From contig NZ_FSQW01000002.1 of the NCBI RefSeq assembly GCF_900128895.1, forward strand, positions 310,001 to 374,000: a DNA stretch of 64,000 bases. Reading direction: 5' to 3'. The translations under genes were made by a program, and so were the position numbers. Shown in pieces: positions 1-64,000 of the stretch. Numbering within the stretch: position 1 is the first letter of the stretch; every line of letters begins with the position of its first letter. Source of the stretch: Parasphingorhabdus marina DSM 22363 (GTDB lineage Bacteria > Pseudomonadota > Alphaproteobacteria > Sphingomonadales > Sphingomonadaceae). The notes under the pieces were generated by a model, which saw only the letters and a program-made list of their open reading frames with translations, was not told the origin of the DNA and searched no databases.

Positions 1-180
1 CGTGGGTCCGATCATCAGAATATTCTTTGGCGTGACTTCATCACGCAGTTCCGCCGGCAGCTTTTGTCGACGCCAGCGATTGCGCAAGGCGACCGCAACA
101 GCACGCTTGGCGTCCTTTTGTCCGACAATATGTTCGTCCAGAGCTTTGACTATCGCTTTGGGAGTGAGTTCATCCAGCAT
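1..180 (-). CDS. hslU: HslU, ATPase subunit of the HslVU protease (N-terminus only)
   Basis: The minus strand reads an open frame from ATG at 180 off the left edge; the 60 visible residues begin [20 protein letters not shown] and run to LMIGPT, which is the start of the P-loop region of HslU (the lysine and threonine of Walker A lie beyond the edge). HslU is an AAA+ unfoldase that feeds substrates to the HslV peptidase in the cytoplasm. It lies 56 nt downstream of hslV on the same strand, the usual alphaproteobacterial order, so co-transcription is likely. The I-V-G-Q-x-x-A-K-R-A-V-A motif at about residues 18-29 is diagnostic of the HslU/ClpX branch, and the hslV neighbour decides for HslU. 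Confidence 0.93.
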
Positions 181-236
181 GTTGGGCCTTTATAAGGGAA
201 GAGTTACTTGTGGGCAGGGGATGGCGATATGGCCGT

Positions 237-803
237 TCAGCTGCTGCTGTCGAGGCTCTCAATCGTCACCTGGTCATTGGTGTAGACGCAGACTTCTGCT
301 GCAATGGCCATCGATTTTCGGGCCAGAGTTTCCGCATCCTTCTCATAGTCCATCAGTGCGCGGGCAGCGGACAGGGCATAATTGCCGCCTGAACCAATCG
401 CGGCAATGCCGTGCGTAGGTTCCAAAACATCGCCATTACCGGTCAGGATCAGCGTCACTTCCTTGTCGGCAACGATCATCATCGCCTCGAGATTGCGCAG
501 ATATTTGTCTGTTCGCCAGTCCTTGGCCAGTTCCACGGCCGCGCGCATCAGCTGGCCGTTGTGACGTTCCAGCTTGGCTTCAAGGCGTTCGAAAAGTGTA
601 AAGGCATCGGCTGTTGCACCAGCAAATCCGCCAATGACCGAGCCGTCATGCAGCTGCCGGACCTTGCGGGCATTGGGTTTCATCACCGTCTGACCCATGG
701 AAACCTGGCCGTCGCCGATCACTACGACCTTGCCATTCTTACGGGCGGATAAAATGGTAGTGCCATGCCACTGCTGCATGCCATGTTGCTGATTTTCTAT
801 CAT
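237..803 (-). CDS. hslV: HslV, proteolytic subunit of HslVU
   Basis: This is the threonine-peptidase partner of HslU, forming a double hexameric ring. The HGTTIL motif holds the catalytic N-terminal threonine (first Thr after the Gly, exposed by propeptide removal). The motifs [34 protein letters not shown] and [13 protein letters not shown] are typical of the family, and the total of 188 residues is normal. I chose ATG 803 ([14 protein letters not shown]); ATG 779 (MQQWHG) is equally possible and neither has a good ribosome-binding site. The open frame extends to 845, but those extra residues do not look like the family. The gene is followed by hslU. Confidence 0.95.
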
Positions 804-849
804 GAAACGGCATATGGGAAATAGAGGTCCGTTGTGCAACCACAACTGT

Positions 850-1158
850 TCAGCTTTGCATCATGACCCGCACTTCTTCGCCCTCATACATGCGGACATC
901 CATCTTCCCGATCTTCACGGATGCGAGGGCGGCGTTGAACCGGGCCATATGTTCGGTTTGAAAATGGGCATTGAGATCCGCTTCCGATTTCCACCGTTCC
1001 ACAATGTGGAAAAGATCTGGCCGGGCGGCGTCCTGTGAAAAGCTGTAATGCAGACATCCCGGTTCGGAGGCTGACGTCTTCATCATGTCGGCTACAGCGG
1101 GTCTGATGGTCGCAAAGTCCTGCTCCGCGATTTCAACCCATCCCTGTACCATTATCAT
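850..1158 (-). CDS. Antibiotic biosynthesis monooxygenase (ABM) domain protein
   Basis: This 102-residue protein has the dimeric ferredoxin-like ABM fold typical of small quinol monooxygenases of the YgiN type: an N-terminal [12 protein letters not shown] strand, a central [25 protein letters not shown] and the helix [17 protein letters not shown]. These enzymes oxidise quinols or act as heme- or stress-related oxygenases without a metal; the substrate here cannot be told. I placed the start at ATG 1158 because GGGAGAA lies 8 nt upstream; the frame also opens at a TTG at 1173 that coincides with that ribosome-binding site. It ends 4 nt before the open frame of hslV and may share its transcript. 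Confidence 0.8.
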
Positions 1159-1199
1159 TCCAATTTCTCCCAAGGTCCGATTCCACTAGTCTTTCGGCC

Positions 1200-1228
1200 A
1201 AAAAAAATGGCGACCAAATGGCCGCCAT
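1200..1228 (-). terminator. Rho-independent terminator of the small secreted-protein gene
   Basis: On the minus strand a stem ATGGCG/CGCCAT (1228-1223 with 1212-1207), extended by internal pairs, is followed by eight T residues (1207-1200). It lies 26 nt past the stop of the gene at 1254-1496 and before the monooxygenase gene, so it isolates the former as a single-gene transcript. Confidence 0.85.
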
Positions 1229-1253
1229 CTTTAAAACTGTTTTCCCAATGGCC

Positions 1254-1496
1254 TCAGGGGCTGGTCGGGGTATCGTCGGAGCCGTCAGCTGCGATGATGA
1301 TGCCTGCGATAACTGCAGCAGCAGCCAAAACAGCGATGATGATGCCGGATCCGCCTTCGAGTTCACTCTCGTCGGAAGTTGCAGCGCCTACGCGCTCAAC
1401 CTGGCTGGAAACTGGCTGAACAGCCTGTGCGAACACAGGTGCACTTACCAGCGATGCAGCTGCAACAGCCGCCATACCTACTTTACCGAAACGCAT
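1254..1496 (-). CDS. Small exported protein with one C-terminal membrane helix
   Basis: This is an 80-residue protein of unknown function. It has a clear Sec signal peptide (MRFGKVG followed by an alanine-rich core and a VFA-QA cleavage site near residue 23), then a polar linker (about 25-49) and a strongly hydrophobic segment rich in Ile and Ala (about 50-69) ending in an acidic tail DGSDDTPTSP. The start at ATG 1496 is supported by AAGGAGCAAAAT directly upstream; an in-frame start at 1526 has none. With its own strong terminator and good ribosome-binding site it looks like an abundant monocistronic product. After signal cleavage it would remain as a short inner-membrane peptide. I do not recognise the family. 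Confidence 0.75.
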   Translation of the reverse strand: MRFGKVGMAAVAAASLVSAPVFAQAVQPVSSQVERVGAATSDESELEGGSGIIIAVLAAAAVIAGIIIAADGSDDTPTSP

Positions 1497-2067
1497 ATTT
1501 TGCTCCTTCAGGGTTTCGCATTTCATTCAATAGCGTGGCAGATGCCACAACAATGCTTTGAAATCAACCAGATTTCATAATCGCCCACCGATTTTGTGCA
1601 GTTGTGGCAAAGATCACACATGAGGGGTTGAACGGGTTTGGCCGGAAAGAACCATAAACCTCGCAAGTTACGGAATTGTTTGCATAATATCGAAGTTCCA
1701 TCGGTAACTGGTCCGGCGAGCTTCTGGAGAACGGCGGCAGCAACTGACGCCCGGCCGATAGAACAGGATGACATCCGGTCTGCGATTTCAGAGGGCCATG
1801 AAGCAGCAGGGTGAAGGGGATGGCAGATCTGTGCCGCATTGGAACAGTGGCGTACAAGGCAGGATTTTGAACTGGTGCAAATCCCTAATAAATTGTTAAC
1901 GCACTGCCATGGTTGAGGAAAGAAACAGGGCGCTGGCACTGCGCAACGAGGGGGCAAGGCACCCTTTTCGATTAAAACTGCCAAGAGAAGCGCTGATTGT
2001 TGCCCCGGAAGAAAGGGTACTGGTCAACGAGCCAGAACGCCGACTTTTGCTGAATGAGGACGTACAC
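1497..2067. other. Sparse intergenic stretch, no convincing gene
   Basis: About 570 bases between the small exported-protein gene and the MFS transporter. The part nearest 1497 must hold the promoter of the exported-protein gene (minus strand), but I cannot place -35 and -10 boxes with confidence. A short dyad, TGGCA-GA-TGCCA (1531-1542), lies about 35 nt upstream of that start. Open frames on both strands cross the region but lack ribosome-binding sites and familiar composition. Confidence 0.5.
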
Positions 2068-2124
2068 ATGTTCGTTCTCAGTTTCCTGGCGTTCTTCACG
2101 GCCTTTTATCTGTTCATCTTTTGA
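2068..2124 (+). CDS. Possible 18-residue hydrophobic peptide
   Basis: ATG 2068 opens an 18-codon frame MFVLSFLAFFTAFYLFIF, almost entirely aromatic or aliphatic, preceded by GAGG 8 nt upstream. The same frame stays open back to ATG 1909, giving a 71-residue version with a charged N-terminal part and this segment as a C-terminal anchor. A pure membrane peptide with a ribosome-binding site is suggestive, but no neighbour or family supports it and chance is a real alternative. Confidence 0.22.
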   Translation: MFVLSFLAFFTAFYLFIF

Positions 2125-2158
2125 TTTGCGAACAACTGTCGCCGGCTGTTCTCCGGTT

Positions 2159-3445
2159 TCAGTCACAGGCCAAATGTAGCTGCTGGCCCAACCAGGCGGC
2201 CACCACGCACATGGCGGCGACCAGGAGCAGCTGATCGGTTGTTGAGACTCCCAGCATGCTGAGACCGAGGGCCGCAAGTGCCCCCAGCACCATGCATCCC
2301 GAATTGACCACATTGTTCGCAGCGATCGTGCGGGCCGTTTCACTGATATCGACAGTCGTGGTCAAAAATGCGTAGAGCGGAACGACAAACATGCCTCCAA
2401 ATATCGCAACCCCGGCCAGAGTGGCGAGCAGAACCCAGGCACCGTCATGCATCATGAAGGTCTGGAACGTGTACAGCTCGCCACCCGACAAACCCTGCCA
2501 GTTCCGGGCAATGAAGAACAGGATGACGACAAATACTCCCATCAATATAACGCTTATGGGAGCAAAGCGCGCGGATACTTCACTCTTCAACAGCCGATTG
2601 ATCAGGATGGAACCAAGGGCGATTCCTATGGAGAAGACTCCCAAAAACAGGCTGGCAACGGCGGGTGTGGAAGTGAGTACGTTCTTGACCAGCGGCGGAA
2701 ACTGAATGACCAGCACCGAGCCGATGGTCCAGAAAAAGCTGATGGCAACAATGGCCAGATACAGCCGGCGAATATGCATGGTGGCGGAAATAAGCTGAAT
2801 GGAGGATCGAATGAAGTTGAAGTCAATTTTCTCGAGCTTCTTTTGCGGTGGGGCCGCGGGCATGAATTCGCATCCGATCCGGCCCACGATAGCAACTGCA
2901 AGTACGGAAAATACCGCAATTTCGACCCCGTTTCCTTCGCTGTCAATGATGATGCCGCCAAGAATGGTTCCTGCCAGAATGGCGATATAGGTTCCCGCCT
3001 CGACCAGACCTGTGCCGGCCAATACTTCATCTTTCTCCAGATGTTGCGGGAGAACCGCATATTTGATTGGCCCAAAAAAGGTTGACTGCAAGCCGAGCAA
3101 AAACAGCGCGGTGAGCATTGTCGGAACGGACTGGTACCAGAGACCGAGACCACCAATAATGGCGATCACAATTTCGAGCGTTTTGACAAAGCGTGTTATC
3201 CGGGCCTTGTCATAATTATCAGCCAGCTGGCCGGCCAGGGATGAAAACAGGAAAAAGGGCAAAATGAAAATTCCGGAAGCAAGCGCGTTGAACTGGAATT
3301 CCTGCGCAGGGTCCTGATAAATCCCGTAGGTCACGAGAATGACCATCGAGAATTTGAAAAGGTTGTCGTTGAATGCCCCCAATAGCTGGGTGATGAAAAG
3401 CGGCCAAAAACGGCGCTTGGCCAGAAGTCTGAGGGCGGATGACAT
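2159..3445 (-). CDS. MFS transporter, LplT-like (lysophospholipid transporter type)
   Basis: A 428-residue membrane protein with about twelve hydrophobic segments. The N-terminus RFWPLFITQLLGAFNDNLFK is typical of the LplT/YfcH-type MFS branch that flips lysophospholipids across the inner membrane; in many alphaproteobacteria this domain is fused to acyltransferase and acyl-ACP synthetase domains, but here it stands alone. The start at ATG 3445 has AGGA about 10 nt upstream; an in-frame extension to 3550 lacks homology. It is divergent from pgsA, another phospholipid gene, which fits a role in lipid turnover. The substrate is inferred from the family only. Confidence 0.8.
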   Translation of the reverse strand: MSSALRLLAKRRFWPLFITQLLGAFNDNLFKFSMVILVTYGIYQDPAQEFQFNALASGIFILPFFLFSSLAGQLADNYDKARITRFVKTLEIVIAIIGGLGLWYQSVPTMLTALFLLGLQSTFFGPIKYAVLPQHLEKDEVLAGTGLVEAGTYIAILAGTILGGIIIDSEGNGVEIAVFSVLAVAIVGRIGCEFMPAAPPQKKLEKIDFNFIRSSIQLISATMHIRRLYLAIVAISFFWTIGSVLVIQFPPLVKNVLTSTPAVASLFLGVFSIGIALGSILINRLLKSEVSARFAPISVILMGVFVVILFFIARNWQGLSGGELYTFQTFMMHDGAWVLLATLAGVAIFGGMFVVPLYAFLTTTVDISETARTIAANNVVNSGCMVLGALAALGLSMLGVSTTDQLLLVAAMCVVAAWLGQQLHLACD

Positions 3446-3615
3446 GTTCGGGAATTCCTGTTGTGTCCAGTGTTCCGACAGGGCTTTTTCGAGTGCCACC
3501 GTAACGATGTGGCCGCGAAGCGCAAGATATTGAATTTTCGAAACTTCCAATCAGCAAGACCGGCGAAGGCAGGGGCTGGCAAAGGTTGGGATTTCCCTTT
3601 GTGCAAAATCCGTTT

Positions 3616-4182
3616 ATGGGCATTCCCGAAATGCTAAATCTCCCCAACATCCTGACCCTGTCCCGCATATTTGCGCTGCCGTTTCTGGTTGCCCTGCTTT
3701 GGTGGCAAAAATGGGAGTTAGGCTATTTGCTGGCTTTCGGGCTCTATTCGCTGATGGCGATCACGGACTATTTCGACGGTTATCTGGCAAGAGCCCAGGG
3801 AACGGTATCGAAGCTGGGAATATTTCTGGATCCGATAGCTGACAAGATCATGGTGGCATCGGTGATCCTGATGCTTTGTGCCAAGCAGTATATCGAAGGC
3901 CCTCATGTAGTCGCGGCACTGATCATTTTGCTGCGCGAAATCGCGGTTTCCGGGCTTCGCGAGTTTCTGGCCGGGTTGCAAGTCAGCGTCCCGGTTTCCC
4001 AGCTCGCCAAGTGGAAAACGACATTTCAGTTGATATCGCTCGGATCCCTGATTCTGGCTGCCGGTTTGCCGCAATATGGCTTGATAGAAAGCGTGGGCAT
4101 CTGGACATTGTGGGCGGCCGCAATATTGACCCTGATCACCGGCTGGGACTATCTCCGGGTCGGATTGAAGCACATGGACTGA
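3616..4182 (+). CDS. pgsA: CDP-diacylglycerol-glycerol-3-phosphate 3-phosphatidyltransferase
   Basis: PgsA makes phosphatidylglycerol phosphate, the committed step to phosphatidylglycerol and cardiolipin, in the inner membrane. The CDP-alcohol phosphotransferase signature D-G-x2-A-R-x8-G-x3-D-x3-D is present around FDGYLARAQG and GIFLDPIADK, and there are several membrane helices (188 residues). ATG 3616 and ATG 3631 (MLNLPNILTLSRIFALP, which resembles the usual family start) are both possible; neither has a clear ribosome-binding site. moaD follows after 9 nt, so the two are probably co-transcribed although the pathways differ. Confidence 0.93.
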   Translation: MGIPEMLNLPNILTLSRIFALPFLVALLWWQKWELGYLLAFGLYSLMAITDYFDGYLARAQGTVSKLGIFLDPIADKIMVASVILMLCAKQYIEGPHVVAALIILLREIAVSGLREFLAGLQVSVPVSQLAKWKTTFQLISLGSLILAAGLPQYGLIESVGIWTLWAAAILTLITGWDYLRVGLKHMD

Positions 4183-4191
4183 CAGTCGATC

Positions 4192-4455
4192 ATGGCCGGA
4201 GAACTCGACATCGTCTATTTCGCCTGGGTCAAGGAACGTCTTGGCCGACCGGAAGACAGGATTGCGGTTCCCGACGGCGTAAGCACTGTAGGTGGACTGA
4301 TCGATTATCTGTGTCAGCAGGATGCCAGCTATGATCAGGTGTTTGCAGATCGCTCCCGCCTTCGCTTCGCGCTCGACCAGCAACTGGTTCACGCAGATGC
4401 AAAGCTGGACAATTCCCGGGAACTGGCGATTTTTCCGCCAGTGACAGGCGGATGA
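4192..4455 (+). CDS. moaD: MoaD, small subunit of molybdopterin synthase
   Basis: An 87-residue ubiquitin-fold sulfur carrier. The C-terminus PPVTGG carries the required Gly-Gly, which is thiocarboxylated and donates sulfur to precursor Z in the active site of MoaE to make molybdopterin. The central VGGLIDYL helix is typical. Its stop overlaps the start of moaE by 4 nt (ATGA), which favours stoichiometric translation of the two subunits. Confidence 0.93.
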   Translation: MAGELDIVYFAWVKERLGRPEDRIAVPDGVSTVGGLIDYLCQQDASYDQVFADRSRLRFALDQQLVHADAKLDNSRELAIFPPVTGG

Positions 4456-4901
4456 TTACCATATCCGTCTCGCAAAAGGATTTCGATTCAGGAGCCGAGA
4501 TTCGGAAAATCGCTGATCTTGGCGGTGGCGCCGTGGCAAGCTTTACAGGACAGGTTCGCGGGGATGCTGATCTTGTGGCATTGGAACTGGAGCATTATCC
4601 GGCGATGACTGAGCAGGCTCTGCGAACCATTGCCGATGACGCGGCTGAAAAATGGGCGCTGCACGGAATTACCATCATCCACAGGGTTGGCCGGCTGCAG
4701 GTCAATGATCAGATTGTTCTGGTCTGCACCGGCTCGGATCATCGCCAGGCAGCGATATCCGCCTGTTCGTTCATCATGGACAAGCTCAAGACTGTTGCGC
4801 CGTTCTGGAAAAAGGAAATCTGGAAAGACGGTTCTGAAACCTGGGTGGAGGAGCGGCAGTCAGATCTTGATGCAGCCGCGGAATGGAAAGGCCGCGCCTA
4901 G
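4452..4901 (+). CDS. moaE: MoaE, large subunit of molybdopterin synthase
   Basis: The catalytic subunit (149 residues) that converts cyclic pyranopterin monophosphate to molybdopterin using MoaD thiocarboxylate. The family motifs are visible: ASFTGQVRG near residues 29-37, LELEHYPAMTEQAL, the HRVGRLQVND segment, the DHRQAA stretch and the catalytic lysines of VAPFWKKEIW. The gene overlaps moaD at its start and the convergent oxyR by 4 nt at its end (4898-4901). Confidence 0.95.
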   Translation: MITISVSQKDFDSGAEIRKIADLGGGAVASFTGQVRGDADLVALELEHYPAMTEQALRTIADDAAEKWALHGITIIHRVGRLQVNDQIVLVCTGSDHRQAAISACSFIMDKLKTVAPFWKKEIWKDGSETWVEERQSDLDAAAEWKGRA

Positions 4902-5833
4902 GCAGCCGCCTTCCGGTCTTTCGATCGCATCCAGTCCTGACCGTCCCGCATGATTTCGGCCAGCAACCGGAATTCTTCCTTGCGCGGACTGTTGCGTCGC
5001 CAGACGAGGGCAATCTCACGGTAGGCACGGTCGGATTTTATCGGGCGCGCGATGATGTTCGTATGTTCCAATATGCCGCTGTCGACCGACATTTTCGGCA
5101 GCAGGGTGAGCCCGAGCCCGTTGTCGACCATTTGCACCAGCGTGTGGAGCGAAGTGCCCATCATCCGTGCCGACGCCCGGAGTTCCGGACGGTTGCAGGC
5201 GGCGAGTGCATGATCTTTCAGGCAATGCCCGTCCTCGAGAAGCAAAAGCCGGTTTTCATCGATCAGGGCAGGATCGACAGATTTGGGCGGATCGCGGGGG
5301 TCGTCCTTCGGGAAGGCGACAAAGATTTCATCGCGGAAGAGCAATTCTGATTCAACATCACCGCACGGAAAGGGGTGTGCAAGCAGAACACAATCGACCT
5401 GGCCATGATGCAGGGAGTCACAAGCAGACTGACTGGTCTCTTCCTTGAGGTACAGTTTCAGTTCGGGGCGGTCTTCGCGTAGCCTGGGAAGCAGTTTGGG
5501 AAGAAGGAACGGGGCAATGGTCGGAATAACGCTCATCCGGACGTCCCCTGCCAGCGGTTTTCCGGCGGAACGAGCCATTTCCGACAGTTCCTCCGCCTCG
5601 CGCAGGATGCGGTGCGATTTTTCGACCATCTGATTGCCAAGTTCCGTAAACCGGACGACACGACGCGTTCGTTCGACCAAAACGACATCCAATAGTGTTT
5701 CCAGTTCCTTGATCCCGGCGGAAAGCGTGGATTGCGTTACATAACAGGCCTCGGCTGCCCGGCCGAAATGCCCGTGCTCCTTCAGGGCCACCAGATATTG
5801 TAGCTGTTTCAAAGTAGGAAGATAGGACGACAT
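4898..5833 (-). CDS. oxyR: OxyR, hydrogen-peroxide-sensing LysR-type regulator
   Basis: A 311-residue LysR-family protein: winged helix-turn-helix at about residues 1-65 (LKQLQYLVALKEHGHFGRAA) and a periplasmic-binding-like sensor domain. The redox motif DGHCLKDHALAAC places cysteines at 204 and 213, nine residues apart, matching Cys199 and Cys208 of E. coli OxyR, so the peroxide-driven disulfide switch should work. LysR proteins usually repress their own gene and act on a divergent one; here the divergent neighbour is cysE, 154 nt away. I could not find a clean OxyR tetrad site in that gap. The end overlaps moaE by 4 nt. Confidence 0.92.
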   Translation of the reverse strand: MSSYLPTLKQLQYLVALKEHGHFGRAAEACYVTQSTLSAGIKELETLLDVVLVERTRRVVRFTELGNQMVEKSHRILREAEELSEMARSAGKPLAGDVRMSVIPTIAPFLLPKLLPRLREDRPELKLYLKEETSQSACDSLHHGQVDCVLLAHPFPCGDVESELLFRDEIFVAFPKDDPRDPPKSVDPALIDENRLLLLEDGHCLKDHALAACNRPELRASARMMGTSLHTLVQMVDNGLGLTLLPKMSVDSGILEHTNIIARPIKSDRAYREIALVWRRNSPRKEEFRLLAEIMRDGQDWMRSKDRKAAA

Positions 5834-5987
5834 AATCTAATTCCTCGATATATTGGAGCCCATTAATCTGTTCTGGTGATAAATGCGAGAGGGAATATGT
5901 CTTCCGAGCCAATCAGTTGCAAAAAAGGACTGGAAAAACATCTGAACGAGGCCTAGTTTTACATTCTCTACTAAACCGGAGAGCAAT

Positions 5988-6692
5988 ATGTTTCGGGACC
6001 TTGGCGAATATCTGGACTCCATCAAGGCAAGGGACCCCGCTCCCAGGTCGCGATGGGAGGTTTTGCTTTATCCTGGCATCCTGGCAGTCGGCATGCACCG
6101 AATTGCGCACTGGCTGTTCAAGGGAGAGCTCTATTTCTTTGCCCGGTTCATCAATCATATTGCCCGCTTCTTGACTGGAATTGATATTCATCCGGGGGCG
6201 AAAATCGGACGACATCTCTTTATCGATCACGGCTTTTCCGTGATCGGCGAAACCGCGGAAATCGGTGACAATGTGACGATTTATCAATGCGTGACTCTGG
6301 GCGGAACCAATCCCGCAAATGGTGTCGGTGGCAAACGCCACCCGACCATCGAAGATGACGCGATATTGGGTTCAGGTGCACAGATACTGGGCCCCATCAC
6401 CGTCGGTCGCAGGGCCCGGATCGGGGCCAATGCCGTTGTCACACAGGACGTGGCTGAGGGGGCCACCATGGTTGGCGTAAGAGCGCGCCCGACACTGGTG
6501 CAGGTAGAACAGTATCAGAAGGAATTCACGCCATACGGAACGCCCTGCAGTGAAGTGTTCGATCCGGCGACCCAGAAACTGGAAATCCTGCAGTGCGAAA
6601 TGGAACAGCTCCAGAAACGCATCGCCGCCTATGCCGAAGAGCGGGATTCGGGGTCTGCAGACAAGATCACCGATGAAAGAGACAGTGCTTGA
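5988..6692 (+). CDS. cysE: Serine O-acetyltransferase
   Basis: Makes O-acetylserine from serine and acetyl-CoA, the entry step of cysteine synthesis. It is a 234-residue protein with a helical N-terminal part and a left-handed beta-helix of hexapeptide repeats (GAKIGRHLFIDHG, VIGETAEIGDNVTIYQ, GGKRHPTIEDDAILGSG), with the catalytic histidine in the IDHG motif. The C-terminal tail (EILQCEMEQLQKRIAAYAE) is charged and probably a short coiled coil, as in EpsC-type enzymes. GGAGA lies 5 nt before ATG 5988. Divergent oxyR suggests, but does not prove, a link between cysteine supply and peroxide stress. Confidence 0.93.
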   Translation: MFRDLGEYLDSIKARDPAPRSRWEVLLYPGILAVGMHRIAHWLFKGELYFFARFINHIARFLTGIDIHPGAKIGRHLFIDHGFSVIGETAEIGDNVTIYQCVTLGGTNPANGVGGKRHPTIEDDAILGSGAQILGPITVGRRARIGANAVVTQDVAEGATMVGVRARPTLVQVEQYQKEFTPYGTPCSEVFDPATQKLEILQCEMEQLQKRIAAYAEERDSGSADKITDERDSA

Positions 6693-7048
6693 CGCGCGCT
6701 GACGCGAACAATGTTGCGGTGTTTCCGGGACGCGGATCACCGGCTGTACAAGTTGGCTTCGAACGGCGCGAAATGGAGCGCATTCTGAATCTTTATGGCC
6801 GTATGGTCGCCGCTGGCCACTGGCGCGACTATGCGATGGATATGGGCAAGGAAGCCGCCATTTTTGCCGCATTCCGGCGTACATCCGAACGCCCGCAGAT
6901 GCGGATCGAGAAACGGCCTGCCAATCGCAACAAGCAAGGCATGTGGACGCTGCATGGCGAGCATGGCCAGATCCTCAAGCGGGGTCATGAACTTGCCGGA
7001 GTCCTGGCACCGATGGAACGGCGTTTGATGAAGATTGTTGAGAGCTAG
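6689..7048 (+). CDS. DUF2794 domain protein
   Basis: A 119-residue protein of the alphaproteobacterial DUF2794 family, recognised from VGFERREMERILNLYGRMVAAGHWRDYAMDMGKEAAIFAAFRR (first and middle portions). Function unknown; it is soluble with no signal peptide. The frame opens at a TTG at 6689 that overlaps the cysE stop by 4 nt; GTG 6719 is an alternative and no ATG precedes the conserved block. Translational coupling with cysE is likely. It converges on phoB with a 13-nt gap. Confidence 0.75.
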   Translation: MTRADANNVAVFPGRGSPAVQVGFERREMERILNLYGRMVAAGHWRDYAMDMGKEAAIFAAFRRTSERPQMRIEKRPANRNKQGMWTLHGEHGQILKRGHELAGVLAPMERRLMKIVES

Positions 7049-7061
7049 GCGGGGCTGACGC

Positions 7062-7760
7062 CTAGTTCCCTGCCTCTGTATCCAGAGCATATCCTGCCGA
7101 ACGGACAGTGCGGATAATATCCGGTCGACCGCCAGCATTTAGTGCCTTTCGCAATCGCCGGATATGGACATCCACAGTACGCAATTCGATATCGCTGTCC
7201 TGGCCCCAGACGCTGTCGAGCAGGCGTTCGCGGGAAAACACCCAGTTGGGATGTTCCAGAAAGTGCCGAAGCAGGCGAAACTCGGTCGGCCCCAGTGGTA
7301 TGGTATCGCCGCCGCGCTTCACCTTGTGTCCGACCGTGTCCATTTCCAGATCCGCGAAGGCCAGCTTTTCGCCGGCAAGAGCAGGGCGCACCCGGCGCAG
7401 CACGGCCTTGACCCGGGCAATCAACTCGCGCGGGCTGAATGGCTTGGTGATATAGTCGTCCGCACCGGTTTCCAGTCCACGGATCTTGTCTTCCTCTTCT
7501 CCGCGAGCGGTGAGCATGATGATCGGGATGTTGGCCGTTTCGGGAGAACGACGCAGCCGTCGGCAAACTTCAATGCCGGACAGGTTTTCTATCATCCAGT
7601 CGAGCAGAATTACATCCGGGCGGTTTTCTTTGACCAGAAGCAAGGCCTCCTCGCCGTCAGGCGTATGCAGGACGTCATATTCTTCTTTTTTGAAGTTCCA
7701 GGAGAGAAGTTCAGCCAGTGCGGCGTCATCTTCGACCAGAAGAAGCTTCGCATTTTGCAT
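7062..7760 (-). CDS. phoB: PhoB, phosphate regulon response regulator
   Basis: OmpR-family regulator of 232 residues. The receiver domain has the acidic pair D11-D12 (VEDD), phosphorylated D54 in LLDWM, T84 and K106 (TKPFS); the C-terminal winged helix includes GPTEFRLLRHFLEHPNWVFSR and VDVHIRRLRKAL. When phosphorylated by PhoR it binds Pho boxes such as the one at 13237-13265. It is the last gene of the phoR-pst operon, overlapping the phoU stop by one nucleotide (TGATG). Confidence 0.96.
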   Translation of the reverse strand: MQNAKLLLVEDDAALAELLSWNFKKEEYDVLHTPDGEEALLLVKENRPDVILLDWMIENLSGIEVCRRLRRSPETANIPIIMLTARGEEEDKIRGLETGADDYITKPFSPRELIARVKAVLRRVRPALAGEKLAFADLEMDTVGHKVKRGGDTIPLGPTEFRLLRHFLEHPNWVFSRERLLDSVWGQDSDIELRTVDVHIRRLRKALNAGGRPDIIRTVRSAGYALDTEAGN

Positions 7761-8491
7761 CAGCTGGCCTCATCCCCGGACGGTTGTTCGAGGAGGTCGG
7801 TCGGATTCTCTCCCCGATCGCGTTCCGGCATCGGTTCGCCTCTGGCCGCGAAATAGACCATTTCCGCCACATTGGTGGCGTGATCACCGATCCGCTCCAG
7901 ATTTTTGGCGATGAACAGCAAATGGGCCGCTTCCCCGATATCCTTGGGGTTTTCGATCATGTGGGTGATCACTGCGCGGAAAATGCTGGTATAGAAGTCA
8001 TCGACGACCTGATCCCGTTCACTGACTTCCAGCGCCAGCTCCGCATCCCTGCGGGCGAAAGCTTCGAGAGAGTCGCGAACAAGTTCCGACGCAATGCGCG
8101 ACATGGAAGGCAATAGCGAAATGGGCCCCAGTTTCTTGCCACCCGTAATCAGCGGGACGCGCTTGGCAATATTTTTTGCATAGTCGCCAATTCGCTCAAC
8201 CACGCCCGAGATTTTGAATGTGGCAATCAGTTCACGGAGGTCATCGGCCATCGGAGCGCGCAAGGCGATCGTCTGGAAGGTTAAATCGTCGATTTTCTGT
8301 TCGAGTTCATCGATCAGCTTGTCATCCTCGACGACCTGCGCCGCCAGGTCGAGGTCATGATTTTTGAGCGCTTCCATCGAGCGGGCGATCGCCTGTTCGC
8401 TGCGTCCACCAATTTCCGCCACCATGCCGCGCAGCTCGTTGATATCTGTATCAAACGCCTTGACGGTATGTTCTGTGCCTGTGTTGGGCAT
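7760..8491 (-). CDS. phoU: PhoU, phosphate signalling regulator
   Basis: A 243-residue all-helical protein with two PhoU repeats (each a three-helix bundle), carrying the metal-binding type motifs ERIGDYAKNIAKR and ERIGDHATNVAEM at about residues 97-109 and 198-210. PhoU links the PstSCAB transporter to PhoR and represses the regulon when phosphate is plentiful. The position between pstB and phoB with 29-nt and 1-nt junctions is canonical. Confidence 0.95.
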   Translation of the reverse strand: MPNTGTEHTVKAFDTDINELRGMVAEIGGRSEQAIARSMEALKNHDLDLAAQVVEDDKLIDELEQKIDDLTFQTIALRAPMADDLRELIATFKISGVVERIGDYAKNIAKRVPLITGGKKLGPISLLPSMSRIASELVRDSLEAFARRDAELALEVSERDQVVDDFYTSIFRAVITHMIENPKDIGEAAHLLFIAKNLERIGDHATNVAEMVYFAARGEPMPERDRGENPTDLLEQPSGDEAS

Positions 8492-8520
8492 ATTCTGGGT
8501 TCCTTCGCTTGCCGGCCCGC

Positions 8521-9363
8521 TTATCCGTAGCGGCCGGTAATGTAATCCCGCGTCTTGTCCTGTACCGGATTGGTAAAGATATCCGACGTCACACCATATT
8601 CGACCAGCGTTCCGAGATGGAAAAATGCGGTGCGCTGGGACACGCGTGCGGCTTGTTGCATGTTATGGGTCACGATCACGATAGCATATTTGCCGCGAAT
8701 TTCATGGATCAGCTCTTCGATTTTCGCTGTGGCGATCGGATCCAGCGCCGAACAGGGCTCGTCCATCAGGATCACTTCCGGATCGACAGCGATGGCCCTG
8801 GCGATACACAATCGCTGTTGCTGACCGCCGGAAAGTGCCGTTCCGCTATCCTGCAGCCGGTCTTTTACCTCGCCCCACAGCCCGGCGCGTTGCAGGGAAT
8901 TCTCAACAATCTGGTCAAGCTCCTCCTTGCCCGTCGCAAGGCCATGAATTTTCGGACCATAGGCGATGTTGTCGTAAATCGACTTGGGGAAGGGGTTGGG
9001 CTTTTGGAAAACCATGCCGACCCGCGCTCTTAACTGGACCACGTCCATTTGCGGTGCATAAATGTCTTCGCCTTCCAAAGTGATGTCCCCCGTCACTTTG
9101 GCAATGGGAATGGTGTCATTCATCCGGTTGAGACAACGCAGAAATGTCGATTTGCCGCAACCGGACGGACCGATAAAGGCGGTGACATTGTCCATGTTCA
9201 CATCGATCGAGACATCCTTGATCGCCTGTTTCTCGCCATAAAAAACGTTCACATTGCGGGTTGTCATCTTTGGCGGACCGTCACCGGCGCTGATCTCGGA
9301 CAGGGTGCTTTCCGTCGACGGCGAATTGTTGTCGGCCATCTCGGCCGTTTGCATGTCAGTCAT
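8521..9363 (-). CDS. pstB: PstB, ATPase of the phosphate ABC transporter
   Basis: Energises high-affinity phosphate import. Walker [10 protein letters not shown] at residues 65-73, signature LSGGQQQR, Walker [13 protein letters not shown] and the switch histidine in IVTHNMQQA are all intact (280 residues). I chose ATG 9363 because AGGTG lies 5 nt upstream; a longer start at 9378 would put that site inside the gene. The first 30 residues are polar and not conserved. The start lies 8 nt past the pstA stop. Confidence 0.95.
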
Positions 9364-9371
9364 ATCATCAC

Positions 9372-10640
9372 CTACCATCGCGTTTCAAAGCGGTTACGCA
9401 AATATATCGCAACCGCATTCATCGTGAGCAAAAATATCAGCAGAACGATAATCGCCGCCGACGTTTTTTCGACAAAGCCGCGATTGACCTCGTCCGACCA
9501 GAGAAAAATCTGAACCGGCAACACCGTCGCCGGATCGGTCACACCGTCGGGCGGCGTCGCGATAAAGGCGCGCATCCCGATCATCAGCAGCGGAGCGGTC
9601 TCGCCAAGAGCCCGTGCCATGCCGATAATGGTACCCGTCAAAATGCCCGGCAATGCGAGTGGCAGGACGTGATGGAACACGACCTGGATCGGGCTTGCGC
9701 CGACGCCCAGCGCAGCTTCGCGTATCGAAGGCGGGACAGCCTTAACGGCGTTGCGACCGGAAATGACGATCACCGGCATGGTCATCAGGGCCAGCGTGAG
9801 GCCGCCCACCAGAGCGGCTGATCGGGGCAGGCCGAAAAGGTTGAGAAAAACGGCAAGACCCAGAAGGCCAAATATGATGGAGGGAACCGCTGCCAGATTG
9901 TTGATCGAAACCTCAATCATGTCGGTATAACGGTTCTTCGGCGCATATTCCTCGAGATACAGGGCGGCGAGAACGCCGATCGGGAAGGCCAGCGCCAACG
10001 TCACGAACATGGTGATCAGTGAGCCCTTGAGCGCGCCCCAGATTCCGACCTGCATCGGATCCGTCGCGTCGGAATTGCCTAGGAAATTCCAGTTGAATCC
10101 GGTACCCAGTTGATCCGAAAGTTCTTCCACTTTCCTTTCCGCCTCGGGATTGCCATCGCCTTTATAGGCAACATCCAGTTCTGACTCGACGGGCAGGGAA
10201 AGGGTCGCCGTCTGTTCCAGTAGCGCGGGATCATCAAGAATGGCGTTGCTCACCGCTCGCCAGGCACCGCCAGAGAAAAGCTCAGTTCCTTCGTCACCAT
10301 ATTGCAGTTCGATGCTGGTGTTGACGATGTCCTGCAGGCCGAGGGCGCGCAGTTTGGCATCGGCATCCGGACCTTCATACTGGCTCGCAGATGCGCCGCC
10401 GGTCATTGCAGGAAAGTCAATTTCCAGCGGCAGTTCGGTTTGGGTGAAACCACGCAAACCGTTGCCCATCATGACAAGCAGCAGAAACGCCAGAAATCCT
10501 GCCGACAGGACAATGGCAGTCAGGCCCAGCGCCTTGAAGCGGCGCTCAGCGGCATAGCGTTTGGCAATGCGCTTCTGCATGGCATCGCTTTGCCAGTCGG
10601 TTGGCCTGCGGACCCCGGATGTGGTTGCCACGTTATTCAT
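9372..10640 (-). CDS. pstA: PstA, permease of the phosphate ABC transporter
   Basis: At 422 residues it is much longer than E. coli PstA (about 296). After a basic cytoplasmic start and the first membrane helix (about 38-62) there is a roughly 140-residue extracytoplasmic region ([14 protein letters not shown] and on) before the conserved six-helix permease core. This matches the N-terminal DUF3333-type extension known from alphaproteobacterial PstA. The EAA-loop region ([21 protein letters not shown]) that docks PstB is clear. The start overlaps pstC by 8 nt. Confidence 0.93.
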
Positions 10641-12015
10641 AAGCTTCCCGATATTTCTTGACCACGCGAAGGGCGATCAGGTTGAGCAGAAGCGTGACAA
10701 TGAACAGCACCAGACCCAGCGCAAAGGCGGCGAGGGTTTTCGGACTGTCAAATTCCTGATCACCGGTAAGCAGCTTGACGATCTGGGTTGTCACGGTCGT
10801 CACACTGGAAAACGGGTTGGCGGTCATATTGGCGGCAAGGCCGGCTGCCATGACGACGATCATTGTTTCGCCAATCGCCCGGCTCACCGCCAGCAATACG
10901 CCGCCGACGACGCCCGGTAAAGCTGCCGGGATCAGGACTTTCTTGATGGTTTCGCTTTTGGTTGCGCCCATCGCCAGGGAACCGTCGCGCATCGCGCTGG
11001 GTACGGCAGCGATGCTGTCGTCCGCCATGGAGGAAACAAAGGGAATGATCATGATCCCCATGACCACACCAGCAGCCAGCGCAGATTCGGAGGATGCCCC
11101 GGAAATGCCGATGGAAACGGCGAAGTCCCGCAAGGCCGGTGCGACAGTCAATGCAGCGAAATAGCCGTAAACAACCGTTGGGACCCCAGCGAGAATTTCC
11201 AGTATCGGTTTCATCCACTGCCGGAAATTGGCGGGTGCATATTGAGTGAGGTAGATGGCGCTCATCAGGCCCAGCGGTATCGCGACGATCATCGCAATGA
11301 TGGCGCCAATGAAGACCGTGCCCCAGAATAGCGGTATCGCGCCAAAGCCCGTTTCTCCGCGCGGACCCGCTACAGCCTTCGGATTCCACTCGGTTCCGAA
11401 CAGAAAATCGAGAGGCGAAACCATCGAAAAGAAGCGCACGGATTCAAAAATGAGCGACACAAAAATACCGACAGTGGTGATCGTTGCGATCAGCGAAGCG
11501 AGCAGCAACGTGATCATGGTCACCCGCTCGATCTTGGTTCGCGCCCGAAGTTCAGGCTTGAGCCGCAACCAGGAAAACACCCCACAGGCAAAAACCAGCA
11601 GCAGCGCGGCGACCATGCCCAGGGTCTGATACCAGGAAATCGCAGCGCGATAGGGCTCAACCATTGTTTCAGACAGCGGGTTGAATGCCTGATCCTGCTG
11701 ACCCTGCGCAATGGCTCGTGCTTCCGAAAGGATCGAACCACGCGTGAAGGCATCTTGCGGAAGCTGCTGGGCGGCAGGACTGGACAGCGCGGTTTCGGTG
11801 ACCAGGCCCGGAGTGACAAGATTCCAGACGATGAGAAAAACCGTGGCCGGGACAATCGCCCACAGCGCGACATACCAGCCATGATAATTCGGGCGGGAAT
11901 GGACGAGGCTCCGGCTGTCAGCCGAAGATGCAAAGCTCGCCGCCTTGGCCTTGCCGAAAAACCAGGCGAGGGCTCCCAGTATGACAATCAGGAGAAAGAG
12001 AATGGAGCCAGTCAC
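10633..12015 (-). CDS. pstC: PstC, permease of the phosphate ABC transporter
   Basis: The second permease, 460 residues, again with an N-terminal extension: two membrane segments with a periplasmic region between about 75 and 130 before the conserved core. The EAA loop reads RDGSLAMGATKSETIKKVLI. The start is GTG 12015 without a strong ribosome-binding site, consistent with lower expression than pstS. The terminator-like hairpin at 12045-12079 lies just upstream and would lower readthrough from pstS. Confidence 0.93.
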   Translation of the reverse strand: MTGSILFLLIVILGALAWFFGKAKAASFASSADSRSLVHSRPNYHGWYVALWAIVPATVFLIVWNLVTPGLVTETALSSPAAQQLPQDAFTRGSILSEARAIAQGQQDQAFNPLSETMVEPYRAAISWYQTLGMVAALLLVFACGVFSWLRLKPELRARTKIERVTMITLLLASLIATITTVGIFVSLIFESVRFFSMVSPLDFLFGTEWNPKAVAGPRGETGFGAIPLFWGTVFIGAIIAMIVAIPLGLMSAIYLTQYAPANFRQWMKPILEILAGVPTVVYGYFAALTVAPALRDFAVSIGISGASSESALAAGVVMGIMIIPFVSSMADDSIAAVPSAMRDGSLAMGATKSETIKKVLIPAALPGVVGGVLLAVSRAIGETMIVVMAAGLAANMTANPFSSVTTVTTQIVKLLTGDQEFDSPKTLAAFALGLVLFIVTLLLNLIALRVVKKYREAYE

Positions 12016-12044
12016 GAGTCAGTGTATATCCCTGATTTGTCGGG

Positions 12045-12079
12045 AAAACGGAGCCCGGTGGGGGCCGGGCTCCGTTTTT
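12045..12079 (-). terminator. Perfect hairpin between pstS and pstC
   Basis: Arms ACGGAGCCCGG and CCGGGCTCCGT (12048-12058 with 12065-12075) pair over 11 bp around a 6-nt loop, with T tracts on both sides (AAAA at 12045-12048, TTTTT at 12075-12079). On the minus strand it follows the pstS stop by 6 nt. In an operon that must go on to pstC it probably works as a partial terminator or 3-prime stabiliser giving excess pstS message. Confidence 0.85.
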
Positions 12080-12085
12080 CGGATA

Positions 12086-13129
12086 TTATTTCAGTTCGTC
12101 GCCGGTCAGAACGGGAAGATCTGATGCCACAGTGGCCATGTTGGTGCGGACGTCTTCGGGCGATGCAATGAGCCCGATCTTCACCAGATACCCGTCATCG
12201 CCACCCGCTTCGACAAACGCGGTCAGAAAATCCTGCAATCCGGGGATGACACCGACATGTTGTTTCTTTGCATAGATATAAAGTGGACGGGCACCGGGAT
12301 ATTCTCCGGAAGCGATCGCATCATAGGCTGGCTCCACCCCGGAAACGGAAATGCCGCGGACACTGTCGAGATTTTCTTCCAGGAAGCTATATCCGAAAAT
12401 TCCGACGCTGTTCGGGTTGGCCTTCAGCTTCTGGACGATAAGGTTATCGTTCTCACCGGTATCGATATACGGTCCGTCGGCACGGACATCATGGCAAATC
12501 GCGTCGAACGCATCGCCATCCGTATCCTTGAGTGCTTTCGTCGCATCATCGGTTTTGCACCCGACTTCCATGATCAGTTCGGTCAGCGCATCGCGTGTGC
12601 CCGAGGTTGACGGGGGACCGTAAACACTGATCGCAATATCCGGCAGGCTGGAGTCGACGTCAGACCATTTCGTGGTGGTGTTCTTTTCGCCATAGGGATT
12701 TTCCGCAATGGCCTCATAGATCTGCCTGGGCGTCAGCATGATCGCCGGGCCTTCATTAGCCTGGGCGATAGCAATTCCGTCAATCCCGACCTGCAATTCA
12801 ACAACGTCAGTAACACCGTTTGTCTGGCACATTTCGAATTCACTGGCCTTCATGCGCCGCGATGCATTGGCAATATCCGGCGTTTCCGAGCCGATGCCAG
12901 CACAGAAGAGCTTCATGCCGCCGCCGGTTCCGGTTGATTCGAGAATCGGAGAACTCCGGCCTTCATCGGCACTGAATTGTTCCGCCACGGCCTTGGCAAA
13001 AGGAAACACGGTGGATGATCCGACAATGCGGATTTCACTCCGGTTTCCACCCTGGCCTCCGGACGCCTGGTCCTGACAGGCGGAGAGTGCGAGCGCAGGT
13101 ATCGCGAGAAGCGCGATTTTCTTAATCAT
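12086..13129 (-). CDS. pstS: PstS, phosphate-binding lipoprotein
   Basis: The high-affinity periplasmic phosphate receptor, 347 residues. A lipobox ALALSAC gives a lipidated cysteine at about residue 18, so the receptor is anchored to the membrane. The phosphate-binding segments IVGSSTVFPFAKAV, STGTGGGMKLFC and YGPPSTSGTRDAL are conserved. GGGGA upstream of ATG 13129 is a good ribosome-binding site. The Pho box lies about 108 nt upstream, so this gene has its own PhoB-driven promoter inside the phoR-pst cluster. Confidence 0.96.
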   Translation of the reverse strand: MIKKIALLAIPALALSACQDQASGGQGGNRSEIRIVGSSTVFPFAKAVAEQFSADEGRSSPILESTGTGGGMKLFCAGIGSETPDIANASRRMKASEFEMCQTNGVTDVVELQVGIDGIAIAQANEGPAIMLTPRQIYEAIAENPYGEKNTTTKWSDVDSSLPDIAISVYGPPSTSGTRDALTELIMEVGCKTDDATKALKDTDGDAFDAICHDVRADGPYIDTGENDNLIVQKLKANPNSVGIFGYSFLEENLDSVRGISVSGVEPAYDAIASGEYPGARPLYIYAKKQHVGVIPGLQDFLTAFVEAGGDDGYLVKIGLIASPEDVRTNMATVASDLPVLTGDELK

Positions 13130-13236
13130 TTGGCTGTCCCCGTAAATCTAATGTTAGAGCGTGTTTTTCGTACAAGAATCACTAACCAATTCCCGTTCGG
13201 AATGACCGCTTATTAGGCAGATGCAATGTCCGGTAG

Positions 13237-13265
13237 ATGACAGATATATTACAAATTTGTGACAG
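13237..13265 (-). promoter_or_regulatory. Pho box, three direct repeats, upstream of pstS
   Basis: Read on the minus strand: CTGTCAC (13265-13259), four nt AAAT, TTGTAAT (13254-13248), four nt ATAT, CTGTCAT (13243-13237). These are three 7-mers at exact 11-nt spacing, the PhoB half-site consensus CTGTCAT with A/T-rich spacers. The site overlaps the phoR stop codon (13249-13251) and lies 108 nt before pstS. I see no strong -10 box at the expected distance. Confidence 0.85.
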
Positions 13266-14538
13266 CCTCGCCAGCGGCCTTTCCCGATTCATCTGCAGTT
13301 GCAGATTCCTTCATGACTGGCAGGTAGACGGATACCGTGGTGCCGACCCCCAATTCGCTGGTGATTTCCATCCGGCCGCCATGTCGTTGGGTGATGTGTT
13401 TCACGATGGCGAGTCCCAGACCAGTCCCGCCAATGGCCTTGCTGCGACCTTTGTCGACCCGGTAAAATCTTTCGGTGAGGCGGGGTATGTGATCCACAGC
13501 AATTCCATCACCCTGATCTGTGACCGAGAGCCTCAACATCGAGCCTGAGCGATTGGGTTCCACCTTGACGGTCACCGGTTTGGCCTTGTGGCCATATTTA
13601 TAGGCATTGCTGACCAGATTGTGGAGCAGTTGCGATAGTTGCGACAAGTCACCGCGGATCTTGGGCATCTCGTCAGGCAGGCTTAGCTTGAAATCTGCGT
13701 CCTTCCGGCCCCGGCTCTCAAGATAAAACCGCCGCACGTCCATGATCAGATTTTCAAGATCCAGCGGTTCTTCGGGGAGCTGGAATTTTTCGGCCTCAAT
13801 CCGCGACAGCGACATCAGGTCTTCGACAAGACGTTGCATGCGGTCCGCTTCGTCATACATGACCTTCAGAAAACGGGCTCTGGTGTCATCATCCTTGCCG
13901 GCTGCGGGATCTTCAAGGGTTTCCAGAAAGCCCTTGATTGCCGCCAGCGGCGTGCGCAACTCGTGGCTGGCATTGGCAACAAAATCTGTCCGCATGCGCT
14001 CAGCGGCATAACGGCTGCTCTGGTCGGACAGCTGCACGAGCTTGAGTCCGTCATTCAACCCGTGAATGCGCAGTTCCCAGCGCTGCTCGGCGTTCCCGAC
14101 ACCAACCAGCAGAATGGGTTCGCCGCTATGCTTTGCATTAGGGTTGGCCAGCCGATCGGCGGCAGCGGGGTGGCGGATCGCGATACGGACGTCTTCGCCA
14201 ACAATGTGATTTCCCAGAACCGCCTCTGCTGCAGGATTTGCTGCCGCTACTTTCGCGTTGCGGATCAGCAAGATCGGATCGGTGATTGGATCGATAATAT
14301 CCTGATAGGCTGCTGACCGGCCCTGAAACAATATCTGCTTTCTTTCCCGGTCCAGCTGCGCCAGATCTGGCCGTGTTTCCCTTGGATTGTGAAGGGCTAC
14401 AACGGCAATAGCGGCCAGTCCCATGACCGACATGAACAGGATTTCCGCCAGAGTGCTGGCGGCGCTGCTGGCCAGTATCGCGCCGGCGACGACAAGGAAC
14501 ATGGCAACAAGGAAACGTACGGTCAAAGGAGCGGCCAC
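13249..14538 (-). CDS. phoR: PhoR, phosphate regulon sensor kinase
   Basis: A 429-residue membrane histidine kinase: two hydrophobic segments at about 7-28 and 32-48, a PAS domain at about 75-175, the H-box ANASHELRTPL with H192, N-box LVSNAYKYG and the ATP-lid motifs TDQGDGI and GGTGLGLAIVKH. It phosphorylates PhoB when Pst flux is low. The start is GTG 14538 with a weak ribosome-binding site. Placement ahead of pstS rather than beside phoB is usual in alphaproteobacteria. Confidence 0.95.
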   Translation of the reverse strand: MAAPLTVRFLVAMFLVVAGAILASSAASTLAEILFMSVMGLAAIAVVALHNPRETRPDLAQLDRERKQILFQGRSAAYQDIIDPITDPILLIRNAKVAAANPAAEAVLGNHIVGEDVRIAIRHPAAADRLANPNAKHSGEPILLVGVGNAEQRWELRIHGLNDGLKLVQLSDQSSRYAAERMRTDFVANASHELRTPLAAIKGFLETLEDPAAGKDDDTRARFLKVMYDEADRMQRLVEDLMSLSRIEAEKFQLPEEPLDLENLIMDVRRFYLESRGRKDADFKLSLPDEMPKIRGDLSQLSQLLHNLVSNAYKYGHKAKPVTVKVEPNRSGSMLRLSVTDQGDGIAVDHIPRLTERFYRVDKGRSKAIGGTGLGLAIVKHITQRHGGRMEITSELGVGTTVSVYLPVMKESATADESGKAAGEAVTNL

Positions 14539-14618
14539 CCGGATGAGGAACTTGGTACGGAATCGATTTTACTCCCGATCGCGCCAACATCGCAATGCAT
14601 TTGTGGGATTTCCGGCGC

Positions 14619-14634
14619 TGACGTCATGACGTCA
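14619..14634. promoter_or_regulatory. Tandem TGACGTCA palindromes
   Basis: TGACGTCA occurs twice back to back, making a 16-bp palindrome, in the 212-nt gap between phoR (minus) and the Tat-exported protein gene (plus). A second dyad, ATTTGTC (14651-14657) with GACAAAT (14670-14676), lies just downstream. Such symmetry in a divergent promoter region points to a dimeric repressor or activator site; the regulator is unknown. Confidence 0.5.
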
Positions 14635-14750
14635 TTAACAAGTTACCGGCATTTGTCCCGATTGTGGACGACAAATCAGGCAGCCAACTGTTTTCTCGCC
14701 ATTAACGGAATTTGCCTATATATGGCCGTTCAACAGGAACGGACAGCAGC

Positions 14751-15179
14751 ATGGCGAACGATAGCAAACCCAATCCGCAAAGCGGTCAAGACCGTCAGAA
14801 AGGCGAAAATGCTGGCATCGTGACCCGTCGTCGGGCTCTGATGATGGGGGCTGTGACCGCTTCTGCTGTGGTCAGTATCAAACCCGCGCTTGCCCAGACC
14901 GCAGGATCCGTGCTGAACTGTGAAATCCCCATCCCGGGCAATCATGCGGCCGGGGGATATATAGCGCCTGATGGAAAGGTGGTGCCACCGGACACTCCAG
15001 GCGCTTTTCCGCCTGCCTATGACAGTTTCTCGGGAGAGGAAATCCGGCGCGCGATGAGCGGTCGTTCGTTGCCCGGTGTTTCCCGGGAGCAGTCCAAGGC
15101 TTATGTGAACTATGTACGCCGCCTGCAATCCGGTCAAAGCGGATTCACTTGCTACGCATCTCTGCAGATGCCGCGCTAG
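14751..15179 (+). CDS. Tat-exported small protein with two conserved-looking cysteines, HPr-rel-A neighbourhood
   Basis: A 142-residue protein of unknown function. Residues 1-26 are polar, then a twin-arginine signal (TRRRALMMGAVTASAVV) with cleavage near ALA-QT, leaving about 94 mature residues. The mature part has one Cys near its start (SVLNCEIPIPG) and one near its end (GFTCYASLQM), a possible disulfide, and is rich in Pro and Gly (APDGKVVPPDTPGAFPP). ATG 14751 has AGGA 12 nt upstream; the frame also opens at a TTG at 14712. It precedes the PqqD-like gene by 105 nt and may be a partner or substrate of that cassette, which is an inference from position. Confidence 0.65.
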   Translation: MANDSKPNPQSGQDRQKGENAGIVTRRRALMMGAVTASAVVSIKPALAQTAGSVLNCEIPIPGNHAAGGYIAPDGKVVPPDTPGAFPPAYDSFSGEEIRRAMSGRSLPGVSREQSKAYVNYVRRLQSGQSGFTCYASLQMPR

Positions 15180-15237
15180 GCGGGTTTTAAGCCGGTTTTT
15201 CCGGGCAACCAATTTTAACGTTTTTCTGCTATCCAAC

Positions 15238-15261
15238 CATGCAAATTGAATGACTTGCATG
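15238..15261. promoter_or_regulatory. Inverted repeat CATGCAA-N10-TTGCATG before the PqqD-like gene
   Basis: Seven-base arms at 15238-15244 and 15255-15261 are perfectly complementary with a 10-nt spacer, ending 23 nt before the PqqD-like start. The size and spacing suit a dimeric helix-turn-helix operator. It suggests that the cassette has its own control point apart from the upstream Tat gene. Confidence 0.5.
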
Positions 15262-15284
15262 ATGCGGAACTTTGTAAAAGCACG

Positions 15285-15572
15285 ATGAGCCAGCAGTATA
15301 AACTCAGGACCGGGGAAACCCTGATCGAGCATGTGCTCGACAGCATGACCGCTGTCTTTCAGGCGTCATCTGGAATAACGCATCTGGTCACCGATCCGGT
15401 TCCGGCGATATTGGAAGTCCTGAGCGATCAATTTGTGGACAGCGATCAGGTCGCTGAACGTCTGCAACGCCAGTTTGATCTCCAGGCCGATGCCGACGTG
15501 GCGGCGGTTGTCGCAGCGCGGCTCGAGGAGCTGTGGCAGCTGGGCCTGGTGGAACGGCGTACGGCGCCGTGA
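15285..15572 (+). CDS. PqqD-like protein, HPr-rel-A system
   Basis: A 95-residue protein of the PqqD fold (peptide-recognition winged helix): TLIEHVLDSMTAVFQASSGITHLVTDPVPAILEVLSDQ followed by VAERLQRQFDL and VVAARLEELWQLGLVERR. PqqD proteins hold precursor peptides for modifying enzymes in PQQ and other RiPP pathways. I chose ATG 15285; an upstream TTG at 15246 falls inside the inverted repeat. Its stop overlaps the kinase start (GTGA, 15569-15572). Assignment to the HPr-rel-A branch rests on the following kinase and nucleotidyltransferase genes. Confidence 0.78.
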   Translation: MSQQYKLRTGETLIEHVLDSMTAVFQASSGITHLVTDPVPAILEVLSDQFVDSDQVAERLQRQFDLQADADVAAVVAARLEELWQLGLVERRTAP

Positions 15573-16441
15573 ATCCGCTACAGGAAACCCATCTGGCAAT
15601 CGGTCCTGCCCGGTTCCGGATCGCTTTGGCCTGGAAGCAGCCGCTTGAACTGTTGAAACGGCTATATGCCGACTATCCCGATCCTGATGACGGGTTTGCC
15701 GATTTTACCGTCCGTCTGGAACCGGACAAGCCATGGCGGCGCTTCATTCGGCCTTCTGTCCATATTTCCGGAGATTTCTGGTTGCCGGACGCCGCGCCAT
15801 TGCCGCTTGAGCAGGGCCTTCTGGCGGCAGAAATGGGAATGAACCTGCAAATGGCACTGGGCTGGCGGCGCCACCTTTTGCTGCATGCCAGTACGGTGGA
15901 GAAGGATGGCCGGGCGTTGATCATGACCGGCTTGTCCGGGTCCGGAAAATCCACGCTTTCGGCAATGCTGGGAGAACGGGGCTGGCGCTTCATGGGTGAT
16001 GAATTTGCTTTGCTGTGCCCAGATACCGGGCAGATATATGCCTTTCCGCGTCTGGTCAGTTTGAAGAACTCGGCCATCGCGGCGATGCAAAAGGAGCTTC
16101 CGGATGACAGATTCGGACCGCTTCTGAAGGCGACGCCAAAGGGCGACATTCGTCACCTCAAACCTGCCGCCGAAGCCATTGCCAATATGCATGAACCAGC
16201 CAGGCCTGCACTTCTGCTGTTCCCGCGCTTTGGTTACGAACCCGCTATTCGCAAAATGGGTCAATCAGAAATTTTTGTCCGGCTGACCCAGGCATCGACC
16301 AATTATGTTGCTTTGGGAGAGGCCGGTTTTCGCGCGCTCACCGAATTTGTCGATCAGGTGCCGGCGCGTGCCATCGACTACCAGTCGGGTGCGGAAGCAG
16401 AGGAAATTATCAACCGGCTTTGGGACGAGCTGGCATCATGA
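15569..16441 (+). CDS. HprK-related kinase A
   Basis: A 290-residue P-loop protein related to HPr kinase/phosphorylase. Walker A GLSGSGKST at about residues 121-129 follows HASTVEKDGRALIM, and a GDEFALL motif sits where HprK has its catalytic aspartates. No PTS phosphocarrier HPr gene is near, so the target is unknown; the family occurs with PqqD-like and nucleotidyltransferase genes in Proteobacteria and has no established product. The start is GTG 15569, overlapping the PqqD-like stop; the frame is open from 15533. The stop overlaps the next gene by 4 nt (ATGA). Confidence 0.82.
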   Translation: MNPLQETHLAIGPARFRIALAWKQPLELLKRLYADYPDPDDGFADFTVRLEPDKPWRRFIRPSVHISGDFWLPDAAPLPLEQGLLAAEMGMNLQMALGWRRHLLLHASTVEKDGRALIMTGLSGSGKSTLSAMLGERGWRFMGDEFALLCPDTGQIYAFPRLVSLKNSAIAAMQKELPDDRFGPLLKATPKGDIRHLKPAAEAIANMHEPARPALLLFPRFGYEPAIRKMGQSEIFVRLTQASTNYVALGEAGFRALTEFVDQVPARAIDYQSGAEAEEIINRLWDELAS

Positions 16442-17466
16442 GCAATGCCTGGCCTCTTGTCCGCGCGCTGCGGGATCCGGCTTCGGTCCGGGGGCTTGAT
16501 GGGGCAGGCTGGACCAATCTTGTCAGCATGGCCCGCGCGGAATCCCTGATCGGCAGTCTGGCGCACCGGTTAAAGGAGGAGGATGTGCCCGCTCGGGTAC
16601 GCCCGGTGCTGGATGATGCCATCGCTGCGCACCAACTGGCCCGGCAACAGGCTCTATGGGAAGCCGATTGCACGCGCCGGGCGCTGGCCGGTTACTCCGG
16701 GAAAGTGGTCTTGATGAAAGGGACTGCTTATGTCGCTGTCGATCTCGACGCGGGTATCGGCCGCAGCATCGGTGATCTCGACATCATGGTGGCGCGGGAG
16801 GATCTGAAGCAGGTTGAGCATATGCTGCTCGACGCGGGCTGGGAATGGGTCAAGCCGGATCCCTATGACGATCAATATTACCGCGAGCACATGCATGAAT
16901 TGCCGCCGCTGATCCACCGGGATCGCGACCGGATGATCGATGTGCATCATACGACGTTGCCGCTGACGGCCAGGCCAACACCCGATGCACGAGCGATGCT
17001 GGATGCCGCGGTTCAGCTTGAAACAGGCCAATATGTTATGGCCCCGGCAGATATGGTTCTGCACGCCGTGGCCCATCTTGTTGCCGACGGAGACCTCGCC
17101 GGGGGTCTCCGAAACCTGTGGGATATTGACCAGCTGATCAGGGAATTTGCCAAAGGCGACGAGGCATTCTGGGTCAGCGTCGAAGAACGGGCAAAAGCGC
17201 ATGGTCTTGCCCCACATTTGGCCCGCGCCTTGCGGCTTGCTGCCCGGCTTTACGGTACACCTGTTTCGCAGTCTGTTGCCGGAGTCGGGCAATTCTCTGA
17301 CTGGATCCATGAACGCCGCCTGCTCGCGCGCGACGGCTGGGGACGGGAAACGCGCAAACTGACCCGCCTGATATTCTATATTCGCTCTCACTGGCTGCGG
17401 ATGCCGCCGCTGATGCTCGCACGGCATCTGTTTGTGAAGTGGCGCAAGGGGCAGGGGGCTGCATGA
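16438..17466 (+). CDS. Nucleotidyltransferase family protein, HPr-rel-A cassette
   Basis: A 342-residue protein of the uncharacterised nucleotidyltransferase family (PF14907 type). The motif KGTAYV and the metal-binding RSIGDLDIMV (Asp-x-Asp, about residues 105-114) resemble the Pol-beta superfamily active site, and a later HELPPLIHRDRDRMIDVHH block and a helical C-terminal half complete the family pattern. Members often sit in RiPP, exosortase or capsule clusters and may adenylylate or otherwise activate a peptide or sugar; the reaction is unknown. ATGA overlap with the kinase gives tight coupling. Confidence 0.78.
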   Translation: MSNAWPLVRALRDPASVRGLDGAGWTNLVSMARAESLIGSLAHRLKEEDVPARVRPVLDDAIAAHQLARQQALWEADCTRRALAGYSGKVVLMKGTAYVAVDLDAGIGRSIGDLDIMVAREDLKQVEHMLLDAGWEWVKPDPYDDQYYREHMHELPPLIHRDRDRMIDVHHTTLPLTARPTPDARAMLDAAVQLETGQYVMAPADMVLHAVAHLVADGDLAGGLRNLWDIDQLIREFAKGDEAFWVSVEERAKAHGLAPHLARALRLAARLYGTPVSQSVAGVGQFSDWIHERRLLARDGWGRETRKLTRLIFYIRSHWLRMPPLMLARHLFVKWRKGQGAA

Positions 17467-17549
17467 CATCACAACTGCAATCAGACTGGCATAAGCCGCT
17501 GTCCCGTGGCATGGGGCGGCAAGTCATGTTTACGGGAAAATATCAATGA
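17463..17549 (+). CDS. Possible 28-residue peptide nested between the nucleotidyltransferase and glmU
   Basis: ATG 17463 overlaps the nucleotidyltransferase stop (ATGA) and the TGA at 17547 overlaps the glmU start (ATGA), so this 28-codon frame exactly fills the gap between the two genes with 4-nt overlaps at both ends. The peptide begins MTSQLQSDWHK and ends MFTGKYQ; it is basic, soluble and without cysteine. It may be a real small product of the cassette, a coupling leader carrying ribosomes into glmU, or chance. No family match is known to me. Confidence 0.35.
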   Translation: MTSQLQSDWHKPLSRGMGRQVMFTGKYQ

Positions 17550-18895
17550 CCACTCGACCTCTCGCCGCAATCATTCTGGCCGCCGGTCAGGGCACCCGGA
17601 TGAAGTCCGAAACCCACAAGGTTCTGCATCCAATCGCGGGCAAACCGATGCTGCATCACTTGCTGGACACAGTGGACTCTATCGGTGTGGAACGGACCGT
17701 GGTCGTGGTCGGCGCACGTCGGGAGCAAATCGAGGCCAGTGTCGCAGATCGTCAGGTCGATATCGCTGTGCAGGAAGACCAGCTCGGCACAGGCCATGCC
17801 GTGGCGCAGGCCCATGACGCCCTCGAAGGCTTTGCGGGAGACGTGCTGATTCTCTACGGCGACGTGCCGATGGTCAGCGCTGCAACGATGGAACGGATGA
17901 TAGCGCGCCTGAACGACGGCACCGATCCCCGTGCAGTGGTCCTGGGGTTCCGGCCGAACGATGCCGGTGCCTATGGCCGGATTATTGCCGATGACCAGGG
18001 CGAAATCGCCAGGATGGTTGAGTATAAAGATGCCAATGACGCCGAACGCGCGGTGAATCTGTGCAATAGCGGGCTGATGGCCGTGCGGTCGACCGATCTC
18101 TTCATCTTGCTTGACCAAATCAGCAATGACAATGCGGCGGGCGAATATTATCTCCCCGACATCGTGATGCTGCCCGGCCAGCACAGCGCGGTTATCGAGG
18201 TTGATGAACCGGCGGAAGTGGCGGGGGTCAACAGCCGCAGTGAACTGGCCGCCGTCGAAGCCGAATGGCAGGCGCGTCGTCGCGAGCAGGCCATGGCCGA
18301 TGGTGTGACCCTGATTGCCCCGGAAACCGTCTGGTTTTCGCATGATACAGCCGTTTCTTCAGATGTCGTCATAGAACCCAATGTCATTTTTGGACCAGGC
18401 GTATCCATTGCATCCGGTGCGACCATATTCGGTCACAGCCATATCGAGGGGGCAACTATCGGGGCGGGGGCCAAGGCGGGTCCCTTCGCACGTCTGCGTC
18501 CCGGTGCCGTGCTGGAAGAAGGGGCAAAAATCGGCAATTTTGTCGAAATGAAGAAGGCGGTGCTGGGCAAGGGTGCCAAGGCCAGCCATCTCACTTATCT
18601 CGGCGATGCCGAAGTGGGCGAGGGCGCCAATATCGGTGCCGGCACGATCACCTGCAATTATGACGGCTATTTCAAGTACAAAACTACCATCGGCAAAGGC
18701 GCTTTCATTGGCAGCAACAGCGCACTGGTGGCGCCGGTAAATATCGGTGATGGCGCGATTGTCGGGGCCGGAGCGACAGTCACCAAAGACGTGAAAGCCG
18801 GAGATCTGGCATTGGTGCGCCCCGAGCAAACCGCGAAAAAGGGCTGGGCCGACCGGTTCAACGCGGTGAGCGCGAAGAAGAAGGCCGGGAAGTGA
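17546..18895 (+). CDS. glmU: GlmU, bifunctional UDP-GlcNAc pyrophosphorylase/GlcN-1-P acetyltransferase
   Basis: Acetylates glucosamine-1-phosphate and uridylylates it to UDP-GlcNAc for peptidoglycan and lipopolysaccharide. The N-terminal nucleotidyl domain begins with LAAGQGTRMKSETHKVLHP (residues about 11-29), with QEDQLGTGHA and YGDVPM; the C-terminal left-handed beta-helix includes RPGAVLEEGAKIGNFVEMKK and GAGTITCNYDG. At 449 residues it is full length. GGAAAA 5 nt upstream of ATG 17546 is the ribosome-binding site. The stop overlaps the next gene (GTGA). Confidence 0.96.
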   Translation: MTTRPLAAIILAAGQGTRMKSETHKVLHPIAGKPMLHHLLDTVDSIGVERTVVVVGARREQIEASVADRQVDIAVQEDQLGTGHAVAQAHDALEGFAGDVLILYGDVPMVSAATMERMIARLNDGTDPRAVVLGFRPNDAGAYGRIIADDQGEIARMVEYKDANDAERAVNLCNSGLMAVRSTDLFILLDQISNDNAAGEYYLPDIVMLPGQHSAVIEVDEPAEVAGVNSRSELAAVEAEWQARRREQAMADGVTLIAPETVWFSHDTAVSSDVVIEPNVIFGPGVSIASGATIFGHSHIEGATIGAGAKAGPFARLRPGAVLEEGAKIGNFVEMKKAVLGKGAKASHLTYLGDAEVGEGANIGAGTITCNYDGYFKYKTTIGKGAFIGSNSALVAPVNIGDGAIVGAGATVTKDVKAGDLALVRPEQTAKKGWADRFNAVSAKKKAGK

Positions 18896-19221
18896 AGCGG
18901 AAGTTTCTGTTTGTTTGCAGTCAAAACAAATGGAGAAGCCCAACCGCCGAGCAGATCTTTTCAGAACGAACAGATATTGACGTCAGCTCAGCCGGCACCA
19001 ACAATGATGCTGAAAACCCCCTCGATACTGAGCAGGTCGAGTGGGCCGACGTCATCGTGGCAATGGAGCGCCAACACCGGACCAAGATTCAGCAACGTTT
19101 CAAAACGGCCATAAACGGCAAGAAAATCGTCGTGTTGGGCATTCCGGACAACTACCGTTTCATGGACTCTGATCTCATTAGATTGTTGAAGGAAAAAATG
19201 CGCCGTCACTTTCCCAATTGA
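18892..19221 (+). CDS. Low-molecular-weight protein tyrosine phosphatase-like protein
   Basis: A 109-residue protein with the phosphatase loop FVCSQNKWRSPTAE: Cys9-x5-Arg15-Ser16, the signature of the LMW-PTP fold, with a late PDNYRFMDSDLI supplying the general-acid aspartate. It belongs to a short branch (COG4551 type) of predicted phosphatases; the substrate is unknown. The start is GTG 18892 overlapping the glmU stop. Its last codon overlaps the consensus TTGACA -35 box of the following toxin-antitoxin pair. Confidence 0.78.
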   Translation: MKRKFLFVCSQNKWRSPTAEQIFSERTDIDVSSAGTNNDAENPLDTEQVEWADVIVAMERQHRTKIQQRFKTAINGKKIVVLGIPDNYRFMDSDLIRLLKEKMRRHFPN

Positions 19222-19253
19222 CATGATATCATGATATGATATCACCATATCAT
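19218..19253 (+). promoter_or_regulatory. Promoter and overlapping palindromic operator of the vapBC-like pair
   Basis: A consensus -35 TTGACA (19218-19223) overlaps the phosphatase stop. Overlapping palindromes follow: ATGATATCAT (19223-19232), TGATATGATATCA (19232-19244), and ATGATAT-CACC-ATATCAT (19236-19253), the last running into the antitoxin ATG at 19252. A -10-like TATCAC (19240-19245) is 16 nt from the -35 box and would start RNA at about 19252. There is no Shine-Dalgarno sequence, so the message may be leaderless. The repeats are a natural site for ribbon-helix-helix autorepression. Confidence 0.7.
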
Positions 19254-19581
19254 GACTCGCATTCTTGCAGATCTCTCGGAAGATGATGTCCAGTGGCTCG
19301 ACGCGCAGGCGGTGGGGCAGGGGACGTCGCGGGCGCAATTGTTGCGCGATGCCGTGGCGGCGTTCCGGGCGGATGCGTCCAAACAGGGGATCGAGAAATA
19401 TTTCGGGATTTGGCGCGACCGGCGCAGCCCGCAGGATCCGGTCGAGTGGCAAAGGCGGGAGCGGGCTTCCTGGACCCGGCCCTGGGATCCCGATTACTGG
19501 GATGTCCGCAAGGAATTTCCCGATCTGTTTGATGCTGATGATGACCGCGAAGCCGAGCGTTATCGCCGGAAGCAGGCCTGA
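19252..19581 (+). CDS. Ribbon-helix-helix antitoxin, VapB-like
   Basis: The N-terminal 45 residues (MTRILADLSEDDVQWLDAQA then TSRAQLLRDAVAAF) form a CopG/RHH DNA-binding domain; the rest, to 109 residues, is charged and Trp/Asp-rich (DPVEWQRRERASWTRPWDPD), suited to wrap the toxin. It is longer than common VapB proteins (70-80 residues). It probably neutralises the PIN toxin 5 nt downstream and represses the shared promoter through the palindromes that reach its start codon. Confidence 0.75.
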   Translation: MTRILADLSEDDVQWLDAQAVGQGTSRAQLLRDAVAAFRADASKQGIEKYFGIWRDRRSPQDPVEWQRRERASWTRPWDPDYWDVRKEFPDLFDADDDREAERYRRKQA

Positions 19582-19586
19582 CGCAC

Positions 19587-19955
19587 ATGAACGAAGCGGT
19601 TTTTGATTCCAACATCCTGTTTGATGCACTCAATGACATTGGTCGTGCCAGTGTCGAGCTGCAGCGATATGACCGGCGTTATATCAGCAGACTGACCTGG
19701 ATAGAGATTTTGACCAAAGCCCTGCCCGATGACGGCGATCGCGCGGAAGAATTCCTGTCCTTTTTCAATGTTATCGAAGTCAATGAAGAGATCGCCCGTC
19801 GCGCCGCTCTGCTGCGCAGTGACCGGCGGCGGCTGAAGGCGATGGATGCCGTTGTTCTCGCCTCCGCCCAGCTCACCGGACGGATCCTTATCACCCGAAA
19901 CAATCGCGATTTTCCGGCGGAAATGCCGGGAATTCGCATCCCCTATACTCTCTAA
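19587..19955 (+). CDS. vapC: PIN-domain ribonuclease toxin, VapC-like
   Basis: A 122-residue PIN domain with the acidic metal-binding set: D7 in FDSNILFDAL, E39 in LTWIEIL, the MDAVVLASAQ aspartate and RNNRDFP near the end. VapC toxins cleave tRNA or rRNA when freed from antitoxin. It follows the RHH antitoxin gene by 5 nt. The pair lies between glmU and glmS, essential cell-wall precursor genes. The VapC label describes the fold; the cleavage target is unknown. Confidence 0.82.
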   Translation: MNEAVFDSNILFDALNDIGRASVELQRYDRRYISRLTWIEILTKALPDDGDRAEEFLSFFNVIEVNEEIARRAALLRSDRRRLKAMDAVVLASAQLTGRILITRNNRDFPAEMPGIRIPYTL

Positions 19956-19973
19956 CCGGAAAGCCCAGAATCT

Positions 19974-21797
19974 ATGTGTGGAATTATCGGAATTGTTGGC
20001 AAGGAAGCTGTCTCGGATCGTCTGGTCGACGGTCTCAAACGCATGGAATATCGTGGCTATGACAGTGCCGGTGTTTGCACGGTGGAAAACAGCCAGCTGA
20101 TCCGCCGCCGCGCCGAAGGCAAGCTGTTCAATCTGGTCAATGTGCTGAAATCAGATGATGCACCGGGCCATACCGGCATCGCCCATACGCGCTGGGCCAC
20201 CCATGGTGCGCCAACCACATCCAATGCCCATCCGCATGCCACCGGCGAAGTCGCGCTGGTGCACAACGGGATTATCGAGAATTTCAAGCCGCTGCGGGAC
20301 GAGCTGATCAAGCGCGGGCGGCAGTTTGAAAGCGAAACCGATACCGAAGTCGTTGCACATCTGGTCAGCGAGCAGGTAGAAGACGGGAAATCTCCGGAAG
20401 AGGCGGTGCAGGCCGTGCTGCCGCAGTTGCGCGGGGCCTTTGCGCTGGCCATTGCTTTCCGCTCCCATCCCGGTCTCTTGATTGGAGCTCGGCTTGGTTC
20501 ACCGCTGGTTGTTGGCTATGGGGACGGAGAAACCTATCTCGGCTCCGATGCGCTGGCTCTAGCACCACTGACGCAGCAGATCTCCTATCTCGAGGAAGGA
20601 GACTGGGTGGTCGTGACCGAAGATGGTGCCACCATTTATGACAATCAGAACAAGGCAGTGGAGCGCGAAGTGACGACGTCGGGGGTTTCTGCAGCGACGA
20701 TCGAAAAAGGCCAGTACCGGCACTATATGCAGAAGGAGATTTTCGAGCAGCCGACGGTGGTTGCCCAGACGCTGCAAAGCTATATCCGTCCACTGGAGCA
20801 GCAGGTGGCGCTGCCGCAGATGGGTTTTGATCTCGAAAGCATCAAGCGGATCACCATCGTGGCCTGCGGCACCAGTTATTATGCCGGAATGGTCGCCAAA
20901 TACTGGTTCGAGACATTCGCGAGGGTGCCGGTCGATCTCGATGTGGCCTCGGAGTTCCGCTATCGGGAACCCGTGCTGGAACCTGGCGGACTGGCACTTT
21001 TCATCTCGCAGTCGGGAGAGACGGCCGACACATTGGCAGCCTTGCGGCACAGCAAGGAGAATGACCAGAAGATCGCCGTAGTTGTCAACGTCCCGACCAG
21101 CTCGATGGCGCGGGAAGCGGACCTGTTGTTGCCCACCCATGCCGGACCGGAAATCGGAGTGGCGTCAACCAAGGCCTTCTCCTGCCAGCTGGCGGTTCTA
21201 GCCGCGCTGGCGGCGCATCTGGCGGTGGTGAAGGGCAAGATGTCGCGCGAAGAGGAAATGGACGTTGTCCGCCATCTGACCGAAGCTCCGGCAGCGTTGA
21301 ATGCGGCACTGGCCTATGACGAGGCGATTGCCGACATGGCGCATCTGGTCGCTCCGGCCCGGGACGTGCTGTATCTCGGCCGCGGACCGGACTATCCACT
21401 GGCTCTGGAAGGCGCGTTGAAGTTGAAGGAAATCAGCTATATCCACGCGGAAGGTTACGCATCAGGCGAAATGAAGCACGGGCCGATTGCGCTGATTGAC
21501 GAGGCCGTTCCGGTCATCGTGCTGGCTCCATCCGGTCCGCTGTTTGAAAAAACCGTGTCAAACATGCAGGAAGTCCGAGCGCGGGGTGGCAAGATCGTGC
21601 TGATCTCCGACGCTGACGGTCTTGCCGAAGCCGGCGAAGGCTGCATGGCGACGATAGAAATGCCCCGCGTCCATCCGCTGATTGCACCGCTGGTTTATGC
21701 TGTACCTGTGCAGCTTCTGGCCTATCATGTTGCCGTGGCCAAGGGCACCGATGTCGATCAGCCCCGCAATCTCGCGAAATCGGTCACGGTGGAGTAG
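19974..21797 (+). CDS. glmS: GlmS, glutamine-fructose-6-phosphate aminotransferase
   Basis: Makes glucosamine-6-phosphate from fructose-6-phosphate and glutamine, the first step to UDP-GlcNAc. The 607-residue protein begins MCGIIGIVG with nucleophilic Cys2 of the class II amidotransferase domain; two SIS domains follow ([10 protein letters not shown], and the [20 protein letters not shown] segment), ending KSVTVE. It is separated from glmU by the phosphatase-like and vapBC genes, although both serve the same pathway. I see no glmS ribozyme in the 18-nt gap, as expected for a Gram-negative. Confidence 0.97.
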
Positions 21798-21799
21798 TC

Positions 21800-22240
21800 A
21801 TGTCCAGCAATCCTTCCATTGTCGCCGTCGAGACCGCTGGCGGGAAATTTCAACAGACGGTCAAGGTCGGCCAGCACGAATTTCTGGCCGACGAGCCCGT
21901 GTCGTTTGGTGGCCTGGATAGCGGGCCGTCACCCTATGATTTGCTTCTCGCCGCGCTCGGCAGCTGCACCTCGATGACCATGAAAATGTATGCGGATCGC
22001 AAGGACATACCGCTGGAGGGCGTGCACATAGAACTGGAGCACAGCCGGGATCATGTGGAGGATTGCCAGACCTGCAACAATGACGACAATCGCATCGATG
22101 TGATTGACCGGTCGATTACCATCCACGGGAATCTAACCGATGAGCAGCGCGAGAAACTGATGGAGATTGCTGACAAGTGCCCGGTGCACCGGACCTTGCA
22201 GAACCGGATCGATATTCACAGCACGCTGGTGCGCGAATGA
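21800..22240 (+). CDS. OsmC family peroxiredoxin-like protein
   Basis: A 146-residue OsmC/Ohr-fold protein with the two redox cysteines C56 (LGSCTSMT) and C127 (ADKCPVHRT). OsmC proteins reduce organic hydroperoxides using dihydrolipoamide or similar thiols. A further pair in EDCQTCNND (about 89-92) is found in the YhfA-like short branch. It begins 2 nt after glmS and overlaps the GFA gene by 4 nt, so the three are read together. Confidence 0.85.
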
Positions 22241-22617
22241 TCCAGATTACCGGTGGTTGCCATTGCGGAGCCGTGCGTTTTGAAGCGGATGTATCGCCTG
22301 AGTCCGAACTTTTGGAATGTAATTGCTCAATATGCGCCAAAACCGGATTTCTGCACCTGATTGTTCCCCAAAGTGATTTTCGTCTGCTGAGCGGGGAGGG
22401 TGACCGAACGCATTATCAGTTCGGCAGCAAGCAGGCGGATCACCTGTTCTGCACGCATTGCGGAGTCAAAAGCTACTATCAGCCGCGTTCGCATCCGGAC
22501 AGCTGGAGCATCAATTACAACTGCCTCGATGATGGGCATGGACTGAAACCGCGCATTCGCAAGTTTGACGGGCAAAACTGGGAAAAGGCAAAGGCTTCTC
22601 TCGACGCTACGGATTGA
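22237..22617 (+). CDS. GFA/CENP-V family protein
   Basis: A 126-residue zinc protein of the glutathione-dependent formaldehyde-activating fold: [10 protein letters not shown] near the N-terminus, [15 protein letters not shown] and [17 protein letters not shown]. These carry the paired CxC, CxxC and CxxC zinc ligands. Many members lack proven activity on S-hydroxymethylglutathione, so the function is open. The start is ATG 22237, overlapping the OsmC stop; an in-frame upstream start would run into that gene. Confidence 0.82.
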
Positions 22618-22660
22618 CGGACCGTTGCCGTCAGGCGTATAGGAAAACGCGCTATCGAAG

Positions 22661-22683
22661 GGCGGCCAGTCGGGTCGCCTTTT
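22661..22683 (+). terminator. Hairpin terminator after the glmS-osmC-GFA unit
   Basis: GGCGGCC (22661-22667) pairs with GGTCGCC (22673-22679) over 7 bp including one G-U, with a 5-nt loop and a TTTT run. It lies between the GFA stop and argD. Confidence 0.6.
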
Positions 22684-22729
22684 CTGTTTGCGAAACGCCG
22701 GCAAACCCCGGCCATCAAAGGAAAAGATG

Positions 22730-23914
22730 ATGACGATTACACCTCTCATGCCCGTTTATCCCCGGTGTGGTTTTCGTCCGGTCCGAGGCGAAGGAGCCTG
22801 GCTGATTTCCGAAGATGGCAGCCGGGCGCTGGATTTTGCCAGTGGTATTGCGGTGAACCTGCTCGGACATGGCCACCCGCATCTGACCCAAGCGATTCAG
22901 GAGCAGGCAGCAACCTTGATGCACGTGTCCAACCTTTATGGCAGCCCGCAAGGTGAAATCTTTGCGCAGCGCCTGGTCGACACCACTTTCGCGGACACGG
23001 TGTTCTTCACCAATTCCGGTGCGGAGGCGGTGGAGTGCGCGATCAAGGCCGCGCGCGCCTATCATCAGTCGCAGGGCAGTGACCGGTTCGAGATCATCAC
23101 CTTCAAAAACGCCTTTCATGGCCGGACGATGGCGACGATCTCCGCGTCCAATCAGGAAAAAATGCATCATGGCTTTTCGCCACTGCTGAACGGCTTTCGC
23201 TATGTGGATTTCGACGATCTCGAAGGTGCCAAAGCCGCGATCAATGAAAATACGGCGGCGTTTTTGGTGGAGCCGATTCAAGGTGAGGGTGGTGTCCGCC
23301 CCGCATCCGACGCGTTCATGAAAGGCCTGCGCGAACTGGCGGACGAGCATGGCATTTTGCTGGTGCTTGACGAAGTGCAATGCGGTGTGGCCCGGACCGG
23401 CGCGCTTTATGCGCATGAACTTTACGGCATTACGCCGGACATCATGGCCAGTGCCAAGGGTATCGGCGGTGGTTTCCCGTTCGGCGCCTGCCTCGCCACC
23501 GAGGAAGCCGCCCGGGGCATGGTCGTGGGAACGCACGGATCGACATATGGCGGCAATCCGCTGGCCATGGCTGCCGGCAATGCGGTCTGGGATGTTGTCG
23601 CCAATGACGAATTTCTGGAACATGTCCGGACTATCGGGGAAAAGCTGCGCGCGGCTATTGAGCAGTTTATCGGCAATTATCCCGACCTGTTCACGGGTGT
23701 CCGCGGCAAGGGCCTGATGCTGGGAATCACCATGACGCGGGAAACACGTTCTTTCGTGGCCCATTTGCGCGACAATCACGGCCTTCTGACGGTTGCCGCC
23801 GGCGACAACACGCTCCGTGTCCTGCCACCGCTCAACATTGATGAAGGCCATATTGCGACATTTATCGAGAAGCTCTCCGCGGGCGCTGCCGATTATGAGG
23901 CACCGGAGTCATGA
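22730..23914 (+). CDS. argD: Acetylornithine aminotransferase
   Basis: A class III PLP aminotransferase of 394 residues that makes N-acetylornithine from the semialdehyde in arginine synthesis, and often also acts in lysine synthesis. The PLP lysine is K243 in [28 protein letters not shown] supplies the ring-binding aspartate, and [11 protein letters not shown] is conserved. The start could be ATG 22727 or 22730; the AGGA spacing favours 22730. It overlaps argF by 4 nt. Confidence 0.92.
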
Positions 23915-24837
23915 CCCGGCATTTTCTGAACCTCTCTGACGCCGGTGGTGATGCGGTCGCGGCAATGATCAATGACGCAATGGATCGCAAGGCGGCGCGC
24001 AAAGACTGGCCGAAAGGCAAGGCCGATGCGGATGCGCCGCTGGCTGATCACGTTCTCGCAATGATATTCGAGAAGAGCAGTACGCGGACACGGGTGTCTT
24101 TTGACATCGGGATCCGGCAACTGGGCGGCACCAGTATCGTGATGGACAGCGGCTCGATGCAGCTGGGCCGCGGGGAGACCGTGGCTGACACGGCCCGGGT
24201 CCTGTCCCGCATGTGCGATGCCATCATGATCCGGACCGACGATCATGGGAAGATCGAGGAACTGGCAGAATATGCGGATGTGCCGGTAATCAATGGTTTG
24301 ACCGATCTGTCCCACCCTTGCCAGATTGTTGCGGACCTTCTGACTCTTGTCGAGCATGGCAAGGCATTGCCCGGTCTGGAGGTCGCCTGGCTGGGAGACG
24401 GAAACAATGTGCTCAACAGCATCATTGAAGCGGCGGGCCTGATGAAATTCAATGTGCGTATCGGCTGTCCGGAAGGCTATGATCCGGATAGCAGCTTCAT
24501 CGCAGCGGCACAGAATGCCGGGGCGGGCGTCACGATTTTTCGAGATGAGGCCGAAGCGGTGGCCGGAGCAGATGTCGTGGTGACCGATACCTGGGTGTCC
24601 ATGGGTCAGGAGCATGTCCACAATAAAATGGCGGCGATGATGCCGTTTCAGGTCAATGACGTTCTTATGGAACAGGCAAAACCTGACGCGCTGTTTCTGC
24701 ACTGTCTTCCCGCCCATCGCGGGGAGGAAGTCATGCCGTCGGTGATTGATGGCCCGCAATCGGTGGTCTGGGATGAGGCGGAAAACCGGATTCACGCGCA
24801 AAAATCAATCCTGCGATGGGTGTTTGGTCAGATCTAG
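23911..24837 (+). CDS. argF: Ornithine carbamoyltransferase
   Basis: Condenses ornithine and carbamoyl phosphate to citrulline. The 308-residue protein has the carbamoyl-phosphate motif SSTRTR (56-61), the HPCQ motif near 136, ornithine-binding D-x-x-x-S-M-G ([10 protein letters not shown]) and [11 protein letters not shown] near 266. Coupled to argD by ATGA overlap, giving a short arginine operon. Confidence 0.96.
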
Positions 24838-25739
24838 TGGCAGACGTCTCGTTCATTGACCGCAACCTGTCCTTTGCCATTCCTGCCAAACATTGCCGGG
24901 GCAGGGCGGTGCGTCTGGGACCGGCACTGGATGATATCCTGACGGCACATCGCTATCCGCCGCAGATCCGGGCGGTGTTGGCAGAGGCGGTTTGCCTTAC
25001 CGCCATGCTGGGTGCTTTGCTGAAGCACGAGGACGCCCAGCTCACCATGCAGGCGCAGACCGAGGCCGGGGTGATCAGCCTTCTCGCCTGTGACTATAAG
25101 GACGGCGGATTGCGTGGCTATGTGCAGTTTGATGCCGAACGTCTCGTGCAACAGCCGGTGGAACCCAGTCTGATGGCTCTGTTCGGCAAGGGATATCTCG
25201 CAATCACGTTCGATCTGCCGGCTCCGCAGGGGCGAAACCAGGGGATTGTGCCTCTCGAAGGTGCCAGCCTGACCGAAGCGGTGCAGAATTATTTCGTGCA
25301 GTCCGAGCAATTGCCCACACTTGTGCGGGTGGCGGTGGATGATAGCGGAGAAAATATCACGGCGGGCGGTTTGCTGGTGCAGCACCTGCCCGAAGGCGAA
25401 GAAGGCCGCGAACGCCTGCACGTCCGGATGGATCATCCGGAATGGGAACATGTCGAAATCATGGCCGGGAGTGTCGAGCCGTCGGAACTGACGGACAAAA
25501 ACCTCCCGATGGCGGACCTGCTGTGGCGTTTGTTCAGCGAGAGCGACGAAGTGAGGGTTTTGAGCGGTAAACCGTGTGTTAAGGCTTGTCGTTGTACAGA
25601 TGATCATATTCGGGATGTCATTGCGAGATTTCCGAAAGAGGACAAAGAACATATGGTAGGAGATGACGGAACCATCTCGATCGACTGTGCGTTCTGCAGC
25701 AAGAAGTTCAGTATTACGGCTGCAAGTCTGAACAATTAG
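24816..25739 (+). CDS. hslO: Hsp33, redox-regulated holdase chaperone
   Basis: A cytoplasmic chaperone switched on by oxidative unfolding. The C-terminal zinc switch is complete: CRC (KACRCTDD) and, about 30 residues later, CAFC ([10 protein letters not shown]). Total 307 residues from ATG 24816, which overlaps argF by 22 nt; GTG 24837, giving a TAGTG junction, is an equally good start and matches the usual family length better. With OsmC upstream it adds to a peroxide-response flavour of this stretch. Confidence 0.93.
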
Positions 25740-25883
25740 AAGCATGCGAAGGGGGCATCCGGCGCAACAACTGTCCAATCTGTCCAATCAAATGCCGCAA
25801 TTGAGCGCGATAAGTGCCATATTCGTCGGGTATCGGATGATTCTCGAGGCGGAAACCCGAGGTACAAAACAGGAGTAAGAGCA

Positions 25884-26291
25884 ATGAAAGGTACAAAAAT
25901 GCTGAAGTATTTCGGCGCGGTATCCGTGACTTTCTTTGCTTTTGCGGCCTCTGCACCTGCTCAGGCTCCTGCTCTTGCCCTGCTCGACGGACTGCAGAAA
26001 GGTCAATGGACTCTGAAACCCCGTGGCAGCACCGGTGCCGGACAGCAGCTATGTCTTGGTGATCCGGCGATTTTGCTGCAGATTCGGCATGCGCAGGAAA
26101 GTTGCTCCTATTATGTGATCGAGGATCGGCCTCAATCCGTTCGGGTGAGTTACAAATGCGGAGGAAGCGACCATGGTGTAACCACCATTCGTCGCGAATC
26201 CAGCCAGCTCGTCCAGATCCAGTCACAGGGTATCAAAAATAACGCGCCTTTTTCCTTTTCAGTAGAAGGCCGCCGTACCGGATCCTGCTGA
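25884..26291 (+). CDS. Small secreted four-cysteine protein
   Basis: A 135-residue protein with a Sec signal peptide (about 1-28, ending SAPAQA) and a mature domain that starts ALLDGLQKGQWTLKPRG and has cysteines in QQLCLGD, QESCSYY, SYKCGGS and at the very end TGSC, suggesting two disulfides. I recall similar sphingomonad proteins of unknown function with the same ending (RTGxC). GGAG 8 nt before ATG 25884 supports the start. It sits alone between hslO and the small RNA. Confidence 0.7.
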   Translation: MKGTKMLKYFGAVSVTFFAFAASAPAQAPALALLDGLQKGQWTLKPRGSTGAGQQLCLGDPAILLQIRHAQESCSYYVIEDRPQSVRVSYKCGGSDHGVTTIRRESSQLVQIQSQGIKNNAPFSFSVEGRRTGSC

Positions 26292-26363
26292 AGACAGCCG
26301 GGCACCGGGACTGCTTTAACAATTTCTTAACCTTGTTCATTTAGCAACAACTGCATCATGCGA

Positions 26364-26444
26364 TTGCATGAATTCCTCCCTTTATGGCTTGAACTAGAAG
26401 CCAAACTGGGCCGCTTTCCTTTCGAAAGACGGCCCATTTTTTTT
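26364..26444 (+). ncRNA. suhB: suhB/mmgR-type small RNA
   Basis: A compact structured transcript in the 220-nt gap before queC. It has a single-stranded UUCCUCCC (26373-26380) able to pair with Shine-Dalgarno sequences, a stem TGGCTT-gaactag-AAGCCA (26385-26403) and a strong terminator. This order, with the CCUCCC element, matches my recollection of the alphaproteobacterial suhB/mmgR (alpha-r8) family. A -35-like TTGTTC (26333-26338) would place the RNA start near 26364-26367. Family membership is from memory; the structure itself is read directly. Confidence 0.62.
26407..26444 (+). terminator. Terminator of the small RNA
   Basis: Outer stem TGGGCCG (26407-26413) with CGGCCCA (26430-26436), inner stem CTTTC (26414-26418) with GAAAG (26424-26428), one bulged A, then eight T residues. 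This is one of the strongest intrinsic terminators in the window and has no upstream protein gene to serve. Confidence 0.9.
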
Positions 26445-26512
26445 GCACAGGCAATTTGGTCTTCGCGCAGAAGGCTTGCTTCCCGGCAGGAAGATGACTA
26501 GCGGGGCGAACC

Positions 26513-27202
26513 ATGAGCCAGGTTCGGAAAACAGCCATCATCCTTTTGTCAGGCGGTCTCGACTCGATGGTCGCCGGTGCGATCGCGCGCGAGCAGGGCT
26601 ATGACATCGTTGCGCTAACTGTTGACTATAACCAGCGGCACAAAATCGAATTGCAGTCTGCGTTGCAGATTGCCGCAGAGCTGGGTGTCGCCGAACATAT
26701 TGTCCTGCCGCTGGATCTGAGCCGGTTCGGGGGATCGGCGCTGACCGATGACATTGCCGTACCGAAATCCGGCGTCACCAATGACATTCCGGTCACTTAT
26801 GTGCCGGCGCGAAACCTGATTTTCCTGTCACTGACTCTCGGGCTGGCGGAGGCCCGTGATGCGCGGGATATATTCATCGGCGTCAATGCGTTGGACTATT
26901 CGGGTTACCCCGATTGCCGGCCCGAGTTTATTGAAGGGTTCGAACGTCTGGCCGATCTTGCGACCAAAGCAGGAGATGAGGGCAGCGGTTTCAATATCCG
27001 CACGCCTCTGCAGTTCATGACCAAGGCAGATATCGCCAAAGAGGCGCACAGACTCCAAATCGACCCGGCTCTCAGCTGGTCCTGCTATGACCCGGCCGAG
27101 GGAAATCTGCATTGCGGCCGCTGTGACAGTTGCCGATTGCGTCAGAAGGGCTTTGAGGAAGCGGGAATTGCTGACCCGACCCGCTATGTGTCATCGACAT
27201 GA
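26513..27202 (+). CDS. queC: QueC, 7-cyano-7-deazaguanine synthase
   Basis: Converts carboxydeazaguanine to preQ0 with ATP and ammonia in the queuosine pathway. The PP-loop SGGLDS is at residues 13-18; the C-terminal zinc cluster is visible as SWSCYDP, HCGRCDSC. Length 229 is normal. It overlaps queE by 4 nt (ATGA). I looked for a preQ1 riboswitch upstream and found none. Confidence 0.95.
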   Translation: MSQVRKTAIILLSGGLDSMVAGAIAREQGYDIVALTVDYNQRHKIELQSALQIAAELGVAEHIVLPLDLSRFGGSALTDDIAVPKSGVTNDIPVTYVPARNLIFLSLTLGLAEARDARDIFIGVNALDYSGYPDCRPEFIEGFERLADLATKAGDEGSGFNIRTPLQFMTKADIAKEAHRLQIDPALSWSCYDPAEGNLHCGRCDSCRLRQKGFEEAGIADPTRYVSST

Positions 27203-27843
27203 ATTACGCGGTAAAAGAAATGTTCCTGACCTTGCAGGGCGAAGGCGTGCATGCCGGACGCCGGGCGGTGTTTGCCCGCTTCGCCGGATGCAATCTGTGG
27301 TCCGGTCTGGAGAAGGACCGGGCGAATGCCGTTTGCAGATTCTGTGATACCGATTTTGTCGGCATGGACGGGGAAGGCGGGGGGCGCTTTGCCGATGCCG
27401 ATGCTTTCGCGGACGCAGTGGCCCGGCTCTGGGGTGATGAAAAAGAACGAAGGTTTGTCGTGCTCACGGGCGGGGAACCGATGTTGCAGGTTGACGCGGC
27501 GTTGATTGATGCGCTGCATGACGCCGGATTTGAAATTGCGATTGAATCCAATGGAACTATCGCTGTGCCTCGCGCCATTGACTGGATTTGCATTAGTCCG
27601 AAGGCTGGCAGCGAAACGGTGCAAAAGACCGGAGACGAACTCAAGCTGGTCTGGCCTCAGTCCGGAAGTGACTGGGAGGAGATGGAGAATTGGGACTTTG
27701 CCAATCTGCTGATCCAGCCGATGGATGCATTGGGAGATCCTGTCGTCAGCGAAGCCAATGTCCGGTCAGCGATCAAATTTGTCCAGCTGAACCCGAAATG
27801 GCGTCTTTCACTTCAGACACACAAGATCCTGGGGCTGGCCTGA
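27199..27843 (+). CDS. queE: QueE, 7-carboxy-7-deazaguanine synthase
   Basis: A 214-residue radical-SAM enzyme that contracts the pterin ring to carboxydeazaguanine, the step before QueC. The cluster motif is C31-x14-C46-x2-C49 (AGCNLW then VCRFCDTDF), the extended spacing of one QueE subtype, instead of CxxxCxxC. VLTGGEPMLQ is the SAM-binding GGE motif. It closes the queC-queE pair; queD and queF are not in the window. Confidence 0.93.
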   Translation: MNYAVKEMFLTLQGEGVHAGRRAVFARFAGCNLWSGLEKDRANAVCRFCDTDFVGMDGEGGGRFADADAFADAVARLWGDEKERRFVVLTGGEPMLQVDAALIDALHDAGFEIAIESNGTIAVPRAIDWICISPKAGSETVQKTGDELKLVWPQSGSDWEEMENWDFANLLIQPMDALGDPVVSEANVRSAIKFVQLNPKWRLSLQTHKILGLA

Positions 27844-27845
27844 CA

Positions 27846-28085
27846 CTATTCGGAATCGGCGTCCGACGAGTCTTCCTCCGATCCTTCGTTCTCTGCCACG
27901 TCGGTTTCTTCGGAACTGGCGGTATCGACATTGGTCATGTCATCGCTGATGGTTCCGTCGATAACATCGACCTCGTCCATGCGGGTTTCAGTGACTTCGT
28001 CGGATTCGGGCAATTCGGCATCATCGGAACAGGCAACGAGAAAGAGACTGGTAGCCAGGATGGCGGAAGCAGTTTTGATAGACAT
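27846..28085 (-). CDS. Small acidic lipoprotein
   Basis: A 79-residue protein with a lipobox LFLVAC giving a lipidated cysteine near residue 19, followed by an almost entirely acidic and hydroxylated tail (Asp, Glu, Ser, Thr; for example SEEDSSDADSE at the end). No fold is apparent; low-complexity tails like this may bind cations or be disordered. It lies 3 nt past the convergent queE stop and downstream of lipB. Confidence 0.65.
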   Translation of the reverse strand: MSIKTASAILATSLFLVACSDDAELPESDEVTETRMDEVDVIDGTISDDMTNVDTASSEETDVAENEGSEEDSSDADSE

Positions 28086-28121
28086 GTGATATCTCTTTTT
28101 ATGGGATTGCTGGGCGGTATA

Positions 28122-28766
28122 TTATGCGATTGCCTCGAAAAAGGAAGGCGCGGTTTTTTTGAGGGCCTCGTCAAAGTCGGACATTGTTGCCGCGATTCCC
28201 AGTTGATGCAGGCTGGTGACCGGAAACTCGCTGATCCCGCAGGGAACAATGCCGGAAAAATGGGAAAGGTCAGGGTCGATGTTTACCGCAAACCCGTGCA
28301 TCGTCACCCATTTCCGGATGCGAATCCCGATCGCGCCGATCTTGGCTTCCTGGCCATCCGGCGTATCACACCAGATTCCGACACGGCCTTCCACCGCGCG
28401 GCACGCAACGTCAAATTCCGCCAGCGCGGCAATCACCCAGTTTTCGACCGCGTGGACAAAATTCCGCACATCCGACTGTCGGCGCTTGAGGTCTAGCAGG
28501 ACATAACCCACGCGCTGACCTGGTCCATGATAGGTGTGCCGCCCACCGCGTCCGGTTTCGAAAACGGGAAACTGGCTGGAGAGCAATTCGTCTGGGTCGG
28601 AGCTGGTCCCGGCCGTGTATAGCGGTGGATGTTCCAGCAGCCAGATCAGCTCGGGTTGCTGGCCGCGCTGAATGGCTGCATTGCGCTCTTCCTGCTGCAA
28701 CACGGCGTCGGGATATTCAATGGTCCCGGTGCTGGTTCGCCATTCGATTTCTGCTTGTGCCGTCAT
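28122..28766 (-). CDS. lipB: LipB, octanoyl-ACP:protein N-octanoyltransferase
   Basis: Starts lipoate synthesis by moving octanoate from ACP to lipoyl domains. The catalytic pair is visible: the lysine of [11 protein letters not shown] and the cysteine of [27 protein letters not shown] is the substrate pocket motif. 214 residues from ATG 28766. ATG 28790 is possible; the open frame to 28898 is not homologous. Divergent from the membrane-protein gene. Confidence 0.93.
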
Positions 28767-28841
28767 CGCTTTTTTTCGTGCACTCTTCATATCGTGGTGG
28801 CAATAGGACTCTGCAGGAAAAATGACCAGAAGGCAGATGCT

Positions 28842-29594
28842 ATGAAGTTGAATTACATGGAATGCTGGAACGGTGCGATGGCTTTGCTGAAAGAACACAA
28901 GGAAGCCGTTCTGGCCATTGCCGGGGTGTTCCTGTTTCTGCCATCCGTTCTGCTAGCTCAGTTTGTCGGTGAACCCAATGTTGAGGGGCTGGTTGATCCC
29001 GATGCCATTCAGGCAGCCAATCTGGCCTTTTTTGCGGAACACTGGCTGGCATATCTTCTGATGTTTGTCGTGACCGCAATTGGCAGCCTTTCAATCTACC
29101 GGCTGCTCAGCCCCTCCTTCACTGGTACGGTCAGCAACGCGCTCGTCCAGGCAGCGGCACTGGCCGTTTTTTTCATTGCCACAAACATCCTCGTCGCCCT
29201 GCTGATGGTTGGCGGCCTGTTCCTTTTTATTGTGCCGGGTCTTTATCTGTTTGGCAGGCTCGCAGTCGTTCCCATGGTGATCGCCGACGAGAATGAGCGA
29301 AACCCTGCAACGGCTTTGCAGAGAGGCTGGGCAGTGACCAAGAACAATGGATGGTCGACTTTTTTCTTTCTGCTGATCATCCTGATGGTCGGCCTGGTAA
29401 CATTGATTGTCTTTGGTGTTGTGATCGGCCTTGTCCTCGCTCTGGTTTCTGGCGGTACCGGATGGCCTCTGGCGCAAAATATCCTGTCCAATATTCTGGG
29501 AACCGGGTTTCAGATCTTGCTGCTGGCCAACGTCGCATCCGTTTACCGGCAACTGACCGGCAAGGGTACCAGTGTAGCGGAAGTGTTCAGCTGA
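28842..29594 (+). CDS. Multi-spanning membrane protein, YciC/GdpP-membrane-domain like
   Basis: A 250-residue inner-membrane protein with about six hydrophobic segments. The block [20 protein letters not shown] and [19 protein letters not shown] resembles the glycerophosphodiester-phosphodiesterase membrane domain / YciC family (PF10110 type), whose role is unclear. AAGG 7 nt before ATG 28842 supports the start; longer frames enter lipB antisense. It converges on the GNAT gene with an 8-nt overlap. Confidence 0.65.
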
Positions 29595-30186
29595 TCAGGG
29601 GAATGTGCGGCGCGGCATCGCGGGGCAAATGACCGGTCAGTCTCGGGTCCGCCATCATTTCCAATTCGCGTTTATAGGCACTAAACCCGGATCGCATATA
29701 AAAGGGCAGGGCTTTGGGAGAGTCAGCTGTACAGGTATGCAACCAGACGCGTTGTATGCCTTTCCGCCAGGCTTTTCGGAGTGTTTCCGACATCAGCCAC
29801 CGGCCGTGACCACCGCCAGCCATCTCGGGCACCAGCCCAAAAAAGGCGATCTCGCACTGACCGCGCTCACGGAAATCGAGCTCGAGCATCCCGACGAATC
29901 TGTTTCCCTCCTCGACAATATAGATGTCGACGTCCGGATGATTAATTTGTGTGAACAGGGTGGCTTCATCCATGTACAGCCGTGAAGCCCATAGCCAGGG
30001 TTCGCCAACCTTGCGAAACAAGGAGAGATAGTCTGCCGCTGCCGGTGCAGGCCAGGATACAAGCTGCAGATTCGATTCGATATTCTCGATTTCCGGCTTC
30101 GCGGTCATCTCCAGATAGGTCACGACCATCGGGATCTGGTCGTTCGGCACAGCAATGGCGCCAGGGATATCGGGCTTCAGGTCCAT
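29587..30186 (-). CDS. GNAT family N-acetyltransferase
   Basis: A 199-residue protein with a GNAT fold: FVGMLELDFRERGQCEIAFFGLVPEMAGGGHGRWLM contains the acetyl-CoA loop (GGGHGRWL, about 125-132), and the later WLHTCTADSPKALPFYMRSGF is the canonical strand-helix before the last strands. The substrate is unknown. The start overlaps the hemF stop by 10 nt, making it the third gene of trmL-hemF-GNAT. Confidence 0.8.
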   Translation of the reverse strand: MDLKPDIPGAIAVPNDQIPMVVTYLEMTAKPEIENIESNLQLVSWPAPAAADYLSLFRKVGEPWLWASRLYMDEATLFTQINHPDVDIYIVEEGNRFVGMLELDFRERGQCEIAFFGLVPEMAGGGHGRWLMSETLRKAWRKGIQRVWLHTCTADSPKALPFYMRSGFSAYKRELEMMADPRLTGHLPRDAAPHIPLIS

Positions 30187-31037
30187 TTGGCTTCGGGTGG
30201 CAGGCTCATGAGAATCGCATCCACATTGCCGCCCGTCTTCAGTCCAAACGTGGTGCCGCGATCATAGACGAGGTTGAACTCGGCATAGCGTCCGCGCCAG
30301 ACCAGCTGCTTCTCTTTTTCTTCCGGTGACCACTCCATCTGCATGCGGCGGCGGACCAGTTTCGGAAAGATGTCGAGAAAGGCGCGGCCAACATCCTGTG
30401 TAAAAGCAAAATGCCGGTCGAACTCGTCGTCGGAATTCAGCTCCAGATGATCATAGAATATGCCTCCGACACCCCGATGCACCTTGCGATGGGGAATGTA
30501 GAAATAGTCATCGGCCCATTTCTTGTACTTGGGGTGATAATTCGGATCATGCGCATCACAGGCCTGTTTCAGGCGCCCATGGAATTCCGAGGTATCTTCT
30601 TCATATTCTATAGGCGGGTTCAGATCGGCTCCGCCGCCAAACCAGCGTTTGGTCGTGCAGAGGAAACGTGTGTTCATATGCACCGCAGGGACGTGCGGGT
30701 TTGCCATGTGCGCAACCAGGCTGATTCCGGTTGCGAAGAAATGCGGGTCTTCTGCTGCTCCGTGAATGGACTTGGCGAATTCTTCACTGAACGTGCCGTC
30801 GACAGTCGAAATATTGACTCCGACTTTTTCGAAAATCTTGCCCTTCATCAACCCCTGGGTTCCACCACCGCCAGGCGAGCCGTCCGGATTTTTCCGTTCC
30901 CAGGGAATATAATCGAAAGCCGCGGTGCTTTCGGCTTCCCGTTCAATCGCTTCAAACTCCGCGCAGATGGAGTCGCGCAGTTCCCGGAACCAGGATTGTG
31001 CGGTCAGTTGCTGCTGGTCAAGAGTCTTGTCTGTCAT
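30177..31037 (-). CDS. hemF: HemF, aerobic coproporphyrinogen III oxidase
   Basis: Oxygen-dependent decarboxylation of two propionates in heme synthesis, as a cytoplasmic homodimer. 286 residues with the family blocks GGGGTQGLMKGKIFEKVGVN, HMNTRFLC, RWFGGGADLNP and VYDRGTTFGLKTGGNVDAILMS. Overlaps the trmL stop by 4 nt. Nearby petABC is a large consumer of heme, though it lies on the other strand. Confidence 0.96.
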   Translation of the reverse strand: MTDKTLDQQQLTAQSWFRELRDSICAEFEAIEREAESTAAFDYIPWERKNPDGSPGGGGTQGLMKGKIFEKVGVNISTVDGTFSEEFAKSIHGAAEDPHFFATGISLVAHMANPHVPAVHMNTRFLCTTKRWFGGGADLNPPIEYEEDTSEFHGRLKQACDAHDPNYHPKYKKWADDYFYIPHRKVHRGVGGIFYDHLELNSDDEFDRHFAFTQDVGRAFLDIFPKLVRRRMQMEWSPEEKEKQLVWRGRYAEFNLVYDRGTTFGLKTGGNVDAILMSLPPEAKWT

Positions 31038-31492
31038 TCCGGAAACTGTCCTGTTTGATGAAGGGCTTCGCCTAACGCCATGCCATTGGCAACTGCAAGG
31101 TTTAATGATCGCATGCCGGATTTCATCTTTATGGTGATTCTCTCGTTTGCACGTTGATGTACATCATCCGGCACCCCTGCGCTTTCCGAACCAAAAAGTA
31201 GGATATCATTTTTACGAAAGACAAATTCGTGCAGGGGGTGGCTCGCTTTGCTGCTGAGCAGGACGATCCGAGCTGATTCTGGAGTGATCTGATTGAGAAA
31301 GGTCGACCAGTCTGCGTGCCGGGTGAAATCCGCCTGATCAAAATAGTCCATTCCGGACCGTTTCAAGCTGCGATCGCTGAATGGAAATCCGCAGGGTTCA
31401 ATGATATCGACAGGAACGTCCAGACAGGCGCAAGTCCTTAAGATAGTTCCCAAATTTCCCGCTATGTCGGGTTGGTACAGAGCCACTCTCAT
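31034..31492 (-). CDS. trmL: TrmL, tRNA (cytidine/uridine-34) 2'-O-methyltransferase
   Basis: A 152-residue SPOUT-class enzyme that methylates the wobble ribose of tRNA-Leu isoacceptors. Knot motifs: QPDIAGNLGTILRTCACL near the N-terminus, LLFGSESAGVP and the SAM-binding KSGMRSLNLAVANGMAL at the end. The start is ATG 31492 (MRVALYQPDIAGN); the frame continues to 31531 without conserved sequence. It is the first gene of an overlapping operon with hemF and GNAT. Confidence 0.92.
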   Translation of the reverse strand: MRVALYQPDIAGNLGTILRTCACLDVPVDIIEPCGFPFSDRSLKRSGMDYFDQADFTRHADWSTFLNQITPESARIVLLSSKASHPLHEFVFRKNDILLFGSESAGVPDDVHQRANERITIKMKSGMRSLNLAVANGMALGEALHQTGQFPE

Positions 31493-31676
31493 GATGAGTA
31501 AAACATGTGGCGATTTATAAACTGTGGTCAATCACAAAATTCACTGTTGGCAAACCGGTATTGAGACGGCTATCAGGCGCGCAATTTACTGCCTTTGTCG
31601 CCGCGACTCAAAACTGATTGAGCGTTGACACATCATCTGGCAGATGGGGACTGAAACAAATTAGAGGCGCATTTGC

Positions 31677-32258
31677 ATGGCGACGGTTGATACTGGAGTT
31701 GAGACAATGGACCCATCAGGGTCTGGTGATGGCGAAGACGGTGTTCGTCGCCGGGACTTTATCCACATTGCGGCAGTGAGTTTTGCCGGTGCCGGGGCGG
31801 TGGCTACCGTGTTCCCGCTGGTCAACCAGATGAACCCCAGCGCCGATGTTCTGGCCCTTGCTTCAACGGAAGTCGACATTTCTGCCATCGAGCCCGGTCA
31901 GGCAATCAAAACCAGCTGGCGGAAGCAGCCTGTTTTCATTCGGAACCTGACAGAAGCTGAAATAGCTGATGCGAATTCGGTTAGCGTCGATGAACTTCGC
32001 GATCCGGAATCGCTGGCTGATCGCACATCTGACGGCAAGGAAAACTGGCTGATCACTCTAGGCGTCTGTACCCATCTCGGTTGTGTGCCACTCGGCGCTG
32101 CGCAGGGTGAGGTCAAAGGCGAATATGGCGGATATTTCTGCCCGTGCCACGGTTCACACTATGATACCGCAGCGCGTATTCGCAAAGGTCCGGCACCGAC
32201 CAATCTGGAAGTACCGGAACATGAATTTCTAACTGATACAGTCGTGAAGATCGGCTAG
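31677..32258 (+). CDS. petA: Rieske iron-sulfur subunit of cytochrome bc1
   Basis: Carries the [2Fe-2S] cluster that takes electrons from ubiquinol at the Qo site. A twin-arginine signal-anchor (RRRDFIHIAA, about 24-33) directs folded export and stays as the membrane helix. The cluster boxes are C131-T-H-L-G-C136 and C155-P-C-H158-G-S, giving two Cys and two His ligands and the C136-C157 disulfide. 193 residues. It is first of petABC, with a 12-nt gap to petB. Confidence 0.96.
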   Translation: MATVDTGVETMDPSGSGDGEDGVRRRDFIHIAAVSFAGAGAVATVFPLVNQMNPSADVLALASTEVDISAIEPGQAIKTSWRKQPVFIRNLTEAEIADANSVSVDELRDPESLADRTSDGKENWLITLGVCTHLGCVPLGAAQGEVKGEYGGYFCPCHGSHYDTAARIRKGPAPTNLEVPEHEFLTDTVVKIG

Positions 32259-32270
32259 AGGCACCAGAAT

Positions 32271-33539
32271 ATGAGCTTTCCTTGGGCAAAAGAATATACT
32301 CCGACAACCGCTTTCGGGCAGTGGATGGACGAGAAGCTTCCAATTGGTCGCCTTGTCTATAACAGCCTTGGTGCGGGCTATCCGACGCCGCGCAATCTCA
32401 ACTATATGTGGAACTTCGGCTCGCTTGCCGGTATTTTCCTGGTGGTTCAAATTGTCACCGGCATCATTCTGGCAATGCATTATGCGGCCAATGCGGACAT
32501 AGCCTTCGATTCCGTCGAGCATATCATGCGCGATGTAAATGGCGGATGGATGTTCCGTTATGCGCATGCCAATGGCGCCAGCTTCTTCTTCATCGCCATT
32601 TACCTGCATATTGCCCGTGGCCTTTATTACGGGTCCTACAAGGCACCGCGCGAGATGCTGTGGCTTCTCGGTGTGGTGATCTATTTGCTGGCCATGGCGA
32701 CGGCCTTCATGGGCTATGTTCTCCCCTGGGGTCAGATGAGTTTCTGGGGTGCCAAGGTGATTACCGGCCTGTTTGAAGCCATTCCGCTGGTCGGCAAGCC
32801 GATCCAGGAACTGCTGCTCGGCGGATTTGCGCCGGACAACGCCGCTCTGAACCGGTTCTTCTCGCTTCATTATCTGCTGCCGTTTGTCATGGCGGGTGTA
32901 ATCATCATGCACATCTGGGCACTGCATATCCCGGGCTCAAACAACCCCACTGGTGTGGACGTGAAGGGCAAACAGGATACGGTACCGTTCCATCCCTTCT
33001 ACACGGCAAAGGACGGTTGGGCACTGGGTCTGTTCCTCATCTTCTTCTGTCTGATGATGTTCTTCCTGCCCAACGCGCTTGGCCATGCGGATAACTATAT
33101 TCCGGCCAATCCGCTTTCGACACCGGCACATATCGTTCCGGAATGGTATTTCTGGCCCTGGTACGCGATCCTCCGCGCTTTCACATTCGACTTCCTCTTC
33201 ATTCCGGCGAAGCTGCTCGGTGTGGTGGCCATGTTCTCGGCCATATTGGTCTGGTTCTTCCTGCCCTGGCTGGACACCAGTCCGGTTCGCTCGGGAACCT
33301 ATCGCCCGAAGATGCGCGTGGCCTTCTGGATCCTGATCGTCGCGACGATCATCCTGTTCATCTGTGGCGGCGCACCAGCCGAAGAGCCCTATGTCATGTT
33401 GAGCCAGGTCGCAGGCGCTTACTATTTCGCCTATTTCCTGATCATCCTGCCATTGCTCTCACGGATCGAGAAACCCCTTCCGTTGCCCAACAGTATAACT
33501 GAAGCTGTGACCGGCAAGCCGCTTGAAAAAGCCAGCTAG
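32271..33539 (+). CDS. petB: Cytochrome b of the bc1 complex
   Basis: Eight-helix membrane subunit, 422 residues. The heme-ligand histidines fall at 99 and 113 ([16 protein letters not shown]) and at 200 and 214 ([15 protein letters not shown]), each pair 14 apart. The Qo-site motif PEWY is present in [12 protein letters not shown], and [14 protein letters not shown] is typical. It catalyses quinol oxidation and quinone reduction in the Q cycle. Confidence 0.97.
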
Positions 33540-33560
33540 AATTTTTGAGGATTTGAACAA

Positions 33561-34412
33561 ATGGTAAGATTTTTCGGCATTTTGGTTGGCTTGTTCTTCA
33601 CCGGATGGCTGCTTGTGTCCTTCGTTCTGGGTGCCAAGGAGTTTATCACCAACCCGCCTGAGAAAGCGGTCTATTATGACTATCATCTGGATCCGAAGGA
33701 AGTGTCCTTTGCCAGTGACGGCCCTCTGGGCAAATTTGATCGCCAGCAGCTCCAGCGTGGTTTCCAGGTCTACAAGGAAGTGTGCGCGGCCTGCCACTCG
33801 CTGCGTCTTGTCGCGTTCCGCAACCTCGCCGAACTTGGTTACAATGAAGATGAAGTGAAAGCGATCGCGGCCAACTGGATCATCGAAACGCCGGATATTG
33901 ATCCGGCAACTGGCGAAATGTCGACACGGCCTTCCTTGCCGGCTGACAAGTTCCCGATGCCATTTGCCAATGATGTTGCTGCTGCGGCTGCCAACAACAA
34001 TGCCATTCCGCCTGATCTTTCTCTGATCACCAAAGCGCGGACTGGTGGCGCACCCTATATTTATTCGCTGCTGACTGGCTATCAGGAGGCACCTGGAGAT
34101 CTTCCGGATGCTGCCAAGCCTGGCCCGGGGCTGCATTACAATCCCTATTTTGCCAATCTGAACCTGGCGATGGCGCAGCCCATTATTGCCGATGACCAGG
34201 TGGCTTATTCGGATGGTACCAGCGCTACGATCGATCAGATGTCGAAAGACGTGACGGCATTTCTGGTCTGGACAGCTGAGCCCAAGCTGGAAGAACGCAA
34301 TCAGACGGGCTGGGCAGTGATCGCATTCCTGATCATCGCAACAATCCTCGCGTTCATGTCCTACAAGTCGATCTGGGCAGATGTGAAAGCCGAGAAGAAG
34401 AAAAAAGCCTGA
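33561..34412 (+). CDS. petC: Cytochrome c1 of the bc1 complex
   Basis: The 283-residue c-type subunit that passes electrons to a soluble or membrane cytochrome c. Heme attachment site C75-A-A-C78-H79; an N-terminal hydrophobic segment (about 4-24) and a C-terminal anchor (about 252-272, WAVIAFLIIATILAFMSYKS) ending in a lysine-rich tail. The axial methionine is probably in the DKFPMPFAND or LNLAMAQP region, as in other alphaproteobacterial c1. Confidence 0.96.
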   Translation: MVRFFGILVGLFFTGWLLVSFVLGAKEFITNPPEKAVYYDYHLDPKEVSFASDGPLGKFDRQQLQRGFQVYKEVCAACHSLRLVAFRNLAELGYNEDEVKAIAANWIIETPDIDPATGEMSTRPSLPADKFPMPFANDVAAAAANNNAIPPDLSLITKARTGGAPYIYSLLTGYQEAPGDLPDAAKPGPGLHYNPYFANLNLAMAQPIIADDQVAYSDGTSATIDQMSKDVTAFLVWTAEPKLEERNQTGWAVIAFLIIATILAFMSYKSIWADVKAEKKKKA

Positions 34413-34438
34413 TCGGCCTTTAGTCTCAGAATTTCCAT

Positions 34439-34469
34439 AAAGACCCGTCCTGATGGCGGGTCTTTTTTT
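34439..34469 (+). terminator. Terminator of petABC (also faces glpK)
   Basis: AAAGACCCG (34439-34447) pairs with CGGGTCTTT (34457-34465) around a 9-nt loop and is followed by a run of seven T. The upstream AAA gives a weaker T run for the convergent glpK message, so it may act both ways. Confidence 0.88.
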
Positions 34470-34471
34470 GC

Positions 34472-35944
34472 CTAATGTTCCAGCACCGATGCGACGGCCT
34501 TGTGCCAGCCTTGCAAACGCAATTCTCGAGACTGGGAGGAAATTTGCGGTTGGCTTTGGGACAATCCGGAAATCATGACGGACGCATCTTCCAGAGAGTC
34601 ATAGATACCTGATCCCACAGCTGCCAGCATGGCTGCGCCCAGTGCGGTCGTTTCAAAAAATTCCGGCTTCTCGACGGGGATATCCAGAATGTCGGCCAAA
34701 TCCTGTACCATCCAGTCATTGGCGACCATCCCGCCGTCGATGCGCAGGCTCTTCCAGTTCGCTCCATCCGCCGCAAATGCGGTTTTGAGATCGTGACACT
34801 GATAGGCCATGGCTTCGAGGGCGGCCCGAACGATATGTGCCTTCCCGGATGCAAAACTGAGACCCGAGATGGCCGCCTTGGCATCGGCTTTCCAGTGCGG
34901 TGCACCCAGTCCTGACAAGGCCGGCACGATATATACCCCGCCATTACTATCAACGGAGCGGGCCAGTTCCTCGCTTTCGCCGGCAAATTCGATCAGTTTA
35001 ACATCGTCCCGCAACCATTGCATGAGACTGCCAGCGACAAAGACTGAACCTTCCAGTGCATAGGTCCGCTTGCTGCCAATCTGAAACAATATTGTTGAAA
35101 GCAGCCGGTGCCGCGATTTCGGTGCGGTCTCGCCACTGTTCGTCAGGATGAAGGCGCCGGTGCCGAAAGTCGCCTTGGTATCACCCGGCCGCAGGCAGGC
35201 CTGGCCGATGGTAGCGGCCTGCTGGTCACCGGCTGAACCGCAAATGGCTATCGGTCCGCCAAATAGGCTGGAGGAAGTGGTGCCCAGATCACCGGCGCAG
35301 TCGGTTACTGTGGGCAAGGCCTTGCGTGGAATTCCGAACATTTCGAGGAGACTGTCATCCCAGTCGTCCCGATCAAGTGGCATCAGCATGGTGCGACTGG
35401 CATTTGTCGCATCGGTGACATGATCGCCGCCGGTCAATCGGAAAATCAGGTAGGACTCGATGGTCCCAAGCGCCAGATTGTCCCCGGCATCCCGCAATTC
35501 CGGCCAGTTTTCCAGCATCCAGCCCATTTTGCTGCCAGAGAAATAGGGGTCGAGCAAAAGGCCGGTTTTTGATTGTATCTCTTCTTCCAGACCCTTTTCG
35601 CGCAATGCATCACATGTCGCAGCGGTACGGCGATCCTGCCAGACTATGGCCCGGCAAAGGGGCTCGCCTGTCCGTTTGTCCCAGGCGACAACGGTTTCGC
35701 GCTGGTTGGTGATGCCGATAGCCCGGATCTTTTCGGCTCCGCCTGCCTGCTCCACCATTTTGCGACAGCAGCTCAGCGTTTTGTCCCAGATTTCTGCTGC
35801 ATCATGTTCGACCAAACTCGGCTCCGGATAATGTTGGGTCAGTTCTTCCTGCTGGGAGCCATGCAGCTTGCCGTCAGCACCAAACAGCATCGCGCGGGTG
35901 GACGTTGTTCCTTCGTCGATGACCAGTATCTGCCCGCTTGCCAT
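34472..35944 (-). CDS. glpK: Glycerol kinase
   Basis: Phosphorylates glycerol to glycerol-3-phosphate. 490 residues of the FGGY family, with the phosphate loop DEGTTSTRAM near the N-terminus, glycerol-contact region WQDRRTAATCD, and adenosine motif ATFGTGAFIL. ATG 35944 has AGGAG at the right 7-nt distance; the ATG at 35950 is only 1 nt from it. Divergent from glpD with a dyad between; no glycerol facilitator gene lies in the window. Confidence 0.95.
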   Translation of the reverse strand: MASGQILVIDEGTTSTRAMLFGADGKLHGSQQEELTQHYPEPSLVEHDAAEIWDKTLSCCRKMVEQAGGAEKIRAIGITNQRETVVAWDKRTGEPLCRAIVWQDRRTAATCDALREKGLEEEIQSKTGLLLDPYFSGSKMGWMLENWPELRDAGDNLALGTIESYLIFRLTGGDHVTDATNASRTMLMPLDRDDWDDSLLEMFGIPRKALPTVTDCAGDLGTTSSSLFGGPIAICGSAGDQQAATIGQACLRPGDTKATFGTGAFILTNSGETAPKSRHRLLSTILFQIGSKRTYALEGSVFVAGSLMQWLRDDVKLIEFAGESEELARSVDSNGGVYIVPALSGLGAPHWKADAKAAISGLSFASGKAHIVRAALEAMAYQCHDLKTAFAADGANWKSLRIDGGMVANDWMVQDLADILDIPVEKPEFFETTALGAAMLAAVGSGIYDSLEDASVMISGLSQSQPQISSQSRELRLQGWHKAVASVLEH

Positions 35945-35982
35945 ATGCATGCTCCTTTGTAGCGTGACAGGCTAAATCGTGA

Positions 35983-35997
35983 CTTGCAAAAGGCAAG
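35983..35997. promoter_or_regulatory. Dyad CTTGC-N5-GCAAG between glpK and glpD
   Basis: A perfect inverted repeat with A-rich centre, about midway in the 113-nt divergent gap and 38 nt before glpK. It is the only clear symmetry there and is a plausible operator for a glycerol-responsive regulator that would control both genes. Confidence 0.4.
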
Positions 35998-36057
35998 CAA
36001 AAGCAATCAGTTCCGATTTTATTGCACCGCAACATTGAACATCGTGCAGGAAGCTAT

Positions 36058-37578
36058 ATGACGTCAGGCATGTATGATCTAGCGATAATCGGTGGCGGCA
36101 TAAATGGCGTGGGAATCGCCCGCGATGCTGTGGGTCGCGGGCTGAAAGTGCTGCTTGTTGAGCGCGATGATCTTGCCTCTCACACCTCTTCAGCCAGTAC
36201 CAAACTGGTGCACGGGGGATTGCGCTATCTCGAACATTACGAGTTTAGTCTGGTTCGCAAGGCGTTGCAGGAAAGAGAAGTGCTGCTCCGTGCTGCGCCG
36301 CATATCATCTGGCCGATGCGGTTCGTCCTGCCTGTGGATGAAGGTATGCGCCCGGCCTGGTTTTTGCGGTTAGGCCTGTTTCTGTATGACCATCTGGGGT
36401 CACGGTCTCTTCTGCCGGGAACAAAGAGCCTGAATCTGCGCAAGGATGAGCGGGGATACCCCTTGCAGGAGCGTCTCAAAAAGGGATTTGCCTATTCCGA
36501 TTGCTGGGTTGAAGATGCCCGGCTGGTTACTCTCACCGCTCGCGATGCGGCCGAACGCGGCGCAGATATTCGGACCCGGACAGAATGTACCGGACTCACA
36601 CGCGGGGACAAACACTGGACCCTCGCTTTGCGTTCGGAAGAAGGCTCTGTTGAGGAACAAGCGCGTGTCCTTGTGAATGCCGCAGGCCCCTGGGTGGATC
36701 CGGTCACGGCGCTATATGACCAGAGCAGCAATGCCGCCAAGTTGAGGCTCGTGAAAGGGAGCCATATCGTGGTTGCCCGCAAATTCGAAGGCGATCACAG
36801 TTATATATTCCAGAACAAGGATGGCCGTATCGTTTTCGCCATTCCGTATGAAGGGGATCATACGCTGATCGGAACCACGGATCAGCCATGGAACTATGAT
36901 GAAGGACCGGCCAGGATCAGCGATGGCGAGATCGATTATCTCTGCGCCGCGGCGAGCGAGTATTTCAAGGAACCCGTGCGGCGTGATCATGTCCAGTGGA
37001 CCTATTCCGGTGTCCGGCCATTGTTTGACGACAAAAGCCAGTCGGCTTCCACTGTAACGCGGGATTATGTCTTTGATTATAACGACCAGACAGGTGCTCC
37101 TGTATTGTCGGTATTCGGCGGCAAGATCACCACCTATCGAGTGCTGGCCCGACAGGCGATGAAAACGCTCAAGGCTGCATTGCGCACCGAAACGGATGAT
37201 TGGACTCGTGACGCACCGCTGCCAGGAGGCGGTTTTCCGCCAGAAGATTTCGAAAAGATCTGCGGGAATTACCAGGAGCGGTGGCCGTTTCTTCCCGAAA
37301 GCCACATTGTCCGTCTGGTCAGAGCCTATGGCACCGACACCGGCAACATCCTGGCAGGAGCCGAGTCCGAGGCAGACCTTGGGACCTGTTTCGGAGCGGG
37401 TTTGTACGAAACGGAGATCAACTGGCTGATCCGGCATGAATTTGCCCGCGACGCTGAAGATATCCTGTGGCGTCGATCAAAGCTTGGACTGCACATGACA
37501 GACACAGAGCAGAAGGCGGTGGAAGAGTGGTTTGAGCAAAGAAACCGCGTTTCCGCTTCTCCGGAAACCGTTTCCTGA
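36058..37578 (+). CDS. glpD: Aerobic glycerol-3-phosphate dehydrogenase
   Basis: A membrane-associated flavoenzyme feeding electrons from glycerol-3-phosphate to ubiquinone. 506 residues; FAD-binding MYDLAIIGGGINGVGIARDA at the N-terminus, the HTSSASTKLVHGGLRYLEH signature and VNAAGPWVDPV. AGGA 6 nt before ATG 36058 sets the start; a TTG at 36022 opens the same frame. Works with glpK on the opposite strand. Confidence 0.95.
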   Translation: MTSGMYDLAIIGGGINGVGIARDAVGRGLKVLLVERDDLASHTSSASTKLVHGGLRYLEHYEFSLVRKALQEREVLLRAAPHIIWPMRFVLPVDEGMRPAWFLRLGLFLYDHLGSRSLLPGTKSLNLRKDERGYPLQERLKKGFAYSDCWVEDARLVTLTARDAAERGADIRTRTECTGLTRGDKHWTLALRSEEGSVEEQARVLVNAAGPWVDPVTALYDQSSNAAKLRLVKGSHIVVARKFEGDHSYIFQNKDGRIVFAIPYEGDHTLIGTTDQPWNYDEGPARISDGEIDYLCAAASEYFKEPVRRDHVQWTYSGVRPLFDDKSQSASTVTRDYVFDYNDQTGAPVLSVFGGKITTYRVLARQAMKTLKAALRTETDDWTRDAPLPGGGFPPEDFEKICGNYQERWPFLPESHIVRLVRAYGTDTGNILAGAESEADLGTCFGAGLYETEINWLIRHEFARDAEDILWRRSKLGLHMTDTEQKAVEEWFEQRNRVSASPETVS

Positions 37579-37646
37579 TTGACGCGCGCCATCGTCGGTG
37601 GCAATAGCGGCGCTGCTTCCGGTGGAGGCGCATCTTTTGGAGATGG

Positions 37647-37720
37647 GCGGGTGTAGCTCAATGGTAGAGCAGAAGCCTTCCAAGCTTACGACGAGGGTTC
37701 GATTCCCTTCACCCGCTCCA
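37647..37720 (+). tRNA. tRNA-Gly (anticodon TCC)
   Basis: 74 nt including an encoded CCA end. Acceptor GCGGGTG pairs with CACCCGC; the D arm reads GCTC-AATGGTA-GAGC, the anticodon loop CTTCCAA holds TCC, and the T arm is GAGGGTTCGATTCCCTT. Decodes GGA and GGG. Confidence 0.97.
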
Positions 37721-37934
37721 GTCCACCATTCAACCATTCTATAGCCTCCTTTGTTCCCCTAAGTCGAACTTCGGCGCGGGATAACGGCAGTCAAACCGTC
37801 CGGAGACAGGTTTTAGCCGTCTTCGATAACCTCCTCTATGTCCGCAAAAGCAAGACCCGATTGTGCTGGATTTACAGGCAATGGCCCTTGTCCACAGGCG
37901 ATATTTGCGTAACATATTACCGAGGGGAGAGGGG

Positions 37935-38327
37935 ATGCATTCAGTCATTTATGTGAGCAAGGTTGCGGATCAGTTTGATGAAAGGCAACTGGAGGATTTG
38001 GTGGATCAGGCTGCCGCCATCAATGCCAAAAACGGTCTGACCGGCATGCTGGTCTATAATGGCAAGAACTTCATGCAGTTGCTTGAAGGCAAGCAGCGGA
38101 GAGTCGAACAAACGCTGGAGAGAATCGCCCGGGACGAGCGGCATAGCGATTTGGTGGTGATCCGTCAGCTGGATGACCGTCCACGCGAATGCCCGGACTG
38201 GTCCATGCGCAGTTTCACCGTGCCCCTCACTGTTCCCGGCTCCGCTGATGTCGTCGCACAATCATTGCCCGAGGGATTTGAGATGGACTCACGAGCAATT
38301 TTCACCAGTTTTGCATCCATGGCATAG
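37935..38327 (+). CDS. Short BLUF-domain blue-light sensor
   Basis: A 130-residue protein consisting of little more than a BLUF domain, which binds FAD and senses blue light. The photocycle residues line up with AppA: Y6, N30, Q48, W89 and M91 (Tyr-to-Gln distance 42, Tyr-to-Trp 83, as in AppA). The 35-40 residues after the core probably form the capping helices. ATG 37935 follows GAGGGGAGAGGGG, a very strong ribosome-binding site. No output domain is present, so it must act through a partner protein; no EAL/GGDEF or MerR gene is adjacent. Confidence 0.9.
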   Translation: MHSVIYVSKVADQFDERQLEDLVDQAAAINAKNGLTGMLVYNGKNFMQLLEGKQRRVEQTLERIARDERHSDLVVIRQLDDRPRECPDWSMRSFTVPLTVPGSADVVAQSLPEGFEMDSRAIFTSFASMA

Positions 38328-38372
38328 AAAACCGGCAACGGATGTTGCTCAGGCCTACTCCGGCTTAATTCT

Positions 38373-39560
38373 TCAATATCGGCGGCACCCGAGCTTTCCT
38401 GACACTGTTCTGGCAATCAGGCCCCGAACTATCGGAAATCTCGCAAAATAATGGATGGTGAGATCGCGGATAATCGGGAGAAACTTGCTGTCCGATTGGT
38501 ACAAGGGCGTGAAGATACTGCTCAGCATCTGGTATAGGATTACATGAAGCAGCCGGGACTTTCGGTAGGCTCGGGCGACATCCTCCATGGTCTGACCTCT
38601 TGCCATTGCTTTTGCGAGCGCCGCGGCATCCATTAATGCCATGTTTGCACCTTGGCCAAGTTGCGGACTGGTACAATGCCAGGCGTCACCCACATGAAAG
38701 AGGCGTTGACTGCTTCTCATTTGACCAGTGCGATGAGAATAGACCGCCATGGTGAGAGCATCGACAGATTCGATCTGTGAAACAAATGGTTCCGCTTCGG
38801 GCCACAATTGGCAGAACCTCGACCGGAACATTTCGATTCCCGCCGCCCTTGTTCTGTCTACTTCTTCCGGCCGCTCCGACCAGAAAACTGCTGCGCCGGG
38901 ATTGCCTGTCGCGGGATTGATTCCGACGGGCATGATACCGGCCATCTTGTCGGCCCGAGAATAGCGTTGATCAAGGGCATTCGGCAGGATTTGACTATCC
39001 GGGGGTATATCGACCGTCGTCCAATATGCGCCAAATTTCAGTTTCTTTGTCGCTCCCCTTGCAAGTGGACTGTTGGCACCGCTCGCATCGACCAGTATAT
39101 CGAAACCATCGCCAGGCAGCTTGTCTTTGAAGATCGGGCTTATGGCGGAGGCTGTTTCCTGAACATGGGTCAATTCGCTGTCGACGACAATCGGGATTCG
39201 TTGGTCGATGACTGCATCCATTAGGGTCTTGAACAAACTGGCCCGGTGAATTCCCAGGGCGGGAGTCCCTTCGCCGGTATGTGCATATTTCATATCGAGT
39301 GCCCGGCGGTATTTCGTGACGGAAATACCGTGCAGTTTGGATACAGGACTCCCAAGTTCCCGAATTTTGTTCAGCAGGCCGAGATCCGCCAGTACCTCTT
39401 GTCCGGATGGCTGGATCAGCAGGCCAGAACCGATTGGGCGGGGTTCTGCAAATCTTTCAAACAGAGTGACCTGGTGTCCTTGCCGGGCCAATAGCAAGGC
39501 TAGGGCCATGCCGCCGGGGCCGCAGCCAACAATTGCAATTTTGTGAGAGGGGAGCGCCAA
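38373..39560 (-). CDS. FAD-dependent monooxygenase (PHBH superfamily)
   Basis: A 395-residue group A flavin monooxygenase-like protein: dinucleotide motif VGCGPGGMALALLLARQGH at the start, a DG-like ILVDASGANSPLAR and the FAD-ribityl motif GDAWHCTSPQLGQGANMALMDA. These enzymes hydroxylate aromatic or quinone-like substrates with NAD(P)H; the substrate is unknown. No ATG precedes the flavin motif; TTG 39560, with AAGG 7 nt upstream, is the best start although the frame is open to 39620. Confidence 0.8.
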   Translation of the reverse strand: MALPSHKIAIVGCGPGGMALALLLARQGHQVTLFERFAEPRPIGSGLLIQPSGQEVLADLGLLNKIRELGSPVSKLHGISVTKYRRALDMKYAHTGEGTPALGIHRASLFKTLMDAVIDQRIPIVVDSELTHVQETASAISPIFKDKLPGDGFDILVDASGANSPLARGATKKLKFGAYWTTVDIPPDSQILPNALDQRYSRADKMAGIMPVGINPATGNPGAAVFWSERPEEVDRTRAAGIEMFRSRFCQLWPEAEPFVSQIESVDALTMAVYSHRTGQMRSSQRLFHVGDAWHCTSPQLGQGANMALMDAAALAKAMARGQTMEDVARAYRKSRLLHVILYQMLSSIFTPLYQSDSKFLPIIRDLTIHYFARFPIVRGLIARTVSGKLGCRRY

Positions 39561-39732
39561 GCTGGTACCTTTGGACAATAACCGGATTGCTGCCGCATCC
39601 TGCCCTCTTTTAAGCGGCAAGCCGTTCGATCTTCAACATTTCAATTCGTTTTCTGCAGGGACCCGCGCCGCGGCCCAATCGTCTCCAAAGCTGTCATGGT
39701 GATGAATGCCAGCGTCTTATTGATACAATTTG

Positions 39733-39747
39733 CGACATTTTTTGTCG
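39733..39747. promoter_or_regulatory. Dyad CGACA-TTTTT-TGTCG upstream of the EF-hand gene
   Basis: Perfect five-base arms around a T5 centre in the 296-nt gap between the monooxygenase and the EF-hand gene, about 110 nt before the latter. Related GACAA elements follow at about 39753 and 39765. It could bind the response regulator encoded downstream; that is a guess from position. Confidence 0.35.
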
Positions 39748-39856
39748 AAACTGACAAATTCGGACGACAATTGCCCCCTAGAACCGAATGCATGGTGATC
39801 CGGAGGGATCGCTTCCCTGAATGGACTGAGTATTTGAACAAACAAGGATGAACGAC

Positions 39857-40459
39857 ATGAAAAAGAAGTTTCTGATTTCCGGAGCCGCTGCGGTACTTTT
39901 GGCTGGTGGCGCTGCATATGCAGCAGGGCAGCATGGTGGCATGCGGGCCGATACAAATGGTGACGGCAACATTTCGCGCGCTGAACTGACAGCGTCGATC
40001 GAAAAGCGATTTGCCAAAATGGATGTGAATGGTGATGGCCAGCTGTCAAAAGCCGACCGCGAAGCCCGGCGGGCCCAGAAATTTGCGGAAGCCGATGCCA
40101 ACGGTGATGGCGAGATTTCGCAGCAGGAACTGGAAAATGCCCGGGCAGCGCGCAAAGCCAAAAGATTTGCTCGTGCGGATGCGGACGGTAATGGCAGCCT
40201 GAGCCAGGAAGAGATGAAGCAGATGCGCAAAAAACGCGGCGGCAAAGGCATGCGCGGTCGTGGTGGCAAGGGCATGCGCGGCATGATGCGCCAGGCTGAC
40301 ACCAATGGCGACGAAATAATCAGCAAAGCGGAATTTGAAACGGCTGCCATTGCACGCTTTGAACAGGCAGATACCAACGGCGACGGCATGGTCACCAAGG
40401 AAGAACGCAAGGCAGCCCGCGAAGCGCGCAAAGCCAATCGGAATAACAGAGGTGGTTAA
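39857..40459 (+). CDS. Secreted protein with six EF-hands
   Basis: A 200-residue exported calcium-binding protein. Signal peptide at 1-23 (MKKKFLISGAAAVLLAGGAAYA). Six loops of the D-x-N/D-G-D/N-G type follow: DTNGDGNIS, DVNGDGQLS, DANGDGEIS, DADGNGSLS, DTNGDEIIS and DTNGDGMVT, each with a downstream acidic residue at position 12. The fifth has Glu in place of the usual glycine. A Lys/Arg/Gly linker (KKRGGKGMRGRGGKGMRG) separates loops 4 and 5. GGA 8 nt before ATG 39857 sets the start. It has its own terminator before a two-component pair. Confidence 0.85.
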   Translation: MKKKFLISGAAAVLLAGGAAYAAGQHGGMRADTNGDGNISRAELTASIEKRFAKMDVNGDGQLSKADREARRAQKFAEADANGDGEISQQELENARAARKAKRFARADADGNGSLSQEEMKQMRKKRGGKGMRGRGGKGMRGMMRQADTNGDEIISKAEFETAAIARFEQADTNGDGMVTKEERKAAREARKANRNNRGG

Positions 40460-40480
40460 TCCCTGAACCTACTCTGTTGT

Positions 40481-40536
40481 GAACGGGTCGTCGGTTTTCC
40501 CCCTCCCTGAAAAACCGGCGGCCCGTTCCTTTTTTT
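40481..40536 (+). terminator. Long-stem terminator of the EF-hand gene
   Basis: GAACGGGTCGTCGGTTTT (40481-40498) pairs with AAAACCGGCGGCCCGTTC (40511-40528) over about 18 positions with two G-U pairs, followed by a T run. It separates the EF-hand gene from the response regulator 24 nt on. Confidence 0.85.
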
Positions 40537-40559
40537 ACTGGCTGTGTTAGGCAAGTGAC

Positions 40560-41279
40560 ATGAACGAAGCTGCGCATATCTTGCTGGTTGATGACGAAGC
40601 GTCATTGCGGGAGCCGTTGGCAGAATATCTCGTGAAACAGAATTTTCGGGTTCAGCAGGCCGCCGATGCTAGCATCGCGCGGTCTTTGCTCAACGCTTGC
40701 GATTTTGACATTATCCTGTCCGATATCATGATGCCCGGTGAAGACGGTCTCAGTTTCTGCCGGCATGTCCGCGAGCGAACCGACATTCCGGTCATATTTA
40801 TCAGCGCCAAAACCGAAGAGACCGAACGTATCATTGGTCTGGAGCTGGGTGCGGATGATTATATCACCAAGCCATTCAGCCCCCGGGAACTTGTTGCCCG
40901 AATCAAGGTTGTTCTTCGCAGAGCAAATGCCGGTGGGCCGAAAACGGCGACGGGTAACGGCGCCGTGTATCAGTTCAGTGGTTGGACCCTGAAAACCGAT
41001 CAACGCAGCCTGCTCGATGAATCGGGCGTCAACGTGCCCTTGTCCAGCGGCGAATATCAGCTGTTACTGGCTCTGTTGTCACGGGCAGGTCACGTGCTTA
41101 ACCGCGACCAGCTGCTCGACATGACGCAGGGCAGGGAAGCCCATGCCTTTGATCGTGCCGTAGACAATCAGATCAGCCGGGTGCGACGCAAGATTGAAAA
41201 GGATCCGAAAAACCCGGAAATCATCAAGACGGTCTGGGGTGGTGGATATGTTCTGGCAGGTGCCGTGACGCTGCTATGA
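40560..41279 (+). CDS. OmpR-family response regulator
   Basis: A 239-residue regulator. Receiver domain with D11-D12, phospho-acceptor D55 (LSDIMMPGEDG) and the KPFSPRELVARI lysine; C-terminal winged helix with SSGEYQLLLALLSRAGHVLNR and DNQISRVRRKIEKD. It overlaps the kinase gene by 4 nt (ATGA). The inducing signal is unknown; the EF-hand gene upstream makes an ion or envelope signal conceivable. Confidence 0.92.
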   Translation: MNEAAHILLVDDEASLREPLAEYLVKQNFRVQQAADASIARSLLNACDFDIILSDIMMPGEDGLSFCRHVRERTDIPVIFISAKTEETERIIGLELGADDYITKPFSPRELVARIKVVLRRANAGGPKTATGNGAVYQFSGWTLKTDQRSLLDESGVNVPLSSGEYQLLLALLSRAGHVLNRDQLLDMTQGREAHAFDRAVDNQISRVRRKIEKDPKNPEIIKTVWGGGYVLAGAVTLL

Positions 41280-42697
41280 CACGGATATTGCCCAAAAGTC
41301 TGGTGGGTCAGCTGTTGTTGCTGATCGCCGTCACACTCCTGATTGCCCAGGCGTTCAACATTTTCCTGCTGTATCGCGGGGCACAAAATCAAAGCCTGTC
41401 TGAAGCATCTGCAGCGGCCGTCGCCAGGATTGTTGGTGAAATGGAACGGATGACGGACGCGCGCTATGAAAAGTGGCGGGAGCGACGGGAGAGACGGTCA
41501 CGGCGTGGCCGCGGGGTTGTTCCGATGATATCCGAAACCGCACCAGTCGTGCCAGATTCCCGAAAGTTGCAGGTCGTTACCGAGCGAGCGGGACAGGCCT
41601 TCGTGAACATGGGGCTAAATATCCGGTCAGTGAAAGTTTACGAAACCGCACGATTGCCGACAATATTGCAACGAAGCGTTATTGGCGTCGGGCGAGGGCG
41701 TCGGCTGACGGCAGAGATTCGTCAACCAATGGGAGGCAAACCGGCACGACCGCCGGTGCGCGGATTTGTCGTGGTGACGGCGCAGATGGAAGACGGCAAA
41801 TGGATCAGCGTGGCGACTGCGTTGAGAGACCGTGGCATTCGTGCAATGCGGCCGCTTTTGATCCAGACGGTCGTACTCTACCTCCTTTTGCTGGTCCCGT
41901 TGATCTGGATCGGTCGTTATATCTCCGGGCCACTGCAGAAATTAACCAGGGTCGCCAATGACTTCCAGCCGGGCGCCAGGGAAACGGTCCCCGAAAGTGG
42001 TCCGCCAGATACGCGGCAACTGATATCCGCCTTTAATGCCATGAATGGACGGGTCGGCGCGATGCTGGATGAAAAGGACGTCATGCTGGGGGCCATCGGC
42101 CATGATCTGCGCACGCCGCTGGCAGCTTTGCGTGTGCGCATCGAAAATGTTGCCGACGATGTTGAGCGGGAACGGATGATTGCGGGTATTGAGGACATGG
42201 ACCGGATGCTGGATGACATTCTGTCCCTGGCGCGACTTGGGCGGTCGGCAGAACCCATGGAAGCTACGGATATTTGCGCGTTGATCGAAACGGTCGTGGA
42301 TGAATTTGGCGATCTGGGTCAGGATGTCTCATTCGAGCGTGGTGAGCGGCATGTGGTAAAGGTGCAGGAAGTCCTGCTTCGCCGGGCTTTGCGCAATCTT
42401 GTCAGCAACGCGATCGCTTACGGGAAAAATGCCACCATATCTGTGGACAAGTCTGGTGATCATCTGTCCATTCATGTGGATGACTCGGGTCCGGGTATTC
42501 CGGATGATCAGATTGAATCGATGTTTGATCCGTTTTCACGGGCCGAAGAATCGCGCAGTCGGGCGACTGGTGGATCCGGACTGGGCCTGACCCTCGCGCG
42601 ATCAGTTGCCCGGTCTCATGGCGGCGATGTCAAGCTGCAAAACCGGTCGGAAGGGGGCCTGCGAGCCTCTATCGTTCTGCCTGCAAATTCCCGGTAA
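41276..42697 (+). CDS. EnvZ-type sensor histidine kinase
   Basis: A 473-residue membrane kinase: helices at about 9-32 and 190-212, a periplasmic domain of about 155 residues between them with a highly basic stretch (RERRERRSRRGRG), HAMP linker, H-box GHDLRTPLAALR, N-box LRNLVSNAIAYG and ATP motifs DDSGPGIPDD and GGSGLGLTLARS. It would phosphorylate the regulator just upstream. The basic periplasmic patch could bind anions or an acidic protein. Confidence 0.92.
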   Translation: MTRILPKSLVGQLLLLIAVTLLIAQAFNIFLLYRGAQNQSLSEASAAAVARIVGEMERMTDARYEKWRERRERRSRRGRGVVPMISETAPVVPDSRKLQVVTERAGQAFVNMGLNIRSVKVYETARLPTILQRSVIGVGRGRRLTAEIRQPMGGKPARPPVRGFVVVTAQMEDGKWISVATALRDRGIRAMRPLLIQTVVLYLLLLVPLIWIGRYISGPLQKLTRVANDFQPGARETVPESGPPDTRQLISAFNAMNGRVGAMLDEKDVMLGAIGHDLRTPLAALRVRIENVADDVERERMIAGIEDMDRMLDDILSLARLGRSAEPMEATDICALIETVVDEFGDLGQDVSFERGERHVVKVQEVLLRRALRNLVSNAIAYGKNATISVDKSGDHLSIHVDDSGPGIPDDQIESMFDPFSRAEESRSRATGGSGLGLTLARSVARSHGGDVKLQNRSEGGLRASIVLPANSR

Positions 42698-42704
42698 GGA
42701 AAGC

Positions 42705-43292
42705 TCAGCTGCCGCTGGACACAATTTTGCGCCACAGTCTGTAACCCTTGTAGACCAGAAATATGCACAGGGTCATGAGCAGCACGGCAATCACCAGGGC
42801 TACCACCGGGTTCGTGAATGCCAGGACCAGGAGTCCACCTGCCGCGATATCCTCGCCGGTCGAGACGACAGCGTTGCTGACGGGTTCCGGACTGGTGTTT
42901 ACCATCGCCCGCGCACCGGCCTTTGCACCGTGACTCATCAGCGCAGCTCCGCCGCCCAGCAGGAAAATGATGACCTGCCATGCGGGATCGCCGGCATCGA
43001 CAACAGCCAATGCAAGCAAAGCGCCCCCCAGCGGTCTGATCACCGTGTGGATAGTATCCCAGATACTGTCGAGCCACAGGATTTTATCCGCGAAAAACTC
43101 GGCAATGGCACCCAGTGCGCTGATGCCCAATACCCAGGGATTGGCCAGGGCATCCAGCATTTGCAGATTTTCCGGCAAGCTGATCCATTCCAGCCGCATG
43201 GCGAGACCGGTCACAAAAACAGTGAGATAAAGCCGCCATCCGGACAACAGGCTGACACTTCCCGCCAGACCTAGTAGTTCCACAATACCCAT
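42705..43292 (-). CDS. DUF4126 membrane protein
   Basis: A 195-residue protein with about five hydrophobic segments, recognised as DUF4126 by SLLSGWRLYLTVFVTGLAMR near the N-terminus and FADKILWLDSIWDTIHTVIRPLGGALLAL. Function unknown. ATG 43292 is the first plausible start; the open frame to 43397 has no conserved sequence. It converges on the kinase gene with a 7-nt gap and is divergent from the NUDIX gene. Confidence 0.75.
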   Translation of the reverse strand: MGIVELLGLAGSVSLLSGWRLYLTVFVTGLAMRLEWISLPENLQMLDALANPWVLGISALGAIAEFFADKILWLDSIWDTIHTVIRPLGGALLALAVVDAGDPAWQVIIFLLGGGAALMSHGAKAGARAMVNTSPEPVSNAVVSTGEDIAAGGLLVLAFTNPVVALVIAVLLMTLCIFLVYKGYRLWRKIVSSGS

Positions 43293-43405
43293 TGGAACGG
43301 GTTGCCACGAAAGACCGGGCTTGGCAAATTTTCGGCTCAGAATGCTTTTGGGTGCCAGAAGAGGAAAGGTTTTGCATTGGCCGAAATTGCTATGCATATG
43401 AAGTT

Positions 43406-44236
43406 ATGACCGAAAATTCATCCAGCAATCAGACCCCCGCTACAGATGCGCTGACTGGCAAGCCCATGCCAAAGCCTATTCCCGCATCAACTCTGATTAT
43501 TTTCCGTGATCAGCAGCCGGGCAAAGCGCCGGACCTCCTCATGGTGGAGCGGTCTGCCAAAATGGCCTTCGCAGCTGGCGCAGCCGTATTTCCGGGTGGT
43601 CGCATCGATGAGGCCGATTTCGAAATGGCCCGCGATCTGGGCCATGCCGATATCGAAGAATTTGGCGCACGGATTGCGGCGATACGGGAATCGATCGAAG
43701 AAACCGGTATAGCGGTGGCGGTCCGCGGTGATCTGCAATCCCGACGTGTTCAGGACGCGCGTGCGGCGCTGCATGAAGGGACAGGGATCTCGGAAATCTG
43801 CCGGCATATGGACTGGGAACTGGAACTGGAGAAATTGGTGCCGTTCACGCGCTGGTGCCCGCCATTCGCCGAAAAACGGGTGTTTGACACGCGGTTCTAC
43901 ATGATTGCCCACGAGGATCATGAAGCGGAGGCAACGGTTGACGAGACCGAGAATTACAATCTGTTCTGGAGCAGCGCGCAATCAGTACTGGAACGCGCAG
44001 ATTCCGGGAAAGTGAAGATCATTTTTCCGACCCGTCGCAATCTTGAAAGACTCGCCCAGTTCGGTTCATTTGACGAAGCGGTTGATCACGCGGCTCAATA
44101 TCCGGTGACGATGGTGTCGCCAACAATTGAGAAAAGGGGAGACACGGTGCATTTGTGTATTCCCGAAAATATCGGCTACCCGGTGACCTCGGAACCGATG
44201 GATGCCGTCCAGCGGGGATTCAAGGATCCGAAATGA
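43406..44236 (+). CDS. NUDIX-domain hydrolase with an expanded NUDIX box region
   Basis: A 276-residue protein. The NUDIX box is recognisable but stretched: FPGGRIDEADFEMA, then 17 residues, then AAIRESIEETGIAV, which holds the REx2EExG core that binds the metal. This pattern fits the long NUDT19/CoA-pyrophosphatase-like branch. A WCPPFAEKRVFDTRFYMIA block follows. The substrate (nucleotide-diphosphate-linked moiety such as CoA) is inferred. ATG 43406 starts MTENSSSNQ; no clear ribosome-binding site. Confidence 0.8.
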   Translation: MTENSSSNQTPATDALTGKPMPKPIPASTLIIFRDQQPGKAPDLLMVERSAKMAFAAGAAVFPGGRIDEADFEMARDLGHADIEEFGARIAAIRESIEETGIAVAVRGDLQSRRVQDARAALHEGTGISEICRHMDWELELEKLVPFTRWCPPFAEKRVFDTRFYMIAHEDHEAEATVDETENYNLFWSSAQSVLERADSGKVKIIFPTRRNLERLAQFGSFDEAVDHAAQYPVTMVSPTIEKRGDTVHLCIPENIGYPVTSEPMDAVQRGFKDPK

Positions 44237-44242
44237 AGGAAT

Positions 44243-44319
44243 TGGCGCGCCCGACAGGAGTCGAACCTGTGGCCTCAAGATTAGAAGTCTCGCGCTCTAT
44301 CCAGCTGAGCTACGGGCGC
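44243..44319 (-). tRNA. tRNA-Arg (anticodon TCT)
   Basis: 77 nt on the minus strand with an encoded CCA. Acceptor GCGCCCG with CGGGCGC, discriminator G, D arm GCTCAGCTGGATAGAGC, anticodon loop CTTCTAA with TCT, T arm ACAGGTTCGACTCCTGT. Reads AGA and AGG, rare codons in this GC-rich DNA. Confidence 0.97.
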
Positions 44320-44428
44320 GCAAATCCGGAAATCCCTTTAGCTGCCTTTGCCCGGTGTGCAAACCGGGAATGGATAATGTTGGACAAATTATCCGGAATA
44401 TGATCTCGCCGCCAGTGGAGAACATGTC

Positions 44429-45157
44429 TTGAGCGAACAAATACAACGCGCCACAGCGGCCAGCCAGAAAACCCACAGCTTTCGGTATTTCGACTTCGTG
44501 ATGGCCGCTTTTGTGACCATATTGTTGTTGTCGAATATCATAGGAGCGGCCAAGCCGACCTACATCACCATTGGCGGCGAGCAATGGATATACGGAGCGG
44601 GGATCCTGTTCTTTCCGCTCGGCTATGTGATTGGTGACATTCTTACGGAAGTTTATGGTTATGCACGTGCCAGACGGGTGATTTGGGCCGGTTTTGGCGC
44701 CATGTTGTTCATGGCTTTCATGAGCTGGGTCGTCGTTTCCCTGCCGCCAGCTGATGGCTGGGAAGGGCAGGCCGCCTATGAAAGCGTCTTTGGCCAGGTA
44801 CCGCGTATTGTGGCCGCCTCAATCATTGCCTTCTGGGCAGGGGAATTTGTGAACAGCTATGTGATGGCGCGGATGAAGGTCTGGACGCAGGGCAAGATGC
44901 TGTGGTCCCGGACGATTGGTTCGACCGTTGTGGGACAGGGTGTCGACAGCCTGATCTTTTACCCGCTCGCGTTCTGGGGCGTCTGGGAGACCTCCGCTGT
45001 ATTGACAGTAATGGCCACGAACTGGTTGCTGAAGGTGTTATGGGAGGCGGTCCTCACCCCGGTAACATATATTGTCATTGGATGGCTCAAAAGCCGGGAA
45101 GGGGTCGACATTTACGACGAGCAGACAAATTTTACCCCGTTCAGTACCTCGACCTGA
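44429..45157 (+). CDS. Queuosine precursor transporter, YhhQ family
   Basis: A 242-residue membrane protein with six to seven helices; SNIIGAAKPTYITIGG and FPLGYVIGDILTEVYGYARARRVIWAGF are family hallmarks. YhhQ proteins import preQ0/preQ1 for queuosine. Its presence along with queC-queE means this cell may both make and salvage the precursor. The start is TTG 44429 with GGAG 8 nt upstream; an out-of-frame ATG overlaps it. It is not linked to queC-queE, which lie 17 kb away. Confidence 0.85.
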   Translation: MSEQIQRATAASQKTHSFRYFDFVMAAFVTILLLSNIIGAAKPTYITIGGEQWIYGAGILFFPLGYVIGDILTEVYGYARARRVIWAGFGAMLFMAFMSWVVVSLPPADGWEGQAAYESVFGQVPRIVAASIIAFWAGEFVNSYVMARMKVWTQGKMLWSRTIGSTVVGQGVDSLIFYPLAFWGVWETSAVLTVMATNWLLKVLWEAVLTPVTYIVIGWLKSREGVDIYDEQTNFTPFSTST

Positions 45158-45169
45158 ACCCAGCTCCGA

Positions 45170-45601
45170 TCAGCTCAATGCGCCTGCCTTTTCAAACTGG
45201 CGGGCGATCAGCAGGAAGCCAATAGCGAAAAGCGGAATTGTCAGCGGCATGATCCAGCCCTGTGTGCCGATGAACTCGAGATACCCATCCAGGATGAGAT
45301 AGCTGCTGAACTGGATGATAACTGCGATCAGGGAGAGCAGGGATAAACGCACCGCCAGACGTTTGCGCAGCAACAGCATGATTGCGGCGAAAAATCCGGC
45401 AAACACGGCAACAGCAAAAGCCGCAGTGACCCAGAATGGCTGCGAACTCAGCAGGTTTCGCTGCAATTCAGGCAAAGCGGCGAAATCTTCTGCGCTCATA
45501 AACATCTGTTGAAAATAAGCCGCAACTCCCAGTCCGTTCCAGATAAGTGCGATGATCCCGATGACCCAGAAACCTGCACTGGCTTTTTTCAGTTCTGACA
45601 T
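45170..45601 (-). CDS. Four-helix membrane protein of unknown function
   Basis: A 143-residue protein with hydrophobic segments at about 13-31, 60-80, 86-107 and 115-136. Conserved-looking features are the start MSELKKASAGFWVIGIIALIW and a GWIMPLTIPLFAIGFLLIARQ end. AAGG 6 nt before ATG 45601 sets the start; an open frame to 45685 lies upstream. Not recognised. It converges on yhhQ with a 12-nt gap. Confidence 0.65.
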   Translation of the reverse strand: MSELKKASAGFWVIGIIALIWNGLGVAAYFQQMFMSAEDFAALPELQRNLLSSQPFWVTAAFAVAVFAGFFAAIMLLLRKRLAVRLSLLSLIAVIIQFSSYLILDGYLEFIGTQGWIMPLTIPLFAIGFLLIARQFEKAGALS

Positions 45602-45725
45602 ATGTTTCCTTCCCCCGGACCTGGTCATTCTGAGCGCCATTCGGGAGGATTTCAAGTGCAGGTGAATCGCTGCACGTTTCTGCAAAAACGCTCGCGGTTT
45701 TCATGCTTTAAGTTAGAGTCGGACA

Positions 45726-46244
45726 ATGAGCGATTTAAACAGGCCTGTGATCATGACCGCCAGCATGGGCAAGGAAGACTTTGCCTGGGCTGACGGACTG
45801 CGCCGACTGCACTTTCCACCCGAGCGAAACTTCCTGTCAGCTCATATCACGCTGTTTCATCACCTGCCTCCCCAGGCGTTGCCAGAGATACGCAAGGCTG
45901 TTTCGGATCTTTGCCGACACAATCCGAAGCCGGTCGCAGAACTGTCGAAGCTGATTCATCTGGGTCGCGGTGTGGCCTTTCAGGTGCGTTGTCCTGAGCT
46001 GGTGGAGATGCGAATGGAACTGGCCGAGATGTTTCATGGGTTGCTTGTCGCCCAGGATCAGCAGAGACCGCGCTTGCACATCACGGTTCAGAACAAGGTC
46101 ACACCGGGCGAGGCCAAGGAGCTGTTGAAAAATCTGGAAGCGGATTTCGCCCCGCGCCCCTTCGAGATCACCGGACTCGCACTGCACTACTATATGGATG
46201 GTCCCTGGCGGGACATCGGCCAATGGCCGTTCCGCGGCCGCTAG
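45726..46244 (+). CDS. 2H phosphoesterase / 2'-5' RNA ligase family protein
   Basis: A 172-residue protein with the two catalytic H-x-T motifs HITLFHH (about 41-47) and HITVQNK (about 118-124), the mark of the 2H superfamily (LigT, cyclic phosphodiesterases). It probably opens 2',3'-cyclic phosphates or 2'-5' bonds in RNA; the true substrate is unknown. The last codons overlap the convergent reductase gene by 4 nt. Confidence 0.82.
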   Translation: MSDLNRPVIMTASMGKEDFAWADGLRRLHFPPERNFLSAHITLFHHLPPQALPEIRKAVSDLCRHNPKPVAELSKLIHLGRGVAFQVRCPELVEMRMELAEMFHGLLVAQDQQRPRLHITVQNKVTPGEAKELLKNLEADFAPRPFEITGLALHYYMDGPWRDIGQWPFRGR

Positions 46245-47476
46245 ACCAGGCCGACCTCTTTCAGCGGAATTTCCGGATTGGCAGCTTCATCCCGATCGAG
46301 GTTTAGTCCCTCGACCACTGCTTTGCGACCTTGCACATAATCTTTGGTCCGGTTCACACAATCCAGTGCGATGACCTTGTCATCCTTGAAGTACACAATG
46401 GAGAAACTGCGGTCATCGGGATTGCCACGGAGGACATGTTCATCATGCCCGGTCGATATTCCCACCGTTTGCAGTTTCAGGTCATACTGGTTGGACCAGA
46501 ACCAGGGAACGGCATTATACTCGCATTCTTCGCCGACAATATCGAGGGCGGCGACCTTGGCCTGATCATTTGCGTTTTGTACCGACTCCAGACGGATCAG
46601 CGCGCCACCGGCAAAGGGATTGCTATGTGCCGCGCAATCGCCGATCGCGTAAATATTCTCAAGGCTCGTCCGGCAATGCTGGTCGACATCCACTCCGTTC
46701 CCGGCTGCAGCCCCGGCCGCGACCAGCGGTCCGGTTTCGGGGATGATGCCAATCCCCACGATAAACATGTCACCCGCCAAAGACCGGCCATCAGCGAGTT
46801 GCACCGCTGTTGCCATACCGTCGTCACCAGTTTCGAAAGACTCAACCTTGGCATTCAATTCAATCGTAACGCCTTGATTTCGATGTTCCTGTTCATAGAA
46901 GCGCGAAAGGGGCTCACCTGCAACTCTGGACAGAACGCGATTGAGCGACTCGACAACAGTCACGGTTTTTCCGAGTTTGCGGAGCACTGCTGCGGCTTCC
47001 AGGCCGATATATCCGCCGCCGATAACCACGACCTTTTCGACAGTTGGCAGAGCAGCCATGATCTTGTCGACATCGGCGCGGGATCTGACACCGTGAATAT
47101 TGCGGGCCTGACTGCCGGGACAGTCCAGCATGCGGGGTGATCCGCCAGTGGCCCAGATCAATTTCCCAAAACTGACCTCCTCGTCCGACGTCAACACCAC
47201 AAATCGGCCAGCAGGATCCACGTTGGCGACACGGCAACCTGTCAGCAGCTCGATATCCCGCTCGCCCCAAAAACTCTGCGGGCGAAGCATGATACGCTCA
47301 AATTCCTTGTCACCTGCCAGATATTCCTTGGACAGGGGTGGGCGTTCATAGGGAGGATATTTTTCATTCCCCATCAATCCAATGCTGCCATCGAATTTCT
47401 GCTGCCGCAACGCAATGGCTGCCTGCGCTCCGGCATGACCGGCCCCGACAATCAGAATATCGTAATGTTTCTTCAT
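46241..47476 (-). CDS. FAD-dependent NAD(P)H-ferredoxin reductase (rhodocoxin/putidaredoxin reductase type)
   Basis: A 411-residue flavoprotein with two dinucleotide folds: IVGAGHAGAQAAIALRQ (FAD) and VVVIGGGYIGLEAAAVLRK (NADH), plus YPPYERPPLSKEYLAG and the second FAD motif IYAIGDCAAHSNPF. These reductases serve a [2Fe-2S] ferredoxin for P450s or dioxygenases. No ferredoxin or oxygenase gene is near, so its partner is elsewhere. ATG 47476 follows GAGGGG; a GTG directly before it is possible. Confidence 0.88.
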   Translation of the reverse strand: MKKHYDILIVGAGHAGAQAAIALRQQKFDGSIGLMGNEKYPPYERPPLSKEYLAGDKEFERIMLRPQSFWGERDIELLTGCRVANVDPAGRFVVLTSDEEVSFGKLIWATGGSPRMLDCPGSQARNIHGVRSRADVDKIMAALPTVEKVVVIGGGYIGLEAAAVLRKLGKTVTVVESLNRVLSRVAGEPLSRFYEQEHRNQGVTIELNAKVESFETGDDGMATAVQLADGRSLAGDMFIVGIGIIPETGPLVAAGAAAGNGVDVDQHCRTSLENIYAIGDCAAHSNPFAGGALIRLESVQNANDQAKVAALDIVGEECEYNAVPWFWSNQYDLKLQTVGISTGHDEHVLRGNPDDRSFSIVYFKDDKVIALDCVNRTKDYVQGRKAVVEGLNLDRDEAANPEIPLKEVGLV

Positions 47477-47491
47477 CACACGCCCCTCAAT

Positions 47492-47508
47492 GCCTTGTCT
47501 GGCAAGGC
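47492..47508 (-). promoter_or_regulatory. Hairpin GCCTTG-N5-CAAGGC ahead of the ferredoxin reductase
   Basis: A perfect 6-bp dyad 16 nt upstream of the reductase start and directly before its Shine-Dalgarno sequence. It may be an operator or an mRNA leader structure. Confidence 0.35.
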
Positions 47509-47650
47509 GCCAATCGTTAGCGCGGATGCAGGGGCCGTGGCAAGCAGAAGCAGAAAATCCGCGCCAGCTTGTTGACCGATCCAGACGTGATGACTATAGC
47601 GCCGCGGTCCAGGAAATTTTGGAGCAACCTTCATTGCTTCCGGAGACTGT

Positions 47651-47727
47651 GGCGGAGTAGCTCAGGTGGTTAGAGCAGTGGAATCATAATCCATGTGTCG
47701 GGGGTTCGAGTCCCTCCTCCGCTACCA
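47651..47727 (+). tRNA. tRNA-Met, elongator (anticodon CAT)
   Basis: 77 nt with encoded CCA. Acceptor CGGAG/CTCCG core with G1-C72 paired, so it is not the initiator, which has an unpaired 1-72. Anticodon loop ATCATAA contains CAT; stem GTGGA/TCCAT. T arm GGGGGTTCGAGTCCCTC. Confidence 0.94.
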
Positions 47728-47854
47728 GTAATTCAGCTTTTGTTGCACAAAACAATTCTTGCGTGATCAGGTCCTTGTTGGCTGTTGCCAGACCCCTTAT
47801 GTGATAGCTCTCTGGCAAGAGACAGATTCGTTTTGGAACAGATCGGAAAAGCAC

Positions 47855-48820
47855 ATGGCTGAAACACATCGCACAAAAATGTTGATCATGGGATCCGGCC
47901 CGGCCGGTCTCTCCGCTGCCATTTATGGCGCTCGTGCCGGTCTGGAACCGATCGTTGTGCAGGGACTGCAGCCCGGTGGACAGCTGACCATCACCACAGA
48001 TGTGGAAAACTATCCCGGATATCGCGATGTGATCCAGGGTCCCTGGCTGATGGAAGAAATGCAGGCGCAGGCAGAAAAGGTGGGAACGCGGACGATCTTT
48101 GACACGATTGTGGATGTAGACTTTTCGAAACGCCCGTTTCGCCTGATTGGCGATGGTGGAGACATATATGAGGGCGATACGCTGGTCATAGCAACCGGTG
48201 CGCAGGCGAAATGGCTCGGTGTACCCGGTGAAGAAGAGCTGGGTGGCAAGGGAGTCTCTGCCTGTGCAACCTGCGATGGTTTTTTCTACCGCGGCAAGAA
48301 AGTTGTCGTCATTGGTGGCGGCAATACGGCTGTTGAAGAAGCCTTGTACATGACCAACCATAGCGACGATGTCACACTGATCCATCGACGCGACAGCCTT
48401 CGGGCCGAGAAAATCCTGCAGGACCGGTTGCTCTCCAACCCGAAAATCAGCGTGATGTGGAACAAGACCGTTGAGAAGTTCGTTGGTGGCGGTGATCCGG
48501 AAGGGCTGGTCGGTGTGGACCTGGTTGACACCCAGACGGGAGAAAAATCGCATCTGGCGGCTGATGGCGCTTTTGTCGCGATCGGTCATGCGCCGGCAAC
48601 GGAAGTGTTCAAGGATCATCTGGACCTGATCGATGGCGGTTACATCGCGGTTGAACCGGGAACGCCAAAAACCGAGATTCCCGGGTTGTTCGCGTGCGGC
48701 GACGTGATGGATCATGTCTATCGGCAGGCTGTCACGGCTGCCGGGACAGGATGCATGGCAGCTCTTGACGCCGAACGCTTCCTGGCGGAAGAAGAATTTG
48801 CGTTAATGGCGGCAGAATAG
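47855..48820 (+). CDS. trxB: Thioredoxin reductase
   Basis: Reduces thioredoxin with NADPH. 321 residues; FAD motif GSGPAGLSAAIYGARAG, redox pair C137-A-T-C140 (SACATCDGFFY), NADPH motif VIGGGNTAVEEALY and FACGDVMDHVYRQA near the end. GGAAAA upstream of ATG 47855 (MAETHRTKM) supports the start; the open frame reaches 47759 without conserved sequence. It converges on the XrtA locus with a 12-nt gap. Confidence 0.96.
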   Translation: MAETHRTKMLIMGSGPAGLSAAIYGARAGLEPIVVQGLQPGGQLTITTDVENYPGYRDVIQGPWLMEEMQAQAEKVGTRTIFDTIVDVDFSKRPFRLIGDGGDIYEGDTLVIATGAQAKWLGVPGEEELGGKGVSACATCDGFFYRGKKVVVIGGGNTAVEEALYMTNHSDDVTLIHRRDSLRAEKILQDRLLSNPKISVMWNKTVEKFVGGGDPEGLVGVDLVDTQTGEKSHLAADGAFVAIGHAPATEVFKDHLDLIDGGYIAVEPGTPKTEIPGLFACGDVMDHVYRQAVTAAGTGCMAALDAERFLAEEEFALMAAE

Positions 48821-48832
48821 AAGTTCAGGAGT

Positions 48833-49654
48833 CTATAGCTTTGACAGAAACTCCAGCAGCCGCTTTTCCAGCCAGGCTTTGGACTCCTTGTCGGCAAATC
48901 CATGTGAAGCTGTATCAAAACTGTGCAGCGCAAGATTGGATTTGTCCGTGACACGTGCATAGCGGGCGCTTTCCCAGCAGGCCATGAAGGCCCTGGCGGT
49001 CGTATCTTTCTCTGCAATCAGCAATTCACAGGGAATTTCGAGATTTGCCAGAGCCTCGCCAAGATCCAGCGCGAGTGGCGTAATCTCCTCTTTCTTGGCC
49101 GCCTTTTTCAATCCGCTGAACAGTTTTGCCAGATTGATCCGGCCCCTCAAGAGATCCGCATAGGTTCCGGGATTCTTCAGTCTCTGCCAATAACGCGCCC
49201 GAATAGCGGCTGCTGATGGAGGCGAGGGGGCATCCGGTTCCTGACCGGTTTGCTCGATTGTCCAGGGATTGGCGATACACAGGCCGTCTAGGCCAAGTTC
49301 CGCCTGAAACAGCGCCAATGCCGTCGACGCGTCACAATTTCCAAAACCGGCAAGCTTCTGGACCCGGGGGCATTTCTGGCACAAGAAGTCGGCCGCAGCG
49401 GCTATATCGTCCCGGGATCCGGCAAACCCCGCATTGGGACCCGAGCTGTCTCCGATTCCTCGCCGATCAAAACGCAGAACAGGGAAGCCGTTTTCCGCAA
49501 TCTTCCTTGCAAGTTCCGCCATGCCACCATGTGCACCGGAGCGGATTTCATTGCCTCCGCTGACGATCAGCAAGCCGGTGGTTCCGGGTGCCGAGTCTAG
49601 CGTGGCTGCCAGATCGCTGTCACCGCAGGTAATCTGGTGCATGGATCGGCTCAT
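48833..49654 (-). CDS. Hydrolase 1, exosortase A system-associated
   Basis: A 273-residue alpha/beta-hydrolase-fold protein of the XrtA-linked hydrolase 1 type. The nucleophile elbow reads GFGNCDAST, so Cys takes the place of the usual Ser; RFDRRGIGDSSGP is the preceding conserved loop. It may act on acyl carrier thioesters made by the locus; the reaction is unproven. ATG 49654 overlaps the hydrolase 2 stop by 4 nt; earlier in-frame starts lie inside that gene. Confidence 0.82.
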   Translation of the reverse strand: MSRSMHQITCGDSDLAATLDSAPGTTGLLIVSGGNEIRSGAHGGMAELARKIAENGFPVLRFDRRGIGDSSGPNAGFAGSRDDIAAAADFLCQKCPRVQKLAGFGNCDASTALALFQAELGLDGLCIANPWTIEQTGQEPDAPSPPSAAAIRARYWQRLKNPGTYADLLRGRINLAKLFSGLKKAAKKEEITPLALDLGEALANLEIPCELLIAEKDTTARAFMACWESARYARVTDKSNLALHSFDTASHGFADKESKAWLEKRLLEFLSKL

Positions 49655-50361
49655 GACCGGATCCATTCGCTGATATCTTGCGAAATGGCTTCTGCCAGTG
49701 CGGGATCGGACTCGGGTTCTGCCCGAAGCCACAACGCCGATCCGTCGATCTTGTCATCTGCCTCCTTGGGATCAGAATTCAGACGGATCTGCCGCACAGT
49801 CTTCAGAGTGTCTGGCGTTGCGGCCTGCAGTTCCGCGAACATACCGGGATTGATCGCATTTCCTGCGAGGTTCAGTGTCTCGTGGGCAGCCTGTTCGGTC
49901 AGGTCTGATATTGTCATGGTTACGCCCGCTTCCTTGTCTGACGCGACGCGTGTGCGCATCATGGTTCGGAGCAACCGTTGCCCGTCGACTGGTGTCAGGC
50001 GCCAGTGGGGCAAGTCCGGACCAACAGCATCGATCAGGCAGCCGCCCCGGACACCGGCCACGTAACCGAGATTGTCAAACGTTTCCAGACAGCGAACAAG
50101 TGCTTCCTGCCACATGGACAGGCTCGCCTGATCACTTGGAACAACGCTTTCGTTGGATCCGGGCAAGTCAGGAAAAACGCTTCCAATTCCCTGCTTTTCC
50201 AGCCTTCTCATGACGTCCACCAGAACCTGCCGCATGCGGTTCATTTCGTCAAAAAGTGGCGGGATCAACAGCAGCTGCTGTTCGCAACTTGCACCAGCAA
50301 TCAGGCAAAATTCTTCGTGATCACGAAATGGGAAACTCGAAAATTCGAGTGTAGAGATCAC
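49651..50361 (-). CDS. Hydrolase 2-like protein, exosortase A system-associated
   Basis: A 236-residue protein with an alpha/beta-hydrolase layout: LIPPLFDEMNRMRQ after the first strand, VFPDLPGSNES, and at the elbow position VAGVRGGCLI, where Arg replaces the nucleophile. Such loss of the nucleophile is a feature I recall of the XrtA hydrolase 2 family, so this may be a binding or pseudo-enzyme. It is shorter than typical and divergent, hence moderate confidence. It overlaps the ACP gene by 4 nt. Confidence 0.65.
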   Translation of the reverse strand: MISTLEFSSFPFRDHEEFCLIAGASCEQQLLLIPPLFDEMNRMRQVLVDVMRRLEKQGIGSVFPDLPGSNESVVPSDQASLSMWQEALVRCLETFDNLGYVAGVRGGCLIDAVGPDLPHWRLTPVDGQRLLRTMMRTRVASDKEAGVTMTISDLTEQAAHETLNLAGNAINPGMFAELQAATPDTLKTVRQIRLNSDPKEADDKIDGSALWLRAEPESDPALAEAISQDISEWIRS

Positions 50362-50630
50362 TCAGCGACCTTCATTTCCGCGAAGGCGACGAGATTGCCA
50401 AATGTCTCGAACAGCTCGCCATCGACCTCGTCATCCTCGATCATGATGTCAAGCATGTCTTCCAGTTCGGTCAGCAGACCGGCAACAGCCATGCTGTCCA
50501 GTTCCGGCAAGGCTCCGAAAAGCTCGGTTTCCGCTGTAAAGCCGTTGACCTGTTCTTCGCTGAGTCCGAGAATTTCCCGCATGACGGAACGGACCGCAGC
50601 TTCCGGTGACAGATCCACATTTTCCGACAT
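50358..50630 (-). CDS. Acyl carrier protein, exosortase A system
   Basis: A 90-residue ACP; phosphopantetheine would attach to S46 in ELDSMAVAGL. The sequence is very acidic (LEDMLDIMIEDDEVDGE) as usual for ACPs. Together with the divergent AMP-ligase and the hydrolases it forms an acyl-transfer subset of the XrtA locus. GGGG 7 nt before ATG 50630 fixes the start. Confidence 0.85.
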   Translation of the reverse strand: MSENVDLSPEAAVRSVMREILGLSEEQVNGFTAETELFGALPELDSMAVAGLLTELEDMLDIMIEDDEVDGELFETFGNLVAFAEMKVAE

Positions 50631-50664
50631 CAACAACCCCCGATTCCCGGTCAATCGCGCTTCC

Positions 50665-51693
50665 CTAATGCGAAGTGCGCCGTCGGACAAGGCCCGAGAG
50701 ATATTGCTTCAAAATGGGAAACCAGGCCATTGGATTGTTGGGCCAGTACATTTCGAGCCGATATCTGGTCCGCACGGTATCCATCCAGTCCCGCTTGTAA
50801 GGATCATTGCCGGTTCCGAAGTCTACCAGATCCACATGATCGACATCGATAACATGCTGAAACATCGCGGCGGTCAGCAATGTTCCGGGTGAGGATTTTG
50901 TCGCATCTTCGAGATGGGCGAGCTTGTGGATCAGCGCTTCGCCATTTTCAACGGTCCACAATTGTGCCGCCACTGGCTGCCCTTCAATATAGGCCAGCCC
51001 CAGACGCAGACAGCCAGCATCGGACTCCTGTTTGGCCAGGGTTTTCAGGAATTCCGGGCTGCCTTCCTCGGGTTTCCAGCTATTGGCATATACGTGGAGA
51101 TAGTCTTTCCAGTGCTCTTCGGTGAACTGGTTTTCGATACGTGTTGACACCAGATTCTTTTTGGCCTTGCGACGGACGGTATTGCGCAGCTGTCCGGGTC
51201 GTTCGGCCCAATAGCTGTCAAATGTCCGCCCCTTGACCGCCAGGACGTGATTGTCGTCCGCCTTGGATCGGAACGCGATCCAGCCGGCCTGTTCGAATGC
51301 TCTCTGGGTCAGGCTGGTGGACTGGTCCTCTTCCGGCATGGGAGAAAGCGTGATTTTGTGGGCAGAACCCCGGGCTTCTTTGGCAATGGCCGCCAGCAGA
51401 GCCAGTTTGGTGACTTCATCAAAATCGCCGGTGAAAACGGGGCGAAAGGTGAAATTGTACCAGTTGGCAAGGCCCTCGTATTTGCCGATGCCTGTTTTCA
51501 TGAGATACATCCACGCTTCCGCTTCACCCTCGGAACTGCGAAAGATGACGGGCTGATGGTCGGAAACGCAGTATTTGTGCAGGTTGCGCACCCAGTTCAG
51601 ACGATCAAACAGGGATTTCTGTACCGCCCGGTCCAGCTTTTTGCCAGCAACTGCTTGCGCCGACTGAAAATTGTCGTGATATTCACTGTTCAT
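50665..51693 (-). CDS. GNAT-superfamily acyltransferase, BioF2/FemAB-like
   Basis: A 342-residue two-domain acyltransferase-like protein. The C-terminal half has RLGLAYIEGQPVAAQLWTVENG and HKLAHLEDATKSSPGTLLTAAM, then FGTGNDPYKRDWM, a pattern shared with BioF2/FemAB-like proteins in XrtA clusters. It could use the ACP-bound acyl chain for polysaccharide or peptide acylation (inference). ATG 51693 is chosen; GTG 51714 is possible. Its start faces the AMP-ligase 53 nt away. Confidence 0.7.
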   Translation of the reverse strand: MNSEYHDNFQSAQAVAGKKLDRAVQKSLFDRLNWVRNLHKYCVSDHQPVIFRSSEGEAEAWMYLMKTGIGKYEGLANWYNFTFRPVFTGDFDEVTKLALLAAIAKEARGSAHKITLSPMPEEDQSTSLTQRAFEQAGWIAFRSKADDNHVLAVKGRTFDSYWAERPGQLRNTVRRKAKKNLVSTRIENQFTEEHWKDYLHVYANSWKPEEGSPEFLKTLAKQESDAGCLRLGLAYIEGQPVAAQLWTVENGEALIHKLAHLEDATKSSPGTLLTAAMFQHVIDVDHVDLVDFGTGNDPYKRDWMDTVRTRYRLEMYWPNNPMAWFPILKQYLSGLVRRRTSH

Positions 51694-51746
51694 TGTTATC
51701 GTCGTGCTTGTCACAAATTTGCTCTTTTCCCCATAGGCTCAGACAG

Positions 51747-53285
51747 TTGAAACCTCAATCTGATAACCCCGCCTTTGCTCTCGATCGGCTTGCCGTCGCA
51801 GGCGATCCGGAATCGGCGGCACTGACGACGCGTGCGGGCAGCCTTAGCTACAAGATGTTAAATCATCGTGTGGGCCAGATCGCCAAGTGGCTGGAGCAGC
51901 AGGATCTGGATAAGGGGGATCGGGTAGCGAGCTGGTTGCCAAAGACAGAACTGGCCTGTCTGTTGCCGCTTGCGGTAACCCGGGCAGAAATGATCCATGT
52001 CCCGGTCAATGCCTTGCTGAAACCTGGACAGGTTGGACACATAATCGGGGACAGCGGAGCCCGGTTGATCATTACCAACACACCACGCGTCAAATCGTTG
52101 GGAGAGCTGCCGAACGCAACAGATTGTACTGTTATCAGTGACAAGGATCTGGAGCTGGCAGCGAAGGAAATTTCAGATCCGCTTCCTCCCAATGGTACCG
52201 ATTTTGATACCGACAGGCTTGCGGCCCTGCTTTACACCAGCGGATCAACCGGCCGTCCGAAAGGGGTCATGCTGAGCCACGCCAATCTCAGCATCGGGGC
52301 GGTGAGCGTCGCCGAATATCTGAAGCTCGAGGCCGATGATCGCACGCTTTGCGTGCTTCCGCTCAGCTTTGACTACGGCCAGAACCAGCTGCTTTCCACC
52401 TGGATGGCGGGTGGATGTGCTGTTCCGCTGGATTATCTCACTCCGCGGGATGTCATCAAGGCCTGCATCCGGGAGGAAATCACGACACTGGCTGCTGTTC
52501 CGCCGCTCTGGGTGCAACTGGTTGAGCAGGAATGGCCGGAAGAAGCCATCGATTCGATGCGTCGCCTGACCAATAGCGGTGGCGCCTTGACGCCAGTGTT
52601 GGTCCGGCAGTTGCGTGAAATATTTGGTTCCAAAACAGATATTTATGCAATGTACGGACTGACAGAAGCGTTTCGGTCCACCTATCTTGATCCGCAATTG
52701 ATTGATGCCAATCCGGCGAGCATGGGCCGAGCCATTCCGCATGCCGAGATCATGGTGATCGATGAACAAGGCGAGATTGCCGGACCTGACAAGGAGGGAG
52801 AGCTTGTCCATGCGGGGCCGCTTGTCGGGCAGGGATACTGGCAGGATCCGGAACGCACTGCGGAGCGATACAAGTCGGCTCCAGCCGGATCTCGCTACGG
52901 CGGAATGGCCGTGTGGTCCGGCGATACCGTCAAGCGCGGCAGCGATGGCCTGCTGTATTTCGTTGGCCGAACCGACAGCATGATCAAAAGCAGTGGCAAT
53001 CGCATCAGCCCGTCGGAAATTGAGGAAGCGGCGCTGGCTTCCGGCCTGGTTGCCGAAGCCGTGGCGCTGGGCGTTCCCGACGATCGCCTGGGGCATGCCA
53101 TCATGCTGTTTGTCCGGGGACGCAATGAGGATGGTGCCGGTGATACCCATGATCTTGAAACCTGGTTGAAACGGAATTTACCGAATTTTATGCAACCGCG
53201 CGATATTGTCTGGCTGAAAGAATTTCCCAAGAATCCGAACGGGAAACTGGACCGTAATGCCTTGAAAGAAGGGTCGTTTGCATGA
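51747..53285 (+). CDS. Acyl-CoA ligase (AMP-forming), exosortase A system-associated
   Basis: A 512-residue ANL-superfamily enzyme with the AMP-binding motif LLYTSGSTGRPKGVMLSH, YGLTEAFRSTYL and the hinge GRTDSMIKSSGNRISPSEIE, ending with the catalytic lysine in NPNGKLDRNAL. It probably loads an acyl group on the ACP encoded divergently. No ATG precedes the conserved start; TTG 51747 is the best candidate. The stop overlaps the decarboxylase start by 4 nt. Confidence 0.85.
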   Translation: MKPQSDNPAFALDRLAVAGDPESAALTTRAGSLSYKMLNHRVGQIAKWLEQQDLDKGDRVASWLPKTELACLLPLAVTRAEMIHVPVNALLKPGQVGHIIGDSGARLIITNTPRVKSLGELPNATDCTVISDKDLELAAKEISDPLPPNGTDFDTDRLAALLYTSGSTGRPKGVMLSHANLSIGAVSVAEYLKLEADDRTLCVLPLSFDYGQNQLLSTWMAGGCAVPLDYLTPRDVIKACIREEITTLAAVPPLWVQLVEQEWPEEAIDSMRRLTNSGGALTPVLVRQLREIFGSKTDIYAMYGLTEAFRSTYLDPQLIDANPASMGRAIPHAEIMVIDEQGEIAGPDKEGELVHAGPLVGQGYWQDPERTAERYKSAPAGSRYGGMAVWSGDTVKRGSDGLLYFVGRTDSMIKSSGNRISPSEIEEAALASGLVAEAVALGVPDDRLGHAIMLFVRGRNEDGAGDTHDLETWLKRNLPNFMQPRDIVWLKEFPKNPNGKLDRNALKEGSFA

Positions 53286-54511
53286 CGAAAATCAAGCCAG
53301 TCGGCCCGATTCCTGACGGATATACCTCCCTTGATGGCGAATTGTCAGTTGGTGGCATAAAGGCTTCGCAAATCGTTGATCAACATGGCTCGCCGGTATT
53401 CGTCTATTCCCGGTCCTTGCTGGATCAGCGCATGGCGGAGCTGAAACAAGCGATGCCCGAGCAGCTTGATATCCATTATGCGATGAAGGCCAATCCGTTC
53501 GCGCCGCTGCTAAAGCACATGGTTTCGGCTGCAGACGGGATAGATATCGCATCTGGTGGGGAGTTGGTGATGGCGCTGGCAGCCGGTGCCCGACATATCA
53601 GTTTCGCTGGTCCGGGAAAACGCGATGAAGAATTGCGTGCCGCCATCGAAGCGGGTGTCACCATCAACCTGGAATCGCCGACGGAATGCGATCGGGCGTT
53701 GCGCATTGGATCGGAATGCGGGGTGGCTCCGGTGCTGGCCATTCGCGTCAATCCCGACTTTGACCTGAAAGGGTCCGGCATGAAAATGGGCGGCGGCGCC
53801 AAACAGTTCGGAATGGACATCGAACTGGTCGCCGGTGAGATGGAAAAGATCTTAAAAGCAGGAGCCAAGTGGCGAGGTTTCCACATATTTGCCGGATCTC
53901 AGGCCTTGAAAGCGGATGCAATAATCGAGACCCAGATACAGACCCTGGAGCTGGCGGGCCGGCTTGCTGAAGAAGCCGGTGCGGCGCCGGAACATGTCAA
54001 TCTGGGCGGAGGATTCGGGATCCCCTATTTCCCGGGCGACGAGCCTCTGGATATCACCAAAATAGGGGCGGCATTGGGCGAACGGCTCTCGAATCTTCCT
54101 GATATTCTGAAAAACACCCGATTTGCGATAGAGCTGGGTCGATATCTGGTAGGGGAGGCAGGTGTTTATCTGACCCGGGTCATCGACCGCAAGGTCAGCC
54201 GCGGCGAGACGTTTCTGGTCACCGATGGCGGATTGCATCACCAATTGGCCGCGAGCGGCAATTTCGGGACCGTGGTAAAACGCAATTATCCGGCAGCGAT
54301 AGCCAGTAAGTTTGACGATAAACCTGAGGAAACGGTGTCAATTGTTGGATGCCTGTGCACGCCACTGGATCGATTGAGCGACAATGCCGAGATGCCCAGA
54401 GCGGAAGTCGGAGATATTGTCGCAATATTCTGTGCCGGAGCCTATGGCGCTACGGCCAGCCCGGCCAATTTCCTGGGGCAGGGACCTGCGGCAGAGATTT
54501 TGGTCGGATGA
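53282..54511 (+). CDS. PLP-dependent decarboxylase, exosortase A system-associated
   Basis: A 409-residue fold-III decarboxylase related to diaminopimelate decarboxylase (LysA). PLP lysine is in DIHYAMKANPFAPLL near residue 68; HVNLGGGFGIPYFPGD and the ELGRYLVGEAGVYLTRV segment follow, and CLCTPLDRLSD has the C-terminal active-site cysteine. Its product in XrtA systems is unknown. A true lysA would not normally sit here, so I favour the XrtA-type paralogue. Confidence 0.85.
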   Translation: MTKIKPVGPIPDGYTSLDGELSVGGIKASQIVDQHGSPVFVYSRSLLDQRMAELKQAMPEQLDIHYAMKANPFAPLLKHMVSAADGIDIASGGELVMALAAGARHISFAGPGKRDEELRAAIEAGVTINLESPTECDRALRIGSECGVAPVLAIRVNPDFDLKGSGMKMGGGAKQFGMDIELVAGEMEKILKAGAKWRGFHIFAGSQALKADAIIETQIQTLELAGRLAEEAGAAPEHVNLGGGFGIPYFPGDEPLDITKIGAALGERLSNLPDILKNTRFAIELGRYLVGEAGVYLTRVIDRKVSRGETFLVTDGGLHHQLAASGNFGTVVKRNYPAAIASKFDDKPEETVSIVGCLCTPLDRLSDNAEMPRAEVGDIVAIFCAGAYGATASPANFLGQGPAAEILVG

Positions 54512-54650
54512 TCGCTGGTCAGAGGCCGACCTCGCCGAAAAGGTAAAGATAATCTCAACCGGCTAATCCTAACGCTATCTTCACTATTTTCCAGCATAGC
54601 TTTCGCGAGACTTTGTGTGGTGTGGCCATTCCCAATGGAAAAAGGCGGCG

Positions 54651-54680
54651 CCTCGCAGACTGAACGCGAGGTATTGAAGA
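54651..54680 (+). promoter_or_regulatory. Leader hairpin that can hide the ribosome-binding site of the EPS export gene
   Basis: CCTCGC (54651-54656) pairs with GCGAGG (54666-54671). The second arm contains the GAGG Shine-Dalgarno sequence of the gene starting at ATG 54680, so folding would block initiation. The 168-nt gap upstream presumably also holds the promoter of the polysaccharide arm. Confidence 0.5.
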
Positions 54681-55336
54681 TGAGTATAGCACTGAAAAAA
54701 GAGCTTTTTCTGAAGTATCTGTTGGGAACTGCTCTGGTGTCGCTGACCGTCAGCGGTTGCGCCGGCAATTCTTCCGGTGCCCAGTTGCCCCCGGCATCCT
54801 TCGTGTCGATGCAGGAAGGACCCGGCGAGGAATATGTCATCGGGCCACTAGACGAACTGACAATCTTTGTCTGGCGCAATCCCGAACTGGGCGCGAAGGT
54901 GCAGGTGCGTCCGGATGGCCGGATCACCACGCCGCTGATTACGGACATGCCCGCCGTCGGCAAGACGCCAGCCATGCTCGCCGAAGATCTGAAGCTGCAG
55001 CTGTCTCAATATATCAACGAGCCGATTGTGTCGGTCATCGTCAATAATTTCTCGGGGACATTCTCGCAGCAGATCCGCGTCGTCGGGGCGACGGAGAAGC
55101 CGGCATCGATCCCCTATCGCGCGAACATGACCCTGCTGGACGCGATGATTGCGGTTGGCGGTCTTTCCGAATTTGCCTCGGGTAATCGTGCCCGCCTGGT
55201 GCGCTTCAATCGCGGTACCGGTCAGCAGCAGGAATATGCATTGCGGATCGGGGATCTGCTGAAGCGCGGAGAAACCAAGGCAAATGTCATGCTGCGTCCC
55301 GGTGACGTCATCATCATTCCGGAAAGCATGTTCTGA
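54680..55336 (+). CDS. XrtA system polysaccharide export protein (Wza-like lipoprotein)
   Basis: A 218-residue outer-membrane export lipoprotein: lipobox VSGCAG near residue 27, then the poly-export domain (YVIGPLDELTIFVWRNPEL, VRPDGRITTPLI) and a SLBB domain (GATEKPASIPYRANMTLLDA). It forms the periplasmic/outer-membrane part of the channel. ATG 54680 is set by GAGG 8 nt upstream; the frame opens at 54617. Confidence 0.92.
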   Translation: MSIALKKELFLKYLLGTALVSLTVSGCAGNSSGAQLPPASFVSMQEGPGEEYVIGPLDELTIFVWRNPELGAKVQVRPDGRITTPLITDMPAVGKTPAMLAEDLKLQLSQYINEPIVSVIVNNFSGTFSQQIRVVGATEKPASIPYRANMTLLDAMIAVGGLSEFASGNRARLVRFNRGTGQQQEYALRIGDLLKRGETKANVMLRPGDVIIIPESMF

Positions 55337-55373
55337 TTATCCGCATCTCCAATTCAAAGGATCATCCTGATCA

Positions 55374-56903
55374 ATGAACGGTCTTTATGACGAAATCAGA
55401 ATAGCAGTGCACAGCGTCTGGAACCGGCGCTGGATGGCGCTGGCCGTGGCCTGGGGCATTTGCCTGCTGGGCTGGCTGGTCGTTGCGCTTATTCCGAACA
55501 GTTACGAATCGACGGCGCGGGTGTTTGTCGAGATGCAATCGATCCTGACCGAAAAGGTCGGTATCGAAACCCGTGAGCGCAAAAAGAACATGGAACGTGT
55601 ACAGGAAACCCTGGCGTCGACGATCAATCTGGAAAAGGTCGTCCGCGGTACGGACCTCAACCTGACAGTTGCCAGCGACCGGGAACTGGCCGGCAAGGTC
55701 GAAATGCTGCGCAAGAATATCGAGATCAAGTCCGAAAAGGACAATCTGTTTGAGATCACCGCGAAATCCTCCGCCAGCAATCTGTCGGATGCGGAAAACG
55801 CTAAACTCTCCCGCGAGATCGTCCAGAAAATGATCGACATCTTCGTCGAGGAAAATCTGTCTGGTGATCGCGATGAAACCAGCCAGACGCTGAAATTTCT
55901 TGATGCGCAGCTGGCCGAACGGGAAAAGGATCTGCAGGAAGCCGAGCAGAAACGCGTGGCGTTTGAAACCGAGAATCTCGGATTGCTGCCCGGCGTGGGG
56001 TCTATCAGCCAGCGTATGGAAGCCGCCCGGGCCGAACTGGGTCAGATTGATTCTCAGCTCGCCCAGGCATCGGCCTCACTTGCGGCCTTGAATGGCCAGC
56101 TGGCCGGTACGCCACCGACAATAGCAACTCCGGGTTTCGGCGGTGCAGGCGGTGGCAGTGCGCTGTCTCAGGCGCAGGGCAGGCTGGCTTCTGCCCGGGC
56201 GCGAGGCTGGACCGACAGTCATCCCGATATCATTGCTCTGAAAAAGGAAATTGCTGCGCTGCAAGCCCAGGGTGCCGGACGTTCCGGAGGCGGTGGTTTC
56301 CGCACACCCAACCCGGCCTATAGCTCGCTGCAGAGCATGCGCGCCGAACGACAGGCATCGGTGGCGGCGCTTCAGGCCCGCAAAAATGCATTGCAGGCCG
56401 ACATGGCACAACTGGCTTCCAAACAAACGCTAGAACCCGGTGTTGCGGCCGAAATGGCACGCATCAATCGCGATTATGACGTGCTCAAGGACCAGTATGA
56501 CAAATTGCTCGCCGACCGGGAGCAAATCAAGCTGCGCGGTCAGGTGGAAACGGAGACTGACTCTGTGAAATTCCGGGTCATCGACCCGCCATCCAGCCCG
56601 AGATCGCCAGCAGCGCCCAATCGGCCGCTGCTGCTTGCGCTGGTGCTGTTTGTCGGCATTGGCGGCGGCATTGGATCGGCTTTTGCCATGGGACAATTGC
56701 AAACCAGCTATCCTACCGCGGCCAAGCTGGAAAAAGCCAGCGGATTGCCCGTGATCGGGTCTGTTTCGCAAATTCTGACCAGCTCGCAGCGGATCCTGCG
56801 CAAAAAGAAAATGCGGCTTTTCTATGGAACGGGTGGCGCGCTTTTCGGTGTGTTCGCGCTGCTGATGGTCGTCGAATTTGTACAGCGCGGAATGGTGGCC
56901 TGA
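55374..56903 (+). CDS. XrtA system polysaccharide chain-length determinant (Wzc-like, no kinase domain)
   Basis: A 509-residue inner-membrane co-polymerase with membrane helices at about 20-40 and 418-440 and near 480-500, a Wzz domain after the first, and long coiled coils at about 175-235 and 315-385 (many Glu, Gln, Ala). The PPSSPRSPAAPNRPLLLAL proline motif before the second helix is the Wzz hallmark. The kinase is a separate protein encoded 9 nt downstream. Confidence 0.92.
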   Translation: MNGLYDEIRIAVHSVWNRRWMALAVAWGICLLGWLVVALIPNSYESTARVFVEMQSILTEKVGIETRERKKNMERVQETLASTINLEKVVRGTDLNLTVASDRELAGKVEMLRKNIEIKSEKDNLFEITAKSSASNLSDAENAKLSREIVQKMIDIFVEENLSGDRDETSQTLKFLDAQLAEREKDLQEAEQKRVAFETENLGLLPGVGSISQRMEAARAELGQIDSQLAQASASLAALNGQLAGTPPTIATPGFGGAGGGSALSQAQGRLASARARGWTDSHPDIIALKKEIAALQAQGAGRSGGGGFRTPNPAYSSLQSMRAERQASVAALQARKNALQADMAQLASKQTLEPGVAAEMARINRDYDVLKDQYDKLLADREQIKLRGQVETETDSVKFRVIDPPSSPRSPAAPNRPLLLALVLFVGIGGGIGSAFAMGQLQTSYPTAAKLEKASGLPVIGSVSQILTSSQRILRKKKMRLFYGTGGALFGVFALLMVVEFVQRGMVA

Positions 56904-56912
56904 GGACAAGAT

Positions 56913-57821
56913 ATGAACAAGTACAAGCCTCTCAGCAAATCCGGAAGCCTTTTGGAACGGGCCGCTCAGGTCTATGACTATATGCCATCCAGTGCCGCTC
57001 CGCCCGCGAGCCCTGCACCGGAGATTTTGCCACCCGAAACAGCTGCGCCAGAACAGGCTGTGCCGGTTGTCCGTAAGCCGCATGACGGGCCCACCGTGAT
57101 CGTCGACCGCGACAAGTTGCGCCAGGCAGGTTTTATCGTGCCAGACGGACCGGTTACCGGCATTTCCGAAGAATTCCGGATCATCAAGCGCCAGTTGCTG
57201 TTGGCTGCCAAAGGCAGTTCGCGTCATGGAGCGCTTCCGCATGGAGAGCGGATTTTGATCTGTTCCGCGCATCCGGACGAGGGCAAAACATTCTGTGCGC
57301 TGAATCTGGCCCTGTCGATTGCGGCAGAAAAAGACAATGAAGTCCTGCTGGTAGACGCCGACTTTGCCAAACCCAGTATCCTGTCCAGCCTGGGACTGGA
57401 AGGCAGCAAGGGTCTGATGGATGCGCTGGCCGATCCCGAATTGGCGGTAGAAAACTGCATCATCCACACAGATATTCCGGGACTCGCCATATTGCCGGCG
57501 GGAGACCAGACCAACGAAGATACCGAGTATCTGGCCTCTTCACGCACGGCCCAGGTTCTGGATCGCCTGACCCGCCACAACCCGCACCGGATTGTGATTT
57601 TCGATTCGCCGCCCGCTCTTTCGGCATCGCCGGCTTCGGTGCTGGCTACCCATGTCGGGCAAGTGCTGATGATTGTGAAGGCAGACGAGACAATCGAAAC
57701 CGCGCTGCGTGACGCGCTAAGCCTGCTGGCCGGCTGCGATCACATCCAGCTGCTGCTCAATGGCACCAAATTTTCACCGACCGGAAGACGGTTCGGATCT
57801 TATTATGGATATGGAGAGTAA
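56913..57821 (+). CDS. XrtA-associated tyrosine autokinase (CpsD/Wzc-C like)
   Basis: A 302-residue BY-kinase. Walker A is the variant SAHPDEGKTFCALNLA, Walker A-prime LLVDADFAKPS and Walker B IVIFDSPPAL. The C-terminus is a short tyrosine cluster (GSYYGYGE), the likely autophosphorylation site. The first 70 residues are Pro/Ala-rich and may reach the chain-length protein. It controls polymer length by cycling phosphorylation. Confidence 0.9.
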   Translation: MNKYKPLSKSGSLLERAAQVYDYMPSSAAPPASPAPEILPPETAAPEQAVPVVRKPHDGPTVIVDRDKLRQAGFIVPDGPVTGISEEFRIIKRQLLLAAKGSSRHGALPHGERILICSAHPDEGKTFCALNLALSIAAEKDNEVLLVDADFAKPSILSSLGLEGSKGLMDALADPELAVENCIIHTDIPGLAILPAGDQTNEDTEYLASSRTAQVLDRLTRHNPHRIVIFDSPPALSASPASVLATHVGQVLMIVKADETIETALRDALSLLAGCDHIQLLLNGTKFSPTGRRFGSYYGYGE

Positions 57822-57823
57822 CC

Positions 57824-59446
57824 ATGGCCAAGCGTAACCATATGAATATATGGCAGTTTGGAGCGCTCGTTCCCCCAATGCTGCTGGTGGCTCTGGCCCC
57901 GGCTCAGGCACGCGACAGGAATGTGGATGTCGCACCCTATCTGGAAGTTCAGCAGGTTCTGGTTGCCGATCTCAACAATGGTACAGATGTGCTGACCTAT
58001 ACGTCGGTCGCCGCCGGTATCGATACGTCATTGCAGACCCGTCAGGCCGAAGCTCAGGTCAGTCTGCGTTACGAGCGACGCTTCTTTTACCAGGACAATA
58101 TTGGCGATGACGATATCCTGAGCGGACTGGCCCGCGGCAGTGTCCAGGTCGTGCCCAACGCTCTGTCTCTCGAAGCTGGCGGGATCGCGACGCGCAGCCG
58201 GGTCGATATCCGGGGCGAAGCGCCTTCCAATACAGTGGGGGATTTTGACAACCTGACACAGGCCTATTCGGTTTATGCCGGTCCCTCGCTTGCGACAAAT
58301 GTCGGTGCGCTGGATGTGACGGCCAATTACCGTGTCGGATATACCAAGGTCGAGGCAGACGATGCGATTGTTCTCGCGCCCGGACAGCCGGCGATCGACG
58401 TTTTTGACGACAGTGTCACCCATTCGGCCAATGCGAGCATTGGCATGCGCCCCGGACCGCTTCCGGTAGGCTGGACCGTCAGCGGCGGATATGAACGCGA
58501 AGACGCGGATCAGCTCGATCAGCGGTTCGAAGAAAAATATGTGCGGGCGGATGTGACTGTACCGGTTTCTCCAACGCTCGCACTGGTGGGCGGTGTCGGA
58601 TATGAAGATATCGAGATTTCCGAACGCGATGCGTTGCGTGACGTCAACGGTGACCCGGTCATTGGCAATGACGGACGCGTGGTCACCGATCCGGCTTCAC
58701 CGCGCCTGCTCGCCTATGATCAGGACGGCATTATCTGGGATGCCGGTGTTCTTTGGCGCCCCAGTCGCCGGACATCGCTGGAAGCCCGGGTGGGACGCCG
58801 TTATGGCAGCACCACCTATTATGGTAGCCTGGGATATCAGCCCAACGAAAATACGTCGCTTGGCATAGCGGTGTATGACACCGTTTCCGGCTTTGGCGGA
58901 TTGCTCAACGACAATCTTTCCAATCTCGGAACCAGCTTCATCAGCAATCGCAACCCGTTGAGCGGAGAATTTAACGGCTGTGCGTTTGGACAGACCAGCA
59001 GTTTCTGCTTCAACGATGCCCTGCAATCGGCAGCATCCTCGTCTTTCCGCGCACGCGGTGTGAACGGGCAGCTGACATACGCGCGTGCGGGCTGGAGCAC
59101 CGGAATTGGCGTCGGATATACGCGACGCCGTTTCTTCGCGGCGCAGACAGGCGGACTGGCCAATATCGATGGTCTGGTTGATGAGAATTACTATGCCAAT
59201 TTCTTCATCGGCAAGGATATCAACGCGCGTTCGAGCTTCGATGCCAATGTTTATGCGAATTTGCTCGACAGCGGCTTTCCCGGAGCGGGTGAAGTCCTCG
59301 GCCTCGGCACCAACGCAGCCTATTATTATCAGTTCCTGCCAGGACTGCAGGGCACGGCAGCCGTCGGTCTCGACAGTTTCCATCAGGATGGCTTCGAGAG
59401 CGAGCTGACCGCATCGGCGTTGCTGGGACTGCGTTATGACTTCTGA
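57824..59446 (+). CDS. XrtA/PEP-CTERM system outer-membrane beta-barrel protein
   Basis: A 540-residue outer-membrane protein: signal peptide (1-29, ending APAQA), then many alternating amphipathic strands with YxR/F patterns and a C-terminal phenylalanine (LLGLRYDF), the beta-barrel sorting signal. It matches the TIGR03016-type barrel that accompanies the XrtA polysaccharide genes, a possible secretion pore. Starts 2 nt after the kinase. Confidence 0.88.
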   Translation: MAKRNHMNIWQFGALVPPMLLVALAPAQARDRNVDVAPYLEVQQVLVADLNNGTDVLTYTSVAAGIDTSLQTRQAEAQVSLRYERRFFYQDNIGDDDILSGLARGSVQVVPNALSLEAGGIATRSRVDIRGEAPSNTVGDFDNLTQAYSVYAGPSLATNVGALDVTANYRVGYTKVEADDAIVLAPGQPAIDVFDDSVTHSANASIGMRPGPLPVGWTVSGGYEREDADQLDQRFEEKYVRADVTVPVSPTLALVGGVGYEDIEISERDALRDVNGDPVIGNDGRVVTDPASPRLLAYDQDGIIWDAGVLWRPSRRTSLEARVGRRYGSTTYYGSLGYQPNENTSLGIAVYDTVSGFGGLLNDNLSNLGTSFISNRNPLSGEFNGCAFGQTSSFCFNDALQSAASSSFRARGVNGQLTYARAGWSTGIGVGYTRRRFFAAQTGGLANIDGLVDENYYANFFIGKDINARSSFDANVYANLLDSGFPGAGEVLGLGTNAAYYYQFLPGLQGTAAVGLDSFHQDGFESELTASALLGLRYDF

Positions 59447-59481
59447 CAACAAATATTTTCGGACTGGTGGGAGAGCCACGG

Positions 59482-60756
59482 ATGTATGAGAGTTTCTATG
59501 GACTGAGAAGTCGGCCCTTTCAGCTGACGCCGGATCCGCATTATTATTTTGAAAGCGTGACCCATCGCAAGGCGTTGTCCTATCTCGGATATGGCTTGGC
59601 ACAAGGAGAGGGCTTTATTGTCATCACTGGTGATGTCGGTGCCGGCAAGACGACCCTGGTCGGCCACCTGATGGCGACGATCGACGAATCGCGCCTGACA
59701 GCAGCGAACATCGTCACCACAAAGCTCGACAGCCGGGATATCGTCCGGATTGCCGCAACGAATTTCCATATCGAAACTGACGGGATGGACAAGGCTCAGC
59801 TTTTGAGCGCGTTTGAAGAATTTCTTCACAGTGAGGCGAGAGCCGGACGGCGCTGTCTGCTGATCGTGGACGAGTCCCAGAATCTCCAGACAGATGCACT
59901 GGAAGAGCTGCGCATGCTGTCAAATTTTCAGCTTGGCGGACAGGCGCTGCTGCAGATTTTCCTGCTCGGCCAGCCCGAGTTCCGGGACAATCTGCAACAG
60001 TCGGATCGTCTTGAACAGCTCCGTCAGCGCGTGATCGCGCACCATCATCTGGAACCGATGGAAAAGGAAGAAATCGAGCCTTACATCACCCATCGTTTGT
60101 CAAAAAGCGGGTGGACCGGACGGCCGAAGATAACCTCTGATGTATTTCGCCTGCTGTACAGTGAAACGGGCGGTGTGCCACGCAAGATCAATACGCTGAT
60201 GAGCCGGGTCCTGCTGATGGGTTCGGTCGAACAGGCCGAATTGATCGACCAGACTCTGGTCGGCCGCGTTCTGGCTGATCTGAACGGCGAAGAAGTGGAA
60301 ATCGCCGGCGGTGTTCCGGAAGAGGAAATCGCCGCAGAGCCGCCAAAGAGCCCATTGATGGAAAAACCGGCAAAAGCTGTCGAACCGGAGCTGCCGCCAT
60401 TGGCCTCGGCACCTCAGGAAACGAGCCAGCCCGAAGCAAAAATTGAGGAGCATGAAGTTGTTTCGCTCCGGTCGGTTGCCACCGAACCTGCGGAAACGGT
60501 TCCGCAGGCTCAGGAAAAAGTTGAGCCATCTGAACCGTCTGTTGCGCAGGTCGAGGCGTCTGCAGAAACCGCCGAAACTGCTCCATCTGCAGACACGGCC
60601 GAAGTCCAGGCTCTGGCTGAGCGGATCGCGCAACTTGAATCTCGGATCGACAGTCAGGAAGAAAATCTGCAGCGTATCTTGACGATGCTTGTGGATTGGG
60701 TCGAAAGCGATGTCCGGAGCAAGGAAAGCCATGTCAATACAGGACGCGCAGCCTGA
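59482..60756 (+). CDS. XrtA system AAA ATPase (ExeA-like) with long acidic C-terminal tail
   Basis: A 424-residue protein. The first 265 residues are the ExeA-like ATPase: FYGLRSRPFQLTPDPHYYF, Walker A GDVGAGKTT (50-58), Walker B CLLIVDESQNL. From about 270 comes an extension rich in Glu, Pro, Ala (PPKSPLMEKPAKAVEPELPP) and a coiled coil (VQALAERIAQLESRIDSQEENLQRI). The family I recall averages nearer 345, so the tail is long. GGGAG 8 nt before ATG 59482 sets the start. Confidence 0.88.
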   Translation: MYESFYGLRSRPFQLTPDPHYYFESVTHRKALSYLGYGLAQGEGFIVITGDVGAGKTTLVGHLMATIDESRLTAANIVTTKLDSRDIVRIAATNFHIETDGMDKAQLLSAFEEFLHSEARAGRRCLLIVDESQNLQTDALEELRMLSNFQLGGQALLQIFLLGQPEFRDNLQQSDRLEQLRQRVIAHHHLEPMEKEEIEPYITHRLSKSGWTGRPKITSDVFRLLYSETGGVPRKINTLMSRVLLMGSVEQAELIDQTLVGRVLADLNGEEVEIAGGVPEEEIAAEPPKSPLMEKPAKAVEPELPPLASAPQETSQPEAKIEEHEVVSLRSVATEPAETVPQAQEKVEPSEPSVAQVEASAETAETAPSADTAEVQALAERIAQLESRIDSQEENLQRILTMLVDWVESDVRSKESHVNTGRAA

Positions 60757-61633
60757 CTCTTTGGCGACTGCCGGCACAACTCCGGCTTTGCTGAATGCAA
60801 TGTCGGTCGATATCGAGGACTGGTTCCAGGTTGGTGCCTTTGAATCGGTGATCGATCGCGCCGATTGGGATGGTCTCGACCACCGGGTCGAGCGCAACAC
60901 CGATGCCGTGCTGGAACTCTTCGCCGAAACCGAAATTCCGGCAACTTTTTTCATCCTCGGTTGGGTTGCTGAGCGCTATCCCGCGCTGATGCAGCGCATT
61001 GTCGCGGCGGGCCACGAGGTTGCCAGTCACGGCTATGACCACAAGCGTGTGTTCAACCTGACGCCGCAGCAATTTCGCGATGACCTGGAAAAATCCCGCA
61101 AGCTTCTGGAGGACAGTTCCGGGCAAAAAGTAAGCGGTTACCGTGCCCCCAGCTTTTCCATCGACCAGCGCACGCCATGGGCACATGAGATATTGGCGGA
61201 ACAGGGCTATAGGTACAGCTCCAGTGTCGCGCCTGTTCACCATGACCACTATGGCTGGACGGGATCGCCGCGATTTGCATGGAAGCCGGTTGCGGGTTCG
61301 GATCTCATAGAATTGCCGGTCACGACCGTAGCCGCAGGCGGGCGTGTGCTGGCTGCTGGCGGCGGGGGCTTTTTCCGTTTGCTGCCTTACGCATTGTATC
61401 AATGGGCGATTGGCAGAATGCACCGGGACGACGGGCGCGGAGCCATTTTCTATTTTCATCCGTGGGAAATTGATCCGGACCAGCCGCGCGTGGACAATGC
61501 ACCGCTGAAATCAAAACTGCGGCATTATTCCCGCCTGAATGTCATGCACGCCAAATTGCTGCGCGTGGCAAAGGACTATCGATGGGGCCGGGTAGATGAA
61601 CTGGCCAGTCTCGAGGCGGAGATGATGCGATGA
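60731..61633 (+). CDS. XrtA system polysaccharide deacetylase
   Basis: A 300-residue NodB-family enzyme: NAMSVDIEDWFQ carries the catalytic Asp27 or Asp30, SHGYDHKRVF the metal-binding His pair, and YRAPSFSIDQRTP the third conserved motif; YFHPWEID near the end is the fourth. It probably removes acetyl groups from the exported polysaccharide. AAGGA 6 nt before ATG 60731 sets the start, which overlaps the ATPase gene by 26 nt. Confidence 0.9.
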   Translation: MSIQDAQPDSLATAGTTPALLNAMSVDIEDWFQVGAFESVIDRADWDGLDHRVERNTDAVLELFAETEIPATFFILGWVAERYPALMQRIVAAGHEVASHGYDHKRVFNLTPQQFRDDLEKSRKLLEDSSGQKVSGYRAPSFSIDQRTPWAHEILAEQGYRYSSSVAPVHHDHYGWTGSPRFAWKPVAGSDLIELPVTTVAAGGRVLAAGGGGFFRLLPYALYQWAIGRMHRDDGRGAIFYFHPWEIDPDQPRVDNAPLKSKLRHYSRLNVMHAKLLRVAKDYRWGRVDELASLEAEMMR

Positions 61634-62703
61634 ATGCGCCTTTCTCGCCTGGATCCCTGAATTGCCGTATTTTGCAGAAGGAGAATCCGGAAGAACTGAA
61701 CCGGATCGAAGCCTTTGTGGCAGAACATGCGGATGGTTCGCCATTTCATTGTCCCGCATGGGTTTTGGCGGTGGCGGAAGCTTGTCGCCATGAATGGTGC
61801 TATCTGTTGGCGGAAGACGGGCAGGGGGAGTTACAGGGCCTGTTGCCCCTGCACCTCATCCATTCCCCCCTCTTTGGCCGGGCACTGGTCTCCTCCGGTT
61901 TCGCGGTCGGCGGAGGCATATTGAGTCACAATGGGCAGGCCCGTGAAATGCTTGCCGATCAGGCCTGGAGCTTTGCCCAACGCCATAGCTTTCCCAGCGT
62001 CGAATTGCGCGGTGGACCAGCGCCCGATTCGCAATGGCAGGTCAAAGATGATGTTTATTCAGGCTTTGTCTGTGACCTGGCAGATAATGAGGACGCACAG
62101 TTGCTTGCCATCCCGCGCAAGCAACGAGCAGAAATTCGTAAGGGTCTGAAAAACGGTCTGACTGTCGAGATCGGAACCGACGAGCGAGAGCGATGCAATC
62201 ACTACGCTGTTTACGCCGAAAGCGTCCGCAATTTGGGAACGCCTGTTTTTCCGAGAGCGCTTTTTGATACCGTTCTGGATCGCTTTGGCGCGGATGCCGA
62301 TATCCTCACGGTGCTGGAAGGTGAAGCGCCCGTTGCCAGCGTATTGAGCCTTTATCACCAGGGAACGGTCATGCCCTATTGGGGCGGCGGTACCTGGGAT
62401 GCGCGGCGGTCACGAGCGAATGATGTCATGTACTTCGCGCTGATGAACCACGCGCGCGAAAAAGGCTGTCGGAAGTTTGACTTTGGCCGCTCAAAACGCG
62501 GAACGGGGGCATGGTCATTCAAGAAGAACTGGGGATTTGAGCCGGAGCCGCTGTCCTACGCGGTACGGACGGCTGACGGAGAAGAAGCGCGGGACGTCAA
62601 CCCGATGAGTCCACGATATCGGTTGCAAGTTGCCCTTTGGCAAAAGCTGCCGCTTTCTGTTGCCAATCGTCTGGGTCCGGTCATCGCCCGGGGTCTCGGC
62701 TGA
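61630..62703 (+). CDS. FemAB-like protein, XrtA system-associated
   Basis: A 357-residue acyltransferase-fold protein (FemAB branch): RKQRAEIRKGLKNGLTVEIG at about 161-180, the central VASVLSLYHQGTVMPYWGGG and CRKFDFGRSKRGTGAWSFKK. In XrtA clusters this family may add an amino acid or similar group to the glycan or a sugar precursor. ATGA overlap with the deacetylase and TGATG with the glycosyltransferase. Confidence 0.87.
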   Translation: MNAPFSPGSLNCRILQKENPEELNRIEAFVAEHADGSPFHCPAWVLAVAEACRHEWCYLLAEDGQGELQGLLPLHLIHSPLFGRALVSSGFAVGGGILSHNGQAREMLADQAWSFAQRHSFPSVELRGGPAPDSQWQVKDDVYSGFVCDLADNEDAQLLAIPRKQRAEIRKGLKNGLTVEIGTDERERCNHYAVYAESVRNLGTPVFPRALFDTVLDRFGADADILTVLEGEAPVASVLSLYHQGTVMPYWGGGTWDARRSRANDVMYFALMNHAREKGCRKFDFGRSKRGTGAWSFKKNWGFEPEPLSYAVRTADGEEARDVNPMSPRYRLQVALWQKLPLSVANRLGPVIARGLG

Positions 62704-63926
62704 TGTCGGAAATCCTGTTCCTGTGCCACCGGGTTCCCTGGCCACCCAATCGGGGAGACAAGATCCGCTCCTTTCATGTCTTGCGGGCCCTTGTCGACAT
62801 GGCTCCCGTCCATCTGGCCTGTTTTGCCGATGAAAATGACACTGTGCAGTCGGCTGAAGAGGTCGGACTGCGACTGGCTTCAAGCGAGATTGCGGATCAA
62901 ACGACGCCGATGTGGCTGAACGGAATCAAGGCTCTGGCCAGCGGCAAACCGGTATCGCTGACCGCATTCGAAAGTCCCGGCATCAGGGAATTCGTTGAAC
63001 GCACCATTGCAGAGCGGGACATCAGCTGCATCTTTGTGTTCTCCGGTCAAATGGCCCAATATATTCCGGACAGTTATGCCGGTCGCACGGTGATGGACTT
63101 TGTCGATGTCGACAGTGCGAAGTTCGAGAGTTACGCCAATAGCGGCAGTGGACCGATGCGGTGGGTTCACCGGCGCGAAGGGCGCTTGCTTGCGGCATTT
63201 GAGAAGAATATCGCTCATCGCGTGGATCATGCGCTGTTTGTCAGCGACGCAGAAGCGACGCTGTTTCGGAACCGATCCGGAATTACGTCCGGCAAGATAC
63301 GGGCGATGGGCAACGGGATTGACCTGGATTTCTACGATCCCGCGAATGTTGATCCCGTAAGGCAAGAACCGGGCGCACCGATGATCCTGTTTACCGGGCA
63401 GATGGACTATCCACCCAATGTGGAAGCGGTGTCATCCTTTTGTCATGAGGCCATGCCCGGGATATGTCAGTCGCATCCGGCGGCTAAATTCATGATTGTC
63501 GGACGCGCACCGACCAAAGATGTGTGCGACCTGGACGGACTAAACGGGACCAGGGTCATCGGCGAAGTGGATGATATCCGCTCCTGGCTGAAAGCGGCCG
63601 ATTGTGTTGTTGCTCCGCTCCGCATAGCACGCGGTATCCAGAACAAGGTACTGGAAGCCATGGCGATGGGGAAGGCAGTCGTGGCGTCGCAAGATGCGGC
63701 GCAGGGTATTGAGGCGAAAAACGGCCAGCACCTGTTGGTCGCGGGCTCGCCGGAAGAAGAGGCCGCAATGACAATCCGGTTGCTGACTGCTCCGGTTCTT
63801 GCCGACCAGCTGGGCTCTGCCGCCGCCACACTGGTCCGGAAGGAATATCGCTGGGCAGATCAGTTGTCGTGCCTTCCGGAACTATGCGGATTCAAAAAAG
63901 AACCCGTCATGGAGGCTGCTGAATGA
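62703..63926 (+). CDS. XrtA system glycosyltransferase (GT4-like, TIGR03087 type)
   Basis: A 407-residue GT-B glycosyltransferase. The N-terminus SEILFLCHRVPWPPNRGDKI matches the TIGR03087 start; the donor-binding domain has FTGQMDYPPNVEA, and the GT4-type loop PLRIARGIQNKVLEAMAMGK with the two glutamate-like contacts. ATG 62703 overlaps the previous stop; the frame is open to 62637. Probably builds the XrtA polysaccharide repeat. Confidence 0.88.
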   Translation: MSEILFLCHRVPWPPNRGDKIRSFHVLRALVDMAPVHLACFADENDTVQSAEEVGLRLASSEIADQTTPMWLNGIKALASGKPVSLTAFESPGIREFVERTIAERDISCIFVFSGQMAQYIPDSYAGRTVMDFVDVDSAKFESYANSGSGPMRWVHRREGRLLAAFEKNIAHRVDHALFVSDAEATLFRNRSGITSGKIRAMGNGIDLDFYDPANVDPVRQEPGAPMILFTGQMDYPPNVEAVSSFCHEAMPGICQSHPAAKFMIVGRAPTKDVCDLDGLNGTRVIGEVDDIRSWLKAADCVVAPLRIARGIQNKVLEAMAMGKAVVASQDAAQGIEAKNGQHLLVAGSPEEEAAMTIRLLTAPVLADQLGSAAATLVRKEYRWADQLSCLPELCGFKKEPVMEAAE

Positions 63927-64000
63927 CCGGTGCCGTCATGCCTGTTGCTTCCGGACAGCCGCAAGGTTCGGAACGAAGCCAGCTGTGGCAGCCGCATCTC
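63923..64000 (+). CDS. xrtA: XrtA exosortase A (start only)
   Basis: ATG 63923 overlaps the glycosyltransferase stop (ATGA) and runs off the right edge: 26 residues, MTGAVMPVASGQ... ending in SQLWQPHL. No exosortase catalytic residue is in view. The call rests on its position, directly after the TIGR03087 glycosyltransferase as in other XrtA loci, so the identity is inferred and must be confirmed from the next window. Confidence 0.65.
   Translation, partial: MTGAVMPVASGQPQGSERSQLWQPHL

Follow-up and report, generated by a model that had tools for sequence, protein, structure and literature searches.

A three-gene cassette from Parasphingorhabdus marina DSM 22363, encoding a PqqD-type protein, an HprK-related kinase and a nucleotidyltransferase, is co-inherited with a gene for a putative Tat-exported protein (the RR protein, or cargo), also when the genes are unlinked. 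Because the RR protein travels with the cassette and usually carries a conserved C-terminal CxxS motif, it is the likely target of these enzymes. We put the probability at about 0.58 that the cassette tailors proteins in a RiPP-like manner, with the RR protein as substrate, in which the CxxS serine would be phosphorylated and then extended, with export by Tat. The window, that is, the whole stretch of DNA analyzed, comprises 64,000 nucleotides, and its relevant features are listed in Table 1.

Table 1. Positions of the cassette and associated features in the window
Feature	Positions	Strand	Remarks
Upstream intergenic region, candidate promoter/operator	14539..14750	+	212 nt; genus-conserved element
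RR-signal (Tat-type) protein gene, proposed cargo/substrate	14751..15179	+	ATG start; 142 aa
pqqD-type gene, discrete RiPP recognition element (RRE)	15285..15572	+	TIGR04353
HprK-related kinase A gene	15569..16441	+	TIGR04352; GTG start; 4-nt overlap with pqqD
Nucleotidyltransferase gene	16438..17466	+	PF14907 (NTP_transf_5); 4-nt overlap with kinase gene
28-codon ORF, cassette–glmU interval	17463..17549	+	Rejected as coding part; conserved DNA stretch underneath
glmU	from 17546		Overlaps end of 28-codon ORF
XrtA/PEP-CTERM exopolysaccharide locus genes	51693..62703	+	Context, outside cassette

The genes form a genuine HPr-rel-A cassette in the order pqqD-kinase-nucleotidyltransferase. The PqqD-type protein scores 54.2 bits against TIGR04353 (cut-off 35) and the kinase 238.9 bits against TIGR04352 (cut-off 200), and the nucleotidyltransferase matches PF14907 with E 9.7e-49. 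The identities given to the enzymes in a preliminary description of this DNA therefore hold, as do the overlaps said to join their genes; the overlap letters from pqqD through to glmU are GTGA, ATGA, ATGA and ATGA in the window sequence. Neighbors at 9.4-21.8 kb include PstA, PstC, PstS-like, PhoR-like, GlmU and GlmS proteins and, by weak matches, a phosphatase-like protein and two VapB/VapC-like small proteins.

The PqqD-type protein is predicted to have the winged-helix RRE fold (model pLDDT 89.4). The top 13 fold matches of this model are PqqD, TbiB1, lasso B1, a sactipeptide enzyme, ThcOx and the PbtF RRE, at probabilities of 0.99-1.00 with a best E of 0.0032 and none below 0.001; PqqD (5sxy), TbiB1 with leader (5v1v/5v1u) and lasso B1 (6jx3) stand at 1.00. 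In alignments, the catalytic motifs of the other two enzymes are intact: H106, K127 (P-loop), D144 and E145 are invariant in the kinase, and K94, G95, R109, D113 and D115 in the nucleotidyltransferase. Alignments A2 and A3 hold 21 and 18 sequences, and A4 holds 42 of the 92 pqqD ORFs from 101 loci. Compared with PDB sequences, the kinase matched HPr kinase at 41-47 positions around the P-loop only (E 0.0011-0.0014), ranked below a designed P-loop protein, and the nucleotidyltransferase gave no meaningful match.

Directly upstream of the cassette, the frame described earlier as coding for an exported twin-arginine protein was found again, with exactly two cysteines, C57 and C134. The protein consists of a variable N-tail, a RRRALMMGAVTASAVVSIKPALAQ signal, C57, a variable middle and a C-terminal FTCYASLQMPR whose motif serine is S137; its mature part would be about 93 residues. 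A twin arginine, a hydrophobic stretch and an AxA site are all present by motif reading and suggest a Tat-type exported protein; Pfam TAT_signal did not match it. In relatives the middle is highly variable; what they retain is the signal, a Cys following it and [S/T]-C-x-x-S at the C-terminus. Across 21 aligned cargos with 20-77% identity to that of the window, C134 and S137 are the sole invariant columns of the mature part; within the signal, R27 and A48 are invariant and R26 and A46 are conserved in at least 90% of rows. This alignment took 21 of 56 cargo ORFs; the long Asp-rich ORFs and most same-genus copies were left out, and these retain the motif. Neither the RR protein nor the 28-residue peptide of the small ORF matched an NCBIfam family at E<=1 or a Pfam family above cut-off, and a Pfam scan of ten cargos gave none above cut-off. 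The cargo model has a pLDDT of 68.5 overall and block means of 81-91 across residues 71-140; its fold had no PDB match at E<=0.001.

Conservation of the Tat signal is modestly higher (98.2%) than that of a control Tat signal, Rieske (91.4%), in a comparison of 28 of 31 same-genus relatives (27 for Rieske) that dropped L042 and L082 for frame defects and L049 at a contig end. Unrelated Tat proteins, too, are matched by the signal alone, and the cargo profile picks up ordinary Tat proteins. Together with the Rieske comparison, this weakens signal conservation as an argument that the RRE binds there.

The association of RR protein and kinase is far above chance level. In a first set of 98 related genomes, 61 carry a strong kinase and all 61 carry the RR protein (60 found by profile and G088 by ORF reading); no credible RR protein was found in the 37 genomes without a strong kinase. 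A named set, the best 80 of 589, had 79 evaluable loci, and every one encodes the motif, although L256, cut off at the edge of the locus, shows no more than a 12-residue end; 15 of these 80 were already in other sets, and 14 of the 79 come from genomes already counted among the 98. Wider draws supplied 40 of 56 distinct non-own kinase genomes, 7 of them in the window's own family. Here the motif lies near the kinase in 26/40 and elsewhere in the genome in 5/40 (G442, G453, G493, G577 and G630), compared with a background of 10/1307 other ORFs. Eight of the 40 have an upstream RR-signal protein without CxxS (L129, L142, L144, L155, L161, L162, L167 and L168), and a search of G104 found no cargo; therefore, the CxxS serine is not a universal target. 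In a class draw, the cargo profile at E<=0.01 matched 7/8 kinase genomes versus 17/281 others, and in the 13 of these 17 that were read, the matched frame never contained the CxxS motif. The preliminary description had named absence of the Tat protein beside the cassette in relatives as grounds against its proposal; the protein is there, or elsewhere in the genome in some. Two cargos stand in tandem in L050. In G007, G008 and G038 the reading frame of the cargo is interrupted, and in L236 the cargo is spread over two frames, so either the cargo is dispensable or these assemblies are in error.

A second partner had been proposed in the 28-codon ORF, which fits exactly between cassette and glmU. 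The fit stands, and the functional role does not, because the frame is not kept. Of the 19 loci from the same genus in which the nucleotidyltransferase–glmU gap is short (window included), 7 have a frame that bridges it. The W-H...G-M-G common to the window and L043 peptides falls inside a stretch of DNA ahead of glmU that is conserved in 12 loci with a long gap as well, and in near-identical sequences (L034 versus L035) 1-nt indels shift the frame within this stretch. Searching with the peptide by tblastn gave weak matches (E 0.12-0.85) immediately ahead of glmU in several relatives because the DNA stretch is conserved while the frame is not. We therefore reject the ORF as a precursor or coding part. 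The broader idea, that kinase, nucleotidyltransferase and peptide-binding protein modify a small protein, is supported, as are the tight cassette and the two-Cys exported protein as its conserved partner. In the upstream region, TGTCCCG-n-tta-T-n-GACG (14654-14670) is conserved across 31 rows of the same genus, counting the window; TGACGTCATGACGTCA near 14619-14634 is not conserved and was rejected as an operator.

We propose that the PqqD-type recognition protein binds the cargo, most likely at the conserved signal region. The kinase would then phosphorylate the [S/T]CxxS serine near the C-terminus, by analogy with the single precursor serine of lasso and LPP (linear polyphosphorylated peptide) kinases, and the PF14907 enzyme would add a nucleotidyl or sugar group onto the phosphoserine, as proposed for PsmN. 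Tailoring presumably occurs in the cytoplasm, the site of NTPs. The finished protein would be exported by Tat, and signal peptidase I would cut the signal at AxA; once outside, C57 and C134 may pair as a disulfide. A role of the product at the cell surface or in the exopolysaccharide layer, near whose genes the cassette often clusters, is probable.

The RR protein could instead be the partner while the kinase targets another residue, CxxS serving in structure or in a disulfide and positioning the C-terminal helix. Eight cargos without CxxS beside the same kinase type would fit this, the window cargo has other Ser and Thr residues, and C134 and S137 lie on a modelled helix (132-139); the conserved Ser could be structural. 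We nevertheless consider it unlikely, given that S137 is invariant amid almost no other conservation of the mature part and that described kinase relatives modify one fixed serine.

The genomic surroundings bear on further readings. An exosortase domain match (PF09721) at G000:C1:374022-374771 starts 22 nt beyond the right-hand edge of the window. Cassette and exosortase are 4.1-14.5 kb apart in other families of the order (14 genomes with both on one contig), far apart in the window genus (median 92 kb, 20 genomes) and 0.69 and 0.87 Mb apart in two other genera of the window family; in G085 and G097 the exosortase is on a different contig, not near the cassette. Outside the class, the cassette often lies amid XrtA exopolysaccharide genes, and XrtA-type genes flank it in 19/40 wider-draw kinase genomes, named as such in three loci. 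In the 98-genome set, the kinase is absent from 23/80 exosortase-bearing genomes. The preliminary description did not mention the link to the XrtA exopolysaccharide system, part of which lies in the window, nor the [S/T]CxxS motif or the lasso and LPP precedents for the enzyme trio.

It is conceivable, if doubtful, that the Tat signal itself is what the recognition protein reads, as a proofreading chaperone that releases only serine-modified cargo to Tat, and that the cargo is tied to XrtA-dependent exopolysaccharide or the outer surface through a phosphodiester-linked group on its CxxS serine. Improbable is the idea that kinase and nucleotidyltransferase activate a sugar for this exopolysaccharide, with the PqqD and RR proteins accessory or regulatory. 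The exosortase linkage, a family-4 glycosyltransferase whose gene separates cargo from pqqD in Sphingobium loci, and glmU/glmS downstream of the cassette all favor it. However, HprK-type kinases are known to have proteins as substrates, the predicted discrete RRE fold is a peptide-binding module, and in lasso and LPP clusters peptides are what the same trio acts on. Moreover, a search of the 61 cargo and kinase genomes found no exosortase in 4, where cargo and kinase still occur together.

More improbable again, the PqqD protein might only be a Tat-signal chaperone, with the enzymes belonging to another pathway in a shared operon. The signal is highly conserved, and in L064 a single pqqD is flanked by two cargos; against this, 4-nt overlaps link the three genes throughout, a pqqD-like ORF stands at the kinase in 92/101 loci, and kinase genomes carry the cargo even when it is unlinked. 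Least credible is phosphoserine as an intermediate whose elimination to dehydroalanine and attack by cysteine would yield a lanthipeptide-like thioether ring: the cargo has two Cys and an invariant Ser, but no lyase or cyclase family is found among the window cassette proteins, and the nucleotidyltransferase is left without explanation.

A cargo that is inherited together with the HPr-rel-A enzymes and keeps a conserved serine makes their target testable by a simple experiment. If the tailoring reading is true, RRE-guided modification would reach beyond small secreted peptides to include proteins exported by Tat, and surface polysaccharide loci would be tied to another, second group of trios of RRE, kinase and nucleotidyltransferase. 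Should the proofreading and phosphoglycosylation reading be true, such trios would, together with LPP, represent a general decoration of surface-polysaccharide proteins.

The window cassette has the same families and order as HPr-rel-A (TIGR04352 kinase and TIGR04353 PqqD-type chaperone). These enzymes are already named in public annotation and the family names cover enzymes only; the co-travelling exported protein was previously unlabelled, and what is added here is the cargo, the CxxS motif that it carries and the link to exosortase. Within the open-licence literature, we found no papers using the HPr-rel-A names or accessions and none joining exosortase with PqqD. The XrtA/PEP-CTERM system shares its neighborhood with the cassette in many carriers, but the window cargo lacks a PEP-CTERM tail: it ends in SGFTCYASLQMPR, by reading without a C-terminal hydrophobic stretch.

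The closest described systems are lasso-peptide tailoring and LPP peptides. According to a review (PMC9266682), the lasso tailoring kinases PadeK, ThcoK, SyanK and PsmK act on the precursor C-terminal serine, and PsmN, an annotated nucleotidyltransferase, is tied to hexose addition on phosphoserine, a host enzyme being left possible. Paeninodin- and pseudomycoidin-type lasso peptides resemble the window system, with its HprK-like kinase and a proposed target serine near the C-terminus. Unlike them, the window cargo is an exported protein, its kinase has D-E rather than the D-D described for lasso kinases, and no lasso B2 leader peptidase or macrolactam cyclase was found in the cassette or the neighbors searched (9.4-21.8 kb). 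Nor did those neighbors include an LPP SpI-like peptidase or MsbA-like transporter, and the window protein lacks the lasso/LPP leader motif [Y/W]xxPx[LVIFA], its signal being even without Pro. The window cargo differs from LPP in its Tat-type signal in place of a WxxP/YxxP leader, its two Cys, its conserved site at the C-terminus and its XrtA context. LPP clusters of Bacillota (PMC13381572, Nat Commun 2026) combine a discrete RRE, an HprK-like kinase and an NTP transferase with variable precursors of 35-200 aa, and those from which LPP was discovered sat within capsular polysaccharide loci; the same trio is present in full in the window.

The five reading frames listed in the preliminary description are present in the sequence where it placed them, with the 4-nt overlaps that it reported. 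The protein with a twin-arginine (RR) signal, here called the cargo, has no NCBIfam match at E ≤ 1 and none in Pfam that exceeds the family cut-off. The palindromic repeat TGACGTCATGACGTCA upstream of its gene (14619-14634) is not kept in relatives. The 28-codon frame, which had been proposed as a second partner, was rejected in that role.

Features in and beside the window (window coordinates unless indicated)
Feature	Position	Remark
Phosphate transport and PhoR-like genes	9372-14538	divergent, upstream of cargo
RR protein (cargo)	start 14751	reading frame in window
pqqD	start 15285	above curated cut-off of HPr-rel-A family
Kinase	GTG start 15569	above curated cut-off of HPr-rel-A family
Nucleotidyltransferase	start 16438	PF14907
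28-codon frame	17463-17549	between cassette and glmU
glmU	start 17546	
Small gene pair in the glmU-glmS interval	19252-19955	weak VapB/VapC matches, E 4e-4, below cut-offs
XrtA/PEP-CTERM exopolysaccharide genes	51693-62703	TIGR03098, 03099, 03027, 03007, 03018, 03015, 03019
Exosortase domain (PF09721)	own genome C1:374022-374771	begins 22 nt right of window end

The proposal that the exported protein accompanies the kinase was borne out in 98 whole genomes (the window's own, 31 from the same genus, 27 from the family and 39 from the order). A strong kinase is encoded in 61 of them, 60 above the cut-off and one (G063) at 187.8 bits. A cargo profile built from 21 aligned sequences matches 62 of the 98 at E ≤ 0.01. 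Two of these matches (G034 and G053) are weak, lie in long frames of kinase-less genomes and were counted as chance; one kinase genome missed by the profile (G088) was added because it has an upstream ORF with an RR signal, ending in GGISCIHSWIDYIRW. The cargo is therefore present in 61/61 kinase genomes versus 0/37 genomes without the kinase. Its frame is broken in three of the 61 (G007, G008 and G038), and in two (G002 and G095) it is on a separate contig because the kinase contig ends. A second cargo-like match in one genome (G083:C2:616665-616883), off the cassette's contig, is an orphan cargo.

Wider draws covered the class (289 genomes) and the phylum (299 genomes), in which 8 and 51 genomes, respectively, carry the kinase at E ≤ 1e-30, with the window's own genome counted in both. 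We examined 40 of the 56 distinct other kinase genomes: seven from the window's family, six from other orders of the class and 27 from beyond the class. Within the fetched stretch, 26 of the 40 encode an RR protein with [S/T/N]CxxS near its end, typically SCWTSF beyond the class and NCYLS in one case (L131). Twenty of these were found by regular expression and six (L135, L139, L146, L154, L159 and L165) by reading; in L154, the protein is encoded on the strand opposite the kinase. In five more genomes, the motif occurs away from the kinase (loci L287-L291): G577 (...SGFTCFASITTSR, same contig, about 164 kb off), G630 (...LPGLSCLNSF...), G453 (...DSCWTSFSSN), G442 (...VSCWNSFMG) and G493 (...TSCWSSFTWT, with a profile E of only 0.006). 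Cargo and enzymes can thus separate, yet both be kept. Another eight loci (L129, L142, L144, L155, L161, L162, L167 and L168) have an upstream RR-signal protein that lacks the motif. In three of them (L129, L161 and L168), this protein has a GYWKN- or GFFKN-like stretch and no Pfam match; such proteins may form another class of cargo for this cassette. No cargo was found in G104, where the kinase contig is only 4.5 kb.

As background, [S/T]CxxS occurs in the last 75 residues of 10 of 1307 other nonoverlapping ORFs of these loci, a mixed set in which some frames may be spurious and a few may be cargos that were missed. At E ≤ 0.01, the cargo profile matches 7 of 8 kinase genomes in the class draw versus 17 of 281 others. 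Reading 13 of those 17 loci showed mostly ordinary long Tat proteins in the matched frames, and the motif in none. Therefore, the whole cargo architecture is specific, and the signal alone is not. One of the 13 loci (L298, from the kinase-less genome G221) encodes a short RR protein whose signal resembles that of the cargo but which lacks CxxS; it is perhaps the cargo of another recognition-element system.

A kinase-motif scan, of which the best 80 of 589 loci were kept, returned titles nearly all from Sphingomonadales, with one from Alphaproteobacteria and one from Bacillus sp. Fifteen of the 80 duplicate genomes of the other sets (identical 500-nt kinase stretch), including L213, which is cut at the kinase; 79 loci remain without it. 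The cargo and motif were found by regular expression in 58 of the 79 and by tblastn in 20 more (in two frames in L236); in L256, the final 12 cargo residues lie at the locus edge, 4 kb upstream. Sixteen Sphingobium-type loci among the best 80 have the cargo 1.6-1.8 kb upstream of the kinase, with a gene separating it from pqqD. Read in six loci (L221, L223, L229, L239, L242 and L253), this gene is glycosyltransferase-like, and Pfam assigns it to family-4 glycosyltransferases in both L229 and L239. Whole-genome searches of eight Sphingobium-type genomes gave one cargo match in each.

Across families, the cargo has a variable N-terminal tail before the RR, a conserved signal, a cysteine soon past the AxA site, a middle of varying length and, usually, [S/T]-C-x-x-S at its end. 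Invariant columns in the 21 aligned cargos are M1, R27, L30, G33, A48, C134 and S137. Some middles (L031, L038, L050, L053, L057 and L060) are highly enriched in Asp or repetitive, which may hint at metal binding or disorder. Compared with the window's cargo, those of 28 same-genus relatives are 26% identical ahead of the RR, 98.2% across the signal, 81.4% over the mature part and 99.5% over the final 20 residues. In a Rieske control (27 relatives), the Tat signal is already 91.4% identical, and the mature part 85.6%, so the cargo signal's conservation only modestly supports an extra constraint. Outside the class, signals frequently read RRRRLLKGLAAGVPAVITL; therefore, a P-x-hydrophobic-hydrophobic-T-L core is widespread, with S replacing P in the window's genus.

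The predicted structure of the PqqD protein (pLDDT, 89.4) gave Foldseek matches to PqqD, TbiB1 with leader peptide, lasso B1, a sactipeptide enzyme, ThcOx and the PbtF RiPP recognition element (RRE), with probabilities of 0.99-1.00 and E-values of 0.003 to 0.07. Its closest solved relative by sequence is TfuB1 (E 0.0036), and a pqqD-like ORF is present in 92 of 101 loci. Residues K94, G95, R109, D113 and D115 are invariant in 18 nucleotidyltransferases. We take the nucleotidyltransferases of lasso clusters and of clusters for linear polyphosphorylated peptides (LPP) to be PF14907 proteins. Four residues are the same in all 21 kinases compared: H106, K127 (P-loop), D144 and E145. For lasso kinases, the set described is His-Lys-Asp-Asp (PMC9266682); provided that the columns correspond, the second acidic residue differs here (E145).

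Upstream of the cassette are PstA, PstC, PstS-like and PhoR-like genes (PstS and PhoR below cut-offs), and downstream are glmU and glmS. Matches to phoR upstream of the cargo recur across the order. The DNA at 17486-17518 (CTGGCATAAGC...TGGCATGGGGCG) is conserved before glmU across the genus, regardless of what is upstream, and is possibly a glmU control element. The small gene pair before glmS is a possible toxin-antitoxin system, judging by its matches. Exosortase is encoded in 80 of the 98 relatives, in 57/61 with the kinase versus 23/37 without (Fisher p 2.4e-4, uncorrected for kinship). Start-to-start distances to the kinase are 4.1-14.5 kb in 14 other-family genomes with both on one contig, 48-328 kb (median, 92 kb) in 20 genomes of the window's genus, and 0.69 and 0.87 Mb in two other genera of the family; in G085 and G097, the two are on different contigs and, by position, not close. 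XrtA-type genes lie in the fetched stretch of 19 of the 40 wider loci, all 19 among the 33 outside the family, and of 8 of 60 order loci. Of seven neighbors from three loci run against NCBIfam, six are XrtA-type (TIGR03087, TIGR03088, TIGR03108, TIGR03007, TIGR03027 and TIGR02917).

Among the open-licence papers searched, we found none naming "HPr-rel-A", "HprK-related kinase" or the family accessions (the wider literature may), none combining exosortase with PqqD, and no title on the cassette among the matches listed. Both the cargos found apart from the kinase and the control in the class draw strengthen the status of the RR protein as partner of the cassette, for which the case is strong. 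It is likely also the substrate, with the CxxS serine a plausible modification site. A trio of peptide-binding RRE, precursor-type kinase and nucleotidyltransferase tailors lasso precursors (PadeK, ThcoK, SyanK, PsmK and PsmN; PMC9266682) and LPP precursors (PMC13381572), and in both systems the kinase modifies one serine. PsmN is tied to hexose addition, with a host enzyme left as an alternative (PMC9266682), and clusters leading to LPP sat within capsular polysaccharide loci (PMC13381572). On the simplest reading, lasso- or LPP-type chemistry would act here on a Tat-exported protein, at the CxxS serine; the nature of the final group and the cargo's role at the surface are what we would infer from it. 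Unlike LPP precursors, the cargo has no WxxP/YxxP leader, and the neighbors searched include no SpI-like peptidase or MsbA-like transporter. The cargo is neither an LPP member nor a lasso peptide; at most, it works in a similar way.
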